Assembly (NCBI GenBank): GCA_902801765.1
Contig: CADCJO010000009.1
Location: 1-53,017, forward strand
Reading direction: 5' to 3'
From: an uncultured Eubacteriales bacterium
Lineage (GTDB): Bacteria > Bacillota > Clostridia > Christensenellales > Aristaeellaceae
Length of the DNA stretch: 53,017 nt
The translations under genes and the position numbers were made by a program. Numbering within the stretch: the stretch's first letter is position 1; every line of letters starts with the position of its first letter. Positions 1 through 53,017 of this stretch are shown piece by piece. A model generated the notes under the pieces. The model had not been told where the DNA came from. It did not search any database and worked only from the letters and a program-made list of their open reading frames with translations.

Positions 1-21
1 AGTAATATCGCCAGGTGTGGG

Positions 22-72
22 TCCAGGGTCCTCAGGACCCTGGTTGGGGCCTGGGGCGAACAGCCCCAGCGG
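22..72. repeat. Dispersed intergenic palindrome (GGGTCC/CAGCCCC type)
   Basis: Two consecutive short dyads are seen, one around CAGGGTCCTCAGGACCCTG and one around CTGGGGCGAACAGCCCCAG. Related paired dyads recur at about 2257-2315, 2597-2665, 6562-6600 and 6690-6722. They lie only between genes and look like a REP-type family native to this genome. No gene is seen in bases 1-150. Confidence 0.6.
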
Positions 73-153
73 TTCCCTTAGTGAATTAAAGTGCCCTTTC
101 AGTCAGTGATAGACTGCACAACCATTGTATACAAAAATCTTCCGTTTTCCGGG

Positions 154-182
154 TTGACAATGGATGCCTTATCCCTTATACT
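154..182 (+). promoter_or_regulatory. Sigma-A promoter of the ABC exporter leader
   Basis: TTGACA at 154-159, a 17-nt spacer, and TATACT at 177-182. The -35 is a perfect consensus match and the -10 differs at one position. The predicted start is near 189, giving an untranslated and leader-ORF region of about 250 nt before the first transporter gene. Confidence 0.85.
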
Positions 183-218
183 GTAAACGAAATTTTGAGC
201 AGAAAGGAGGCCGCAAGG

Positions 219-338
219 ATGGCAATGTTCAATCGACTGAATCAGACCAGTTTGAACAATCAAGGGGCGAAGTCTGTCTTTCTGCCCGCGTTCCATGCAG
301 TTTTCTGCGCTTTTTTGCGGCCGCCTGTATGCTGTTAG
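219..338 (+). CDS. Short leader ORF (39 codons) upstream of the ABC exporter
   Basis: A strong AGGAGG at 205-210 sits 8 nt before ATG 219. The frame encodes 39 residues, starting MAMFNRLNQT and ending in tandem Cys codons before TAG. I see no domain or signal peptide. It lies between the promoter and an intrinsic terminator that precedes a heterodimeric multidrug exporter. This is the arrangement of Bacillus subtilis bmrB-bmrC-bmrD, where translation of BmrB controls transcription attenuation. The sequence itself is not recognisably BmrB, so the role as a regulatory leader peptide is inferred from position. The last codons overlap a segment (332-336) that could pair with the 5' arm of the terminator. 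Confidence 0.65.
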   Translation: MAMFNRLNQTSLNNQGAKSVFLPAFHAVFCAFLRPPVCC

Positions 339-365
339 CGTTTTATAACGCATAAATGCACGCGC

Positions 366-405
366 AACAGGTCATGGGCTGCGAAAGCCGATGGCCTGTT
401 TTTTT
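366..405 (+). terminator. Intrinsic terminator/attenuator in the exporter leader
   Basis: AACAGG (366-371) pairs with CCTGTT (395-400). The stem continues through CAT/ATG and an inner GGCT/AGCC, with a GCGAA loop and a T-run to 405. It lies 28 nt after the leader stop codon and 31 nt before the transporter ATG, so it acts inside the transcription unit. CTGTT at 332-336 could compete for AACAG (366-370) as an antiterminator. Confidence 0.75.
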
Positions 406-436
406 GCATTCTTTTGTACCAAAGGAGGAATTCAAC

Positions 437-2251
437 ATGCAGCGTCAATATCCGCACATGATGCGGAAGCTGATTCGGGACAACGCCTGGCATTTCGCCG
501 CGGCGCTGGGGTGCACGGTGATCACCGTGGCGATCGAGTTCATCACGCCGGTGCTGCTGGCCGAAACGCTGGATTATTATTTGCAGGGCAAGCCCAGCCG
601 GATGCCGGGGTTTGTCAACACCTGGGTCAATTCCCTGGGTGGGCCGGAGTTCATGGCCCGCAACCTGTGGATCGTGGGGCTCATGCTGGTGGGGCTGAAT
701 ATCCTCAGCGGCGTATTCGGCTTCGGAAAGGGCCGGGCCCAGGCCGTGGCGGGAGAAAACGTGAGCCTCACCCTGCGCGAAAGCCTGTACGGCCACATTC
801 AGCGCCTGCCTTTTTCCTATCATGTGAAGGCCGAAACGGGCGACCTGGTGCAGCGCTGCACCAGTGACGTGGAAACGGTGCGCCGATTCCTCAGCATGCA
901 GCTCATGCAGGTGGTGAACGCCCTGCTGGCCATCACCATCGCGCTGGTGTACCTGTTCCGGGAAAACGTGAAAATCACGCTCATCAGCATGATCATGATT
1001 CCGGGGCTGTTCCTGTTCGCCTGGCTGTTCTTCCGCTGGGTCATCAAAAACTTCCGCCTGTCCGACGAAGCCGAGGGCAAGATGAGCGCCGTTCTGCAGG
1101 AGAACCTCACCGGCGTGCGGGTGGTGCGCGCCTTCGGACAGCAGGAATACGAGGTGGAAAAGTTCGAGAAGGTCTCCGCTGACTTCCGGAAAAAGACCTT
1201 CAAGCTCTGCAACCTGCTGGCTGTGTACTGGGCCACCAGCGATTTCATGTCCATGACCCAGTCCATGATCACCCTGCTGGCCTGCGTGTACTTCGCCATT
1301 CAAGGCGAAATCACCGTGGGCGGGCTGATCATCTTTACCACCTACATTTGGAAGCTGCTCTGGCCCATCCGTCAGCTGGGCCGCATCCTGAGCGACGCAG
1401 GCAAGAGCAAGGTGGCCATGGACCGCATCCAGGAAATCCTGGGCGTGCCCGAGGAACCGGAGGAGCCCGACGCCAAGAAACCGCCGCTCAAGGGCGACAT
1501 CGTGTTCGACCACGTTTCCTTCGGCTATGGGTCAGACCGCGACGTGCTCAGCGACATGAGCTTCACCATCCCCGCCGGGAAAACCGTCGCCATCCTTGGC
1601 GCGACGGGCAGCGGAAAATCCACCGTGGTGCATCTGATTCAGCGCCTGTTCGACGTGGAGCGGGGCGAAATCCGCATCGGCGGCGTGCCCATCAACGAAA
1701 TCGACCGGTACTACCTGCGGTCGCGGGTGGGCCTGGTCTTGCAGGAGCCCTTCCTCTATTCCAAGACGCTGAAAGAAAACGTCGCCATTGCCCGGAAGAA
1801 CGCCACGGATGCGGAAATCGACCGGGCCGTCACCGACGCGGCGGCGAAGGAATTCATCTTAGACAGCGACAAGGGCTTCGATACCCTGGTGGGCGAGCGG
1901 GGCGTGACCCTGTCCGGCGGGCAGAAGCAGCGCGTCGCCATCGCCCGGACGCTGATGAAGGAGAACGACATTCTGATCTTTGACGATTCTCTGTCCGCCG
2001 TGGACACCGAAACCGACGCCCAAATCCGCGCCGCCCTGAAACAGCGCAGCAAGGATACCACCACCATCATTATCAGCCACCGCATCGTGACGCTTTCCCA
2101 GGCCGATCTGATCCTGGTGATGGAGGACGGCAAGGTGACCCAGCAGGGCACCCACGACGAACTCATCCACCAGAGCGGACTGTACAGCAAAATCTTCAAT
2201 ATCCAGACCGCGCTGGAGGAAGAATTCAAAGCCGAAAAAAAAGCAGGATAA
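437..2251 (+). CDS. Heterodimeric multidrug ABC exporter, degenerate-site half (BmrC-like)
   Basis: 604 residues: an N-terminal six-helix exporter membrane domain (about 20-310), then a nucleotide-binding domain (about 345-590). Walker A is GATGSGKST and the signature is canonical LSGGQKQR. Walker B is followed by Asp (ILIFDDSLSAVD) where a catalytic Glu is usual. This is the hallmark of the degenerate half of asymmetric heterodimers such as BmrCD and TM287/288. ATG 437 is chosen because AGGAGG lies 10 nt upstream. Its partner is the next gene. It likely exports drugs or other amphipathic compounds at the membrane. It is controlled by the promoter, leader ORF and terminator upstream. Confidence 0.9.
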   Translation: MQRQYPHMMRKLIRDNAWHFAAALGCTVITVAIEFITPVLLAETLDYYLQGKPSRMPGFVNTWVNSLGGPEFMARNLWIVGLMLVGLNILSGVFGFGKGRAQAVAGENVSLTLRESLYGHIQRLPFSYHVKAETGDLVQRCTSDVETVRRFLSMQLMQVVNALLAITIALVYLFRENVKITLISMIMIPGLFLFAWLFFRWVIKNFRLSDEAEGKMSAVLQENLTGVRVVRAFGQQEYEVEKFEKVSADFRKKTFKLCNLLAVYWATSDFMSMTQSMITLLACVYFAIQGEITVGGLIIFTTYIWKLLWPIRQLGRILSDAGKSKVAMDRIQEILGVPEEPEEPDAKKPPLKGDIVFDHVSFGYGSDRDVLSDMSFTIPAGKTVAILGATGSGKSTVVHLIQRLFDVERGEIRIGGVPINEIDRYYLRSRVGLVLQEPFLYSKTLKENVAIARKNATDAEIDRAVTDAAAKEFILDSDKGFDTLVGERGVTLSGGQKQRVAIARTLMKENDILIFDDSLSAVDTETDAQIRAALKQRSKDTTTIIISHRIVTLSQADLILVMEDGKVTQQGTHDELIHQSGLYSKIFNIQTALEEEFKAEKKAG

Positions 2252-2716
2252 AGGAAACTGGGGCTATGCGCCCCAGGCCCGCACCAGGGGCGTGGCGCCC
2301 CTGGACCCGCACGTGCGGATCATGCTTGATGAAAAACTTGAAGTTGGTTCCCGCAGTTCCTTGGACAAATACGACAACCATGCTTAGTAGCGGTGTATTT
2401 CTGGCCCGGCGTCCTTTGGACGCCAACCCGGATGCTGAGCATCCGGGGAAAGCCAGGAAAAAACCGCAGGGGAAAGTATACTTTCCCCCTCGGATTTTTC
2501 CTGGCTTTCCAGGGCCAGAACCTTCCTGACTTTTCGCAACTCCAGCGCAACAGGCGAAGGTTGTTTTCTCTTCCCGATTTGCGTGTTCGCCTAAATGGGT
2601 CCAGGGGGCGAAGTCCCCTGGTTCAGGTCTGGGGCGAACAGCCCCAGCAGTCCCAATGTTTTGACGTTTTTATCTTTTTTTTCTGAATCGAATGATGATA
2701 AGGAAGTGGTTCCATC
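2252..2716. repeat. Intergenic block of palindromes between the two exporter genes
   Basis: No gene is seen in these 465 nt. At 2257-2320 there are paired dyads (GGGGC...GCCCC, CCAGGGGC...GCCCCTGG). At about 2450-2515 there is a long inverted repeat with a GGGGAAAGTATACTTTCCCC core and outer arms GGAAAGCCAGG/CCTGGCTTTCC. At 2597-2665 there is another pair of the family seen at 22-72. The gap is unusually long for two subunits of one heterodimer, and the hairpins may lower read-through or act on mRNA stability. Confidence 0.6.
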
Positions 2717-4567
2717 ATGCAGCAAATTGAAGAAAAGGACTACACCCAACGGTTTTCTCTGACCCTGTGGAAGAAAATCCTGCGCTACGCCAAGGAATAC
2801 CACAAGGACTTATATAAGCTGATGGTGGTCATGGGCATCACGGCGGGCTGCGACGTGATCTTCCCGCTGATGACCACCTACGCCATCGACCATTTCATCC
2901 CCACCCTGACCCGCCCCGGCACCATGGAGGGCGTGCCGATGTTCGTCATCATGTATGTGCTGGTGCTGCTGGTCCAGGTGGCCGCGATCTATTACTTCCT
3001 GTACCTGGGCGGCAAGATCGAGGTCGGCGTGTGCTACACCATCCGCAAACAGGCCTTCCGCAAACTGCAGGAACTGCCCTTCTCCTATTATGACCGGATG
3101 CCTGTGGGCTACCTCATGAGCCGCATGACCAGCGACACCCAGCGACTGGGGGAGACCATCGGCTGGTCCCTGCTGGACCTGGCCTGGGGCGGCGTGATGA
3201 TCGTGGCAACGAGTGCCGCCATGTTCGCCCACAACGTGAAGCTCACCCTGATGGTGCTGCTGGTGGTGCCGCCGCTGGCGATCGTCAGCTGGTGGTTCCA
3301 GCAGAAGATTCTGAAATCCTACCGCGCCGTGCGCAAGACCAACAGCCAGATCACCGGCGCGTTCAACGAGGGCATCATGGGGGCAAAGACCACCAAGACC
3401 CTGGTACGCGAGGAGCAGAACATGCAGGAGTTCACCGTCCTGACCAAGGAAATGAAGCGCTCCTCCGTCCGCGCGGCGTCCCTGTCGGCGGTGTATCTGC
3501 CCATCGTGGTGGCCTTGGGTTCCCTGGCGACGGCCTATGCCCTGTGGAAAGGCGGTCATGAGGTGCTGATCGGCGGCATGACCCTGGGCGTGCTGCAATT
3601 GTTTGTCAATTATACCATTCAGTTTTTCGAGCCCATCCGCAACATCGCCAACGTATTCGCGGAATTGCAGTCCGCTCAGGCCGCGGCGGAGCGGGTGCTG
3701 ACGCTGCTGGAAACGGAGCCGGACATTGTGGATTCCCCCGAGGTGGAGGCGGTGTTCGGCGACAACTTCCACCCGAAGAAGGAAAACTGGCCCGCCCTGC
3801 GGGGCGACGTGGAGTTCTGCCACGTGGATTTCCAGTACAAGGAAGGCGAAAAGGTGCTTTCCGACTTTAACCTCAAAATCAAAGCGGGGGAGACCATCGC
3901 CCTGGTGGGTCCGACGGGCGCGGGAAAATCCACGGTGGTGAATCTGATCTGCCGGTTCTACGAGCCCACGGCGGGCGAAATCAAAATCGACGGGGTCAAC
4001 TACAAGGAGCGCAGCCAGCTTTGGCTGCAAAGCAACCTGGGCTACGTGCTTCAGGAGCCGCGCCTCTTTTCCGGCACTGTGCGGGATAACATCCGCTACG
4101 CCCGCCTGAACGCCTCCGACGAGGAAGTGGAGGAAGCCGCGCAGCTGGTGAACGCCGAGCCTTTCATCCTGAAAATGGACAAGGGCTACGATTCCGACGT
4201 GGGCGAGGGCGGCAGCCGCCTGTCCACCGGCGAAAAGCAGCTGATTTCCTTTGCCCGCGCCATCCTGGCCGACCCGCGCATTTTCGTGCTGGACGAGGCC
4301 ACCTCCTCCGTGGACACCCAGACCGAACAGATTATCCAGAACGCCATCGCCAAAGTGCTGCACGGCCGCACCTCCTTCATCATCGCCCACCGCCTGTCCA
4401 CCGTCCGCACCGCCGACCGCATCCTGGTGATCGACGACGGCAAGATCAAGGAAATGGGCACCCACCAGGAGCTGCTGCGGCAGAAGGGCGCGTATTACAA
4501 GCTCTACACCAACCAGTTCCAGGAGGAACAGGCCATGGAGATCCTGGGCCGGACGGAAAGCGCATAA
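2717..4567 (+). CDS. Heterodimeric multidrug ABC exporter, catalytic half (BmrD-like)
   Basis: 616 residues: an exporter-type membrane domain (about 30-330) and a nucleotide-binding domain (about 370-600). Walker A is GPTGAGKST and Walker B has the catalytic Glu (IFVLDEATSSVD). The signature is altered to LSTGEKQL. In the heterodimer, the missing Glu of the upstream subunit and this altered signature form the same, degenerate ATP site, while the other site is complete. The two genes are therefore a genuine pair despite the 465-nt gap. Start ATG 2717 follows an AAGGAAGTGG purine stretch. Confidence 0.9.
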   Translation: MQQIEEKDYTQRFSLTLWKKILRYAKEYHKDLYKLMVVMGITAGCDVIFPLMTTYAIDHFIPTLTRPGTMEGVPMFVIMYVLVLLVQVAAIYYFLYLGGKIEVGVCYTIRKQAFRKLQELPFSYYDRMPVGYLMSRMTSDTQRLGETIGWSLLDLAWGGVMIVATSAAMFAHNVKLTLMVLLVVPPLAIVSWWFQQKILKSYRAVRKTNSQITGAFNEGIMGAKTTKTLVREEQNMQEFTVLTKEMKRSSVRAASLSAVYLPIVVALGSLATAYALWKGGHEVLIGGMTLGVLQLFVNYTIQFFEPIRNIANVFAELQSAQAAAERVLTLLETEPDIVDSPEVEAVFGDNFHPKKENWPALRGDVEFCHVDFQYKEGEKVLSDFNLKIKAGETIALVGPTGAGKSTVVNLICRFYEPTAGEIKIDGVNYKERSQLWLQSNLGYVLQEPRLFSGTVRDNIRYARLNASDEEVEEAAQLVNAEPFILKMDKGYDSDVGEGGSRLSTGEKQLISFARAILADPRIFVLDEATSSVDTQTEQIIQNAIAKVLHGRTSFIIAHRLSTVRTADRILVIDDGKIKEMGTHQELLRQKGAYYKLYTNQFQEEQAMEILGRTESA

Positions 4568-4580
4568 TCGTCAACCCTGA

Positions 4581-6038
<1,458 letters not shown>

Positions 6039-6063
6039 TTCCTTTCACTGATTCAATCTATCT

Positions 6064-6094
6064 ACGCCGGGAAAATTGCTCCCCGGCGTTTTTT
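6064..6094 (+). terminator. Terminator of gdhA
   Basis: ACGCCGGG (6064-6071) pairs with CCCGGCGT (6082-6089) around a short loop, followed by TTTTTT. It lies 26 nt after the stop codon. Confidence 0.9.
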
Positions 6095-6133
6095 ATATAT
6101 GGAATTCTTTTCGACTTCTATACTCTTAATAGT

Positions 6134-7285
6134 TAATACTAAACTCAATCTAAAACTATATCATCTTTGGGTGTCTTTTACGCCATGGCGTTGCTTCATT
6201 CCGGTCAACGTAGCGCTGCTACGCCTCCCTCCCCTGAACCAGGAGATTTCATCTCCTGGACCTCAATAGCGGATTTAGCTTGAGTTGGAAAAACTGCTTG
6301 CTTTCCGCTGATACTGGGAAGAACGCGGAAGTCTGACATGAGGCCGTTGTGCTTCTGGCCCAGCGGATGAATCGCCGATGACCGCCTGTGGCGGGAATTT
6401 CATCGGCGATGAAATCAGGCGAAACGAGCAATGTCCGCATGAAGCGGACTTGCGACGATTGTTTTCCCAGGCTTTCTTGGGCCAGAAGCCCTCAAACTTT
6501 TTGTATCCCCATCGCGTCAGGCGGAGCTTGTCCGCTTATCCCAACCACGTCATTTCGCCAGTTGCGGAACCAGGGGGATCATCCCCCCTGGCGCAGGACG
6601 AACCGCCGATGACCGCCTGTGGCTGAATTCTCATCGGCGGTGAGATCAGCCGAAACAAGCAATGTCCGTAGGACTTGCGCCGATTGAGGCTGCGGATCTG
6701 GGGGCGCGCAGCCCCCGGTGTTATATTCTCTGCGCACTACCTAAATCCCTTTATAAAAATGAAACAGATTTAGATGGTTCACGGCTCTATTTGGGAAAAT
6801 AGAAGAAAAACGAAAGAAACAGCATTGATGTAATATTCTGATTTTCCACAACAGGAAAACCTATATTGGAAAAGCCAAGATTGGCTTTTCCAATATAGGC
6901 AATGTGGATATTTGCTATCTGCACCTTTCACACAGCATTTTGTCGAATTAACCGATCTGGAATAGGAAGCATAAAAACGATATGGCAATATCAGGTATCC
7001 TATCTTTTTCTGAAAGATGGCATCTCCTTCCGGTGTTGCCTTGAAGCTGTAGTTATACTAGGGAGTGTTCACACTACCCGAAAAGAGCTGATTCTGAGCA
7101 GTTTTTTCGTCAGACAAGGCGCATTTCCGCAGGAATACTGGCGGTATTTCAAGGAAATGCAACGCAGTATGACGGAAAATCAGCCAGAATTCAACCTTTG
7201 AAAAGGGAGGCGTAGCAGCGCTACGTTAACCGGAACGAAGCAACGCCTGGACTAAAAAGACGCCCATAGATTCAATATCTTAGAC
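6134..7285. repeat. 1.15-kb non-coding element bounded by long inverted repeats
   Basis: The left end (6134-6230) and right end (about 7206-7280, inverted) share roughly 70 nt including GGCGTTGCTTC, AACGTAGCGCTGCTACG and CCTCCC. Inside are two direct copies (about 6364-6464 and 6595-6690) of a segment with GCCGATGACCGCCTGTGGC and AGCAATGTCCG. A further copy of both modules closes the window at 52764-53017. No convincing gene is seen; short open frames here lack ribosome binding sites and family resemblance. It looks like a MITE or REP mosaic without a transposase. Confidence 0.6.
6860..6899. repeat. Perfect 19-bp inverted repeat
   Basis: The arm at 6860-6878 (CCTATATTGGAAAAGCCAA) is repeated inverted without mismatch at 6881-6899, with only 2 nt between. 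It lies in an AT-richer stretch (about 6730-7150) that differs in composition from its neighbours. No T-run follows, so it is not a typical terminator. Confidence 0.85.
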
Positions 7286-7336
7286 ACGATTTAATATTCA
7301 TCGTGTATTTTTCTTTTCTGCCATCATGCTCTCCTA

Positions 7337-7930
7337 AGGCGCGTTAGTAACAAAGCCGATATTGCCATTCAGCCAGCAGTACGCTTCCAGCGCGTCGATG
7401 CCGGCAGCGGCCAGCGCGGTTTCATCCTCGCCAGACGGGCCCATCACGTTCTTCGCAAAGCGCACAAAGCGCCAGGCACAGGAAGGATCTTTCTTCAAGA
7501 TATGACGCATCCAGCAGGGTGTGAGAATCGCAAGCCTGACACCGTGGGTAATGTCATAATAGGCGAAAGCTCATGCTCCATAGCGTGGCAGGGCCAGCCG
7601 GTATCCTGCTTGTCGTATTCCGGAATACCAGAGCAGGCCACGGACGAGACTGCCATCAGATTGGCGCGAGCCTCGTAATTGTCCGGTTCCCTGATGGCTA
7701 TGGGGCAGTATTTTTCCAACGTGCGCAGGATGGTTTCCGCGATGCCGTCGGAAAGGGCTCCGTCCTGGAAAAATAGCCATCAAAGATGTGGCTCATGATA
7801 TCGGCGGAGCCGGCAGTGGTCTGATACGCCAAAACGGAGAAGGTATACGTCAGGTCACAGATGGACACAGCGGGATAGGTGCACTCAAATTCAATTTTCC
7901 TGCTTCCCATTGCTGTCAACAGGCAAGGCA
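7337..7930 (-). pseudogene. Remnant of iron-containing alcohol dehydrogenase (butanol dehydrogenase-like)
   Basis: Successive minus-strand segments in different frames match the BDH-like iron alcohol dehydrogenases: DLTYTFSVLAYQTTAGSADI followed by MSHIFDGYF (about 7780-7865), then NYEARANLMAVSS and the metal-site segment AMEHELS (about 7565-7690), then THGVRLAIL and a C-terminus near 7340. At least two frameshifts separate them, and the N-terminal Rossmann half (about 170 residues) is absent. It is a dead gene next to the live fermentative adhE/hydrogenase island. From 7931 to 8020 nothing but weak dyads is seen. Confidence 0.75.
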
Positions 7931-8020
7931 AATCAAAACGAAGTCTCGCTGTGAAAAAAGCGAGCCTTTATTGATGGTTATTCCTAGCGGCAGTATGCTA
8001 TGCCGCCAGAAAAAACTCAG

Positions 8021-9442
8021 TTATTGAAGGGGCGCGATGGCGTCCAGAATGGTCTTTTCCAGGGCTTCCCGGCCGTAGCTGTCCACGGCGGCTTTGTTCT
8101 TTTCGCCGTGGGTCAGGTTGCCCGCACCGCCGATGCAGCCGTTCACGCAGGCCATACCCTCGATGAAATTGGCGTCCAAAGCGTTCCGGCTCTTTTTGAG
8201 CAGCGCCATGCGGCATTCCTCGATGCCGTCGCAGGCGCAGGCCTTCAGCTGGAAGTCGTCCAAATGCTGTTCCTTGAGGCCCTCGGCCACGGCGTCGGAC
8301 AGACCGCCGCTTCGGGCAAAGATGCGGCCAAAGTAGCTGGCGTTGTCCAGCACGTCTTCGGGCAGAGTGGTAATGTCGATGTCCCGGCTGTCCAGCAGCG
8401 CCTGCAATTCCTCAAAGGTGATAGCGGCGTCTACATAGGGCTTCACATCGTCCAATTGCACTTCGGCCTTTTTGGCGGTGCAGGGGCCGATGAAGACGAC
8501 TTTCACGTTTTCCTCATGTTCCTTGATGTACTTGGCGATGGTGGCCATGGGCGACAGATTGTGGGAGATATAGGGCACCAGCGCGGGGAAAGCGGTTTTG
8601 ACGTAGCGCACGAAAGCCGGGCAGCAGGAGGATGTCAGGAAGCCTTTTTCGGTCAGTTCCTTGGATTCCGCCTGGGCCACCATATCCGCCCCCAGGGCGG
8701 CTTCCACCACGGTGTAGAAGCCCAGCTCCTTGATGCCGGTGATCACCTGGCCCAGCTTAGCGTAATTGAGCTGGCTGCCGATGGCGGGCGCCACCAGGGC
8801 ATAAACCTTGTACTTCGTATTCCCCTGGCTCTTTTTCAGCATGTCGATCACGTTGATGATGAAGGACCGGTCGCTGATCGCGCCGAATGGGCACTGATAC
8901 ACGCACGCGCCGCACTGGATGCACTTTTCGTCATCGATCTTGGCGGCGTTGTCCTCGTTGATGGAAATGGCCTTGATCTTGCAGGCGTTCTGGCAGGGGC
9001 GCTTGCGGTTGACGATGGCGCTGTAGGGGCACACCTTGGCGCACTGGCCGCACTCGACGCACTTGGTTTTGTCGATGTGCGCCTCGTGGTTGTGGTCAAA
9101 GGAGATCGCGCCGCGGCGGCAGGCGTCCTCGCACCGGTGGGCCAGACAGCCCCGGCAGGAATCAGTCACCTGATAGCCCAAGGCGGGACAGTCGTCGCAG
9201 GCAATGTCGATCACGTTGATGATGTTGCCGGTGTTGCCGCCGCCCATGGCCAATTTCACGCGCTCGGCCAGGATGGCCCGCTCCTTGTATACGCAGCAGC
9301 GCATGGTGGGCACTTTGCCGGGCACGATCATTATGGGAATATCCAGCACGTTGTCCAGCAGCGTATCGTTCCAAGCCTGGCGCGCCACCTCCCGCAGTAC
9401 CTTGTATTTCAGGTATTGTACTTTTGTGTCAAATTTATGCAT
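8021..9442 (-). CDS. [FeFe] hydrogenase, group B-like, with ferredoxin domains
   Basis: 473 residues. Cys-rich clusters at about 82-108 and two ferredoxin-type motifs ([12 protein letters not shown] 128-139, [12 protein letters not shown] 174-185) precede the H-cluster domain. H-cluster loops: L1 TSSCCPAFV (270-278), L2 GPCTAKKAE (319-327), L3 EGMACVNGC (428-436). L1 differs from the TSCSPGW of typical group A enzymes and matches the monomeric group B pattern. It would couple ferredoxin with H2 formation or uptake in the cytoplasm. GGAG lies before ATG 9442. It is last in the redox island, downstream of the sensory hydrogenase and phosphatase, after a 159-nt gap holding a palindromic repeat. 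Group assignment is by motif only. Confidence 0.88.
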
Positions 9443-9487
9443 AAGTTTTACTCCATATGCTTTAAATGTTTGTATCCTTTACGGCTT

Positions 9488-9594
9488 TCTCGGAAGGGGG
9501 TCTGGGGGGAACCGCTCTTAGCCTTCCCCTTTAGGGGAAGGTGGCCCATAGGGCCGGATGAGGTTTCCCAAAGAGCGGTTCCCCCCAGGAAACT
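9488..9594. repeat. Dispersed palindrome family (GGGGGAACC...GGTTCCCCC)
   Basis: GGGGGGAACCGCTCTT (about 9505-9520) is repeated inverted as AAGAGCGGTTCCCCCC (about 9581-9596), around an inner hairpin CCTTCCCC/GGGGAAGG. The same outer arms and a CGGAAGGGGGTCTGG lead occur at 24285-24352 and 37268-37326. All copies are between genes. It could fold in the phosphatase-hydrogenase intergenic RNA. Confidence 0.75.
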
Positions 9595-9601
9595 CCGTTC
9601 C

Positions 9602-10771
9602 TCAAAAATAACTGACCTTGATGCGCTTGCCCATTTTTTTGAGCGCTTCCGATAATTCCTGCACCAGGTTCATTTTGATGTTGAAATTGATGGGCAAATT
9701 GGGATTCTGGTGGGCGGGGTTGACGGCCTTGCCCACGTAGAAGTTGATGTCGGTGGCTTCCTCAAAGAGCAAGCGGCTGATGAGGGACGCGCCGTCCTTG
9801 CCGTTGCTCCAGGCTTCGTAACGCCTGTTTTCGCCGATGTAATCCTTGGCGTATTCCACCACCCGGTTCACGGTGATCACGCCCTCGGTGACCAGATCGA
9901 CGCCCTCCAGATAGGCGATGGGCGGAATGTCGCCCTCAAAATCCAGGGACGCCCGCAGGGGCTTGTTCAGCCATTTGGCGGCGATGGAGGAGGTGGTGCC
10001 GCCGCAGATGATGTGCTTGCCCTCCTTGGCGAAGAACAGGTTCATCATCCGGTCGGCGTCGTCCCGGTTGCTGGGCGGGCCAAAGAGCATGTTCATGGGC
10101 ACGCGCTTGCGGATGCGCACCACGCAGGAGGTGGCGTCGTCCCCGGGTTCGCCGCCGTAGAGCTTGTTGCACTCATCCACCAGCAGCGTGGACAGGTTCT
10201 TGGCGGTATAACCGCATAAACTCATGGCTTCCATGAAGGAAATAATGTCTTCCCGCTTCCAGCCGAAATTGTAGCCGATGCCGATGCCCGCGTGGGGACA
10301 GCCATCACTCATGGCGATGAACACGTCGTCCTCCTGCAATCGGATCAAGGAGCGGAAAATCTGCTTGCCGCCGATGGTGGTTTCCGTGCGGGGATATTCC
10401 CAGTTTTCTCCGTCGCGCAGTACGATCACCTGGGGGTTGTCATACTGGATCAGCTCGGCGGTCTGGTTGCGGATCAGGCGGATGATGGTGAAGGTGGAAT
10501 AGGCCACGCCGCGCATGGAGTCCACCGGCAGAGTGGCGGCGATGGTTTCCACACATTCCTCGATGGAGAGGCCAGCGGCCAGCATGGTGGAAATGATCTT
10601 GCTGGTAAGGGTGGACAGGATGCTGGCTTTCACGCCGCTGCCCAGCCCGTCGGCCAGCACGATGACGGTAGAGCCGTCTTCCTGCTCCACCACCTCCACG
10701 TGGTCGCCGCAGAGCTGTTCCCCCGCGTGGTTGATGCTCTTATAGCCGATATCACAAGTCAAATCATTCAT
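9602..10771 (-). CDS. PP2C/SpoIIE-type serine phosphatase linked to sensory hydrogenase
   Basis: 389 residues. The first 235 or so form a SpoIIE-like PP2C domain: VLADGLGSGVKAS (metal-binding Asp), FIAMSDGCPHAG and GEPGDDATSCVV carry the usual acidic ligands. The C-terminal 150 residues (from about NMLFGPPSNR) form a second domain common to phosphatases of this gene neighbourhood, function unknown. The start overlaps the end of the upstream hydrogenase gene by 8 nt, indicating translational coupling. It is known that group C [FeFe] hydrogenases are often paired with such phosphatases, so it is likely the output that dephosphorylates a partner in response to redox or H2 state. No anti-sigma or kinase partner is visible nearby. 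Confidence 0.85.
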   Translation of the reverse strand: MNDLTCDIGYKSINHAGEQLCGDHVEVVEQEDGSTVIVLADGLGSGVKASILSTLTSKIISTMLAAGLSIEECVETIAATLPVDSMRGVAYSTFTIIRLIRNQTAELIQYDNPQVIVLRDGENWEYPRTETTIGGKQIFRSLIRLQEDDVFIAMSDGCPHAGIGIGYNFGWKREDIISFMEAMSLCGYTAKNLSTLLVDECNKLYGGEPGDDATSCVVRIRKRVPMNMLFGPPSNRDDADRMMNLFFAKEGKHIICGGTTSSIAAKWLNKPLRASLDFEGDIPPIAYLEGVDLVTEGVITVNRVVEYAKDYIGENRRYEAWSNGKDGASLISRLLFEEATDINFYVGKAVNPAHQNPNLPINFNIKMNLVQELSEALKKMGKRIKVSYF

Positions 10772-12440
10772 TGGTGATGGACTCCTTCAGCTTGGACAGG
10801 GCGATCTTGGTTTCGGCGGCGGTTTCGCCAAGCAGGCTGGCGATTTCCTGTACGATGCGCATCTGCTTATCCACCACCTTGTCGGCCACCTCCACGGTCT
10901 GGCGGCTGATTTCCTCCCGCTGGCGGCGGGCGTCCTCTTCGTCGCTGACATCGCGCATGATGCACAGCAGCATCCGCCCGTCCTCGGCGGGCACGATGGT
11001 CTGCTGGATGGTGCAGCCGTATTCGGCCAGGTAGGAGCGCTGGTGGAAGATGCCTTTGCCGGTGTTCTTCACTTTCAGGAAAGGCGTGGGGTCCAGGATG
11101 CGAACCACCTGATCGCCCAGCACCGCTTTATCCGACCGCAGGTTCAGGATTTTCAGCGCGGCGGGGTTGATCTGCTGCACCTCCAACTGGTCGTTCAGCA
11201 TGATGATCCCGTTGGGGCTGTTCCGGGCGATGGTGTCGTTGACGTTTTCGGCTTTCTCCATCAGGTAGGGCAGGCACATGGAGATTTCCGCCTTGCCCTG
11301 ATAGATGGCGATGGCCTTTTCCCGGCAGGTGTCATAGCCGCAGGAGCCGCAGTTCAGCTCCTGGCTGGGCTTGAACTTACCCATTTCCCGCAGGATGTCC
11401 CGAATCTCGGCTTCGCTGGGCATCATTGCCCGCTGATCGATGGGCTCGAAGCGCTTGCGCAGCTGCCGGATCTCCGGCTGTTCGATCTCGAAATCCTTGT
11501 CCCCCGCGTACCGGGCCACGGCCAGATAGTCCTTGAGCGGGCTGTGGCCGTACTTCTCCATCACCGGGCCGCCCGCGCAGCTGCCCACGCAGGCGCTCAT
11601 TTCGATAAAGCAGTGATGGATCTTTCCCTGCTCGATTTCCTTTAAGGCCGCGATGCAGTTTTCCACCCCGTCCAGGGCCATGTAGGTGAAATTCGGCGCG
11701 TCCATGGCCATGGTTTTCAGGATGCCGCCGGTGGTGGGGAAGAAGCGGGCGCGGCTGTGCTCGTCAGGCTGCTGTTCACGCTGAATCTCAATGCCCTCTT
11801 TTTTCAGCCAGTTGGTCAGTTCCTCATAGGTCAATACCGCGTCCACCATGCCCTCGTAGTATTCGGCCTCGTCCTTTTTGGCGACGCAAGGGCCGATGAA
11901 TACCGTCTTGGCATTGGGGATGCGCCGCTTGATATCCTCGCAATGGGCCTGCATAGGCGACAGCACGTCCGCCAGGTAGGGCAGCACCCGGGGAAAATAC
12001 TTCTGAATCAGCAGGTTGATGGAGTGGCAGCAGGAGGAGATGACCACGTCCCGGTCTTCCTCCTGGAGGATGCGGTCATATTCCCGCTTGACCAGGGTCG
12101 CCCCCAGGGCGGTTTCCTCCACGTCAAAGAAGCCCAGCTTTTTCAGCGCTTCCCGCATGGCCTCGATGCCCACGCCCTCGTAGTTCGCCACGAAGGACGG
12201 AGCCAGGGACGCCACCACTGGGTCGCCGCTTTGGATGAGCACCCTGGCCTTTTCGGTTTCGTCCACGATTTCCTTGGCGTTCTGGGGACAGACCACGAAG
12301 CAATGGCCGCACAGGATGCATTCGTTACCGATGATGTGGGCCTGGTTGCCGGAGAAGCGGATGGACTTCACCGGGCAATGGCGGATGCACTTGTAGCAGT
12401 TTTTGCAGTTGGATTTTTTCAGCGTCAAACAGTTCGGCAT
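10764..12440 (-). CDS. Sensory [FeFe] hydrogenase with C-terminal PAS domain (group C, HydS-like)
   Basis: 558 residues. Two ferredoxin motifs (residues 12-22 and 41-51) precede an H-cluster domain with L1 SSCCHS (135-140), L2 GPCVAKKDE (183-191) and L3 EMSACVGSCAGG (280-291). A four-Cys cluster CGSCGYDTC (364-372) follows, then a PAS domain (about 395-500) and a helical tail. The order ferredoxin, H-cluster, Fe-S, PAS is that of group C hydrogenases, which are considered H2 or redox sensors rather than catalysts. It lies 4 nt after the thioredoxin-like ferredoxin gene and overlaps the phosphatase gene. The signal probably passes from H-cluster to PAS to phosphatase. Confidence 0.9.
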   Translation of the reverse strand: MPNCLTLKKSNCKNCYKCIRHCPVKSIRFSGNQAHIIGNECILCGHCFVVCPQNAKEIVDETEKARVLIQSGDPVVASLAPSFVANYEGVGIEAMREALKKLGFFDVEETALGATLVKREYDRILQEEDRDVVISSCCHSINLLIQKYFPRVLPYLADVLSPMQAHCEDIKRRIPNAKTVFIGPCVAKKDEAEYYEGMVDAVLTYEELTNWLKKEGIEIQREQQPDEHSRARFFPTTGGILKTMAMDAPNFTYMALDGVENCIAALKEIEQGKIHHCFIEMSACVGSCAGGPVMEKYGHSPLKDYLAVARYAGDKDFEIEQPEIRQLRKRFEPIDQRAMMPSEAEIRDILREMGKFKPSQELNCGSCGYDTCREKAIAIYQGKAEISMCLPYLMEKAENVNDTIARNSPNGIIMLNDQLEVQQINPAALKILNLRSDKAVLGDQVVRILDPTPFLKVKNTGKGIFHQRSYLAEYGCTIQQTIVPAEDGRMLLCIMRDVSDEEDARRQREEISRQTVEVADKVVDKQMRIVQEIASLLGETAAETKIALSKLKESITNE

Positions 12441-12444
12441 CTTC

Positions 12445-12693
12445 TTACACCCTTGCTTTTATTTCTTTTTCAAAGAACGAAGAAACGGTTTCCGGAGACA
12501 CGGAGAAGAATTCCCCGTCCACCGTGACGCACACGCCCTGCTGGCATTTGCCCATGCAGAAGGTGCCACCCAGCTCGATTTTGTCGGTCAGGTTTTCCTT
12601 GGCGATCAGCGCCTGCAATTGCTCCACCACGGGCCGGGAGCCCTTGATGTGGCAGGAGGAACCGATACAAACGGTGACTTTCAATTTGCTCAT
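12445..12693 (-). CDS. Thioredoxin-like [2Fe-2S] ferredoxin (NuoE C-terminal/HydC-like)
   Basis: 82 residues with the Cys pattern VCIGSSCHIKG (Cys at about 9 and 14) and FCMGKCQQGVCV, as in the thioredoxin-like [2Fe-2S] domain of NuoE and of hydrogenase small subunits. It is likely an electron-transfer partner of the adjacent hydrogenases. ATG 12693 lies directly against the GAGGAG, leaving no spacer. TTG at 12684 has a 9-nt spacer and would give MKVTVCIG, so the true start may be 3 codons later. It lies 4 nt upstream of the sensory hydrogenase gene. Confidence 0.85.
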   Translation of the reverse strand: MSKLKVTVCIGSSCHIKGSRPVVEQLQALIAKENLTDKIELGGTFCMGKCQQGVCVTVDGEFFSVSPETVSSFFEKEIKARV

Positions 12694-12721
12694 CTCCTCT
12701 TTTGTTTTTCATTTTGAATAT

Positions 12722-12759
12722 GGGAAAGGAGGAGCCTCCCCTCTTTGCTCCTCCTTCCC
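12722..12759. other. Stable intergenic hairpin before the ferredoxin gene
   Basis: GGGAAAGGAGGAGC (12722-12735) pairs with GCTCCTCCTTCCC (12747-12759). It sits in the 97-nt gap between the kinase and the thioredoxin-like ferredoxin genes on the minus strand. There is no T-run downstream, so processing or stability is more likely than termination. Confidence 0.6.
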
Positions 12760-12790
12760 ATCACAATCCGCGATTGCGGATGAAAAGGGC

Positions 12791-13540
12791 TTAATGATAC
12801 TCCACCACGCTGGCCCAGGAGAGCAGGAATTCCCGCTCCTTCTCGTTGCCCTTGACGGACTGGCTGGCCGCCACGATGGGCATCCATTTCTGCACGTACT
12901 GGATGGGCGTGCCGCTCTTTTCGCAGAACAGGTTCAGGTATTCCTTCGCGCCCTCCTCGTCGCCGTTCAGCCAGAAGAGCAGGTACGTCCGGGCCACGTC
13001 GGCGGAGGCGTTGCCCTGGGTCACGTGGCTCCAGTCGATGATGTAGGGCGTGCCGTCCTCGCTGATGATGATGTTGGAGGGCCAGAAATCGCCGTGGCAC
13101 ACCTTGTTGTGGGTCGGCATCCCCTCCAGCCGGGCGTGCAGGTCATAGCGGGTGGTGGCGTCCAGATCGGCCTGGCTGATCTTGCGGCTCATCTTGTCCT
13201 TGAGCCGGTTCAGCATGGGACAGGTTTTGCTGTGCACTTCCATCTGGATATCCACGAACTGATTTAAATATTTCGACTTATTGTCCGGATCTTCCTTCAT
13301 CAGCTGAGACAAAGTTTTGCCCGGAATGAACTCGGAGAGAATGGCCCATTTGCCCTCGATCATGGTGACGCCCAAAATCTTGGGAATATGCAGCCCGGTT
13401 TCCTCAATGCGCGCCTGATTCAGCGCTTCGTTGAGGATGTCCGCTTTGGAATAGTTTTCGTTAAACACCTTCACGCACTGGTCGCCGTCCCGGTAAATGG
13501 TCTTGGCGTTGCGCACGGCAATGACGCGGTCCAAATTCAT
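12791..13540 (-). CDS. Aminoglycoside/choline-kinase-like phosphotransferase
   Basis: 249 residues, of the APH/choline kinase fold. The catalytic loop HGDFWPSNIII and the metal-binding IIDWSHV are intact. An N-terminal ATP-site Lys is plausible in QCVKVFNENY, and the hinge is AILSEFIPG. The small molecule or protein it phosphorylates cannot be read from sequence. AGGAGG precedes ATG 13540. It starts 16 nt after adhE and is followed by the hydrogenase genes, so it is co-transcribed with fermentation genes. This is an unusual partner; a resistance role is possible but the context argues for metabolism or regulation. Confidence 0.8.
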   Translation of the reverse strand: MNLDRVIAVRNAKTIYRDGDQCVKVFNENYSKADILNEALNQARIEETGLHIPKILGVTMIEGKWAILSEFIPGKTLSQLMKEDPDNKSKYLNQFVDIQMEVHSKTCPMLNRLKDKMSRKISQADLDATTRYDLHARLEGMPTHNKVCHGDFWPSNIIISEDGTPYIIDWSHVTQGNASADVARTYLLFWLNGDEEGAKEYLNLFCEKSGTPIQYVQKWMPIVAASQSVKGNEKEREFLLSWASVVEYH

Positions 13541-13556
13541 GTTCTTCTCCTCCTTC

Positions 13557-16259
13557 TCACATTTTCCGTCCGGTGCGGTAAGCCTTCTTCACGGCGTCGT
13601 CCTGCACTTCTCCCAGATCGTCCGCGGTGGGTTTGGGCGTTTCGGTAAAATGCTTTTCGCCGTAATAAGCATTCAGATACATCTGCTTGATTTCGCTCAT
13701 AAGGGGATAGCGCGGGTTGGCGCCGGTGCACTGGTCATCGAAGGCCTGCTCCACCATGTCGTCCAGCCGGTTCAGGAAGTCCTGCTCATCCGCCACGTAA
13801 TCCCGGATGGCAGGCTTAATGCCCACGTAGGCTTTCAGGTCGTTGATGAGCTTGATGAGGCCTTCCAGCTTCTCCCGGTCGGTGTCACCGCGAACGCCCA
13901 GGGCTTCTGCCACTTCGGCATAACGGCGCAGGGTGTGGGGATGGTCGTACTGGGGGAAGGTGCCCATCTTGGCAGGCGCTTCTGCGGCGTTGAAGCGCAG
14001 CACCTCTTCGATCATCAGGGCGTTGGCCACGCCGTGGGCGATGTGATGGAACGCGCCCAGCTTGTGGGCCATGGAGTGGCACATGCCCAGGAAGGCGTTG
14101 GCGAAGGCCATGCCTGCCATGGTAGCGGCGTTGGCCATCTTTTCCCGGGCTTCCACGTCGGTCAGGCCGTTGTCATAAGCCCGGGGCAGGTATTCAAAAA
14201 TGGTTTGCAGGGCCTTGATGGCCAGGCCGTCGGTGTAGTCCGTTGCCATCATGGAGGCGTAGGCTTCCAGGGCGTGGGTCACGGCGTCGATGCCGCTGGC
14301 CGCGGTCAGGCCCTTGGGGGCGGTCATGTGGAAGTCGGTGTCGATGACCGCCATGTTGGGCAGCAGGGCGTAATCGGCCAGGGGGTATTTCACGCCGCTC
14401 TGTTCATCGGTGATGACGGCAAAGGGCGTCACTTCGCTGCCCGTACCGGCTGAGGTGGGGATGGCGATGAAGTACGCCTTTTCGCCCATCTTCGGGAAGG
14501 TGTACACGCGCTTGCGGATGTCCATGAAGCGCATGGCCATATCCTGGAAATCCACCTCGGGATGCTCGTACAGCACCCACATGATCTTGGCCGCGTCCAT
14601 GGCGCTTCCGCCGCCCAGGGCAATGATCACGTCGGGCTGGAACAGGCGCATCTGCTCCGCGCCGGCCTTGGCGCAGGCCAGGGTGGGATCAGGCGCCACG
14701 TCAAAGAAGGTGGCATGCTGGATGCCCAGCTCGTCCAGTTTTTGGGCAATTGGCGCGGTATTGCCGTTCTGATAGAGGAACGTATCGGTCACGATGAAGG
14801 CTTTCTTCTTGCCCATTACGTGCTTTAATTCATCCAGCGCCACCGGCAGGCAGCCCTTCTTGATATACACCTTTTCCGGCGCGCGGAACCACAGCATGTT
14901 CTCTCTCCTTTCGGCCACGGTTTTGATATTCAGCAGGTGCTTGACGCCCACGTTTTCGGACACGGAGTTGCCGCCCCAGCTGCCGCAGCCCAGGGTGAGG
15001 GAGGGGGCCATTTTGAAGTTATACAGATCGCCGATGCCGCCCTGGGAGGAGGGGGTGTTCACCACGATGCGGCAGGTCTTCATCCGGGCCGCGAAAGCGG
15101 AAAGCACTTCGGGCTTCTTCTGGGTGTCGGCATACAGTGACGCGGTGTGGCCATAGCCGCCGTCGGCGATCAGCCGGTCGGCCTTGCTGAAAGCGTCCTC
15201 CAGATCCTTGGCGCGGTACATCGCCAGCACGGGGCTCAGCTTTTCATGGGCAAATTCCTCGGTGAGCTCCACAGATTCTACTTCGCCAATGAGTACCTTG
15301 GTTCCTTCCGGCACGGTGACGCCTGCCAGCGCGGCGATTTTGCAGGCGCTCTGGCCCACGATTTTGGCGTTCAAAGCGCCGTTGATCAGGATGGTGCGGC
15401 GCACCTTGTCCAGTTCCGCGCCTTTCAGGAACCAGCAGCCGCGGGCGGCGAACTCTTCCCTGACGGTTTCATAAATGCTGTCCAGCACGATCACGCTCTG
15501 CTCGGAAGCGCAGATCATGCCGTTGTCAAAGGTCTTGGAATGGATGATGGAATTGACCGCCAATACCAGATTGGCGCTGTCGTCGATGACGGCGGGCACG
15601 TTGCCCGCGCCTACGCCCAGGGCGGGCTTGCCGCTGGAATAGGCGGCCTTCACCATGCCGGGGCCGCCAGTGGCCAGGATAATATCCGCTTCCCGCATCA
15701 GAGTGTTGGTCATCTCCAGGGAAGGCACGTCGATCCAGCTGATGATGCCCTCCGGCGCGCCGGCCTTGACAGCGGCATCCAATACGACCTTCGCTGCGGC
15801 GATGGTGGCTTTCTTTGCCCGGGGATGGGGGCTGAAAATGATGCCGTTCCGGGTTTTCAGGCAGATCAGCGCTTTGAAAATGGCGGTGGAGGTGGGATTG
15901 GTGGTGGGGATCACCGCGGCCACCACGCCGATGGGCTCGGCGATTTTCTTCATGCCGTAGGCTTTGTCCTCCTCGATCACGCCGCAGGTCTTGGTATCCC
16001 GATAGGCGTTGTAAATGTATTCGCTGGCGTAATGGTTCTTGATCACTTTGTCCTCCACCACGCCCATGCCGGTTTCCTCCACAGCCAGCTTGGCCAGGGG
16101 AATGCGGGCCTGGTTGGCCGCCGTGGCCGCCGCCAGGAAGATTTTATTCACCTGCTCCTGGGTGTAGGCAGCGAAAACTCGTTGGGCTGCGCGCACCCGC
16201 TCGATGGCCGCTTCCAGCGCTTCCACGCTGTCCACCATGTCAAATGTTTTTTGTTCCAT
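13557..16259 (-). CDS. adhE: Bifunctional acetaldehyde/alcohol dehydrogenase
   Basis: 900 residues. The N-terminal half (to about 440) is a CoA-acylating aldehyde dehydrogenase with the catalytic Cys in DNGMICASEQS. The C-terminal half is an iron alcohol dehydrogenase with FGGG-type IALGGGSAMDAAK and metal ligands in THALEAY and CHSMAHKLGAFHH. It converts acetyl-CoA to ethanol with two NADH in filament-forming spirosomes. ATG 16259 is chosen because GGAGG precedes it at proper distance. The gene overlaps the end of rex by 20 nt, so the two are translationally coupled and share the rex promoter. Full length, with no visible defect. Confidence 0.96.
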   Translation of the reverse strand: MEQKTFDMVDSVEALEAAIERVRAAQRVFAAYTQEQVNKIFLAAATAANQARIPLAKLAVEETGMGVVEDKVIKNHYASEYIYNAYRDTKTCGVIEEDKAYGMKKIAEPIGVVAAVIPTTNPTSTAIFKALICLKTRNGIIFSPHPRAKKATIAAAKVVLDAAVKAGAPEGIISWIDVPSLEMTNTLMREADIILATGGPGMVKAAYSSGKPALGVGAGNVPAVIDDSANLVLAVNSIIHSKTFDNGMICASEQSVIVLDSIYETVREEFAARGCWFLKGAELDKVRRTILINGALNAKIVGQSACKIAALAGVTVPEGTKVLIGEVESVELTEEFAHEKLSPVLAMYRAKDLEDAFSKADRLIADGGYGHTASLYADTQKKPEVLSAFAARMKTCRIVVNTPSSQGGIGDLYNFKMAPSLTLGCGSWGGNSVSENVGVKHLLNIKTVAERRENMLWFRAPEKVYIKKGCLPVALDELKHVMGKKKAFIVTDTFLYQNGNTAPIAQKLDELGIQHATFFDVAPDPTLACAKAGAEQMRLFQPDVIIALGGGSAMDAAKIMWVLYEHPEVDFQDMAMRFMDIRKRVYTFPKMGEKAYFIAIPTSAGTGSEVTPFAVITDEQSGVKYPLADYALLPNMAVIDTDFHMTAPKGLTAASGIDAVTHALEAYASMMATDYTDGLAIKALQTIFEYLPRAYDNGLTDVEAREKMANAATMAGMAFANAFLGMCHSMAHKLGAFHHIAHGVANALMIEEVLRFNAAEAPAKMGTFPQYDHPHTLRRYAEVAEALGVRGDTDREKLEGLIKLINDLKAYVGIKPAIRDYVADEQDFLNRLDDMVEQAFDDQCTGANPRYPLMSEIKQMYLNAYYGEKHFTETPKPTADDLGEVQDDAVKKAYRTGRKM

Positions 16260-16893
16260 ACTGTTCCTCCTCTTCCTGTTTTCCTGTCTCACTGGCCGCC
16301 AGATGGAGATAAGCCAGAGATAAAGCAATATTGACCGGATGTACCGTCACATGGGACGGCACCTTGATGGGATAAGGCGCAAAATTGAGGATCGCCGTCA
16401 GACCCGCCGACGTCATGGCGTCGGCTGCTGTCTGCGCTGCTGAAGCCGGGACTGTCAGGATGCCTGTCTGTATATGATGTTCGGCGCAAAAGGCGGCAAG
16501 CTGATCCATGGGATAAACCGGCACATGGCCATGGAGCGAAGGGACTGACGCGCTGCGGTCAAAGGCGGCGATGATTTCCACGCCGTAATCCATGAACCCG
16601 TCATAATCCATCAGGGCCGACCCCAGCTTGCCAGCGCCAACGATCACCGCGGAGACGGGCACGTCCACACCCAGCGCCTTTTCCATGTCCCGGCGCAGGG
16701 TCGATACCGGGTAGCCCACCTTGGGGAGCCCTGCCGTACAGACGCTGGCCAGGTCTTTTCGCACCTGCACCTCGCCCAGCCCCAGCCCCTTGGCGATCTG
16801 CGTGGCGGAAACCTTCTCCGCGTTCATCCTGCGGATAAACTGCAAATACATGGGCAATCGCCCCAGCGTCGCTTTGGAAAGCGTACTCTGCAA
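16240..16893 (-). CDS. rex: Redox-sensing transcriptional repressor Rex
   Basis: 217 residues. An N-terminal winged helix carries QIAKGLGLGEVQVRKDLASV, and the C-terminal NAD-binding Rossmann domain carries VIVGAGKLGSAL. Rex proteins leave DNA when the NADH/NAD ratio rises, which releases fermentation genes. The region after the recognition helix (SVCTAGLPKVGYPV) departs from the common FGxxGxRGxGY pattern, so its operator may differ from the usual TTGTTAA type. The start is TTG 16893 with GGAGG 8 nt upstream. It is first in an operon with adhE and the hydrogenases, so autoregulation is likely. Confidence 0.9.
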   Translation of the reverse strand: MQSTLSKATLGRLPMYLQFIRRMNAEKVSATQIAKGLGLGEVQVRKDLASVCTAGLPKVGYPVSTLRRDMEKALGVDVPVSAVIVGAGKLGSALMDYDGFMDYGVEIIAAFDRSASVPSLHGHVPVYPMDQLAAFCAEHHIQTGILTVPASAAQTAADAMTSAGLTAILNFAPYPIKVPSHVTVHPVNIALSLAYLHLAASETGKQEEEEQYGTKNI

Positions 16894-16907
16894 AGGATCA
16901 TCCTCCT

Positions 16908-16946
16908 TTCGATATATATTATATCGAATCGTCCGCCCTTTGCGAA
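16908..16946 (-). promoter_or_regulatory. rex-adhE promoter with overlapping palindrome
   Basis: On the minus strand TTCGCA (16946-16941), a 17-nt spacer and a perfect TATAAT (16923-16918). The -10 lies inside a dyad, TTCGATATA-N3-TATATCGAA (16908-16928), that ends just before the ribosome binding site. A repressor on this dyad would block the promoter; Rex is the obvious candidate. Confidence 0.65.
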
Positions 16947-17003
16947 TTACTAAAACCGTATAGGCGATATATCACAATCTATCATTTGCGATGGGCTCAT
17001 GGC

Positions 17004-17041
17004 AAAAAAAGAAGCTTTGCCGCCAGATTTGACAGCAAAGC
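17004..17041 (-). terminator. Terminator of the upstream LysR gene
   Basis: Read on the minus strand, GCTTTGC (17041-17035) pairs with GCAAAGC (17020-17014), followed within 3 nt by seven T (17010-17004). It separates the LysR gene from the rex operon. Confidence 0.75.
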
Positions 17042-17060
17042 CATCATGAGCTTATATTTT

Positions 17061-17990
17061 TTACTTTTTTCTTGTGATGCAGGCGCGCTTGGATTGGGTC
17101 AGCTCCGTGATGAAGCGCTTATCCAGCTCGGTCAGCTGATAATCCTGCCGATGGATCAGCACATCCCGGTACACCCGCTGGTTCTCCGCACATTCCCGCT
17201 GCACCAGATGCAACTGCCGCAACAGCCTTTCGGGCAGCGGCGACACCCACATAAAGGTTTCCGGGTTTTCGGTCAGCAGATCGAACTGGCTTCCCCGTTC
17301 AAACACGAAAATGCGCCGCGGTGTTTGCGGCAGTTCCTCGTTTCTCACGGCGGAAAGCGGCAGGGAAGGCACATATGGATCGGCGTGGGCAATCTGAATA
17401 TATTGCTGCAGATCCGCAAAGCGGATCGTTTCCATCCCGGCCAAAGCGCAGTCCTCCCGCATCACCAGCACATATTTGAATTCTGCCACGAGCTCGCCCT
17501 TCAGTCCTTTTTCCGCCATCATCTGCTTAAAGTATTTATCATAGCCCGCCGCATACCGGATGATGCCCAGGTTGTATCCAACCTCCAGGATGTTTTTCAC
17601 CGCTTGCAGCGCATTGGTTTCCTGATAAAAGATTTCCACCTGTTCCTTTCCCAGCGTTCGGGAAAACGCGGCGAAAGCGTCAGAAATATAGCTGGCCCGG
17701 GGCACGGAAATGGAAAAGCGCTGCTTGCCGGCTTTTTTCTCTTTGTACAGGCTCTCCATTTCGTCGATCTGCTCCAGGATCTTCCTGGCCTGATTGATAA
17801 ACAATTCGCCGTCCGGCGTCAGCAGCATGCCTTTGGAGGAACGGCGAAAGAACTGGATGCCAAGATCGGCTTCCAGTTCCTTGACCACCCGGCTCAAATT
17901 GGGCTGCGCCACATGCAGCTCCTCCGCCGCCTTGTTGATGGAGCCGTTTTCCGCGATGCTGATCACGTATTTCAGGTGTAAAAAGTTCAT
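17061..17990 (-). CDS. LysR-family transcriptional regulator
   Basis: 309 residues. The N-terminal helix-turn-helix is typical (GSINKAAEELHVAQPNLSRVVKE, about 15-37), followed by a linker and an effector domain of the type II periplasmic-binding fold (about 90-300). The effector is unknown. The decayed Dpp/MATE block starts 400 nt upstream of it on the opposite strand, so this regulator may once have controlled that block. The other LysR gene in the window (22242-23126) is a different family member by sequence. From 17991 to 18301 no intact gene is seen, only a 41-codon minus-strand fragment (about 18175-18298) I cannot identify. Confidence 0.92.
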   Translation of the reverse strand: MNFLHLKYVISIAENGSINKAAEELHVAQPNLSRVVKELEADLGIQFFRRSSKGMLLTPDGELFINQARKILEQIDEMESLYKEKKAGKQRFSISVPRASYISDAFAAFSRTLGKEQVEIFYQETNALQAVKNILEVGYNLGIIRYAAGYDKYFKQMMAEKGLKGELVAEFKYVLVMREDCALAGMETIRFADLQQYIQIAHADPYVPSLPLSAVRNEELPQTPRRIFVFERGSQFDLLTENPETFMWVSPLPERLLRQLHLVQRECAENQRVYRDVLIHRQDYQLTELDKRFITELTQSKRACITRKK

Positions 17991-18301
17991 TTCATTCTCT
18001 CCGCTGCGAATTCAGGTTCGTATATAGCCGGTGATAGATTCTCCCGCATCCCGGGACGATATTGCGCTGTCTTTCCCAGGCGCATCTTCTCCTCCTGTTC
18101 ATCCGTTTCTTGGTATCCTTTCGGTAATTCTCTCTTCTTCAAAAAAATCCTGCTAATCAATCAGCGTGATTCAGCAAAGTATCCTGCCTTTCTTTCCCTC
18201 TTTCCTGTAAAAGGGGTGATAAGCCAGGATACGCTCGATCTCCGCCAGCGCGTCAGCCGGCAGTTCGAGCGCCGCGGCTTCTGCGCATATCAGCCGGAGG
18301 G

Positions 18302-18407
18302 ATGTATAAGATTGTTCAGCAGTTTGCAGCGAGGATCGATCCCTGGATCAGACAGCTGAAAGAGGATCTTTTGAATGCGCCTGTACTGTGCACAGATGCT
18401 ACCGGTA
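18302..18407 (+). pseudogene. Transposase fragment (IS66-like)
   Basis: About 35 codons read YKIVQQFAARIDPWIRQLKE and then DLLNAPVLCTDATG. The pattern of a helical stretch ending in a catalytic-type Asp resembles the central domain of IS66 transposases (normally xxVLHxDET). It has no ribosome binding site, lacks both ends, and runs directly into the truncated dppB fragment. It marks the recombination that removed the 5' part of the transporter operon. Family assignment is tentative. Confidence 0.5.
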
Positions 18408-18687
18408 TCTGGGCACCCAGTTTGGCTCCGCGCTGGGCGGCACGGTGGTCATTGAAACCGTATTTTCCATTCCGGGCGTTGGTTATTATATGACCACCGC
18501 CATCAGCAACCGGGATTATCCCGTGGTCATGGGCGGCGTAACTCTGCTGGCCGTTCTTTTCTGCCTGGTGGTATTTATCGTTGACTTGATCTACGCTTTT
18601 ATCGATCCGCGCATCAAGGCCCAGTATGAAGGGTCTCAGAAGAAGCGCCTGAAGAAGACCGAGAAAAGGGGGCAGGCGTATGCTTAA
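18405..18687 (+). pseudogene. dppB 3' fragment (permease, truncated at 5' end)
   Basis: Only the last 90 or so residues of a DppB/OppB permease remain, beginning near LGTQFGSALGGTVVIETVFS and ending DPRIKAQYEG plus a basic tail. The intact paralogue in this window (32744-33748) has 334 residues, so about 240 are missing. The frame is fused to transposase debris upstream. The end overlaps dppC by 8 nt, preserving the original operon order. Confidence 0.85.
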
Positions 18688-19594
18688 TACTGTTGCTTAT
18701 GAGAAAAAGCCTCAGGGAAGCGCCAGCGATACTTCCTATAAGCGAAGCTGGAAGGAATCCAATTTCTACGGCATCATGAAGCGCTTTACCAAAAACAAGG
18801 TATCCGTTGTGGGCTTGATCATCATTATTCTTCTGGTCCTGACCGCCATCTTCGCGGATTATATTGCACCGTACAATTACCGGAAGGTTGACCCTGTGCA
18901 TAAAAACATGCTGCCAAGCGCCGAGCATTGGTTCGGCACCGACGCGCAGGGCCGCGATATCTTTTCCCGTATCGTCTACGGTGCCCGGTACTCCCTGGCA
19001 ATCGGCGTCATCGCCAGCCTGGTGGGTACGCTGCTGGGGGTTCTCTTCGGCGCCCTGGCTGGGTTCTTTGGAGGCTGGGTGGAAACGGTGATCTTGCGCA
19101 TCTGCGACATCATCCAATCCATCCCCAATATCCTGCTCTGTATCTGCGTCAGCCAGGTGTTTGGCTCCGGCTTTTTCGCCACGGCCATGGCCCTGTCGGT
19201 ATACAGCATACCCGGCACTACAAGATTGCTTCGCGCCACAATGATGAGCGTGCGCGACCAGGAATTTGTGGAAGCAGCCAAGGCTATCGACTGCAGCCCC
19301 CTCCGCATCATGTTCAAGCATATCCTGCCCAACTGCATGGCTCCGCTGATCGTCAGCTTTTCCATGGCCATCGGCATGAAGATCATGTCCAGCGCGGGCC
19401 TGAGCTTCCTGGGCCTGGGCATTCAGGAGCCCATTCCCGAATGGGGCGCCATGATTTCCGCCGGCCGCCGGTTCCTCAGGGTCGCGCCGCACCTGGTCAT
19501 TTTCCCGGGTCTGTTCGTGGCGCTGGTGATGCTGTCCTTCAATCTGGTGGGCGATGGGCTGCGGGATGCTCTGGATCCCAAGCTGAGAAAGTAA
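18680..19594 (+). CDS. dppC: Peptide-type ABC permease DppC
   Basis: 304 residues, membrane permease of the Dpp/Opp family with an N-terminal helix (about 45-65), five further helices and the DppC-specific start FTKNKVSVVGL. The coupling loop is EAAKAIDCSPLRIMFKHILPN, one residue pattern of the EAA motif; the C-terminus is GDGLRDALDPKLRK. The gene is intact, but its partner dppB is truncated and dppF is cut off, so no functional transporter can come from this copy alone. It is paralogous to the gene at 33745-34620. Confidence 0.92.
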   Translation: MLNTVAYEKKPQGSASDTSYKRSWKESNFYGIMKRFTKNKVSVVGLIIIILLVLTAIFADYIAPYNYRKVDPVHKNMLPSAEHWFGTDAQGRDIFSRIVYGARYSLAIGVIASLVGTLLGVLFGALAGFFGGWVETVILRICDIIQSIPNILLCICVSQVFGSGFFATAMALSVYSIPGTTRLLRATMMSVRDQEFVEAAKAIDCSPLRIMFKHILPNCMAPLIVSFSMAIGMKIMSSAGLSFLGLGIQEPIPEWGAMISAGRRFLRVAPHLVIFPGLFVALVMLSFNLVGDGLRDALDPKLRK

Positions 19595-19610
19595 CAGGGA
19601 GGTTTCAAGC

Positions 19611-20600
19611 ATGGAAAGCAACGCGAAAAAAGAAGGCAAACGGCTTCTGTCTGTGCAAAACCTGTCTGTGCAGTTTGAGGCAAATAACGAAGTGGTCAAA
19701 GCCGTCAACGGCGTCTCCTTCGATCTGAACTACGGCGAAGCCCTGGGCCTGGTGGGCGAAACCGGTGCGGGAAAAACCACCATCGCCAAATCTATCCTGC
19801 GCATTCTGCCCGATCCGCCTGCCAAGGTGACTGGCGGCGAAATCTATCTGGACGATCAAAATCTTATGAGCGTGCCCGCTGAAAAAATGCCGGAGATCCG
19901 GGGCAAGCGCATCTCCATGGTATTTCAGGACCCCATGACTGCCCTGAACCCCGTCAAGCGCGTGGGCTGGCAGATTGCCGAAGGAATCCGGCTGCACGAA
20001 AAATGCTCCAAAGCGGAAGCCGATATGCGGGCAAAGGAAATCCTGAAGCTGGTGGGCATCTCCGAGGATCGCTTCCGGGAATATCCCCATCAGTTTTCCG
20101 GCGGTATGAAGCAGCGCGTGGTCATCGCCATCGCGCTGGCCTGCAATCCCGATCTTCTCATCGCCGATGAGCCTACCAGTGCCCTGGACGTGACCATTCA
20201 GGCCCAGGTGCTGGAAATGATGGGCCAATTGCAGAAGGAAAAGAACTCCGCCCTGATCCTCATCACCCACGATTTCGGCGTGGTAGCCAAATCCTGCGAT
20301 AAGGTGGGCGTGGTGTACGCCGGGGAAATCATTGAATTCGGCACCATCCGCCAGGTATTTGAGGAACCCAGGCACGCCTACACCAGGGGCCTGTTTGAAG
20401 CCATTCCTTCCATGTCCCTGGATGTGGATCGGTTAAGCCCCATTCACGGCCTGCCGCCGGACCCCACGAATTTGCCGGTGGGCTGCAAGTTCGCGCCCCG
20501 CTGCAAGTATTGCACGGAAAAATGTATGCAGCCTGTGCCGGACAAAGATTTCGGGGACGGGCACCGCTGCAAATGCTGCATGTACGATCAGGAAGCTTGA
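19611..20600 (+). CDS. dppD: Peptide-type ABC ATPase DppD
   Basis: 329 residues with Walker [10 protein letters not shown]-loop [11 protein letters not shown], signature SGGMKQR and Walker B LIADEPTSALD. The C-terminus has the Dpp/Opp extension with the Cys-rich CKFAPRCKYCTEKC, which in DppD homologues binds an Fe-S cluster. GGGAGG precedes ATG 19611. Intact and very similar to the paralogue at 34631-35626. It may still be made and could pair with the second cluster's subunits, but this is speculation. Confidence 0.93.
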   Translation: MESNAKKEGKRLLSVQNLSVQFEANNEVVKAVNGVSFDLNYGEALGLVGETGAGKTTIAKSILRILPDPPAKVTGGEIYLDDQNLMSVPAEKMPEIRGKRISMVFQDPMTALNPVKRVGWQIAEGIRLHEKCSKAEADMRAKEILKLVGISEDRFREYPHQFSGGMKQRVVIAIALACNPDLLIADEPTSALDVTIQAQVLEMMGQLQKEKNSALILITHDFGVVAKSCDKVGVVYAGEIIEFGTIRQVFEEPRHAYTRGLFEAIPSMSLDVDRLSPIHGLPPDPTNLPVGCKFAPRCKYCTEKCMQPVPDKDFGDGHRCKCCMYDQEA

Positions 20601-20614
20601 AGGAGGGAAACGCT

Positions 20615-20836
20615 ATGGCCGCTTTGATTGAATTAAAGCATCTGAAAAAATATTTTCCCACCTCCAAAGGCGCCTTGCACGCGGTGGACGATGTTTCCTT
20701 TTCCATTGAGGAAGGCACCACCCTGGGCGTGGTGGGTGAATCCGGCTGCGGAAAATCCACCCTGGGCCGCACCATCATTCATCTGCATGAAAGCACGGAC
20801 GGGCAGATCATCTACCGCGGCAAGGATATGTGCTGA
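20615..20836 (+). pseudogene. dppF 5' fragment fused out of frame to MATE remnant
   Basis: The first 72 or so codons of DppF are present, including HAVDDVSFSIEE and Walker [10 protein letters not shown]. The Q-loop, signature and Walker B are missing. At about 20826-20832 the sequence switches to the middle of a MATE gene, and the frame stops two codons later. A shared TATGTG at the joint suggests a microhomology deletion. The full-length paralogue (35623-36579) has 318 residues. Confidence 0.9.
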
Positions 20837-21792
20837 TTGCCGCGCCTTTCATGATCACCAGCTTTGCCCTGAACATGTGCTTAAAGAGCGAGGGCAGCGC
20901 CACCTTCGCCATGATTGGCATCGGCTTTGGAGGCGTGCTGAACTGCTTCCTGGATCCCTTGTTTATCCGGGGGCTTGGCTTGGGCGTTAAGGGTGCTTCC
21001 ATGGCAACGGCGATTTCCAAATTCATCAGCTGCTGCATTCTTTTCTGGCCTTACCTAAAAAAGCGCACCGCCACCTCTATCGCCCCCAGGTTCTTCCGCT
21101 TTGTATGGCAGGATTTCAAGGAGGTTATCTCCATTGGCTCCACCGCTTTCTTCCGCTCGGCTCTGGCGGTGGTATCCAGCGTACTGATCAACCGGGTGGC
21201 AGGCGGATATTCCACCTCCGCTCTGGCGGCTATTTCCGTCGCCAATCGCGTCATGGAATTCCCCTTCGCCATTATCCTGGGTTTCGGCATGGGGTATCAG
21301 CCCGTGGCGGGGTACAATTGGGGCGCCAAGCGGTATGACCGGGTGCACGAAAGTCTGACCTTCGGCACCAAGCTGTCCGTCATCGGCTCTTTCATTATGG
21401 GCGCGCTGATCTTTGCCGTGGCCGGGCCGGTAGTGCGGTTGTTCAACACACAGGCTGACGCCGCCGTGCTCTCTCTGGGTATCCTTTGCATCCGCCTGCA
21501 ATGCGTTGCCCTGCCTATTCACGCCTGGACATCGGTGGTGAATATGTTTTACGCCGGTATCGGAAAGGCCAAGTACGCTTTGCTCATCAGCACCGCCCGG
21601 CAGGGCTATTGCTTCATACCCGCTCTTTTCCTGCTGGTATGGATCGTGGGAGCCGATGGCATTGCCGCCACCCAGGCCTTGGCGGACGTATTCTGCCTGT
21701 TCGTAGTGATTCCCCTGGGTATCAAGGCTGTCAAATTTGCCAAGTACGGGCCGGAAGCGGATAAGAAAAACGCAAAGGTTGCTACCGCGTAA
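20827..21792 (+). pseudogene. MATE-family transporter, 3' two-thirds
   Basis: About 320 codons match the MATE exporter at 27119-28486 from its residue 148 on: AAPFMITSFALNMCLKSEGS, then LNCFLDPLF, GYQPVAGYNWGAK and MFYAGIGKAKYA. The N-terminal four helices are missing because of the deletion that joined it to dppF. It could only be translated by re-initiation inside dppF debris, and half of the first MATE bundle would be absent, so it is scored as a pseudogene. Confidence 0.9.
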
Positions 21793-21861
21793 AATCAGAT
21801 TGGGCAGCCGCCGATGTCCGAACAGAAAAGCGGAATGCGCCATACTAAGGAGGACGGACTT

Positions 21862-22134
21862 ATGAACCATCATGTGGATTTGAAAGCGCCTGCTTTCCTG
21901 TATCTGGAGGGCATATATAAGGGAAAAGTCCATGATGATAAAACGGAAGATTTTGATTTTGATTCTGGCAGCTTTGAGGAATTTGTGAGCAGGTATGTAT
22001 GCGCCCATTTGTTTGATACGCAGGAATTTCAACAGAAAAGCAGAAGCTTCATTGCTGAGCATTGGGAAGAACTGATCAAGGAGCGGCCCGTCCTGTCGCA
22101 AAACACAGATATCCTTTCCATGAACATCCGATAA
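21862..22134 (+). CDS. Small acidic protein of unknown function
   Basis: 90 residues from ATG 21862, which follows AAGGAGG at good distance; an upstream in-frame ATG lacks such a site. It is acidic and soluble, without signal peptide or transmembrane segment (MNHHVDLKAPAFLYLEGIYK at the start, then FDFDSGSFEEFVSRY). I do not recognise the family. It follows the MATE remnant and is closed by a clear terminator. Confidence 0.6.
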   Translation: MNHHVDLKAPAFLYLEGIYKGKVHDDKTEDFDFDSGSFEEFVSRYVCAHLFDTQEFQQKSRSFIAEHWEELIKERPVLSQNTDILSMNIR

Positions 22135-22166
22135 TAAGCTATCATATCATGCCGCGAAACGCTATC

Positions 22167-22205
22167 AAGCCCGCTTTTCATTACTCGAAAAGCGGGCTTT
22201 CAGCA
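22167..22205 (+). terminator. Intrinsic terminator
   Basis: AAGCCCGCTTTTC (22167-22179) and GAAAAGCGGGCTT (22187-22199) form a 13-bp stem with a 7-nt loop. It lies between the small acidic protein and the convergent LysR gene. Confidence 0.85.
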
Positions 22206-22241
22206 TTGCTTTGCTTTTTCGTGCAATAACGTCATCTGTCA

Positions 22242-23126
22242 TTATTTATTGCAGCAATCAATCATGTAATGCAGGAAATCCTTGGAGCAGCTGGTACGGA
22301 TATGGCGAGGATACATCAGGTATAAATAGGTTCTGACCGTGGGGCTGATATCCACCACAGCCATGTCCGAAGCAATGTCCGGGATGTGCATGCGGTTGAG
22401 GACAGCAATGCCTTTCCCATTTTTTACATAATGCAGCATCGTGGAGGCAAAATGGGATTCCGCAATGATATTCGGTTTAAAATTCTGCTGCTGGCACAAT
22501 TCAAGAAACTTGTGCGTTTCGTCATGGGGTGTATCCATATGGCTGCTGTGCAGAACAAAGCTCTCTTTTTCTAATTGATCCAGCGTTACCGTCCGGTTGC
22601 CGGCCAGAGGATGATCTTTGGGCATGACCACAGCCAGATGATCTGTTTTGTAGATCATTTTGCTGAAATTGCTGCCTTCCGCTTCCGCTTCACTGACAAA
22701 GGCAAAATCACATTTTTTATTGGTCAGAAGCTCCATGGAATTATAGCTTTCCATGGGAATCAGCGTATGATGGGGAAATTGAGAGGAAAAATCGGACAGA
22801 ATCTCCACCACGCCATACTGCCCCAGCAGGGGATTGTACGCCACGGTCACAGAGGCCTTATCCACCTCCTGCATTTCCTTCAGCGCTGCAGTGCCCTCTT
22901 CGTAGGAACGCAGGATCTGCTTGGCATAGGGATAAAACCGCTGGCTGTATTCATTCAATTGAATGGAACGTTGGGAGCGGTCAAACAGATCGACATTCAA
23001 TTCTTCTTCCAATTTGTGAATGTGCTTCGTCAGGGCGGATTGGGAAATGTTCATTTGGTCGGCCGTTTCCTGAAAATTGCAGGTTTCCACCAGGCGCACA
23101 AATTCAGCAAGAATACTGATTTCCAT
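22242..23126 (-). CDS. LysR-family regulator, candidate controller of the DAPG-hydrolase module
   Basis: 294 residues. The N-terminal helix-turn-helix NFQETADQMNISQSALTKHI lies at about residues 15-35, followed by a linker helix and an effector-binding domain to about 290. ATG 23126 is preferred over an upstream ATG because purine-rich GGAG sequences precede it. It is divergent from the first DAPG hydrolase gene. The shared intergenic region contains a TTCC-N5-GGAA dyad that recurs with fixed geometry at three other promoters in the next 7.5 kb. LysR proteins usually bind dyads of the T-N11-A type, which this fits. Its effector is probably the pathway substrate or product, unknown. Confidence 0.92.
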   Translation of the reverse strand: MEISILAEFVRLVETCNFQETADQMNISQSALTKHIHKLEEELNVDLFDRSQRSIQLNEYSQRFYPYAKQILRSYEEGTAALKEMQEVDKASVTVAYNPLLGQYGVVEILSDFSSQFPHHTLIPMESYNSMELLTNKKCDFAFVSEAEAEGSNFSKMIYKTDHLAVVMPKDHPLAGNRTVTLDQLEKESFVLHSSHMDTPHDETHKFLELCQQQNFKPNIIAESHFASTMLHYVKNGKGIAVLNRMHIPDIASDMAVVDISPTVRTYLYLMYPRHIRTSCSKDFLHYMIDCCNK

Positions 23127-23183
23127 TCGCTCCTTCACTCCTTCGCGCGGGCAATGCCTATTCAAAACCGGACGTCTATTCTC

Positions 23184-23211
23184 ATTATACCCGAATTTTC
23201 AAATATGTCCA
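23184..23211 (-). promoter_or_regulatory. Promoter of the LysR gene
   Basis: On the minus strand TGGACA (23211-23206), a 16-nt spacer and a perfect TATAAT (23189-23184). The TTCC-N5-GGAA box lies 38 nt upstream of this -35, so a bound regulator could act on both divergent promoters. Confidence 0.65.
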
Positions 23212-23242
23212 GAACCATTTCATAACGATCCGGTCGGTAAGT

Positions 23243-23305
23243 TTCCATTTTGGAAAATGAGCGGGAATGAATCGAATTGATTGCGCCCGATTTCCTCTTT
23301 ACAAT
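23243..23305 (+). promoter_or_regulatory. Regulated promoter 1 (TTCC-N5-GGAA box) of DAPG hydrolase 1
   Basis: Dyad TTCCATTTTGGAA at 23243-23255, centre 23249. TTGATT at 23277-23282, a 17-nt spacer and TACAAT at 23300-23305. The dyad centre is 28 nt upstream of the first -35 base, the same as in the three sister promoters. Confidence 0.8.
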
Positions 23306-23361
23306 AAAGGCATGAAACCCGAATCAGAATGAAAGCGCCGCATACGGAAAGGAGAGCGTCT

Positions 23362-24207
23362 ATGGAACTGATCACAGACAATGGGATGCCGTATATCAAA
23401 GTGCCGGAATTATCCGAAGAAGAAAAGAAGCTGCCTTACGCCAAATACTACACCGATTACAAGCTCTATCCCCCCAACCCCATCCAGCAGCAAATCCTGG
23501 ACGCTGGCCCCATGCGGGTGGATCAGGCCATCCCCATCGAGCATTGGCTGGATTGGCTCAGCCCCACGGGGTACCCGGAGATCGTGTACGGCTATACCAT
23601 GATGCCGGACGGCAGCGGTTTCTATATCGAATATTCCACCACGTCCCCCACCTGGCAGGGAGCCTGGCGGCGCTGGTATGGAAAGTGGTACAACCAGCAT
23701 CCCCCCGAACTGCCCGAGGGCCGGGGCAACCTGCGCTATAAAATCTGGAACCCGGTGGATCATTGGGATCATCGGTTCGTCAATGGCAAGAACGACAAGG
23801 ACGGCGTCTGGTCCATCGAAACCCTGGACATCGGCGCCACGGGCGATCCCAGCAAGGGTATGCCTGCGATATCGCATAATATCAATTTGCTGGAATATGG
23901 CCTGTCTCCCGAAAAGAAAGCGGAACTGGAAGCCGCGGACTGCCGGGTGGAAGCCTGCTGGGAGGAGTTCGACGAGCCTGGGCACCATCTGGTGCTGCGC
24001 TTTTCCCGCCCCTGCCCCCTGGGCGGCCGGGAAAGCATCAACTGCGAATGGATGGGCTATTGGGCCAAGGATGGCAAAATCATCCGCGACCCGGAAACCA
24101 AAGTAGATGAGACCTACCTCAAAAACGTGCTCACCCACAACACCATCGAACGCGCCCACCTGGCCCAGGTGCTGCCCGATCTGTACGCCGAGTTCCACGA
24201 TCAATAA
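23362..24207 (+). CDS. DAPG/phloretin hydrolase family protein 1
   Basis: 281 residues, the usual size for this family of zinc C-C hydrolases: PhlG cleaves diacetylphloroglucinol, and Eubacterium ramulus Phy cleaves phloretin. Seen here: the family-like core LRYKIWNPVDHWDH (about 124-137) with candidate metal His 134 or 137, the ETLDIG segment (Glu 153), and THNTIERAHL near the C-terminus with an HxxxE pair (His259, Glu263) like that of PhlG. FSRPCPLGG (214-222) is shared with the paralogue at 29790-30668. GGAGAG precedes ATG 23362. It is monocistronic, with its own box-containing promoter and a terminator. The true substrate is unknown; the family call comes from motif recall, not a search. 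Confidence 0.75.
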   Translation: MELITDNGMPYIKVPELSEEEKKLPYAKYYTDYKLYPPNPIQQQILDAGPMRVDQAIPIEHWLDWLSPTGYPEIVYGYTMMPDGSGFYIEYSTTSPTWQGAWRRWYGKWYNQHPPELPEGRGNLRYKIWNPVDHWDHRFVNGKNDKDGVWSIETLDIGATGDPSKGMPAISHNINLLEYGLSPEKKAELEAADCRVEACWEEFDEPGHHLVLRFSRPCPLGGRESINCEWMGYWAKDGKIIRDPETKVDETYLKNVLTHNTIERAHLAQVLPDLYAEFHDQ

Positions 24208-24216
24208 TGAAATCAA

Positions 24217-24260
24217 AAAATACAGCTTCCTGCCCTCTGCGGGGTGGGAAGCTGTATTTT
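24217..24260. terminator. Bidirectional terminator
   Basis: AAAATACAGCTTCC (24217-24230) pairs with GGAAGCTGTATTTT (24247-24260). The flanking A and T runs serve both DAPG hydrolase 1 and the convergent secreted-protein gene. Confidence 0.8.
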
Positions 24261-24284
24261 ACATAACATGAAATTCTTTTGCCT

Positions 24285-24352
24285 TTCCCGGAAAGGGATC
24301 AGGGGGAAACCGATCTTTGGGCTGTAAAGAGCGGCTTCCCCCTGAATTCTTT
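24285..24352. repeat. Dispersed palindrome family (GGGGGAAACC type), copy 2
   Basis: CAGGGGGAAACC and the inverted GGCTTCCCCCTG flank ATCTTTGGGCTGTAAAGAG. It is the same family as 9488-9594 and 37268-37326, with the inner hairpin lost. Confidence 0.7.
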
Positions 24353-24362
24353 TTTTCGCTTT

Positions 24363-26468
24363 TTACTTCGCCAGGATCTCAGCGGGCGTAGCGGAGTAGA
24401 TCACTTCCACGGCGGGCGCGCCGTCGGGGTTGAAGTCCGGGCCGCTGACCAGGTACCAGTATTCGCCGTCAAAGAAGGGGATGGTGCCATCCTCCCACAA
24501 GCGGTGGGCCACATCGTACACATAATTTCCGTTTTCATCATTGAGCAGATTACGGATGAAAGAGCCCACATGGGCGGAGTATACGTCGTTCATGGTAGAG
24601 CCCATGTAATCGTCGGTAGCGGCGTCGATCACCTTGCCGTAGGTGGACAGGGCATAAGCGGCAATGGCGGGGCTGGTGGTGGGGCCGGGGCAGCCTTCGT
24701 GGTCCATGCTCTTGTAGTTGGCAAGCACGGTGTTGTCGATCTCATTCCAGATGGTGGGGCCGACGGCCTTGTAACCCAGGGTGCTGATGCCGATGTTGAT
24801 GCTTCCGGCGACCGCGTCCTCGTTCCAGATCTTGACCCATTCCACAAAGTTGGCCATCACTTCGTCGGTCAGCGGCGTGGAATAATCCAGGCTCAGACCC
24901 TTCATGGTATTGTTCAGGGCGTCCACGTCTACCAGTTCATTGATCTGCTTCTGCCAGTCAGCAAAGGCCACCTTGGCGGCTTCGTCGATGGCGTCCTTGT
25001 TTTCAAAGTACCATTCAGGCTTGGGGCCGATGGACTTCACTTCGGTCATGGGCGGCATGACGTTAAAGTAGGTGCTGCGGGGCGCGTCGGCCTGGGCGGC
25101 TGCCTTGGCGGCGGCTTCCTCGCGCTGGGCGGCGGTTGAAACGGTCAGGCGGCAGGAGCCGTTGCCAGCCAGCATGATTTCCCACACCTGGTCGCCGTCC
25201 TCGGCGGTATAGGTGTATTTGCCGGGATTCACAGCCGCGCCTGCTTCGGACATATCTTCACCTGCGGGCTGCGCCGTTTTGCCGTCGATCATCTTCCAGT
25301 TGGCAGCGCCGTCGGCGGCGAAGAAATCCGGCTTTTCCGCGTCGGGAGTTTCCCACGCGCCGGTGGAGAAGTAACCATTGCCCAGGTCGGTCCAGCCAGC
25401 GGCTACATAAGTGGTGCCCACGGAAGCGTTCTGGCGCTCGTTCTTGGGACCGACGTTCAGGGCTACTGCATTTTCGGGGTCAAGTCCGAATTCGGCATAC
25501 AGGCCGCTGGCGTAGTCGGTGCCCATGTTCCAGTACACGTTGCCGTCCTTGTCCACCAGGCAGGCGAATGCGGAGCCGGTATCGCTTTCATTTGCTTCGG
25601 CTAGCACGGTTAGATCCTTGTAAGCGCTGGGATCGTAATGATCGTTGAATTCCTTCACTTCCTTGGCGGAATACAGACCGCGGTTATACAGGAAACCGGA
25701 AGACAGCAGCTTCGCGCCGGAAGCGAAGGGGTAGCCCGTTTCAGAGCCAAAGTAGCCTGCCCATTCCTTGACGCCCGGGAACGCGCTGCCGATATAGGAA
25801 GCGATCAGGTCCACCTGGGAATGGCCCGCCAGGTCTTCGCCGGTTTGGGTCCAGATCATATTGACCACATAGTTCCAGGCGTCGTTGGCAATGGACTTGC
25901 CCACCGCGCCCTGGATGGTGGTGGGTACTGCGTTGCGCACATAGCATACCATCCAGTTGCTGTCCACATCTGCCCATTTGTCCAGGGTCGCCTGGATGTC
26001 CTCAGTCACGTCGGCGGCAGTCACGTCGATGGTCTGGGGATTGACCAGGGACAGGATCACCGAGGGATCGAAGATGGAATAAGCTTCAGCCTTCCAGGCT
26101 TCAAAGGCTGCCAGCACTTTGGCTTCCGCTTCCGCGTCGTACCAGGCGGGGAGCACGTCGCCGAAGGCCACGATCTTCCAGGCGCCGTCGGGATAGAGAT
26201 AAGGATAAGCTTCGCCGTTGTCGGGCATCACGGCCAACTTCACCATATCCGTGTCTTCGGGGATCTCAAAATCCCGGATCAGGGCGGCAAAGCTGTCCAC
26301 AGCCAGCTGGCTGTATACGGTGCCGTCGGCGGTCAGGATGGCTACAAAGCCTTCTTCGCTTTGACCGTCCGCGGCCAATTGCGCCGTGACCTGCGCGCCT
26401 TCCGCGAAAGCGGAGACGGCCAGGATCAGGCTCGTTAGGAGAATGAAAACTGCAAGCAGCTTCTTCAT
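24363..26468 (-). CDS. Large secreted protein of unknown function in the DAPG-hydrolase regulon
   Basis: 701 residues. The N-terminus MKKLLAVFILLTSLILAVSA followed by FAEG is a signal peptide with likely cleavage after AFA. The rest is rich in Ala, Asp, Gly and Trp, without further membrane segments, and contains two similar-sized halves separated by an Ala/Glu-rich linker (about 440-460). Phrases such as DKDGNVYWNMGTDYA and VNPGKYTYTAEDGDQVWEI suggest beta-rich extracellular domains. I recognise no catalytic family. It carries its own promoter with the TTCT-N5-GGAA variant of the module's box, so it is likely an exported enzyme or capture protein for the same substrate. GGAGG precedes ATG 26468. 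Confidence 0.8.
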   Translation of the reverse strand: MKKLLAVFILLTSLILAVSAFAEGAQVTAQLAADGQSEEGFVAILTADGTVYSQLAVDSFAALIRDFEIPEDTDMVKLAVMPDNGEAYPYLYPDGAWKIVAFGDVLPAWYDAEAEAKVLAAFEAWKAEAYSIFDPSVILSLVNPQTIDVTAADVTEDIQATLDKWADVDSNWMVCYVRNAVPTTIQGAVGKSIANDAWNYVVNMIWTQTGEDLAGHSQVDLIASYIGSAFPGVKEWAGYFGSETGYPFASGAKLLSSGFLYNRGLYSAKEVKEFNDHYDPSAYKDLTVLAEANESDTGSAFACLVDKDGNVYWNMGTDYASGLYAEFGLDPENAVALNVGPKNERQNASVGTTYVAAGWTDLGNGYFSTGAWETPDAEKPDFFAADGAANWKMIDGKTAQPAGEDMSEAGAAVNPGKYTYTAEDGDQVWEIMLAGNGSCRLTVSTAAQREEAAAKAAAQADAPRSTYFNVMPPMTEVKSIGPKPEWYFENKDAIDEAAKVAFADWQKQINELVDVDALNNTMKGLSLDYSTPLTDEVMANFVEWVKIWNEDAVAGSINIGISTLGYKAVGPTIWNEIDNTVLANYKSMDHEGCPGPTTSPAIAAYALSTYGKVIDAATDDYMGSTMNDVYSAHVGSFIRNLLNDENGNYVYDVAHRLWEDGTIPFFDGEYWYLVSGPDFNPDGAPAVEVIYSATPAEILAK

Positions 26469-26502
26469 GGAATGGAACCTCCTTTTGTTTTCTTGTGGCT
26501 TT

Positions 26503-26565
26503 ATTCTGCCAAATGCGCCATCCTAAATCAATTCTGTTTTTCTGGATTCTTTTTCCAAACGAGAA
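26503..26565 (-). promoter_or_regulatory. Regulated promoter 2 (variant box) of the secreted protein
   Basis: On the minus strand: box TTCTCGTTTGGAA (26565-26553, centre 26559), TTGATT (26531-26526), a 17-nt spacer, CAGAAT (26508-26503). The centre-to--35 distance is 28 nt, as in the other three. The box has one mismatch to TTCC-N5-GGAA. Confidence 0.7.
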
Positions 26566-26607
26566 ATAGAAAAGCTGCCGAATGCAGGCGGCTCTCAAAA
26601 CGAGCGA

Positions 26608-26829
26608 TTATTCGTGGTGATGATGTCCGCCATGATGATGGCCTTCATGAGAATGACCTTCGCGGGGTTTGCCTTCGTCGGCTTGGGTGGCGGCTTCCAG
26701 GGTCATTTCGCCGTTCATCAGCTTTTCCACTAATTCTTTTCCCCGGTTGCAGCTCACCGCGCCGATGGGGCAATGCCGTCCGCAGCGGGGGCAATTTGGC
26801 AGGGCTTCTTTGATGCTGTTCATTTCCAT
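26608..26829 (-). CDS. Small Cys/His-rich putative metal-binding protein
   Basis: 73 residues from ATG 26829, which has AGGAG upstream; the longer frame from 26874 starts inside the promoter and is disfavoured. The N-terminal NCPRCGRHCPIGAVSCNRG holds four Cys in a zinc-ribbon-like arrangement. The C-terminus is a His tail (GHSHEGHHHGGHHHHE) likely to bind Ni, Zn or Cu. Similar small CPxCxxHCP proteins occur in gut Clostridia, function unknown to me. It has its own promoter and lies between two members of the LysR-box regulon without having the box itself. Confidence 0.7.
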   Translation of the reverse strand: MEMNSIKEALPNCPRCGRHCPIGAVSCNRGKELVEKLMNGEMTLEAATQADEGKPREGHSHEGHHHGGHHHHE

Positions 26830-26869
26830 GTTCCTATCCTCTCCTTCTTTCAAGTGCCTGTCGCGGCGC

Positions 26870-26899
26870 ATCATATCATTTGGCCCATGGAGGAGTCAA
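26870..26899 (-). promoter_or_regulatory. Promoter of the Cys/His-rich small protein
   Basis: On the minus strand TTGACT (26899-26894), an 18-nt spacer and TATGAT (26875-26870). No TTCC-N5-GGAA box lies 28 nt upstream of it, which sets it apart from its neighbours. Confidence 0.65.
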
Positions 26900-27004
26900 G
26901 GGAAGTTCATTTCCATTTTGCTGTGGACCATTTCCAAATTGTAAGAGAAAGAAAAAACAGGAACACGAAGACTGCCCCTTCGCCAGATTTTCTTCCTTAA
27001 TTCA

Positions 27005-27067
27005 TTCCTTTTTGGAAAGAGACCTTCCCGAAGTGGATTTGATGGGAAGGGGTGATTCTGATATAAA
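27005..27067 (+). promoter_or_regulatory. Regulated promoter 3 (TTCC-N5-GGAA box) of the MATE operon
   Basis: Box TTCCTTTTTGGAA at 27005-27017 (centre 27011), TTGATG at 27039-27044, a 17-nt spacer, TATAAA at 27062-27067. The box centre is again 28 nt from the -35. It drives the MATE, alpha/beta hydrolase and DAPG hydrolase 2 genes. Confidence 0.8.
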
Positions 27068-27118
27068 GGAAACAGAACAGCATCGTTTATCCAACCTCAA
27101 CGGAATGGAGTGAATACA

Positions 27119-28486
27119 ATGGCAAGACCAATGAGCGAAGAAAAGAAACAGCGCATGCTCACCGAAAAAATGAGCACCCTGATCCCGGCCATGGCGGTGC
27201 CCACCATCGTGGCCCAGCTGATCACCACCATCTATAACCTGGTGGACACCTACTTCGTCAGCACCCTGGGCACCAATGCCACCGCCGCCGTGGGCGTAAA
27301 TGCTTCCCTGGAGCGGGCCATCACCCTGATCGGCTCCCTGATTGGCGCTGGTGCGTCCAGTTATATTTCCCGGCTGTTAGGCGCGAAGCGGGATGAGGAC
27401 GCCCACCGGGTGCTGTCCACTTCCTTTTTTACCGGGGTTGGTCTGGGGGCACTGCTGCTGATTTTCGGCAAGCTGTTTATCCGGCCGGTGGTCACCTTCT
27501 TAGGCGCGACGCCGGAATGCGTGGAATACTCCATGCAGTACGCCAATTATGTGTTGTACGCCGCGCCGTTCATGGTGGGCAGCTTCATCCTGAATATGTG
27601 CCTGCGCAGCGAGGGTAGCGCCACCTTCTCCATGATCGGCATCGGCATCGGCGGGGTGCTGAACTGCTTCCTGGACCCCCTGTTCATTTACACCTTCGAT
27701 CTGGGCGTGGCAGGCGCGTCCATGGCCACCGCCATTTCCAAATTCGTCTCCTTCTGCATCCTGCTCTGGCCCTACATCCAGAAAAAGAGCTCTGTGCGGC
27801 TGGCAATCAGCAAAATCAAGTTTGTGGCTGAGGACGTAAAGAGTGTGCTGTCCATCGGCTCCACTTCCTTCTTCCGCTCGGCAGGCGCGGTGGTCTGCTC
27901 CACCCTGATCAACCGCATCGGCGGCAGCTATTCCACCTCCGCCCTGGCGGCGCTGTCCATATCCAATCGCGTGATGGAATTCCCCTTCGCCATCATCCTG
28001 GGCTTCGGCCAGGGCTATCAGCCGGTGGTGGGTTTCAACTGGGGTGCCAAGGTGTGGGAACGGGTGAAAAAGAGCCTGGACTTCGCCTTGAAAGTATCGG
28101 TCATCGGCGGCATTGTCATCGGCGGCCTCCTGATCATCTTTGCCAATCCCGTGGTGCACATCTTCAACAAGCAGGCGGATGCGGAGGTGCTGCGCATCGG
28201 CGTGTACTGCATCCGTGTACAGTCGGCGCTGCTGTTCGCTCATGCCATGAACTCCATCATCAATATGTTCTATGCGGGCATTGGCAAAGCCAAATGGGCG
28301 ATGCTTATGAGCACGGCCCGGCAGGGGTATCTATTTATTCCCTTGGTGTTCATCCTGCCGCCCCTGTTCGGTACCTACGGCGTGGCCTCCGTTCAGGCTG
28401 CGGCTGACCTGATCTCCCTGGCCATTTCCATTCCTCTGATGCTGAAAGCCTACAGAATGATCAAAGAAGCGGCGGAGGTGGGGTAA
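27119..28486 (+). CDS. MATE-family multidrug/metabolite exporter
   Basis: 455 residues with twelve predicted helices in two bundles. Family features include the N-terminal PTIVAQLITTIYNLVDTYFV and the internal repeat signature LNCFLDPLFIY and GYQPVVGFNWGAK. MATE proteins export cationic or aromatic compounds using Na+ or H+ gradients. ATG 27119 is chosen over GTG 27110 because GGAG lies 8 nt before it. It is first in an operon with an alpha/beta hydrolase (1-nt stop-start overlap) and DAPG hydrolase 2, so it may export a product or a toxic substrate of that pathway. It is the full-length paralogue of the remnant at 20827-21792. Confidence 0.92.
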   Translation: MARPMSEEKKQRMLTEKMSTLIPAMAVPTIVAQLITTIYNLVDTYFVSTLGTNATAAVGVNASLERAITLIGSLIGAGASSYISRLLGAKRDEDAHRVLSTSFFTGVGLGALLLIFGKLFIRPVVTFLGATPECVEYSMQYANYVLYAAPFMVGSFILNMCLRSEGSATFSMIGIGIGGVLNCFLDPLFIYTFDLGVAGASMATAISKFVSFCILLWPYIQKKSSVRLAISKIKFVAEDVKSVLSIGSTSFFRSAGAVVCSTLINRIGGSYSTSALAALSISNRVMEFPFAIILGFGQGYQPVVGFNWGAKVWERVKKSLDFALKVSVIGGIVIGGLLIIFANPVVHIFNKQADAEVLRIGVYCIRVQSALLFAHAMNSIINMFYAGIGKAKWAMLMSTARQGYLFIPLVFILPPLFGTYGVASVQAAADLISLAISIPLMLKAYRMIKEAAEVG

Positions 28487-29769
28487 TGGAAAAGCGGGCT
28501 GCAAAAGAAACGTATTCCATTCTGGAAACCTTCGTGCGTCTGGGCAGGCGGGTGCCGGGGGTGCTGTACGAGCCGGAAGGACTGGCGGACAAAGCCGTGC
28601 CCGCCGTGCTGGTGATGCACTCCGACGAGGATTACCTCACCTGCCCCACCGGCGCGGAAATGGCGAAACGCGGATACCGCGTGCTGTGCGCCAATGTAAT
28701 GACCAAAGAGGGCATGTTCTTTTCTCTGCCGGATAAAATGGGGGCCGTAAAGGCCGCAGTGGAATTCCTCAGAAACAAAGCAAATGTGGGAAAAATCTAC
28801 CTCATGGGTCACAGCGGCGGGGCCACCCTGATGACGGCTTATCAGGCCATCGCCGAAAACGGGCCGCGGATTTTTCAGGGCCCCCATTACATCCTCCCCT
28901 ATCCAGACAGTGAACCGCTGCTCCCGGCGGACGGGCTGATCCTGCCCGACGCCAACTGGGGAAACGCCGTGATGCAGCTGTTCAGCCTGGACCCCGCGGT
29001 AAAGGACGAGGACAGCGGCATGAAGCTGGACGCGGAATATAACCTGTTTGAGGAAAAGAACGGCTTTTCGGAAGCGGGCTCCCATTTCTCCGACGCCTTT
29101 ATTGCCCGTTTCCTGAAAAAACAGGGCCAGCGGAACAACCAGATCTTGTCCCATGCCAAGGAGCGCTGGAAGCTGATCAAAGCTGGCAAGGGCCTGTACA
29201 GCGATGACGAGCCGCTCACCATTCCCGGCGCTAATCAGGGCTTCTTCAACAACAAGCTCTATGCCCAGGACGTTCGCCTCATGTCCCACACCAGGGAGCC
29301 GCAAATGCTCGTTCACGCCGACGGCTCCGTCACCAAGGAAATCGTATATTCCCTGCGGGGGCCGGAAAATCCCCGCTCCATGACTCATTCTCTGGCCGAG
29401 GGCGGGCGCGTCATGACGGTGTACAACTATCTGTCCTCCTACGCCGTCAAGACCACCGAGGATTACGGCTACGGCGAGGATGGCGTAACAGGCATCGACT
29501 GGCATTCCACCTGGAACAGCCCTGTGGGCAATGTGGAATATATCCGGGTGCCTACCCTGATTTTAGGCATGACGGCGGGCTGGGAGTACCTGGCCAGCGA
29601 AACCATTTACCAGCATGCCGCCGCCCCCAGCAAGGAGCTGGCCTTTATTGAAGGTGCGAATCACAAGTTCAATCCCGAGCACGCCCGGGAAACCTTCCCC
29701 GGCCAGTTCGGCGACACCATGAAAACCCTGCACGACTACATGGCGGAATGGATCGAAAGCCAGGCGTAA
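28486..29769 (+). CDS. Alpha/beta hydrolase
   Basis: 427 residues, no signal peptide, so cytoplasmic. The nucleophile elbow GHSGG has Ser110, the C-terminal catalytic His is likely 393 in EGANHKF, and an acid is probably in the preceding strand-loop. The N-terminus VPGVLYEPEG and AVLVMHSDEDYL is typical of hydrolases that act on small esters or amides. The long middle insertion (about 125-330) should form a cap that sets specificity. The start codon shares an A with the MATE stop (TAATG), indicating translational coupling. The substrate is unknown; by context it may deacylate the compound handled by the DAPG hydrolases. Confidence 0.85.
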   Translation: MEKRAAKETYSILETFVRLGRRVPGVLYEPEGLADKAVPAVLVMHSDEDYLTCPTGAEMAKRGYRVLCANVMTKEGMFFSLPDKMGAVKAAVEFLRNKANVGKIYLMGHSGGATLMTAYQAIAENGPRIFQGPHYILPYPDSEPLLPADGLILPDANWGNAVMQLFSLDPAVKDEDSGMKLDAEYNLFEEKNGFSEAGSHFSDAFIARFLKKQGQRNNQILSHAKERWKLIKAGKGLYSDDEPLTIPGANQGFFNNKLYAQDVRLMSHTREPQMLVHADGSVTKEIVYSLRGPENPRSMTHSLAEGGRVMTVYNYLSSYAVKTTEDYGYGEDGVTGIDWHSTWNSPVGNVEYIRVPTLILGMTAGWEYLASETIYQHAAAPSKELAFIEGANHKFNPEHARETFPGQFGDTMKTLHDYMAEWIESQA

Positions 29770-29789
29770 ACGAAGAAGGAGGAAGCATC

Positions 29790-30668
29790 ATGTCATTTGG
29801 TTTTGTGGAAAAGGAAATCCTGGATACCAAGGACCCCAGCATCGTGAAGATCCGGCAGAAGCTGTACCCTGAAGAAGAAAAAATGCCCCTGGCCAAATAC
29901 TTTTACAACTACCCGCTGCACTATCCCAGCCCCATCGAAATGCAGCTGATCCAGAAGCCCATGAACGTGGAGGACGCCATCCGCCCTGAAAACTTCACAG
30001 ATCTCCTCAAGCCCTACGGCTACGACAAGGTGGAGCTGGGCTACTGCATGTTTGAGGACGGCTCCGGCTACGTGGCCACCTACCGGGTGCGCCCGCCCCA
30101 CATTACGTCCGAAATGGAAAGATGGTACCGCAACTGGCGCAACCTGAAATCCAAATCCATGGTGGGCGGCCACGGCAACCTGCGGTACAAGATCTGGAAC
30201 TACGCCGATCATTACGACCACTATTACGTGAACTGGGAAAACGGCGAGGACGGCATCCACACCACTGAGAGCCTGGACATGGGCCAGGGGGAGCGCATGT
30301 ACGACACCATCCGCCACCAGTTCGACGTGCGGGATTTCGGCGTGACGGAAGAGCACCTGCACAAAATGAAGGAAGCGGGCTGCCAGTTCACCGGCAAGGG
30401 CTCCTATGAGACCTTCGACGAACCCGGCACCCATCTTTGCCTGGCCTACTCCCGGCCCTGCCCCTTGGGCGGCATCGAAACCCGCTCCCGCGAATGGATC
30501 GGCTGGCGGCCCGTCAAAGGCAAGCTGGTGCGCGATTACAGCACTAAGGTCAGCGAGGAATACCTGAAAACCGTGGTGATCCACACCCTGGTGGAATGGG
30601 AGCACCTGTATACCTTCCTGCCCGACCTGTACGCGGAATACAAGGATCAGCCCATGGACGCCGACTGA
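29790..30668 (+). CDS. DAPG/phloretin hydrolase family protein 2
   Basis: 292 residues, paralogue of the protein at 23362-24207, clearly alike though divergent. Conserved landmarks are GNLRYKIWNYADHYDH (129-144, candidate metal His 141/144), TTESLDMG (Glu160), SRPCPLGG (221-228) and IHTLVEWEHL (HxxxE, His265/Glu269). LPDLYAEYKDQ closes both proteins. AGGAGG precedes ATG 29790. It is third in the operon after MATE and the alpha/beta hydrolase, 20 nt downstream. Two copies under one type of promoter suggest related but distinct substrates, for example two acyl-phloroglucinol or chalcone-like compounds; this is inference. Confidence 0.75.
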   Translation: MSFGFVEKEILDTKDPSIVKIRQKLYPEEEKMPLAKYFYNYPLHYPSPIEMQLIQKPMNVEDAIRPENFTDLLKPYGYDKVELGYCMFEDGSGYVATYRVRPPHITSEMERWYRNWRNLKSKSMVGGHGNLRYKIWNYADHYDHYYVNWENGEDGIHTTESLDMGQGERMYDTIRHQFDVRDFGVTEEHLHKMKEAGCQFTGKGSYETFDEPGTHLCLAYSRPCPLGGIETRSREWIGWRPVKGKLVRDYSTKVSEEYLKTVVIHTLVEWEHLYTFLPDLYAEYKDQPMDAD

Positions 30669-30731
30669 TTCCATTCCGGAAAGAAACGGAAAACAATCAG
30701 AATTGATCCATGTGGTATTCGGAAATAAAAT
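30669..30731 (+). promoter_or_regulatory. Regulated promoter 4 (TTCC-N5-GGAA box) of the binding-protein gene
   Basis: Box TTCCATTCCGGAA at 30669-30681, directly after the DAPG hydrolase 2 stop codon (centre 30675). TTGATC at 30703-30708, a 17-nt spacer, TAAAAT at 30726-30731. The 28-nt centre-to--35 distance is exactly preserved. Confidence 0.75.
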
Positions 30732-30821
30732 AGCATCAGAATCCCAAACGCGGATTGACAGTCTTTCCGGAACGTAATAGGAGAGGCTTTGATCAATAAA
30801 AAGCAAAAGGAGAAGAAGAAC

Positions 30822-32405
30822 ATGAAGAACGGAAAGTACATCGCGCTGCTGCTGGCGCTGGTCATGATGATGTCCTGCCTCAGCATTCCCGCCCTGGCTG
30901 AATACCAGGCCGAGTCCGTGGTGATCGCCGCGGACGACGACTCCTTCAACGTGGCCCCTTGGAGCAACTCCCAGGGTGAAGTTTCCAACTACCTGCAATA
31001 CATCATCTGGACCCACCTGGCTACCCGTCCCTTCACCGGCGCCATGATCGGCGCGGGCATGGAGCTGGTCGCCGCCAAGGAAATCACCCGGGTGGACGAC
31101 CTGACCTGGCATATCGTGCTGAACGACGTGACCGACTCCAAGGGCAACGTGATCACCGCCAACGACGTGAAGTTCAGCTTCGACAAGAACTATGAATTAG
31201 GCTACTACGCCTATGTAAACAACTTCTATGACAGCATCGAAGTCATCAACGACAAGGAACTGAACTTCAAGACCAAGACCGCAGACGAGGGCGGCTTTGA
31301 ATCCGCCGTCATCAACACCGCCATTTGCAGCCAGGCCTGGTATGAGAGCGCTTCCGAGGACGAGCTGCTCAACAATCCCGCCTGCACCGGCGCTTACTAT
31401 GTGACCAACGTGCAGAACGGACATTCCGTTACCGTCACCGCCCGGGAAGACTACTGGAAGAGCGAGGGCCTGGCCACCACCGAAAAGCAGAACGTGAAGA
31501 CCATCCAGATCCTGTGCATGAGCGAAGACGACGCCCGCTCCATCGCCCTGGAAAACGGCGAAGTGGACTACGCCCAGGTGAGCTACATCGCCTACGACCG
31601 CATCTTCCGCAATGACAGCAACTACAACGTGTTCGAGATCCCCAAGTTCATGAACGCCATCCTGATCTTCAACTGTGATCCTTCCTCCGTCTGCTCCGAT
31701 CCCAACGTGCGCAAGGCCATCTCCTATGCCCTGGATATTGACCAGGTGTTCCTGCTGGGCCAGGGCAACGATTCCTATGAGCTGCACCATGACATCTGCC
31801 CCGATGTGACTCCCGACTATGTGTCCGCCTGGAACGATGAAGACTATTACACCCGCGATCTGGCCAAGTCCGCCGAATATCTGGCTGCCGCCGGTTACAA
31901 GCCGGGCGAGCTGCAGCTCAAGTTCATCGTTCGCGCCCAGGCTCCTCAGCAGCCCTATGTGGTCATGCAACAGCAGCTGGCCGAAGCGGGCATCGTGATG
32001 AACATCATCCCCTATGACCGCGCCGTGTTCAACACCTACTATGCCGACAACACCGCCTGGGACTTCGCCGAAAGCGGCTCTGAGGTCACCGACTTCACCG
32101 CCAATTTCTGGAGCCGTATGTTCAACGAAGAAATCTACGGCGAAAAGGGCTCTGAAAACAACATCCACGACGCCAAGCTCCAGGAGCTGCTCAAGGCCGC
32201 CCTGGCCACCCGCTCCCCCGAGGACATGGACGCCTTCCATCAGTACTACACCTATGAACAGTGCTACGCCATCGGCATGTACAACGAAGTGAACTACTTC
32301 ATCGCCCGCAAGGGTCTGGTGGACATTGCCAAAGGCACCGACAACGCCACCCTGCAGGCCATGACCTTCACCAGCGACTACAAGCCCGTGCCGCTTCAGA
32401 AGTAA
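30822..32405 (+). CDS. dppA: Peptide-type ABC transporter substrate-binding protein (DppA/OppA family)
   Basis: 527 residues with a signal peptide (basic start MKNGKYIALLLALVMMMS, then a PALA-EYQ site). A lipobox-like MMSC is present but non-ideal, so anchoring is uncertain. The mature part is of the SBP family 5 fold: ITRVDDLTWHIVLNDV, DVKFSFDKN, and DPNVRKAISYALDID. Such proteins bind peptides, nickel chelates or other small solutes. ATG 30822 follows AAAGGAG. Its own box-containing promoter and its place before dppBCDF make it the receptor of the transporter and probably the uptake side of the DAPG-hydrolase module. The first, decayed cluster has no binding protein. Confidence 0.92.
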   Translation: MKNGKYIALLLALVMMMSCLSIPALAEYQAESVVIAADDDSFNVAPWSNSQGEVSNYLQYIIWTHLATRPFTGAMIGAGMELVAAKEITRVDDLTWHIVLNDVTDSKGNVITANDVKFSFDKNYELGYYAYVNNFYDSIEVINDKELNFKTKTADEGGFESAVINTAICSQAWYESASEDELLNNPACTGAYYVTNVQNGHSVTVTAREDYWKSEGLATTEKQNVKTIQILCMSEDDARSIALENGEVDYAQVSYIAYDRIFRNDSNYNVFEIPKFMNAILIFNCDPSSVCSDPNVRKAISYALDIDQVFLLGQGNDSYELHHDICPDVTPDYVSAWNDEDYYTRDLAKSAEYLAAAGYKPGELQLKFIVRAQAPQQPYVVMQQQLAEAGIVMNIIPYDRAVFNTYYADNTAWDFAESGSEVTDFTANFWSRMFNEEIYGEKGSENNIHDAKLQELLKAALATRSPEDMDAFHQYYTYEQCYAIGMYNEVNYFIARKGLVDIAKGTDNATLQAMTFTSDYKPVPLQK

Positions 32406-32429
32406 TCTTTCACAAATCGCCTTTACGGC

Positions 32430-32717
32430 AAGCTGCTGTCGCATTCCCCTGCGGCAGCAGTTTGTCTAAAGGGCATGCCGCAGGTATATGTTCTAACCTG
32501 AAAATGATCCCTTAGGAAAGTATGAAAGGGCCCGCAGGCCCGTTCATCAACAATCCGCAGGCGGCGGCGTGTACGTCGCCGAGGAGCAAATAAAATTTGC
32601 TTCCTCTATCAATTTCCGGACGTGAAATGAGCGTTTGCGGCTCCAAAGCCGCAAATGCCATTTCACAGGAAATTGATGCCCCGAATGAAAGCGGAATCCT
32701 GATTCCGATTTCATTCG
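32430..32717 (+). other. Six consecutive hairpins between dppA and dppB
   Basis: The 338-nt gap holds no gene but six dyads in a row: 32430-32463 (CTGCTG/CAGCAG type), 32523-32546 (GGGCC-CGCA-GGCCC), 32563-32580 (GGCGGCGT/ACGTCGCC), 32581-32606 (GCAAAT/ATTTGC), 32608-32677 (70 nt, outer arms ATCAATTTCC/GGAAATTGAT and inner GCGGCT/AGCCGC), and 32682-32717 (CGAATGAAA/TTTCATTCG). No long T-run follows, so they probably protect or process the binding-protein mRNA and lower permease expression rather than terminate fully. Confidence 0.75.
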
Positions 32718-32743
32718 ATCATAGTTAGAAAGGATACAGTGAG

Positions 32744-33748
32744 ATGGGACGATACGTTCTCAAAAGGCTTCTCATCCTCATCCCGACGCTGATTGCCGTG
32801 ACCATCATCGTGTTCACGCTGATGAACTTCGTTCCGGGCGACCCGGTGATGATCGCTCTGGGCGCGGGCACCCACACGCCGGCTGAGATCGAAGCAAAAA
32901 GAATCGCCATGGGGCTGGACAGGCCCTTCCTGGTGCGGCTGGCGGAATACCTGAAAGGCGTGTTCCTGCATTTCAATTTTGGCACCAGTCTGATTGACGG
33001 CACCAGCATCCAATATCAGCTGATCACCCGCTTTCCCAACACGCTGAAAATCGCCATTTACAGCATCATTTTTACCGTGGTGATCGGCATTCCCCTGGGC
33101 GTGTTCTGCGCCCAGCACGCCAATTCCGTGGGCGACCGCATCGCCCTGGTGGTCACCCTGGTGCTGGACTCCATGCCCTCCTTCTGGCTGGCGCTGCTGC
33201 TGATGCTGCTCTTTGCCCTGCAGCTGCACTGGCTGCCGTCCACGGGCAGCGGGTCGTTCAAATACTTTATCCTGCCCACCCTGGCCAACTCACTGGGCGG
33301 CCTGGCGGGCTTTACCCGGCAGGTGCGCGCCAGTATGCTGGAGGTGACCCGGTCCGACTTCGTGACCACCGCCCGCTCCAAGGGCATTTCGGAGCGTAAG
33401 GTGATTTACGGCCACGCCCTGCCCAACGCCCTGATCCCCATCCTGACGCTGGTGGGCATGCGCTTTGGCGGTATGCTGGGCGGCGCGACGGTGATCGAAG
33501 TGATTTTCTCCATTCCCGGCATCGGCCAGCTGCTGGTGAACGGCATCAACAACCGCGATTCCACAGTGGTCACCGGCGGCATTGTGTTCATCGCCCTGAC
33601 CTTCTCCCTGATCATGCTGCTCACCGATCTGGCTTACGCCCTGGTCGATCCGCGGATTAAGGCCCAGTACACCACGAAAAAGAAGAAATCCGGAGAGGAG
33701 GACAGGCACCATCATGGCGGCCGCCATGGGGAGGCTGAAGCAACATGA
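32744..33748 (+). CDS. dppB: Peptide-type ABC permease DppB
   Basis: 334 residues. Typical DppB/OppB start MGRYVLKRLLILIPTLIAVT, periplasmic-side loop, then the permease core with MLEVTRSDFVTTARSKGISE (the EAA-type coupling region) and EVIFSIPGIGQLLVNGI, ending VDPRIKAQY. The last 20 residues are an odd His/Glu/Gly-rich tail that overlaps dppC by 4 nt (ATGA). Full length compared with the truncated copy at 18405-18687. It forms the channel with DppC. Confidence 0.94.
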   Translation: MGRYVLKRLLILIPTLIAVTIIVFTLMNFVPGDPVMIALGAGTHTPAEIEAKRIAMGLDRPFLVRLAEYLKGVFLHFNFGTSLIDGTSIQYQLITRFPNTLKIAIYSIIFTVVIGIPLGVFCAQHANSVGDRIALVVTLVLDSMPSFWLALLLMLLFALQLHWLPSTGSGSFKYFILPTLANSLGGLAGFTRQVRASMLEVTRSDFVTTARSKGISERKVIYGHALPNALIPILTLVGMRFGGMLGGATVIEVIFSIPGIGQLLVNGINNRDSTVVTGGIVFIALTFSLIMLLTDLAYALVDPRIKAQYTTKKKKSGEEDRHHHGGRHGEAEAT

Positions 33749-34620
33749 AAACGAAGAAAACGGACATAAGCAGCTTAAAACCGGGTTCGCTGAGATATGT
33801 ATGGCGGAAGCTGCTGAAAAACAAATCCGCCGTGTTCGGCCTGCTGGTTATCGCCCTGCTGATGATTCTCTCCCTGCTCTCTCCGTTCATCTGCCGCTAC
33901 GATTACCGCAGCATGGACGCCCTGCACACCTACGCCACCCCCACCGCCGACCATCTGCTGGGCACCGATGAATTGGGACGCGACATTCTTTCCCGGGTGC
34001 TCTACGGCGCGCGCTACACCTTCATCATCGGCATCCTGTCCACCGCCATCGCTGCGGTGCTGGGCATCGCCATGGGCGCTGCCGCTGGGTATTTTGGCGG
34101 CAAGGTGGACAGCATCCTGATGCGCTTCCTGGACATCTTCCAGTCCTTCCCCATGCTGATCCTGGCCATGGCCTTCTGCGCCGTGTTCGGCACGGGCATT
34201 GACAAGTGCATCTTGGCCCTGGGCATTTCAAACATCTCCGGCTTTGCCCGCCTGATGCGCGCCAACATCCTGCGCATCCGCAACATGGAATATGTGGAGG
34301 CCGCCACCTCCATCGGCTGCCCCACCCGCAGGATCATCACCTCCCACGTGATCCCCAACGCCATCTCTCCCATCATCGTGGAAATCGCCATGGGCATTAG
34401 CCGGAACGGTCTGGCCTCCTCGTCGCTGAGCTTCCTGGGCCTGGGCGTTCAGCAGCCCACCCCCGAATGGGGCGCGATGCTGTCCTCCGCCCGCAGCTAC
34501 ATTCGCTATTATCCCCACATGGCCATCATCCCCGGCATTTTCATCCTGATCACCGTGCTCAGCTTCAACCTGATCGGCGACGCCGTGCGCGATATTCTGG
34601 ATCCGACGCTGAAAGAGTGA
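33745..34620 (+). CDS. dppC: Peptide-type ABC permease DppC
   Basis: 291 residues. N-terminal [20 protein letters not shown] helix, [20 protein letters not shown] (DppC signature), then [21 protein letters not shown] coupling loop and [14 protein letters not shown] end. Starts on the ATGA overlap with dppB. Paralogue of 18680-19594 but not nearly identical, so the two copies separated some time ago or were acquired independently. Confidence 0.94.
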
Positions 34621-34630
34621 GGAAACGAAC

Positions 34631-35626
34631 ATGAGCGAAAAGACGAAAAACAGCGCGTTCTTTTCCATCCGGGATTTGAACGTGCAATACAAATCCGGCG
34701 AGCAGACGGTGTATGCCGTCAACGGCGTTTCCTTCGACCTGAAGGCGGGCGAAACCCTGGGTTTGGTGGGCGAAACCGGCGCGGGCAAAACCACCATCGC
34801 CAAATCCATCCTGCGCATCCTGCCGGAGCACGCGGTCAAGCGCATGGACGGCGAGGTGCTTTACGAGGGCCAGGATATCTTCAAGATGAACGATACCGAG
34901 CTTCGCAAGATCCGCGGCCATCAGATCTCCATGATCTTTCAGGACCCCATGACCGCCCTGAACCCGGTCAAGCGCGTGAACGAGCAGATCGCTGAGGGCT
35001 ACATCCAGCACCACAACTGCTCCAAGGCCGAGGCCGAACGCCGGGCCGAGGAAATGCTGGAGCTGGTGGGTATCAGCGCCGACCGGGCCGGGGAATATCC
35101 CCACCAGTTTTCCGGCGGCATGAAGCAGCGCGTGGTCATCGCCATGGCGCTGGCCTGTTCCCCCAAGCTGCTCATTGCCGATGAGCCCACCACCGCCCTG
35201 GACGTGACCATCCAGGCCCAGGTGCTGGATCTGATCAAGCGCCTGCGGGACGAGCTGGGCACCTCCATGATTCTCATCACCCACGACCTGGGCGTGGTGG
35301 CCGGCATCTGCGATAAGGTGGCTGTCATTTACGCGGGCCGCATCATCGAAAGCGGCACGAAGGCCGACGTGTTCAAGCATCCCACCCACCCCTACACCAT
35401 CGGCCTGTTCGGCGCGCTGCCTGACCTGAAAAAGGACGTGGAACGGCTGTCGCCCATCGAGGGCCTGCCGCCGGACCCCACCCAGGTGACGGAGGGCTGC
35501 GCTTTCTATCCCCGCTGCGCCCACCGGTGCGACAAATGCAAGCAATATCAATACGAGCCCACGCAGCTATCGGATACCCACGCCATCCTCTGCTGCAATC
35601 CTGTGAAGGAGGGAGCCGGAGCATGA
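34631..35626 (+). CDS. dppD: Peptide-type ABC ATPase DppD
   Basis: 331 residues. Walker [10 protein letters not shown]-loop [11 protein letters not shown], signature SGGMKQR, Walker [12 protein letters not shown], and the Cys-containing C-terminal extension ([12 protein letters not shown]). It powers the transporter together with DppF. It overlaps dppF by 4 nt (ATGA). Closely parallel to the first-cluster copy, including the N-terminal context [10 protein letters not shown]. Confidence 0.94.
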
Positions 35627-36579
35627 GCAATCTTCTGGAAATCGAACACCTGAAAAAATACTTTAAATCCGCCCGGGGCACCGTGCACGCGGTGGACGAT
35701 GTGACGCTGACCATCGAGCAGGGAAAAACCGTGGGCCTGGTTGGGGAATCTGGCTGCGGCAAATCCACTCTGGGACGCACCATCGTGCACTTGCAGGAAA
35801 GCACCGACGGCGTGATGCGCTTCGCCGGGAAGGACGTGACCCATCTCAATAAAAAGGAAATGCTGGAATTCCGCAAGAACGCCCAGATCATTTTTCAGGA
35901 CCCCTATTCCTCCCTGGACCCCCGCCAGACCGTGCAGGATATCATCCGGGAGCCCATGAAGCTGCTCACCGATTATTCCAAATCGGAAATAGAACAAAAG
36001 AGCGAAGAATTGATGGACATCGTGGGCATCGAAAAGCGGCTGCGCCTGTCCTATCCCCATGAACTGGATGGCGGCCGCCGCCAGCGCGTGGGCATCGCCC
36101 GGGCCTTGGCCCTGAACCCCAAGTTCGTGGTGTGCGACGAGCCGGTATCCTCCCTGGACGTGAGCATCCAGGCCCAGATTCTGAACCTGCTCATGGATTT
36201 GCAGGATCAGTACGGGCTGACCTACCTGTTCATCACCCACGATATGTCTGTGGTACGCCACATTTCCGATTACATCTGCGTCATGTACCTGGGCCAGATG
36301 ATCGAAAAGACGGATAAAAAGAGCCTGTTCGACAAGCCCCTGCATCCCTACACGAAGGCCCTGCTGTCCGCCATCCCCACCATCGACATCGACGCCCAGC
36401 CCGAACGCATCCAGCTCAAGGGCGAAATCAATTCGCCCATCGACCCGGAACCCGGTTGCCGTTTCGCCAAGCGCTGCCCCTATGCCAAGCATTGCTGCAA
36501 GGAGCCGGTGCCGCTTCAGGAAGTGGAGCCCGGCCATTTTGTGGCCTGCCATCGGGTGAGGGAAATCAATTCCCTGTGA
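35623..36579 (+). CDS. dppF: Peptide-type ABC ATPase DppF
   Basis: 318 residues from ATG 35623 (AGGAGG upstream; an upstream in-frame ATG falls inside dppD). Walker [11 protein letters not shown]-loop [11 protein letters not shown], Walker [12 protein letters not shown], and C-terminal [14 protein letters not shown]. The signature region reads [12 protein letters not shown], Asp replacing the usual Ser of LSGG, a conservative oddity also seen in some Dpp/Opp ATPases. It is the intact counterpart of the fragment at 20615. Confidence 0.94.
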
Positions 36580-36585
36580 GGAAGT

Positions 36586-37188
36586 ATGAAAAAGCCGTGG
36601 GAATCGTTTGAAAAAAATTACGTGGCCGTGGAAACGACGGACGAGCGGACAGGAAAAACCCGACTGCAATATGAATACTGCGGTCCCTGGTTCGTGTGCC
36701 AAAATGGAAAAGCGGCGCTGAATCGGGCCAAAGGCGGCGTAGGCGCGGCGTTGATCGTCAGCATTGTTTGTGTCCTGTGGGCAGGAATTCAGCCTTCCCA
36801 GCTGAACCGGGCAGGACTCACCAGCGTGCCCTACGGACTGTCCCTGGCCGCGCTGATCTTTACCGCATTCGGAGTCGGGTATTTGCTGTTCAGCGGCGAA
36901 AGGGTAAAGCGCCCGGAATATGAACGGATGACCCGGTTGCTGTCCTTTGCGCCGGTCATCCAGGCGGTACTGCTGCTGCTTTCCCTGATCGCGGGCGTGT
37001 TCCTGCTGATCAGCGGAAAGGCCCAGGCCGCCGATGCCTGGCCACTGGCCGGGTATTTCCTTGGCGGCTGCGCTGCGGCGTTCATCCGTTTCGTTTTCAA
37101 AGCCCTGCGTTACCGGGAAGAAAAGAACACGGACTTTGAATACGCAAAAGATTTTCCGCTTGGGAATAGCAAAGAAGCTGACTCCTGA
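36586..37188 (+). CDS. Small membrane protein of unknown function
   Basis: 200 residues with four predicted helices (about 45-62, 76-97, 110-136, 146-166), a charged N-terminal domain of about 40 residues and an acidic C-terminal tail. GAGGAAGT precedes ATG 36586, 6 nt after dppF, so it belongs to the transporter operon. I recognise no family. It could be an accessory membrane factor. Confidence 0.75.
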   Translation: MKKPWESFEKNYVAVETTDERTGKTRLQYEYCGPWFVCQNGKAALNRAKGGVGAALIVSIVCVLWAGIQPSQLNRAGLTSVPYGLSLAALIFTAFGVGYLLFSGERVKRPEYERMTRLLSFAPVIQAVLLLLSLIAGVFLLISGKAQAADAWPLAGYFLGGCAAAFIRFVFKALRYREEKNTDFEYAKDFPLGNSKEADS

Positions 37189-37267
37189 AGATGATTCCAT
37201 TCTTCTATTTTTGCTTCATGGGGAACCATGTTTTCTTTTCCTTATCAGTCCCTTCCCAATTCGCCTT

Positions 37268-37326
37268 TCTCGGAAGGGGGTCTGGGGGAAACCTCTCTTT
37301 GGGCTCCAAAGAGAGGTTTCCCCCAG
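37268..37326. repeat. Dispersed palindrome family (GGGGGAAACC type), copy 3
   Basis: CTGGGGGAAACCTCTCTTTGG and its inverse CAAAGAGAGGTTTCCCCCAG flank GCTC, giving a near-perfect stem of about 19 bp. It follows the Dpp operon and may end its transcript, but lacks a clear T-run. Same family as 9488-9594 and 24285-24352. Confidence 0.75.
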
Positions 37327-37350
37327 TAAATATACTTATGAGGTGTTAGC

Positions 37351-38157
37351 ATGTTTTCATTGAAAGGAAAAACCATGATCATCTCCGGCGCGTCCGGAGA
37401 CCGGCCCGACCCCACCGTGAACATGGCCCTAAAATGCGGAGCCAACGTGTGCTTCCTGAGTGGCAATCACGAGCGGGTGATCCAGGCCATGAAGTATATT
37501 GAACCCCAGTACAGGGACCGCATCATCGGGTTTGCCCAGAATCCCCAGTTCAAGTTGGAGCTGAACCGGAAACTGGCCCCGGACATCTACAAGGAGGATT
37601 CCACCTCCCATGACGTGCTGCGGTGGATCTACGAGCGGTTCGGCAGCATCGACATTATGGTGCACGCCTCCGGCGGCGGGTTCGCCCGCTATACCATGGA
37701 GAACACCGACAAGGATTACTGGCACCGTACTGCGACCATTTCGGAAAACCTGTTCTTCAACACCATGTATGCTCTGCCCTACCTGGAAAAGAGCAAAAGC
37801 CCGGTGGTGATCAACGTGGTGTCTGACGAAGGCTATCACGGCGGTTATTGGAATAATCCCGCCTGCGCGTCGGCCCGCGGCAGCGTGCTGACCCTGACCA
37901 AGGAAATGGCCCGGGAGCTGGCGCCTAAGGGCATCCGGGTCAACTGCGTAATGCACAGCTACATCGACGGCGACGGCCCCGACGCCACGGCCATCTGGCT
38001 GACGGATGAGGAAAAGGAAAAGCTCATTTCCGCCACACCCTTAAAGCGCATGTGCACAAGAGAAGACATTGCCGGCATCATCAATTTCCTGGCCAGCGAC
38101 GAGGCTTCCTTCATTACAGGCGCAGTGGTGCCCGTCAATGGGGGATTGACTTTATAA
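37351..38157 (+). CDS. SDR-fold protein with altered catalytic residues
   Basis: 268 residues of the short-chain dehydrogenase fold: N-terminal MIISGASGDRPDPTVNMAL, strand-loop MVHASGGG (usual NNAG position), GIRVNCVMHSY, and the C-terminal FITGAVVPVNGGL. Two departures are seen. The glycine-rich GxxxGxG is replaced by GASGDRPDPT. The YxxxK active site is replaced by NPACASARGSV, that is Cys for Tyr and Arg for Lys. Classical oxidoreductase chemistry is therefore doubtful. In enoyl-ACP reductase-like SDRs the motif is also shifted, but here no Tyr sits at the expected spot apart from GYHGGYW upstream. GAGG precedes ATG 37351. It lies at the end of the module, with its own terminator. Confidence 0.8.
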   Translation: MFSLKGKTMIISGASGDRPDPTVNMALKCGANVCFLSGNHERVIQAMKYIEPQYRDRIIGFAQNPQFKLELNRKLAPDIYKEDSTSHDVLRWIYERFGSIDIMVHASGGGFARYTMENTDKDYWHRTATISENLFFNTMYALPYLEKSKSPVVINVVSDEGYHGGYWNNPACASARGSVLTLTKEMARELAPKGIRVNCVMHSYIDGDGPDATAIWLTDEEKEKLISATPLKRMCTREDIAGIINFLASDEASFITGAVVPVNGGLTL

Positions 38158-38176
38158 AAGAATATGAACGCACTGC

Positions 38177-38210
38177 GGCCCGCTTCACACAAGGAGAAGC
38201 GGGCCGATTT
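38177..38210 (+). terminator. Terminator of the SDR gene
   Basis: GGCCCGCTTC (38177-38186) pairs with GAAGCGGGCC (38196-38205), followed by GATTTGTTTT. Lies 20 nt after the stop codon. Confidence 0.8.
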
Positions 38211-38248
38211 GTTTTCAAAACGATTTATGGAATATCTGTATTTTTCCT

Positions 38249-39232
38249 TTATTTGCTCTGCTGAAACAGCCAATCGCGAACCGCTTCCAGCTTATACGCA
38301 TAATCAAAGGAAGTCATGTGCTCGCCTGCGCTGCCGCCGGAGCTTTGTCCCTCCGCCAGGGTGGTGCCCAGGGCAAAGGTAACGAAGTTCGCGGAACAGC
38401 CTTCTTCAAGCATGGAAGCCACAGCAGCGTTTTGGGTTTCCGCATCGTACTGAGCGCTCCATTCCGCATGCGTATAGGAAGCGCCGTCTGCATCAAAAAG
38501 GGCGAGCAATTCGGCCTGCCCGGCGGATGCTTTCGGATCACCGGCGGAAACGATGTAGAAGAAATTCTCCTGTTCCAGCCCGCCAAGCAGCTTCACATCC
38601 CACTGGCTGCCCACGAATACATAAGCCGCGAAGAAGCCAGAATAGGCAATGCTCAGATAAAAGGATGTCATGCCGCCCATGGATTGGCCGGTGGTATAGA
38701 TGCGGTCAGGATCAATAGCATATGTTTCCGTCAGGGACTCAAGCAGCCGCATGGCCACGTCGATCTGCGCGGAATGGTTGAAATTGTCGTCCACCACGGT
38801 TTCGGTAAACACGGGTACCACCACGAACGCGGGATACTTGGCCTGTTCTTCTTCCGTTGCCCAGATCAGGCCGCCCCAGCCTTGAGTCAGCACGTAATCC
38901 GTGCCGCGCCCGACGGCACTGGAATCAGGAATGAACTGAATCAAAGGGTATTTTTGGCTTTCATCGTAGCTTTCAGGGATAAACAGCTGATACTGCAAGC
39001 TGGTGCCGGTTTCGGCATCGTCAAAGGTAAGCAGCTGGAATTTCGGCGCGGCTTCGGAAATCATGGCTTGCAGCGCCGCGTCGCTCGATTTGTCCGTCCC
39101 TCCGCCGTTGCCGCCCCGCATACCGCCGTTGCCCCCTTGTCCACCGCGTCCTCCGGCAGGCCGTTCCGCGTAAGCAGCGCCCATCGTGCAAAGAAGCGAA
39201 AAAGTAAGAACAATTGCCATGATCTTTTTCAT
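38249..39232 (-). CDS. Secreted esterase/PHB-depolymerase-like alpha/beta hydrolase
   Basis: 327 residues. Signal peptide MKKIMAIVLTFSLLCTMGAA with cleavage near AYA, then a Gly/Arg/Asn-rich linker of about 30 residues, then an alpha/beta hydrolase domain. The nucleophile is in TTGQSMGGMTS; candidate Asp in VSAGDPKAS and His in GEHMTSFDYAYK. The phrase QYQLFIPESYDESQKYPLI is typical of peptidase S9/esterase D-like proteins. AGGAGG precedes ATG 39232. It probably releases acyl or feruloyl-type esters outside the cell, which would fit a plant-compound context, but that link is inference. No TTCC-N5-GGAA box is seen upstream. Confidence 0.82.
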   Translation of the reverse strand: MKKIMAIVLTFSLLCTMGAAYAERPAGGRGGQGGNGGMRGGNGGGTDKSSDAALQAMISEAAPKFQLLTFDDAETGTSLQYQLFIPESYDESQKYPLIQFIPDSSAVGRGTDYVLTQGWGGLIWATEEEQAKYPAFVVVPVFTETVVDDNFNHSAQIDVAMRLLESLTETYAIDPDRIYTTGQSMGGMTSFYLSIAYSGFFAAYVFVGSQWDVKLLGGLEQENFFYIVSAGDPKASAGQAELLALFDADGASYTHAEWSAQYDAETQNAAVASMLEEGCSANFVTFALGTTLAEGQSSGGSAGEHMTSFDYAYKLEAVRDWLFQQSK

Positions 39233-39540
39233 AAGGATGAACCTCCTTCATTGATTTCGATATCCGGTCTTACGCTTTCGCTGCTCGATATCATGGAAGA
39301 ATCATAGCAGAAAAACCTTAAAATAAGCTTGAACATAGAGCAAAGATTTCCTGCTCATGATCCTGTTTTTTTTTGAAAAATGTTTCAAAACTTCACCAAT
39401 TGGCAGCAAGACTCGCCGATTGCTTTAAGCGGCAGACAACATATTAAAAAGGCGTTATATTTTCAATTGTCGTTCAATTTTTTTATCCCTTCTTATCAGC
39501 CACCAGACTGGCCTCTTTCACTGCCAAAGCAAATTGATCA

Positions 39541-39700
39541 AATACACCCAAATGATGTCACAGTCGTCTTCTTCCGGAAAGTGCTCAAAATTACCGCAGG
39601 CACTGTTTCCTTATCAATCAGCAGACGCTCGTGCTGTTCCAGGTTTTTATTATGGCCGAAAGGCGCGGCAGTGCCTGTACTGACGGCATGTTATGAAGGA
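39541..39700 (-). pseudogene. Large serine recombinase fragment (Recombinase domain)
   Basis: On the minus strand TGTAAPFGHNKN is followed by HERLLIDKETVPAV. This matches the conserved APFGYxKDPxxxHxLLIDxETAPIV segment of large serine recombinases. Stops on both sides limit it to about 50 codons. Between 39233 and 39737 nothing else coding is recognised, and the stretch is AT-rich. A C-terminal piece of the same class of enzyme lies at 44261-44782 on the other strand, so debris flanks the MacAB-like operon. Confidence 0.6.
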
Positions 39701-39737
39701 AGCATATTAACTGGGAACCTGGAGCCATCCCCTAAAT

Positions 39738-39769
39738 TTAAGGTTTTTTTAAGGCTCTGTCCGTATAAT
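39738..39769 (+). promoter_or_regulatory. Promoter of the MacAB-like operon with TTAAGG direct repeat
   Basis: TTAAGG at 39738-39743 and again at 39749-39754, exactly 11 nt apart, then a perfect TATAAT at 39764-39769. There is no good -35; the repeats occupy its place. This is how PhoB/OmpR-class activators bind. The predicted leader is about 165 nt. Confidence 0.65.
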
Positions 39770-39939
39770 ATCATTCATATTCGGGATTGCTTCCTGTTTT
39801 CCGCTGCGGCCACGATGAAGGGAACGGTTCAGGGATCGTCTGAATTTGTTTCGCCTGACGCACAGGGAGCAGGAAGCGTCAATGATCAAGGAGAGCTTTA
39901 TGGGGGGATAAAGCAGCCGAACGAAAAAGGAGGCCGTGT

Positions 39940-41007
39940 ATGGAACCTCAAAAGCCAAAGAATAAAAAAGCCGGGAAAAGCAAGCGGGGAAAAAGGATCA
40001 TCAAGAGAATCCTGCTGTTTCTGCTGATGATTGTTTTGCTGGGCGGCATCGGCGTTTTTGCTTACGCCCGGCTGCAGCAGGAATATACCACAACGTATCA
40101 GGAATACACCGCCACCACCGGCACCATTTCCAATTCCCTCTCCTTCAGCGGCACCCTGCAGGTGATCAATAACACGACATACACCGCGTCTTCCGCCGCG
40201 ACAGTGCGAGCTGTCCATGTGTCCGCCGGACAGGACGTGCGGGAAGGCGACCTGCTCCTGCGGCTCAGCAACGGGCAGAGCATCCAGGCGGAGTTTGACG
40301 GGCGGGTGAACCAACTGTCTGTTGAAGCGGGGGAAAAGGTTTCATCGGGCAGTGACCTGGTGCAGGTGGTGGATTTTACGCACATGAAGGTGTCTATCCG
40401 CGTGGATGAGTACGATATTTCCGACGTGCATGTGGGGGACGCCTGCCGCGTGACCACCACCGCCACGGAAAACGTGTTTGATTCCTCCATTGCCGATATC
40501 AATTATATTTCTTCCTCCACAGGTTCCGTGGCCTATTATACCGCCACAGCCTATGTGGACGTGTCCTCCGGCGTGTATCCTGGGATGCAGGTGACGGTCA
40601 CCGTGCCCCAGCAGGAGGCGGCAAACGTGGTGGTGCTGCGGGAGGACGCCCTCAGTTTTTCCGACGATAACCGGGCGTTCGTGTATACGCAGAACGCCGA
40701 CGGCAGCATGGCGGAAACCTACGTCACCACCGGCGTCAGCAACGGCAATTATGTGGAAATCAAGGCGGGCCTGAATGCCGGCGACCGGGTGTATACCGAA
40801 GTACAGACCGAAACGCAGAACTCCGTCGCCAGTCTGCTCACCAGCCTGTTCAGCCAGCAGCGCATCAACGGCGCGGGCGGCACCCGAAACAACGGCACCA
40901 ACAGCACCCGCACCAATCCCAACGGCAGCGGGTTCGGCGGCGGAACGACGACCCGCCAGAACGCGCCCGGCGGCACAGCCCCCGGCGGAAACGGCGGTGG
41001 TCGATAA
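39940..41007 (+). CDS. Efflux membrane-fusion protein (MacA/YknX-like)
   Basis: 355 residues. A basic N-terminus and one helix (about 22-42) anchor it; the outside part has a barrel-sandwich formed by VRAVHVSAGQDVREGDLLLR and DGRVNQLSVEAGEKVSSGSD. The two lipoyl halves are almost adjacent, so the long helical hairpin of MacA is absent, as expected where there is no outer membrane. The C-terminal 45 residues are a low-complexity Gly/Asn/Thr tail. AGGAGG precedes ATG 39940. It overlaps the ATPase gene (TAATG). Confidence 0.88.
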   Translation: MEPQKPKNKKAGKSKRGKRIIKRILLFLLMIVLLGGIGVFAYARLQQEYTTTYQEYTATTGTISNSLSFSGTLQVINNTTYTASSAATVRAVHVSAGQDVREGDLLLRLSNGQSIQAEFDGRVNQLSVEAGEKVSSGSDLVQVVDFTHMKVSIRVDEYDISDVHVGDACRVTTTATENVFDSSIADINYISSSTGSVAYYTATAYVDVSSGVYPGMQVTVTVPQQEAANVVVLREDALSFSDDNRAFVYTQNADGSMAETYVTTGVSNGNYVEIKAGLNAGDRVYTEVQTETQNSVASLLTSLFSQQRINGAGGTRNNGTNSTRTNPNGSGFGGGTTTRQNAPGGTAPGGNGGGR

Positions 41008-41717
41008 TGGCCGGCCCCCTAATTTCCATGCGGGATATCAATAAATACTATGCCATGGGAGAGGAACAGGCGCATATTTTAAAGGACGTGAATTTATCCG
41101 TAGCATCGGGGGAATACCTGTCCATTCTCGGTCCCTCCGGCAGTGGGAAAAGCACGCTGATGAATATCATCGGCTGCCTGGACACGCCCACCTCCGGCAG
41201 CTATCTCCTCAATGGTGAAGCCGTGGAGGAGCTTTCCCAGGTGGAGCTGGCAGGCATCCGTTCCCGAGAGATCGGGTTCGTGTTTCAGAATTCTCAGCTG
41301 CTGCCCCGGCTGACGGCCCAGAAAAACGTGGAGCTGCCCCTGATCTATGCCGGCGTTCCGCCTAAGGAGCGCCGCAATCGGGCCCGGGAAATGCTGAACC
41401 GGGTGGGGCTGTCCGACCGGATGGGCCACTTCCCTAACCAATTGTCCGGCGGCCAGCAGCAGCGCGTGGCCATTGCCCGGGCGCTGGTGGGCAATCCTTC
41501 CCTGCTGCTGGCGGACGAGCCCACCGGCGCGCTGGATCAGAAAACGGGCAGGCAGGTGATGGCGCTGTTTCAGGAGTTGAACGCCGAGGGCCGCACGGTG
41601 GTCATGATCACCCATGACATCCACATCGCGTCCTACGCGCGACGCGTGGTGCACATCATCGACGGGGAGCTGACGGAGGGCGAAGCCGGGCCGGAGGGAA
41701 GTGATCCCCATGTTTAA
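41007..41717 (+). CDS. MacB-type ABC ATPase
   Basis: 236 residues, LolD/MacB family. Walker [11 protein letters not shown]-loop [11 protein letters not shown], signature LSGGQQQR, Walker [14 protein letters not shown]-loop ITHD. With the FtsX-like permease and the fusion protein it forms a mechanotransmission-type exporter for drugs, peptides or toxins. The start shares A with the preceding stop codon; the end overlaps the permease start. Confidence 0.94.
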
Positions 41718-42921
41718 ACAGCTTCGGAAAACGCTGATGATGCTGGGCGAATGTTTTACCATGTCTCTGTCCAATATCCTGAACAACCGGGTGCGTTCCT
41801 TTCTCACGGTGCTGGGCATCCTGATCGGCGTCACCGCGGTGATCGCGCTGATTACCACGGTTTCGGGCTTTTCCGGCACCCTGTCCTCCTCCTTCATGAA
41901 CATGGGGGCTGGCACGCTGTCCGTGTCCGTCACGGGCAGCGAACTCAAGTCCGGCATGACTGCGGAGGACTTTGAAGCGCTCACCGCGCTGGACGCGGTG
42001 CAGGGCATTACGCCGAATGTTTCTCTCCGCAGCCGTCTTTCCAAGGGCGGGAAGTATAAAACCAATGTATCCATCACCGGGAAGAATTACTTCTATTTTC
42101 TCAAAACAGAAGGCGCTGTGGAGCGAGGCCGTCCCATTCATCCCACCGACGAAGCCAGCAGCACCTTCGTCTGCCTCATCAACCACACCATCATGGAAGA
42201 ACTCTTCTACGGCGTCGATCCCATCGGGGAAACCATGTATGTGGACGGGGTACCCTTCCTGGTGATCGGCGTGCTGGCCGACAGTGCGTCCACCAACCTT
42301 GTGAGCATCATGTCCGGCAGCGCCAGCGTGGTCATCCCTTATACCACCGCGCTGAAAATGAACAATGCCAACGTGGTCACTTCCTTCACCGTCTATCTGG
42401 CCGACGGCGCGGACTCGGAAAAAGCCTCCGCCACGCTGACGGAGGCTATGGACAGAATGTTCAGCTTTGAGGAGGACTGCTTCACTATCACCACCATGAG
42501 CGGCATCGAGGACACCATGAACTCCATGCTGTCCATGGTCAGCACGCTGCTGGCGGGCATCGCGTCCATCGCCCTGGTGGTGGGAGGCATCGGCATCATG
42601 AATATGATGCTCACCACCGTCACGGAACGCACCATGGAAATCGGGCTGAAAAAAGCGTTGGGGGCCATTCCTTGGCAGATCCAGTTGCAATTCCTGATGG
42701 AGTCTTTTCTGCTCTCCATGATCGGCGGGCTGCTGGGCGTGGCCCTGGGTCTGGGCTTATCCTTCACCCTCTGCCGCGTGATGGGCATGACCTTTGTTAT
42801 TTCTCCCAGCGCCATCCTGCTGGGCGTCAGCTTCTCCGCTGCCGTGGGTATCATCTTCGGCTGGGCTCCCGCCCGGAAAGCCAGCCGGTTGAATCCCATC
42901 GACGCGCTGCGGGCGATGTGA
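41710..42921 (+). CDS. MacB-type ABC permease (FtsX-like)
   Basis: 403 residues from ATG 41710; the GTG at 41701 sits too close to the GGAGGG at 41694-41699. One N-terminal helix (NNRVRSFLTVLGILIGVTAV, typical of MacB permeases), a large extracellular domain (about 50-270), then three helices of the FtsX core with TERTMEIGLKKALGA and a final RLNPIDALRAM. Overlaps the ATPase gene by 8 nt. Confidence 0.94.
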   Translation: MFKQLRKTLMMLGECFTMSLSNILNNRVRSFLTVLGILIGVTAVIALITTVSGFSGTLSSSFMNMGAGTLSVSVTGSELKSGMTAEDFEALTALDAVQGITPNVSLRSRLSKGGKYKTNVSITGKNYFYFLKTEGAVERGRPIHPTDEASSTFVCLINHTIMEELFYGVDPIGETMYVDGVPFLVIGVLADSASTNLVSIMSGSASVVIPYTTALKMNNANVVTSFTVYLADGADSEKASATLTEAMDRMFSFEEDCFTITTMSGIEDTMNSMLSMVSTLLAGIASIALVVGGIGIMNMMLTTVTERTMEIGLKKALGAIPWQIQLQFLMESFLLSMIGGLLGVALGLGLSFTLCRVMGMTFVISPSAILLGVSFSAAVGIIFGWAPARKASRLNPIDALRAM

Positions 42922-42980
42922 CTTATCATTCTATGTTCCAATTTCTAATCAGAATGGGATAATATATGGAGGGAAAATTT

Positions 42981-44075
42981 ATGCTGAAAAAGCTTTTGGC
43001 TACCTTACTGGCGGCTGTGGTTATGCTGTCCTGTTCCGCCGCGCTGGCGGCGTCCGTGCCGCTGAATGGCACGGTGGTCAACACCCAGGAAGAAACGGTG
43101 GTTTCGCCCTATGGCGGCGCTGTGGAGGAGATTTGCGTGAAGGTCGGGGACTCCGTACAGGCGGGAGAAGTGATTGCCACGCTGAAAACCACGAAGGTCT
43201 ATGCCCTCCAGGACGGCGTCGTCCGCCTGTTTGGCAGCGTAGGCGAAACCGCGGAAATGATTGCGAACCTGTATGGCGCGGTTGCCTATGTGGAACCGAC
43301 CATGCAGTATACCGCTCAAATTTCCACCAAAACAGCCGACGCCAACAATGAGGCGAACCGGTTCGTCCACCCCGGCGAAACGGTCTATCTGCGGGCCGTG
43401 GAGAACATGAACCGCACTGGTACGGGTACGGTCACCTCCGTTGCCAGCGGGAGCTTCAATGTGATTCTCTCCCAGGGCAGCTTTGCCAGTGGAGACAGCG
43501 TCAACGTCTATCGCGATCCCACGTTTACGCCCATCAACCGCCTGGGAAAAGGAACGATCTCTTTGGTCGATCCGGTGGCTTATACGGGCGAAGGAATTGT
43601 TACGTCGTATGCGGTACAAAACGGCGCACAGGTGAAAAAAGGCGATGTGCTGTTTGAAACGGTTTCTGGCAGCTATTCCAGCGCTGCCGGGGATTGGACT
43701 CAGATCAAAGCGCCGTGCGGCGGCATCATCGCTTCCCTGAATATGGCAAAAGGAACCGCTGTTGCAGAGGGTAGCGCTGTCGCCACACTGTATGCAGATG
43801 ACGGGATGCGTATCGAAGCCACCGTTTCGGAAACCGATCTGCTGTCGTTCCACGTGGGGGACAGCGTGATTGCGGAATTTACTTATCTGAACGATGGCGG
43901 AATCTCCGCCCGGGGTGTGATTGAAAAAATATCGCGGTTGGGCGAAGCGTCTTCCTCTGATACTGAATCCGAAGAAGCTTGGTTTACCGTCAGCGTCAAA
44001 CCAAACACCAGCGCCGGCCTGTATTACGGCGCGCATGCCATCGTATCGCTGAGCGACAAGGATGTGTTGGAATAA
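42981..44075 (+). CDS. Secreted HlyD-like periplasmic adaptor protein
   Basis: 364 residues from ATG 42981, with GGAGGG upstream. Signal peptide MLKKLLATLLAAVVMLSCSA; MLSC may act as a lipobox. The mature part begins with a lipoyl half-motif (ISPYGG-type VVSPYGGAVEEICVKVGDSV and AGEVIATL), and further beta-barrel segments follow (YGAHAIVSL end). It is the second adaptor next to the MacAB-like system, 60 nt downstream. It may be an alternative or additional partner. No coiled coil is evident. Confidence 0.82.
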   Translation: MLKKLLATLLAAVVMLSCSAALAASVPLNGTVVNTQEETVVSPYGGAVEEICVKVGDSVQAGEVIATLKTTKVYALQDGVVRLFGSVGETAEMIANLYGAVAYVEPTMQYTAQISTKTADANNEANRFVHPGETVYLRAVENMNRTGTGTVTSVASGSFNVILSQGSFASGDSVNVYRDPTFTPINRLGKGTISLVDPVAYTGEGIVTSYAVQNGAQVKKGDVLFETVSGSYSSAAGDWTQIKAPCGGIIASLNMAKGTAVAEGSAVATLYADDGMRIEATVSETDLLSFHVGDSVIAEFTYLNDGGISARGVIEKISRLGEASSSDTESEEAWFTVSVKPNTSAGLYYGAHAIVSLSDKDVLE

Positions 44076-44091
44076 GGTTCCCGTTTTGAAT

Positions 44092-44239
44092 GAGCGCAAA
44101 AATTCTCAGTGCCTTCCGCCAGCGTTACGATCAGCTTATCCGCCTGATTTTCATAGATTGCCGGGGCTTGGTGGCTGGTAATGGAAACACCGTTCAGGAT
44201 CAGGCGCATCTTATCCTCCGCGCTGGGCTTCGATAACAA
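44092..44239 (-). pseudogene. Fragment of a carbohydrate-binding-domain protein (DUF4353-like)
   Basis: Minus-strand codons read RLILNGVSITSHQAPAIYE and DKLIVTLAEGTEN, which match the repeated LxLNGVSIT-xxxxAIYV-ADKVxITLAEGTxN pattern of DUF4353 proteins. It has neither proper start nor end and abuts the recombinase remnant. A second sign of recombination at this border. Confidence 0.6.
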
Positions 44240-44260
44240 TTCGGCCCGTCCTAAAACAAC

Positions 44261-44782
44261 TTGTCAAGTACTTTTTACGTTGCTTACCTGACACAGCTTT
44301 CCCAGCGCGGATGGCATGGAGAAAAGGCTTCCTATCGGAAGGAAGCCGAACAATGCCAGCACCGGATGACGGAGCTGGATGTGCTGATGAAACGCCTCTA
44401 TGAAGATAACGTATTTGGTAGAATTTCCGATGAACGCTTTGCCAGCATGTCAGCCGATTATGAGGCGGAAACCAGGAAGGTGAAAGAACGGTTGGGGATG
44501 CTTGATGAACTGCTGGCCAGCTATACCAGGCAAAATCGGGATGCCAAAGCGTTTGCCAGCCTGGTAGCGCAATACACTGATATTACCTGCCTCACGGAAG
44601 AACTTGTGCACACGCTGATCGAAAAGGTGGTTGTACACGAAAAGGAAGTCATTGATGGTGAAACGGTGATGCGCATAGATATTTACTATCGCTTCATCGG
44701 GAAGGTTGGCAATGAAAACGGCGAGGCACTCAAAACACAAAAAACGCGCTGTAACACCAAAGCATTGGCCCCCAGCGCGTAA
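44261..44782 (+). pseudogene. Large serine recombinase C-terminal fragment (DUF4368-like)
   Basis: About 170 codons with a coiled-coil start (YRKEAEQCQHRMTELDVLMK), then LYEDNVFGRISDERFASMSA and the C-terminal LVHTLIEKVVVHEKEVIDGE followed by IDIYYRFIGKVG. This is the C-terminal part of TnpX-like large serine recombinases. The catalytic resolvase and recombinase domains are gone, and no ribosome binding site is seen. From 44783 to 44990 only AT-rich sequence without a recognisable gene is present. Confidence 0.8.
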
Positions 44783-44993
44783 ACAAAATTGGTGTGCGCA
44801 ATAAAGATAACGCCCCAGCGTTTCCTCCCTGCTGGCTTTGAAATACATCCTTTAGAACACGATTGTTAACAGTATTACAACTTAACTGGTAAAATTGAAA
44901 AAAGAAAACAAGATGAGATTCACATAAAAATATTTTGTATTTTTGGAACAATTCCCTTTCCTCATTCGTCTATATGGGTGAGGTGAGGAACAC

Positions 44994-45317
44994 ATGAGTA
45001 CAATGCTTTCCATTTTCCCCAAGGATGAAAACCCCACTTTGCTGGCGATTGACGACGAACAGCAGGTTGTTTATGTAGACGGAGAACCGTGCGAACTGAC
45101 GCACCAGGAATTTTCCCTTTTGCAGGAATTGGCCCAGAATATTGACCGCCCGGTATCCCGGCAGGAATTGCTGCGCGACGCATGGGGCTACGTCAGCCCG
45201 GGAGACACCCGCACAGTGGATGTGCATGTCCAGCGCCTGCGCAAAAAGCTGGGCTTCTTCTGCATCGAAACGGTGTACAGAAGAGGCTATAAGCTGCGCG
45301 CGCAGGAAGTATGCTGA
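44994..45317 (+). CDS. Stand-alone winged-helix DNA-binding protein (OmpR/PhoB C-terminal type)
   Basis: 107 residues. The domain CELTHQEFSLLQELAQNIDR, VSRQELLRDAWGY, RTVDVHVQRLRKKLG, VYRRGYKL is a complete Trans_reg_C winged helix with the recognition helix VDVHVQRLRKKL. There is no receiver domain; the first 25 residues are unrelated. GAGGTGAGG precedes ATG 44994, so it is not a fragment of a longer gene. No histidine kinase is nearby. It could bind the TTAAGG direct repeats before the MacAB-like operon, since this protein class favours such repeats; that is inference. Confidence 0.82.
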   Translation: MSTMLSIFPKDENPTLLAIDDEQQVVYVDGEPCELTHQEFSLLQELAQNIDRPVSRQELLRDAWGYVSPGDTRTVDVHVQRLRKKLGFFCIETVYRRGYKLRAQEVC

Positions 45318-45336
45318 TCCTGGGTGGCCGGGCTTG

Positions 45337-45384
45337 AAAAAAACGAATCCTCCGCGGACATTCCGATGAAGGATTCGTTTTTTT
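45337..45384. terminator. Bidirectional terminator
   Basis: AAAAAAACGAATCCT (45337-45351) pairs with AGGATTCGTTTTTTT (45370-45384). It serves both the winged-helix gene and the convergent glycosidase gene. Confidence 0.88.
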
Positions 45385-45419
45385 GTACCGTCGGTATCCG
45401 TCCGTCCGGGGAGGACAGG

Positions 45420-46442
45420 CTATCCTCTGGGGTCTGAGAGGAAGCAGGGGATTTCGCGGCATTGGTCTTTGTAAGCATAGGACGCGCCGGAACCGCCAAT
45501 GCCCTGATACCAGTTGCCCGTGACCTCGTTGATGATGTGCAAAGAATCCGCTTTTTCCTCCATCTCAAACAGCAGAATCCGTTTGCGGCGGTGATCGTTG
45601 GGACAATGGCAGGCCATCATCAATTGGCCGGAGAAGGTCCGAAACAGCATGGCGTGCCCGCCGTCCAGAGCGTACAGCGGTTTCTCCTGCTGCCGCCACG
45701 GGCCGTTGATTTCCCCGGATTCACTGGTGGCGCAGGCGATGGCATAGGCTCCCGCCGGCGTAAAGCTGGACCAGAGCATCAGCAGCTTTCCGCCGGGAAG
45801 CCGGTGCAGGAAAGGCCCGTCGGTGACGCCGCTGTCCCCGGTCCACGGCCCGTCGGAGGCGCGGAACAGGATGATCGGTTCCCCCGCTGCTTTGCCTAAA
45901 TCCATGGACAGGGGAACGGCGCAGATTTGCCCGTCTCCAACCTGCAGCCATTCATGGCAGAACACGAGCCATGGCATTCCCTTTCGGTCGATATACAGCG
46001 TTCCATCCAGACAGTGCCAGCCTTCCGGCGTAACGGGTTCCATCCGAACCGGACGGAACGGCCCTTTCGGACTGTCGGACACGAGGCATTGGCAGCGCCT
46101 GTATGTTCCGGCCGCGCGGAACGAGCTGATCAGATAATACTTTCCCTGCCAGATGTGGCATTCCGGGGCCCAGTAATCCAGGTCCGCCCAGAATTCGCCT
46201 TTTTCAAAACAGACCTGCGGCTTGGACCAATGAATCAAATCCTTGCTTTCCAGCACGTAAAAGTGTCCCGGTCCGATCGGCAGGTCCGGAAAACGGCGGG
46301 AATCGGCAAACTGAACATAGGTGTAATAGCTTCGGCTGGCCGGATCGGCCAGAATACAGGGATCGCTGATGTGCACATCGCGCACGTGATAAGGATACGC
46401 GCGCAGGGTTTCCGGGTCATCGTCGCAAGAAAACATCATCAT
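45420..46442 (-). CDS. Glycoside hydrolase, GH43-like five-bladed propeller
   Basis: 340 residues, no signal peptide. Family-like landmarks: VHISDPCILAD (candidate base Asp near 26), YWAPECHIWQGKYYLISSF (second Asp/Glu position) and VTDGPFLHRLPGGKLLMLWS. In most GH43 enzymes the general acid is Glu in an EGP motif; here it is Asp in TDGP, so activity or mechanism needs care. Likely acts on arabinosides, xylosides or galactosides in the cytoplasm after uptake. It starts near a divergent GH20 gene, which hints at joint use of one glycan. Confidence 0.82.
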   Translation of the reverse strand: MMMFSCDDDPETLRAYPYHVRDVHISDPCILADPASRSYYTYVQFADSRRFPDLPIGPGHFYVLESKDLIHWSKPQVCFEKGEFWADLDYWAPECHIWQGKYYLISSFRAAGTYRRCQCLVSDSPKGPFRPVRMEPVTPEGWHCLDGTLYIDRKGMPWLVFCHEWLQVGDGQICAVPLSMDLGKAAGEPIILFRASDGPWTGDSGVTDGPFLHRLPGGKLLMLWSSFTPAGAYAIACATSESGEINGPWRQQEKPLYALDGGHAMLFRTFSGQLMMACHCPNDHRRKRILLFEMEEKADSLHIINEVTGNWYQGIGGSGASYAYKDQCREIPCFLSDPRG

Positions 46443-46531
46443 TCCTCCTGCCTTTGCGCAAATCTGTGTGAGGCAAGATGATTATAACAAAAACAACGCT
46501 GCGGAACAATGCAGTTTTCTGTATTTTTTTC

Positions 46532-46560
46532 TTGCCTCTTTGCCGAATGAACGGTATAAT
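46532..46560 (+). promoter_or_regulatory. Sigma-A promoter of the GH20 gene
   Basis: TTGCCT at 46532-46537, a 17-nt spacer and a perfect TATAAT at 46555-46560. It lies in the 213-nt gap between the divergent glycosidase genes. Confidence 0.75.
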
Positions 46561-46655
46561 ATAGCCATGGAATCTGCCGGTGAAAGCAGTACCCACGTCA
46601 ATGTATACGGAATTTATCCATATCAGCCAACGAAAGAATGCCGGGAGGGATGAAC

Positions 46656-48452
46656 ATGGGGTTTGACGCGGAAACGACAGCGCGCCTTGAAGAATGCGTA
46701 CGGAATATCACGGGAGCCGCTTTGCCTTTCCCGGTGGAAACAGCCTTTGGCAGCGGCCTGACGGTCGACTGGGACGGCGCGGCGGCGTTCATCCAGGCGG
46801 AAGATCGGGCCGCGCTGTGCAGAGGGCTGTTTTTGCTCTCCTGCGCCGTGCTGGAAAAGAAAACCGCTTTGCACGTGAAAGAACGCAGGCATTTTGCCCA
46901 CTGCGGCGCGATGCTGGATATGTCGCGCAACCGCGTGATGACGGTGGAGGGCGTGAAAAAATGGATCGACAGGCAGGCGGCTCTGGGCCTGAATCTGCTG
47001 ATGCTGTATACGGAGGATACCTATGAAATCCCAGATTATCCCTATTTCGGCTATCTGCGCGGGCGGTACAGCCAGGCGGAGCTGCGGGAAATAGACGGCT
47101 ACGCCGAACAAATGGGAATAGAACTGATCCCCTGCGTGCAGACGCTGGGCCATTTCAAGCAGTTCCTGCAATGGCCATCCTCCGCTCCGCTGCGCGATCA
47201 GCCGGGCATCCTGCTGATCGACGATGAAAAAACATATGCGTTTTTGGATGCGGCTTTGCGCTCGCTTGCCGGGTGCTTCCGTTCCCGCCGGATTCATATC
47301 GGTATGGACGAGGCCCACGGCGTGGGGCTTGGCAATTATCTGCTGCGCCATGGATACGTGGATCGGTTCGAGCTGCTCAACAGGCATCTGGCGAGGGTGG
47401 CGGAGCTTTGTGAAAAATACGGCTTCCGGCCGATGATGTGGAGCGACATGTTTTTCCGGCTGGGTTCCAAAACCAACAGCTATTACGATCCGGAAAGCCA
47501 TGTGCCGGACAATGTGATTTCCGCGCTGCCAAACGTGGAAATGGTATACTGGGACTATTATCACACGGATGAAGCCATCTATGAACATATGCTGACCGAG
47601 CATCGGCGGATGAACCGCAGCACCGTCTTCGCGGGCGGTGTATGGACATGGTCGGGTTTCCTGCCCAACCGGGAAAGGACATTGCGCACCATGCTGCCCG
47701 CCCTGCGGATGAGTGCCCGGATAGAAACGGATACGGTGATCGCCACCTTCTGGGGCGACGACGGGGCGGAAACGGACTGCTTTATGGCCCTCGACCGGCT
47801 GGCGATGTTTTCCGAAGCCTGCTGGGAAGGGGAGCATTTTTCCCTGGAAGCCTGCGAACGGCAGGGACGGTGGCTGACCGGCGCAGCGGAGGAAATACGG
47901 AACGCTTACGACGCTTTCTACGCGGACGATTTTGAACAGAGCACGGGCAAAATGCTGATTTGGTGCGATCCCCTGTACCCCTGCGGCGTGACGGAAGAGC
48001 AAAAGGATCAGCTGGCACAGGCGGCGGAAGGAGCCATACAGACGCTGAAGACAGCTTCCCATACCCTGGAAATGGACTATGCGCTTGCTTTGTTTGAAAC
48101 ACTCGCCGGGAAAATCCGTCTCCTCCGGGCAATCCGCCGTTCCTATCAGCAAAAGGATTTGGAAACCTTAGCCGAAGTCCGGAAACGGGCGATCCCCGCG
48201 CTGATTCAATCCTATGACGCGCTGATGGCCGCTCACCGGGCGCTGTGGCAGAGCAACAGCAAACGGCAGGGCTGGGAGGTGCTCGCGCTTCGATATGGCG
48301 GGGCGGTTGGCAGGCTGAAGGATATTGCCGAAGAAATCGGGCGGTATGTCCAGGGCGATCTGGCCTGCATTCCCGAACTGGAGGAAACAGAGCTGCCCGA
48401 CGGAAAGGGCTTCACGTATGACCGGGTTTCAACGCCTTCGGCCAAAACATGA
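46656..48452 (+). CDS. Beta-N-acetylhexosaminidase-like protein, GH20
   Basis: 598 residues. A short N-terminal domain is followed by a TIM barrel (about 85-400) with the GH20 catalytic pair in IGMDEAHGVG (Asp-Glu), YTEDTYEIPDYPYFGYLRGR upstream and VYWDYYHTDEAIYEHM downstream, then a helical C-terminal domain. No signal peptide, so intracellular, like the cytosolic GH20C group. It should remove terminal GlcNAc or GalNAc by substrate-assisted catalysis. ATG 46656 is chosen because GGAGG ends 7 nt before; ATGs at 46638 and 46650 are too far from or too close to it. Confidence 0.9.
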   Translation: MGFDAETTARLEECVRNITGAALPFPVETAFGSGLTVDWDGAAAFIQAEDRAALCRGLFLLSCAVLEKKTALHVKERRHFAHCGAMLDMSRNRVMTVEGVKKWIDRQAALGLNLLMLYTEDTYEIPDYPYFGYLRGRYSQAELREIDGYAEQMGIELIPCVQTLGHFKQFLQWPSSAPLRDQPGILLIDDEKTYAFLDAALRSLAGCFRSRRIHIGMDEAHGVGLGNYLLRHGYVDRFELLNRHLARVAELCEKYGFRPMMWSDMFFRLGSKTNSYYDPESHVPDNVISALPNVEMVYWDYYHTDEAIYEHMLTEHRRMNRSTVFAGGVWTWSGFLPNRERTLRTMLPALRMSARIETDTVIATFWGDDGAETDCFMALDRLAMFSEACWEGEHFSLEACERQGRWLTGAAEEIRNAYDAFYADDFEQSTGKMLIWCDPLYPCGVTEEQKDQLAQAAEGAIQTLKTASHTLEMDYALALFETLAGKIRLLRAIRRSYQQKDLETLAEVRKRAIPALIQSYDALMAAHRALWQSNSKRQGWEVLALRYGGAVGRLKDIAEEIGRYVQGDLACIPELEETELPDGKGFTYDRVSTPSAKT

Positions 48453-48548
48453 GGACGCCCCATTCCTCCGGCCCTGCTTTGGAATAATAGCATATTCACC
48501 CCGCGGAACAGCCATTTTGCGCTTTTTGATGTTTTGTTGGATAATGTG

Positions 48549-48557
48549 TGATATAAT
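48549..48557 (+). promoter_or_regulatory. Extended -10 promoter of the DUF218 gene
   Basis: TGATATAAT, a TGN-TATAAT extended -10, at 48549-48557, without a good -35. The leader to ATG 48629 is about 65 nt. Confidence 0.6.
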
Positions 48558-48628
48558 ATGCAGGCAATCCGCCGCAGGCAGATGATCCCTCGGAAAGCGG
48601 CGCACAAAAGGGAGATGAATGAGGCGCT

Positions 48629-50083
48629 ATGAAACAGGCGGCAAAACAAATTGCTTTCTTCGCGCTGGCGCTGATCTGCTTTTGCGCGGTTTGCCGGATG
48701 ACCTTTCTCCACAGCTATACCCTCCGGATTCCGGTGTACGATTCGGCCGTCCGGGAGAACGCGCCGGAGACGCCCGGAATACGGTTGGAAACGGAAGCGG
48801 ACACCGTGCATCTGGGGAAGGAAACCTGGCATGACGGCTTTCTGAGCGTGTCTGTTCATCCGGATCAGCCCGGGAAGGCCGACCTGAGGATTATCAATGC
48901 GAATGGCGATGAGATCAGCGTTCATCTGCTGCATGTTGGGCGGCTGGGAACCGTGTATGACCTGCAGACCGGCGGGTTTACCGGGGACACCGTTGTGCTG
49001 ATTGCCGTGACGCTGTTCTGGCTGGCTGTCAGCGCCATCATGCTGTGGCATTATTTTCAGGCAAAAGGAACGGCGTATTACGCGTATTCCACGATTTACT
49101 TTGCCGGGTTTTCCCTGTTCGCTCTGGTGACGGGACTGCTGATGCTGCGTGTGACGGCGGCGCACATCCTGTGGCCTGCGGATTTCAGCATGCTTGCGGC
49201 ATACAGCACGATCAATGGGGCGAGCAAGCAGTTCATGATGCTGACGATGCCGCTGATGGCGGCTTTTGCCATTGCGCTGGCTGTCAGTAACGCGGCGCTT
49301 CTTCGGCATGAACGGGCCCAGCTGCAAAACGTGTTGAGCCTGATCGTCAGCGGCCTGCTGCTGCTGGGCGAAGGGATCGGCTTTGCCTTGTTTTTCCGGG
49401 ACTTTATGGGCTCGGAATGGGAAGGACGGCTGCAAAACACCCTGGAGAACGTGTATGCGACGGTGTTCGCCTACTTTGAATGCATGCTGGCAGGCGCGGT
49501 GATCTGCGGCATCACGGCCGCAAAAAACCAGCCTGCCATGGACAAGGACTTCATCATTATCCTGGGATGCTGGTTCCGGAAGGATGGAACGCTCCCGCCG
49601 CTTTTGCGCGGCCGGGTGGATCGGGCGCTGGCGTTCTGGCGTCAGCAGAAAGAAGAAACAGGGAAAGAAGCGATTCTGATTCCCTCGGGCGGGCAGGGAA
49701 AGGATGAATCCATGCCGGAGGCGGAAGCCATGCGGCGGTATCTTATTTCCCAGGGCATCCCGGAAAGCATCATCCGGGCGGAAACGCAGTCGAAAAACAC
49801 GTATGAAAACATGACGTTCTCCAAGGCGATTATCGAAGAAATCAAGGCGGAGGGCAAGCCTCTCTTCGCCACGACCAATTATCATGTGTTCCGCAGCGGC
49901 GTGTGGGCAAACCAGGCGGGGCTTCACGCGGAGGGAATCGGCGGGAAAACCAAATGGTGGTTCTGGCCCAACGCGTTTATGCGGGAATGCGTGGGACTGA
50001 TGAAAAGACGGTGGAAGCACGAAATCCTGCTGCTGCTTATGGTGATGGCGTTCTTCGGCGCGCTGTCCATGGTGCTGGGATAA
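48629..50083 (+). CDS. Membrane protein with DUF218 (YdcF-like) domain
   Basis: 484 residues. One helix at the N-terminus, an extracellular beta domain (about 30-120), five helices (about 125-290), then a cytoplasmic or surface DUF218 domain: FIIILGCWFRKDGTLPPLLRG, AILIPSGGQGKDE, ESIIRAETQSKNTYENM, FATTNYHVFRSG. A last helix closes it. DUF218 proteins include SanA and ElyC, linked to envelope integrity. GAGG precedes ATG 48629. It heads a run of three genes. Confidence 0.85.
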   Translation: MKQAAKQIAFFALALICFCAVCRMTFLHSYTLRIPVYDSAVRENAPETPGIRLETEADTVHLGKETWHDGFLSVSVHPDQPGKADLRIINANGDEISVHLLHVGRLGTVYDLQTGGFTGDTVVLIAVTLFWLAVSAIMLWHYFQAKGTAYYAYSTIYFAGFSLFALVTGLLMLRVTAAHILWPADFSMLAAYSTINGASKQFMMLTMPLMAAFAIALAVSNAALLRHERAQLQNVLSLIVSGLLLLGEGIGFALFFRDFMGSEWEGRLQNTLENVYATVFAYFECMLAGAVICGITAAKNQPAMDKDFIIILGCWFRKDGTLPPLLRGRVDRALAFWRQQKEETGKEAILIPSGGQGKDESMPEAEAMRRYLISQGIPESIIRAETQSKNTYENMTFSKAIIEEIKAEGKPLFATTNYHVFRSGVWANQAGLHAEGIGGKTKWWFWPNAFMRECVGLMKRRWKHEILLLLMVMAFFGALSMVLG

Positions 50084-50095
50084 GGGAGGCAAAGC

Positions 50096-50578
50096 ATGGA
50101 CGCACAGAAACAGGCGGAGCAGCTGCTGGATCAGCCGTATTGGGTGATTGACCCGCTTCCCTGCCGGGTTCCGGCGGAAGGAGGCGGGCAATATTTTGCT
50201 GTGGAAGAGGAATGGCTGAGAGCGCCGAATATCATCGCGCTGCGAAGGCGGTTTCTTTCGATTCTGCTGAAGCTGAACTGCTATTTTGATGTGGAGGTTT
50301 GCCGCGCGGATCAGGATGAATTTGTTCGCAACCCCGCCCCGCGGCAGATGGAAGCCTGGACGGCGGAAACGGCGGCCAGCTTTCTGTTCCTTTTTTCTTC
50401 GCAGGACAGCCTGATCACGCTGTACGGCGGGGATACCTGCATGACGGTGTATCATCCGTCCGGCCGATTGTTGGCAATTCTGAAAAAACTGGTTTCCGCC
50501 GAGGGCCTGTTTTTGTGGCAGGCTCAGCCGGAAAAACGCATGGAGGAAAGAAATCTTGGAGAAGATCAGCCTGAATAA
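50096..50578 (+). CDS. Hypothetical protein in the DUF218 operon
   Basis: 160 residues, soluble, no signal peptide, aromatic and Leu-rich (QPYWVIDPLPCRVPAEGGGQY near the start). I recognise no family. GGAGG precedes ATG 50096, 12 nt after the DUF218 gene, and its end overlaps the next gene by 23 nt. Such overlap and spacing indicate real translation in one operon. Confidence 0.7.
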   Translation: MDAQKQAEQLLDQPYWVIDPLPCRVPAEGGGQYFAVEEEWLRAPNIIALRRRFLSILLKLNCYFDVEVCRADQDEFVRNPAPRQMEAWTAETAASFLFLFSSQDSLITLYGGDTCMTVYHPSGRLLAILKKLVSAEGLFLWQAQPEKRMEERNLGEDQPE

Positions 50579-51026
50579 CGCGCTTTCTCTTTCATTTCCC
50601 GATGGCTTTCAAAGATTGAGCGAAACGGAAATGAAGCAATTGCGCTTTGCCAAACCCGGCGCGGGGGAATGCCTGCGGGACGATGAAAGGCATATTATCG
50701 TAAGCCTGGCTTATAAAGGAGCGGGCTTTCTGTCCGGACTGCTGGGGAGCGGGGATTTGATCAAAAACGCCCAAAGCAGGATCGCCGGGGTCATGCGACT
50801 ATACAGTTATCGGCTGATCGGCTATGAGGACCGCCGGGTGGGGGATCGGGCAGCCCGGAGCTTCCAATACGCTTATGTGGCCCAGGGCGTCGGCATGGCG
50901 GCGGAATGCTGCGCTGTCAAAGAAGGAAAGACCATTTACTATCTGCACTTTTATGTGCGCGAAGCTTGCGGGGAGGAAGGCTTCCGGCTGTGGAAGCAAG
51001 TGCTGGCGGACGCCCGGTGGACGTGA
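50556..51026 (+). CDS. Hypothetical protein with TTG start
   Basis: 156 residues from TTG 50556, which has GGAGG at proper distance; the first in-frame ATG is over 20 codons in and would remove conserved-looking sequence. Alternating hydrophobic segments (LSLSFPDGFQRLSETEMKQL) and IYYLHFYVRE suggest an alpha/beta fold like some stress or lipoprotein-associated domains, but I cannot name it. Third gene of the DUF218 operon. Confidence 0.65.
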   Translation: MEKISLNNALSLSFPDGFQRLSETEMKQLRFAKPGAGECLRDDERHIIVSLAYKGAGFLSGLLGSGDLIKNAQSRIAGVMRLYSYRLIGYEDRRVGDRAARSFQYAYVAQGVGMAAECCAVKEGKTIYYLHFYVREACGEEGFRLWKQVLADARWT

Positions 51027-51120
51027 TCGGTGCGGACAATTTGTTCGGCTGAACGTGATTTGTGAAATCAGCGTTTCCCGCTCCGTGTGAAGCGTTGAAA
51101 ATAGAAAGGGGAATACGGCA

Positions 51121-51573
51121 ATGAAAAAAATGTTTGCAATTATCCTTGTTCTGGCTTTGGCCTTGGTATCCGTGGGCTTCGCGGAGGAAGAAAAACTGCC
51201 GCCCATGCCCGAGGAAGCGGCCGTGTATGAGGGGACGTGGGTCTGCGACCGGGCCAGTATTGAAATCATATGGGAAGAAGAAGGCTTCCGGGTGTTCATC
51301 TCCTGGGGCAGCAGCGCCTCGGAAACCTCCGAATGGGAATACAACTGCTACTATGACGCGGAAACCAAATCCCTGGAAGCTATGCCTACCGGCATCCACA
51401 CCGATAACGTGTACGGCGAAGACGGTGAAATCGTTTCCTCGACCGTGATCTACAACGACGGCGAAGCGACCTTCACCCTGGACGGGGAAGGGCACCTGCT
51501 CTGGCACGATGTCAAAGAGGACGCTGGCAAGGATATGCTCTTTGAGCGGTTGGCCATTCCGGATGCTGAATAA
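51121..51573 (+). CDS. Small secreted protein of unknown function
   Basis: 150 residues. Signal peptide MKKMFAIILVLALALVSVGF cleaved near FAEE. The mature part is acidic and Trp-rich (GTWVCDRASIEIIWEEEGF), with beta-strand spacing and no membrane helix. It resembles the small lipocalin-like or DUF-type secreted proteins of gut Clostridia, but no family is certain. AGGGG precedes ATG 51121, 95 nt after the previous gene. Confidence 0.75.
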   Translation: MKKMFAIILVLALALVSVGFAEEEKLPPMPEEAAVYEGTWVCDRASIEIIWEEEGFRVFISWGSSASETSEWEYNCYYDAETKSLEAMPTGIHTDNVYGEDGEIVSSTVIYNDGEATFTLDGEGHLLWHDVKEDAGKDMLFERLAIPDAE

Positions 51574-51608
51574 CAGCATCTGAACATACAAATGAGGGAG
51601 GAACCACA

Positions 51609-52569
51609 ATGGATATTCAATACTTGCTCTGGCTTCAGGATTTCCGAAACGGAATGAACGACGCATGGACGCCTTTCATGGAGTTTGTCTCCTCGTTCGC
51701 CGTGGACTATCTGTCTGATCCCGGTGTTCCTGTACTGGTTCTGGGATAAGCGAAAGGGCCTGTACGCGCTGGTTTCCTATTACTTCTGCATGATCATGAC
51801 GCCGCTGATCAAATTGACGGCCTGTATCTACCGCCCCTGGATCCGGGACAGCCGCGTACTGCCTGCCGGGGATTCCATCCGGACGGCGACAGGCTACTCC
51901 TTCCCCAGCGGACACACCTCCACCGCGGCGCCCCTGGCGGGCGGCATGGCGGTGAATATGTGGGAGGATAAGCGCAATCGCTGGCTGTCCTTCATTTTCG
52001 TCGCGTTCATTCTGCTGACCGGCTTCTCCCGCAACTATCTGGGCGTGCATACGCCGCAGGACGTGTTCGTGGGCATCAGCGAATCCGTGTTCAGCCTGAT
52101 CCTGACGGCGAAGCTGTTCCAGTACCTGGACAAGCACCCCGAAAAGGAGGACTGGTTCCTGCTGGGCGGCTTCATTCTGTGCTGGGCCGGCATCGCGTAT
52201 ATCACGCTCAAGTTCTATCCCGCGGACTATGATGCGGAAGGCAAGCTGATCGTGGACTCCCAGAAGATGATGAACGACGGCTACGGCGACATCGGCAAGG
52301 TGATTGGCTTCATCATCGCGCGCTTTGTGGAAAAGAAATGGATCAGGTTCCAGCCCTTCCGGCGCGGCTGGCTGGGCGCTGTGATCTGCGCTGTGCTGCT
52401 GATTCCCATGGTGATGCTCAAGAGTCTCGTGCGTCCCGTGATGACGGGCTGGCTCGGCGCGCACTGGGGCAGGCTGACCTTCTCCGTGATTCATGCGTTC
52501 TACTATATCGCGTTGATTCCGCTCCTGCTCAAGCTGTGCGGGAAGGTTTTGCCGGTCGCGAAAGCCTGA
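51609..52569 (+). pseudogene. PAP2-family phosphatase with a frameshift near residue 36
   Basis: The gene starts at ATG 51609 (GGGAGG upstream) with MDIQYLLWLQDFRNGMNDAW. Near 51708-51716 the frame must shift by one base to continue as LIPVFLYWFWDKRKGL; read straight it stops at 51750. The rest is complete: KLTACIYRPW (KxxxxxxRP), FPSGHTS and SRNYLGVHTPQD, all PAP2 active-site motifs, and six helices to about residue 310. Such proteins dephosphorylate undecaprenyl-PP or lipid phosphates. Either a true frameshift mutation or a one-base assembly error; the intact catalytic sequence favours error or a recent event. Confidence 0.8.
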
Positions 52570-52727
52570 CAAAGGGATGGCGGCGAGGGTATTGGACCAA
52601 GCCGGGTTTTCAGCCCCTTGGTTTTCACCCTTTGCAGTATGACTGCCAACGGTAAAATGATTGCTCCATCACTCAACCATGAACAATCTGCGTTCATGAT
52701 TGTATTGGCGGAGCAGTATGAAAAGAG

Positions 52728-52758
52728 TCCGGCGGGAACGTTCCCGCCGGATTCTTTT
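52728..52758 (+). terminator. Terminator after the PAP2 gene
   Basis: TCCGGCGGGA-ACGT-TCCCGCCGGA is a perfect dyad (52728-52751), followed by TTCTTTT. It is 159 nt after the stop codon. The 150 nt between hold no gene. Confidence 0.8.
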
Positions 52759-52763
52759 GGCAA

Positions 52764-53017
52764 TAATACTAAACTCAATCTAAAACTATATCATCTTTGG
52801 GCATCTTTTACGCCATGGCGTTGCTTCAGACGCCCCGCGCTTATCGACAAAGCGAAAGCGCGGGTTTCGGGTGGCAATCCAAGGATTGCTCGCCCTCAGC
52901 CTCACTGCGTTCGGCGCTATTCCGGTCAACGTAGCGCTGCTGTCCCGCAGGCTCAATCGTCGCAAGTCCGCAGGGCGGACATTGCTCGTTTCGCCTGATC
53001 TCACATCCGATGATAAT
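52764..53017. repeat. Second copy of the 6.1-kb repeat mosaic (window end)
   Basis: The first 38 nt (52764-52801) are identical to 6134-6171 and similarity runs on to GGCGTTGCTTC. A 90-nt insertion with two hairpins (CCCGCGCTT/AAAGCGCGGG and GGCAATCC/GGATTGC) follows. It then resumes with ATTCCGGTCAACGTAGCGCT and an inverted copy of the AGCAATGTCC module also found at 6420 and 6655. It continues past the window end. Confidence 0.75.

What the first reader, a model, noticed from the sequence alone, without database searches (positions are those of the whole stretch)
23243..30731. Four promoters with an identical LysR-type box geometry define a regulon around two DAPG-hydrolase-like enzymes
The boxes TTCCATTTTGGAA (23243), TTCTCGTTTGGAA (26565, minus), TTCCTTTTTGGAA (27005) and TTCCATTCCGGAA (30669) are each centred exactly 28 nt from the first base of a TTGATN -35 box, and all four have a 17-nt spacer before the -10. 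They drive DAPG hydrolase 1, the 701-residue secreted protein, the MATE/alpha-beta hydrolase/DAPG hydrolase 2 operon, and the binding protein plus Dpp transporter. The LysR gene at 22242-23126 shares the first intergenic region. LysR proteins bind T-N11-A dyads, which fits. I infer a single-regulator uptake-cleavage-export module not named in any system I know.
Basis: partly seen in the sequence, partly recalled or inferred. Interest (0 to 1): 0.92.

Follow-up and report, generated by a model that had tools for sequence, protein, structure and literature searches.

The report
LysR regulon for plant-phenol-like C–C cleavage
Gut and rumen bacteria share a gene set, probably for importing and splitting a plant-type phenolic compound, whose separate promoters carry the same precisely spaced docking site, most likely for one LysR-type switch protein.

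Summary
In related clusters of other genera and families (Hungatella, Pseudoflavonifractor, Lawsonibacter, Blautia, ruminant and rabbit MAGs) the box sits before orthologous genes; after TTCC-N5-GGAA, TTGAT follows at gap 21 in 30 cases against at most 4 at any other gap from 0 to 61. The full element (at most 1 mismatch) is in 28 of 38 module loci and 0 of 38 loci with PhlG relatives but no module, and is rare genome-wide. A third half-site, GAW, not imposed by the search, abuts the -35 in 47 of 47 elements, 21 bp after the box's GAA. LysRs of box loci cluster on a tree, with two exceptions inside the group. I read this as a LysR-activated regulon for import (SBP-Dpp), C–C hydrolysis (two PhlG/phloretin-hydrolase-fold enzymes) and export (MATE). 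Regulator binding, inducer and substrate are inferred. The regulatory mode is textbook; my literature searches, limited to open-licence papers, turned up no description of the gene module.

The parts
22242..23126 (-). LysR-type regulator (294 aa), presumed activator of the regulon
   Evidence: Pfam HTH_1 7e-16 and LysR_substrate 4e-27; relatives 71% (G070), 71% (G302), 63% (G218), 58% (H. hathewayi)
23243..23255 (+). box 1 TTCCATTTTGGAA (regulatory half-site pair), promoter of PhlG1
23274..23305 (+). third half-site GAA (23274-23276), -35 TTGATT (23277-23282), -10 TACAAT (23300-23305)
23362..24207 (+). PhlG1, PhlG/phloretin-hydrolase-family enzyme (281 aa)
   Evidence: Pfam DAPG_hydrolase 48.3 bits, cut-off 22.7; metal-ligand columns kept
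24363..26468 (-). Sec701, 701-aa protein with signal-like N-terminus, unknown family, found with the module elsewhere
   Evidence: no Pfam or NCBIfam hit at E 0.001; relatives in L081, L083, L084, L085, L086, L093 (43 residues only), L098; model unreliable, pLDDT 49.5
26526..26565 (-). box 2 TTCTCGTTTGGAA (26565-26553), third half-site GAA (26534-26532), -35 TTGATT (26531-26526); -10 CAGAAT at 26508-26503
26608..26829 (-). small Cys/His-rich protein (73 aa, CPxCxxHCPI...CxRG, His-rich tail), likely module member
   Evidence: tblastn relatives (E 0.01 or less) in 9 of the 76 loci, and weak ones in L082 and L093; in L095/L096 its match starts 86-87 nt beyond the divergent reading of the MATE box
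27005..27017 (+). box 3 TTCCTTTTTGGAA, promoter of MATE-ABH-PhlG2
27036..27067 (+). third half-site GAT (27036-27038), -35 TTGATG (27039-27044), -10 TATAAA (27062-27067)
27119..28486 (+). MATE-family efflux protein (455 aa)
   Evidence: Pfam MatE 7.5e-46; NCBIfam matE over cut-off
28486..29769 (+). alpha/beta-hydrolase-like protein (427 aa, GHSGG)
   Evidence: weak Pfam Hydrolase_4 19.7 bits, below cut-off; PDB best E 0.16
29790..30668 (+). PhlG2, second PhlG/phloretin-hydrolase-family enzyme (292 aa)
   Evidence: Pfam 82.8 bits; PDB 5xe5 3.9e-10; Foldseek 5xey 8.9e-14
30669..30681 (+). box 4 TTCCATTCCGGAA, promoter of SBP-Dpp
30700..30731 (+). third half-site GAA (30700-30702), -35 TTGATC (30703-30708), -10 TAAAAT (30726-30731)
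30822..32405 (+). family-5 solute-binding protein
   Evidence: Pfam SBP_bac_5 2.9e-47
32744..36579 (+). DppB, DppC, DppD, DppF-like ABC importer genes
   Evidence: Pfam for DppB and DppD; synteny of all four
36586..37188 (+). 200-aa protein that travels with the Dpp genes
   Evidence: tblastn relatives beside DppF in several loci; a cluster of such ORFs in 14 of 80 loci; no NCBIfam hit
37351..38157 (+). SDR-family protein lacking the usual YxxxK motif

Best explanation
The four promoters are LysR-type activator targets of one regulon. A LysR tetramer sits on the palindrome TTCC-N5-GGAA, whose centre is 28 nt before the -35 and so near -64 from the start of transcription, and on a further half-site (GAW) that abuts the -35 two helical turns after the palindrome's second arm. 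Ligand binding would shift the dimer at the -35-proximal site and let RNA polymerase start. The switched-on genes take up a solute (SBP plus DppBCDF), process it in the cell with two metal-dependent C–C hydrolases of the PhlG/phloretin-hydrolase fold, an alpha/beta hydrolase and an odd SDR, and export a product or toxic substrate by MATE. The likeliest substrate class is a plant-derived acyl-phenol or other beta-diketone-like compound met by gut and rumen anaerobes. Shown by computation: the element, its conservation, its genome-wide rarity, its third half-site, co-occurrence with one LysR group, and the fold and conserved metal-ligand columns of the hydrolases. Inferred: binding by LysR, activation, inducer, substrate, transport direction.
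For: Exact geometry. Gap histogram 30 at 21 nt against at most 4 elsewhere. Element at most 1 mismatch in 28 of 38 module loci (46 elements in 579 kb) and 0 of 38 non-module PhlG loci (597 kb); 18 of 20 module loci with a LysR at 30% or more have it. At most 2 mismatches upstream of 42 of 92 module genes and 0 of 44 PhlG genes in loci counted as non-module there. Third half-site G31 47/47, A32 47/47, A or T at 33 47/47, not imposed by the pattern. Own genome and 5 others: 13 of 14 GAW-type hits in the module. 6 single hits in 390 other genomes of the class. LysRs of box loci group on the tree with a recognition helix close to ISQSxLTKHIHKLEEEL. LTTR binding sites described as a T-N11-A motif near -65 and a site near -35 (PMC5603801, passages). 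PhlG fold and ligand columns.
Against: 10 of 38 module loci have no element at 1 mismatch (L097, L101, L103, L109, L119, L120, L121, L122, L126, L169; some are short stretches, and L109, L119, L120, L122 come from records not named as Clostridia), so the enzyme set exists without this regulation. L126 has the box at 20 nt and L093 at 22 nt. In the closest gene clusters (L094-L096) the nearby LysR is only 33-36% identical, so either the regulator diverged while the site stayed or another LysR acts; G289 showed no LysR above 26%. A perfect element lies inside dppF (35976) with no promoter. No transcript start or binding datum exists. 50 of 92 module-gene upstream windows lack the element; many of these look operon-internal by my reading. 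Foldseek's list did not show PhlG itself (3hwp) among the 50 rows printed.
Confidence: 0.72

Rival explanations
1. The regulon is real but the bound regulator is another LysR (or several paralogues) and the neighbouring LysR is not the main controller.
For: The nearest gene clusters carry the same box but a LysR of only 33-36% identity. A H. hathewayi paralogue (30%) has the same box between it and its own SBP-Dpp operon. The own genome has 4 LysR matches, one a divergent LysR at 17061-17990.
Against: On the tree the LysRs of module box loci form one group that includes the 33-36% ones, apart from the LysRs of non-module loci and from the H. hathewayi paralogue; the window's second LysR is 17% identical and outside (no support values were printed). 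The searched genomes of the closest clusters show no better LysR match than the one in the cluster.
Confidence: 0.15
2. The boxes are conserved operators, but for repression, or the palindromes serve another role (such as an RNA structure), and not LysR activation.
For: No expression data. A palindrome alone could serve a repressor.
Against: Fixed phase to the -35 (21 nt in nearly every case) and the extra half-site abutting the -35 are what an activator at -65 needs; repressor operators usually need no fixed upstream phase (general knowledge). The -35 hexamers lack the consensus CA (TTGATN), as activated promoters often do.
Confidence: 0.08
3. Chance: boxes and weak -35 hexamers picked out by eye.
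For: The off-module hits show that single matches occur.
Confidence: 0.02
4. The enzymes are ordinary phloretin hydrolases of the known flavonoid pathway (FLR, CHI, Fcr, Phy), so the module is a flavonoid operon of known kind.
For: Closest solved relatives are phloretin hydrolases. Flavonoid-degrading gut bacteria carry a DAPG_hydrolase-type Phy (PMC10470551 and PMC8398226, passages).
Against: PhlG1/2 match the Pfam profile at 48 and 83 bits, while two other genomes of the family carry PhlG-like genes at 182 and 212 bits that are only 22-24% identical to them and show no module genes in the 19-20 kb around. I recognised no ene-reductase or chalcone-isomerase-like gene among the recurrent gene types, but did not search for those families.
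Confidence: 0.2

Closest known systems
LysR-type transcriptional regulator (LTTR) catabolic regulons, e.g. PnpR/PnpM of para-nitrophenol degradation
   Same: LysR with T-N11-A palindrome near -65, several promoters of one catabolic gene set, extra contact nearer the promoter (PMC5603801, passages seen)
   Different: One fixed 21-nt phase and a conserved third half-site across several groups of anaerobes; that paper says no conserved motif had been identified for the -35-proximal site
Phloretin hydrolase (Mycobacteroides abscessus 5xe5/5xey; Eubacterium ramulus Phy)
   Same: Fold (Foldseek E 8.9e-14, TM 0.65 and 0.73 by query and target), conserved metal-ligand columns, C–C hydrolase family
   Different: About 23% identity to the solved one; two paralogues in one regulon with Dpp importer, MATE and SDR. 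The E. ramulus sequence itself was not compared
PhlG 2,4-diacetylphloroglucinol hydrolase of Pseudomonas
   Same: Pfam PF18089; 3hwp matched at 1.7e-7
   Different: Far below the NCBIfam PhlG cut-off (20.6 and 32.5 against 600 bits); in Pseudomonas phlG lies between phlF and phlH (PMC7062750, start of abstract in the listing)
Anaerobic phloroglucinol pathway of Clostridium scatologenes (PGR, DPGC, TfD, TAL)
   Same: An SDR plus C–C cleavage of a phenol-derived diketone in anaerobes (PMC10470551, abstract and passages)
   Different: The module SDR lacks YxxxK; no DPGC- or TAL-like gene was recognised in the module (not searched for directly)

Membership tests
LysR-type regulator (LTTR) | HTH_1 plus LysR substrate domain | tested here: met
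   both over cut-off
LysR-type regulator (LTTR) | T-N11-A palindrome near -65 of regulated promoters | tested here: met
   start sites not mapped, position counted from the -35
LysR-type regulator (LTTR) | Gene next to and divergent from a target | tested here: met
   lysR 22242-23126 (-), PhlG1 23362 (+), box between them
LysR-type regulator (LTTR) | Inducer-dependent activation by a bound tetramer | not testable with these tools
   needs binding and expression assays
PhlG / phloretin hydrolase fold family | Pfam DAPG_hydrolase over gathering score | tested here: met
   48.3 and 82.8 bits, cut-off 22.7
PhlG / phloretin hydrolase fold family | Fold | tested here: met
   PhlG2 model pLDDT 91.5; 5xey E 8.9e-14; PhlG1 not modelled
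PhlG / phloretin hydrolase fold family | Metal ligands H, E, H, E (identities recalled from the PhlG structure; no paper found) | tested here: met
   H141, E160, H265, E269 of PhlG2: 103 of 109 aligned sequences keep all four; 6 lack the E, two pairs of these being the same record
2,4-diacetylphloroglucinol hydrolase PhlG (equivalog) | NCBIfam NF047887 cut-off of 600 bits | tested here: not met
   20.6 and 32.5 bits
Phloretin hydrolase (activity) | Hydrolyses phloretin | not testable with these tools
   no assay
Classical SDR | YxxxK catalytic motif | tested here: not met
   In the window and 34 relatives aligned, no Tyr at the Tyr column (F 28, C 4, A 1, S 1, N 1) and R at the Lys column in 32 of 35, K in 3

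The most novel reading that the evidence does not exclude
A previously undescribed gut and rumen pathway, spread over Lachnospiraceae-, Oscillospiraceae- and other Clostridia-labelled genomes, that imports an unidentified plant compound through a Dpp-type importer and breaks it with two divergent PhlG-type C–C hydrolases, an SDR without the usual catalytic motif, a small Cys/His-rich metal-binding protein and, in 8 of 38 loci, a nitrogenase-like reductase. One LysR clade controls it through a tripartite site with a conserved third half-site phased two helical turns from the palindrome.
Probability: 0.4. Interest if true: 0.72.

Novelty: new variant of a known kind. Interest (0 to 1): 0.56.

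Why it matters
It gives a sequence signature (TTCY-N5-GGAA-N18-GAWTTGAT) that marks members of a catabolic regulon, which my searches did not find described, in mostly uncultured gut anaerobes, and it ties importer, C–C hydrolases and exporter of one pathway together without experiments. It is also a case in which the -35-proximal LysR contact has a recognisable conserved half-site. Cultured carriers (Hungatella hathewayi DSM 13479, Pseudoflavonifractor sp. 60) make substrate and regulator testable.

Tried and rejected
Chance was rejected. The idea that the geometry is common at unrelated promoters was rejected. Coding match 35976: considered as a fifth promoter and rejected; no -10, not kept in the dppF sequences that aligned over it. 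Est (38249-39232), though it travels with the module in some loci, has no element at 2 mismatches near it in the window; in H. hathewayi a box lies about 0.76 kb before the matched start of Est.

Fold of Sec701: the model has pLDDT 49.5 and the PDB profile search gave nothing better than E 0.075, so no fold search was run for it. The alpha/beta hydrolase gave no specific family. Metal-ligand identities of PhlG could not be confirmed in a paper (no passages, no papers). Paper searches for the module: 'phloretin hydrolase' (20 of 31 listed), 'LysR' + 'phloretin' + 'gut', 'DAPG hydrolase' + 'gene cluster', 3 of 4 of LysR/MATE/phloroglucinol/Lachnospiraceae (10 of 137 listed) and 'PF18089' (none). 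None of the titles or abstract starts listed describes this module. 'LysR' occurs 0 times in the main texts of PMC10470551, PMC8398226 and PMC11170127. A search on nitrogenase-like genes in gut bacteria was only listed. Only open-licence PMC papers were searched.

A first comparison of metal ligands from the pairwise alignment put an Arg at the first His; the profile alignment places PhlG's His on the invariant H141, and I use the latter.
Full report
Observation. Searches confirm every coordinate in the finding. Four 13-bp boxes lie with their centres 28 nt before TTGATN and each promoter has a 17-nt spacer. Three are TTCC-N5-GGAA; the one at 26553-26565 (-) is TTCT-N5-GGAA. The genes downstream are PhlG1, a 701-aa protein with a signal-like start (here Sec701), MATE-alpha/beta hydrolase-PhlG2, and a family-5 binding protein with DppBCDF. 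The LysR gene at 22242-23126 is divergent from PhlG1 and box 1 lies between them.

Is it more than chance? In the own genome (2.40 Mb, 81% complete) TTC-N7-GAA-N21-TTGAT has 9 exact hits, 5 on this contig. Four are the promoters; the fifth, at 35976, is inside dppF, has no -10 and is not kept in the dppF sequences that aligned over it. The stronger test is conservation. A PF18089 search of 300 genomes of the family found matches in 12, the own genome included, and several of these carry most of the gene set. LysR is 71% and 63% identical in two loci (L081, L093). Dpp proteins are 66-95% in L081 and L083-L086, less in L082 and L087. MATE is 60-88%, PhlG1 52-89%, and PhlG2 67-89% except in L087 (33%). 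The boxes are there at the orthologous promoters with the same 21-nt gap: before MATE in L081, L083, L084, L085, L086; before SBP in L081, L085, L086; before Sec701 in L085 and L086; before PhlG1 in L087. L082 (SBP, 20 nt) and L093 (22 nt) deviate, and L088-L092 show no perfect box.

One scan of the named genome collection with the PhlG1/PhlG2 alignment gave 76 loci (98 relatives found, the best 80 kept), among them Hungatella hathewayi DSM 13479, Pseudoflavonifractor sp. 60, Lawsonibacter, Blautia and ruminant and rabbit MAGs. Some are the same records as the G-handle loci above. In these loci plus L093 and window 16001-39500 there are 169 distinct TTCC-N5-GGAA readings. TTGAT follows at gap 21 in 30 cases (4 of them in the window, including the dppF one), at gap 25 in 4, and at any other gap from 0 to 61 in at most 2. 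Near-identical MAG pairs such as L095/L096 are still counted apart, and a palindrome is read in both directions.

Aligning 47 elements (selected for TTC-N7-GAA with C4 or G10, N21, TTG[AC], and a -10 with at least 4 of 6 matches; 4 of them from the window) showed conservation that the pattern did not demand. G at +31 and A at +32 from the first box base are in 47 of 47, then A (38) or T (9). A at +13 is in 44. So the full site is TTCY-N5-GGAA-A-N17-GAW-TTGATT. The GAW lies 21 bp, two helical turns, after the GAA of the box and touches the -35. That is where an LTTR's activation contact is expected: PMC5603801 (passages read), citing reviews, puts a T-N11-A site near -65 and a second site near -35, for which it says no conserved motif had been identified.

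Contrast sets. Of the 76 loci, 38 carry the module (MATE over 58%, or PhlG2 at 66% or more, or PhlG1 at 70% or more, identical to the window's) and 38 carry only PhlG relatives. The 16-position element with at most 1 mismatch occurs in 28 of 38 module loci (46 elements, 579 kb) and in 0 of 38 others (597 kb); with at most 2 mismatches, 29 of 38 and 2 of 38. Of 20 module loci whose stretch includes a LysR of at least 30% identity, 18 have it; L121 and L126 do not (L126 has the 20-nt form). Upstream of module genes 42 of 92 windows have it at 2 mismatches or fewer, against 0 of 44 PhlG genes in loci counted as non-module (there without the PhlG1 criterion) and 18 of 3000 random 300-bp windows from the same 76 loci, real sites not removed. 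Many of the 50 negative windows look operon-internal by my reading. Of the 47 elements, 42 point at a module gene within 700 nt.

Genome-wide rarity. In six genomes known to hold the module, TTCC-N5-GGAA-N21-TTGA has 27 hits, of which 14 have GAW before TTGA (recount). Of the 14, 13 are in the module (12 upstream of module genes, two of these about 0.76 kb before Est; one in dppF) and the last, in H. hathewayi, lies between a LysR gene and a paralogous SBP-Dpp operon (L188). In 391 genomes drawn from the class, the strict element is found 4 times in the own genome and once in each of 6 others. The other 390 genomes have no close PhlG2 relative; 8 have a weak one, best E 3.8e-20, and one of these 8 (G383) is also among the 6, at a distant place. 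In H. hathewayi, with a complete chromosome, three boxes stand before MATE-PhlG2-symporter-SDR-PhlG1-alpha/beta hydrolase, ahead of Est, and before SBP-Dpp: the transport and cleavage genes of the window in another arrangement.

Regulator. LysRs from module loci with boxes group together on a FastTree tree (no support values printed), with the recognition helix close to ISQSxLTKHIHKLEEEL. LysRs of non-module PhlG loci, the H. hathewayi paralogue and the window's second LysR (17061-17990, 17% identical) fall elsewhere. L121 and L126, which carry the module but lack the strict element, fall inside the group. Against a simple story, the clusters nearest the window (L094-L096) have a LysR of only 33-36% identity with the same box, a search of those genomes found no better one, and G289 showed none above 26%. 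I conclude that the site is read by a LysR clade rather than by strict orthologues. Binding itself is inferred.

Enzymes. PhlG1 and PhlG2 pass Pfam's DAPG_hydrolase cut-off (48.3, 82.8 bits) but are far below NCBIfam's PhlG equivalog. For PhlG2 the closest solved sequences are Mycobacteroides abscessus phloretin hydrolase (E 3.9e-10) and PhlG (1.7e-7); its model (pLDDT 91.5) matches 5xey at E 8.9e-14, TM 0.65 and 0.73, 23% identity, while PhlG (3hwp) is not among the 50 rows printed. H141, H265 and E269 are in 109 of 109 aligned PhlG sequences and E160 in 103 of 109; that these are the metal ligands is recalled from the PhlG structure and placed by the profile alignment. Two other genomes of the family have stronger PF18089 genes (182 and 212 bits) without the module around them. 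So 'DAPG hydrolase' is a family label, and an acyl-phenol or beta-diketone is the substrate class that I would test first. The SDR at the importer and its relatives in other module loci lack the YxxxK pair: no Tyr in 35 of 35, Arg for Lys in 32 of 35. So I do not equate it with phloroglucinol reductase, the SDR of the known anaerobic pathway (PMC10470551, abstract and passages).

Wider module. A 73-aa Cys/His-rich protein at 26608-26829 (-) has relatives in 9 of the 76 loci and weak ones in L082 and L093; in L095/L096 its match starts 86-87 nt beyond the same palindrome read backwards. NifH- and NifD-like genes occur in 8 of 38 module loci and 0 of 38 others (Pfam). An MFS_2-type symporter has relatives in 10 of the 76 loci, 9 of them module loci.

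Verdict. The mechanism is ordinary LysR activation, as far as sequence can show, with an unusually rigid three-part site. The gene module is a new variant of catabolic cluster, which cover only open-licence papers, turned up no description of it.

Noticed in passing
window 18290-21792: Remains of a second module copy: an IS66-like stretch (my reading of the sequence) runs into the DppB C-terminus, then DppC and DppD genes (92% and 89% identical to G176), then the DppF N-terminus running into a MATE C-terminus at about 20830. Either a real decay by deletion or an assembly join.
   Followed up: partly
window 37351-38157 and SDR relatives in the module loci: Module SDR has no catalytic Tyr in 35 of 35 aligned sequences and Arg for Lys in 32 of 35, although most keep a Gly-rich segment; a conserved non-classical SDR.
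   Followed up: partly
L099, L100, L103, L104, L108, L113, L115, L117: NifH-like and NifD-like (nitrogenase-type reductase) genes lie in 8 of 38 module loci; an ABC exporter pair is in the same locus in five of them (L099, L100, L113, L115, L117), next to the Nif-like genes in the last three.
   Followed up: partly
window 26608-26829 (-): Small Cys/His-rich protein (CPxCxxHCPI, His-rich tail), conserved near the module; possible metal carrier for the hydrolases.
   Followed up: partly
window 35976-36014: A perfect copy of the 16-position element inside dppF coding sequence with no -10, not kept in the dppF sequences that aligned over it.
   Followed up: yes
L188 5900-5970: In H. hathewayi the same box stands between a paralogous LysR gene (30%) and its own SBP-Dpp operon without a PhlG match in the 12 kb fetched.
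   Followed up: partly
L083 7065-9088; L093 10738-10866: The Sec701 relative in L083 matches in two pieces in different frames, so the reading frame appears broken in this MAG; L093 keeps only a C-terminal match of 43 residues.
   Followed up: no
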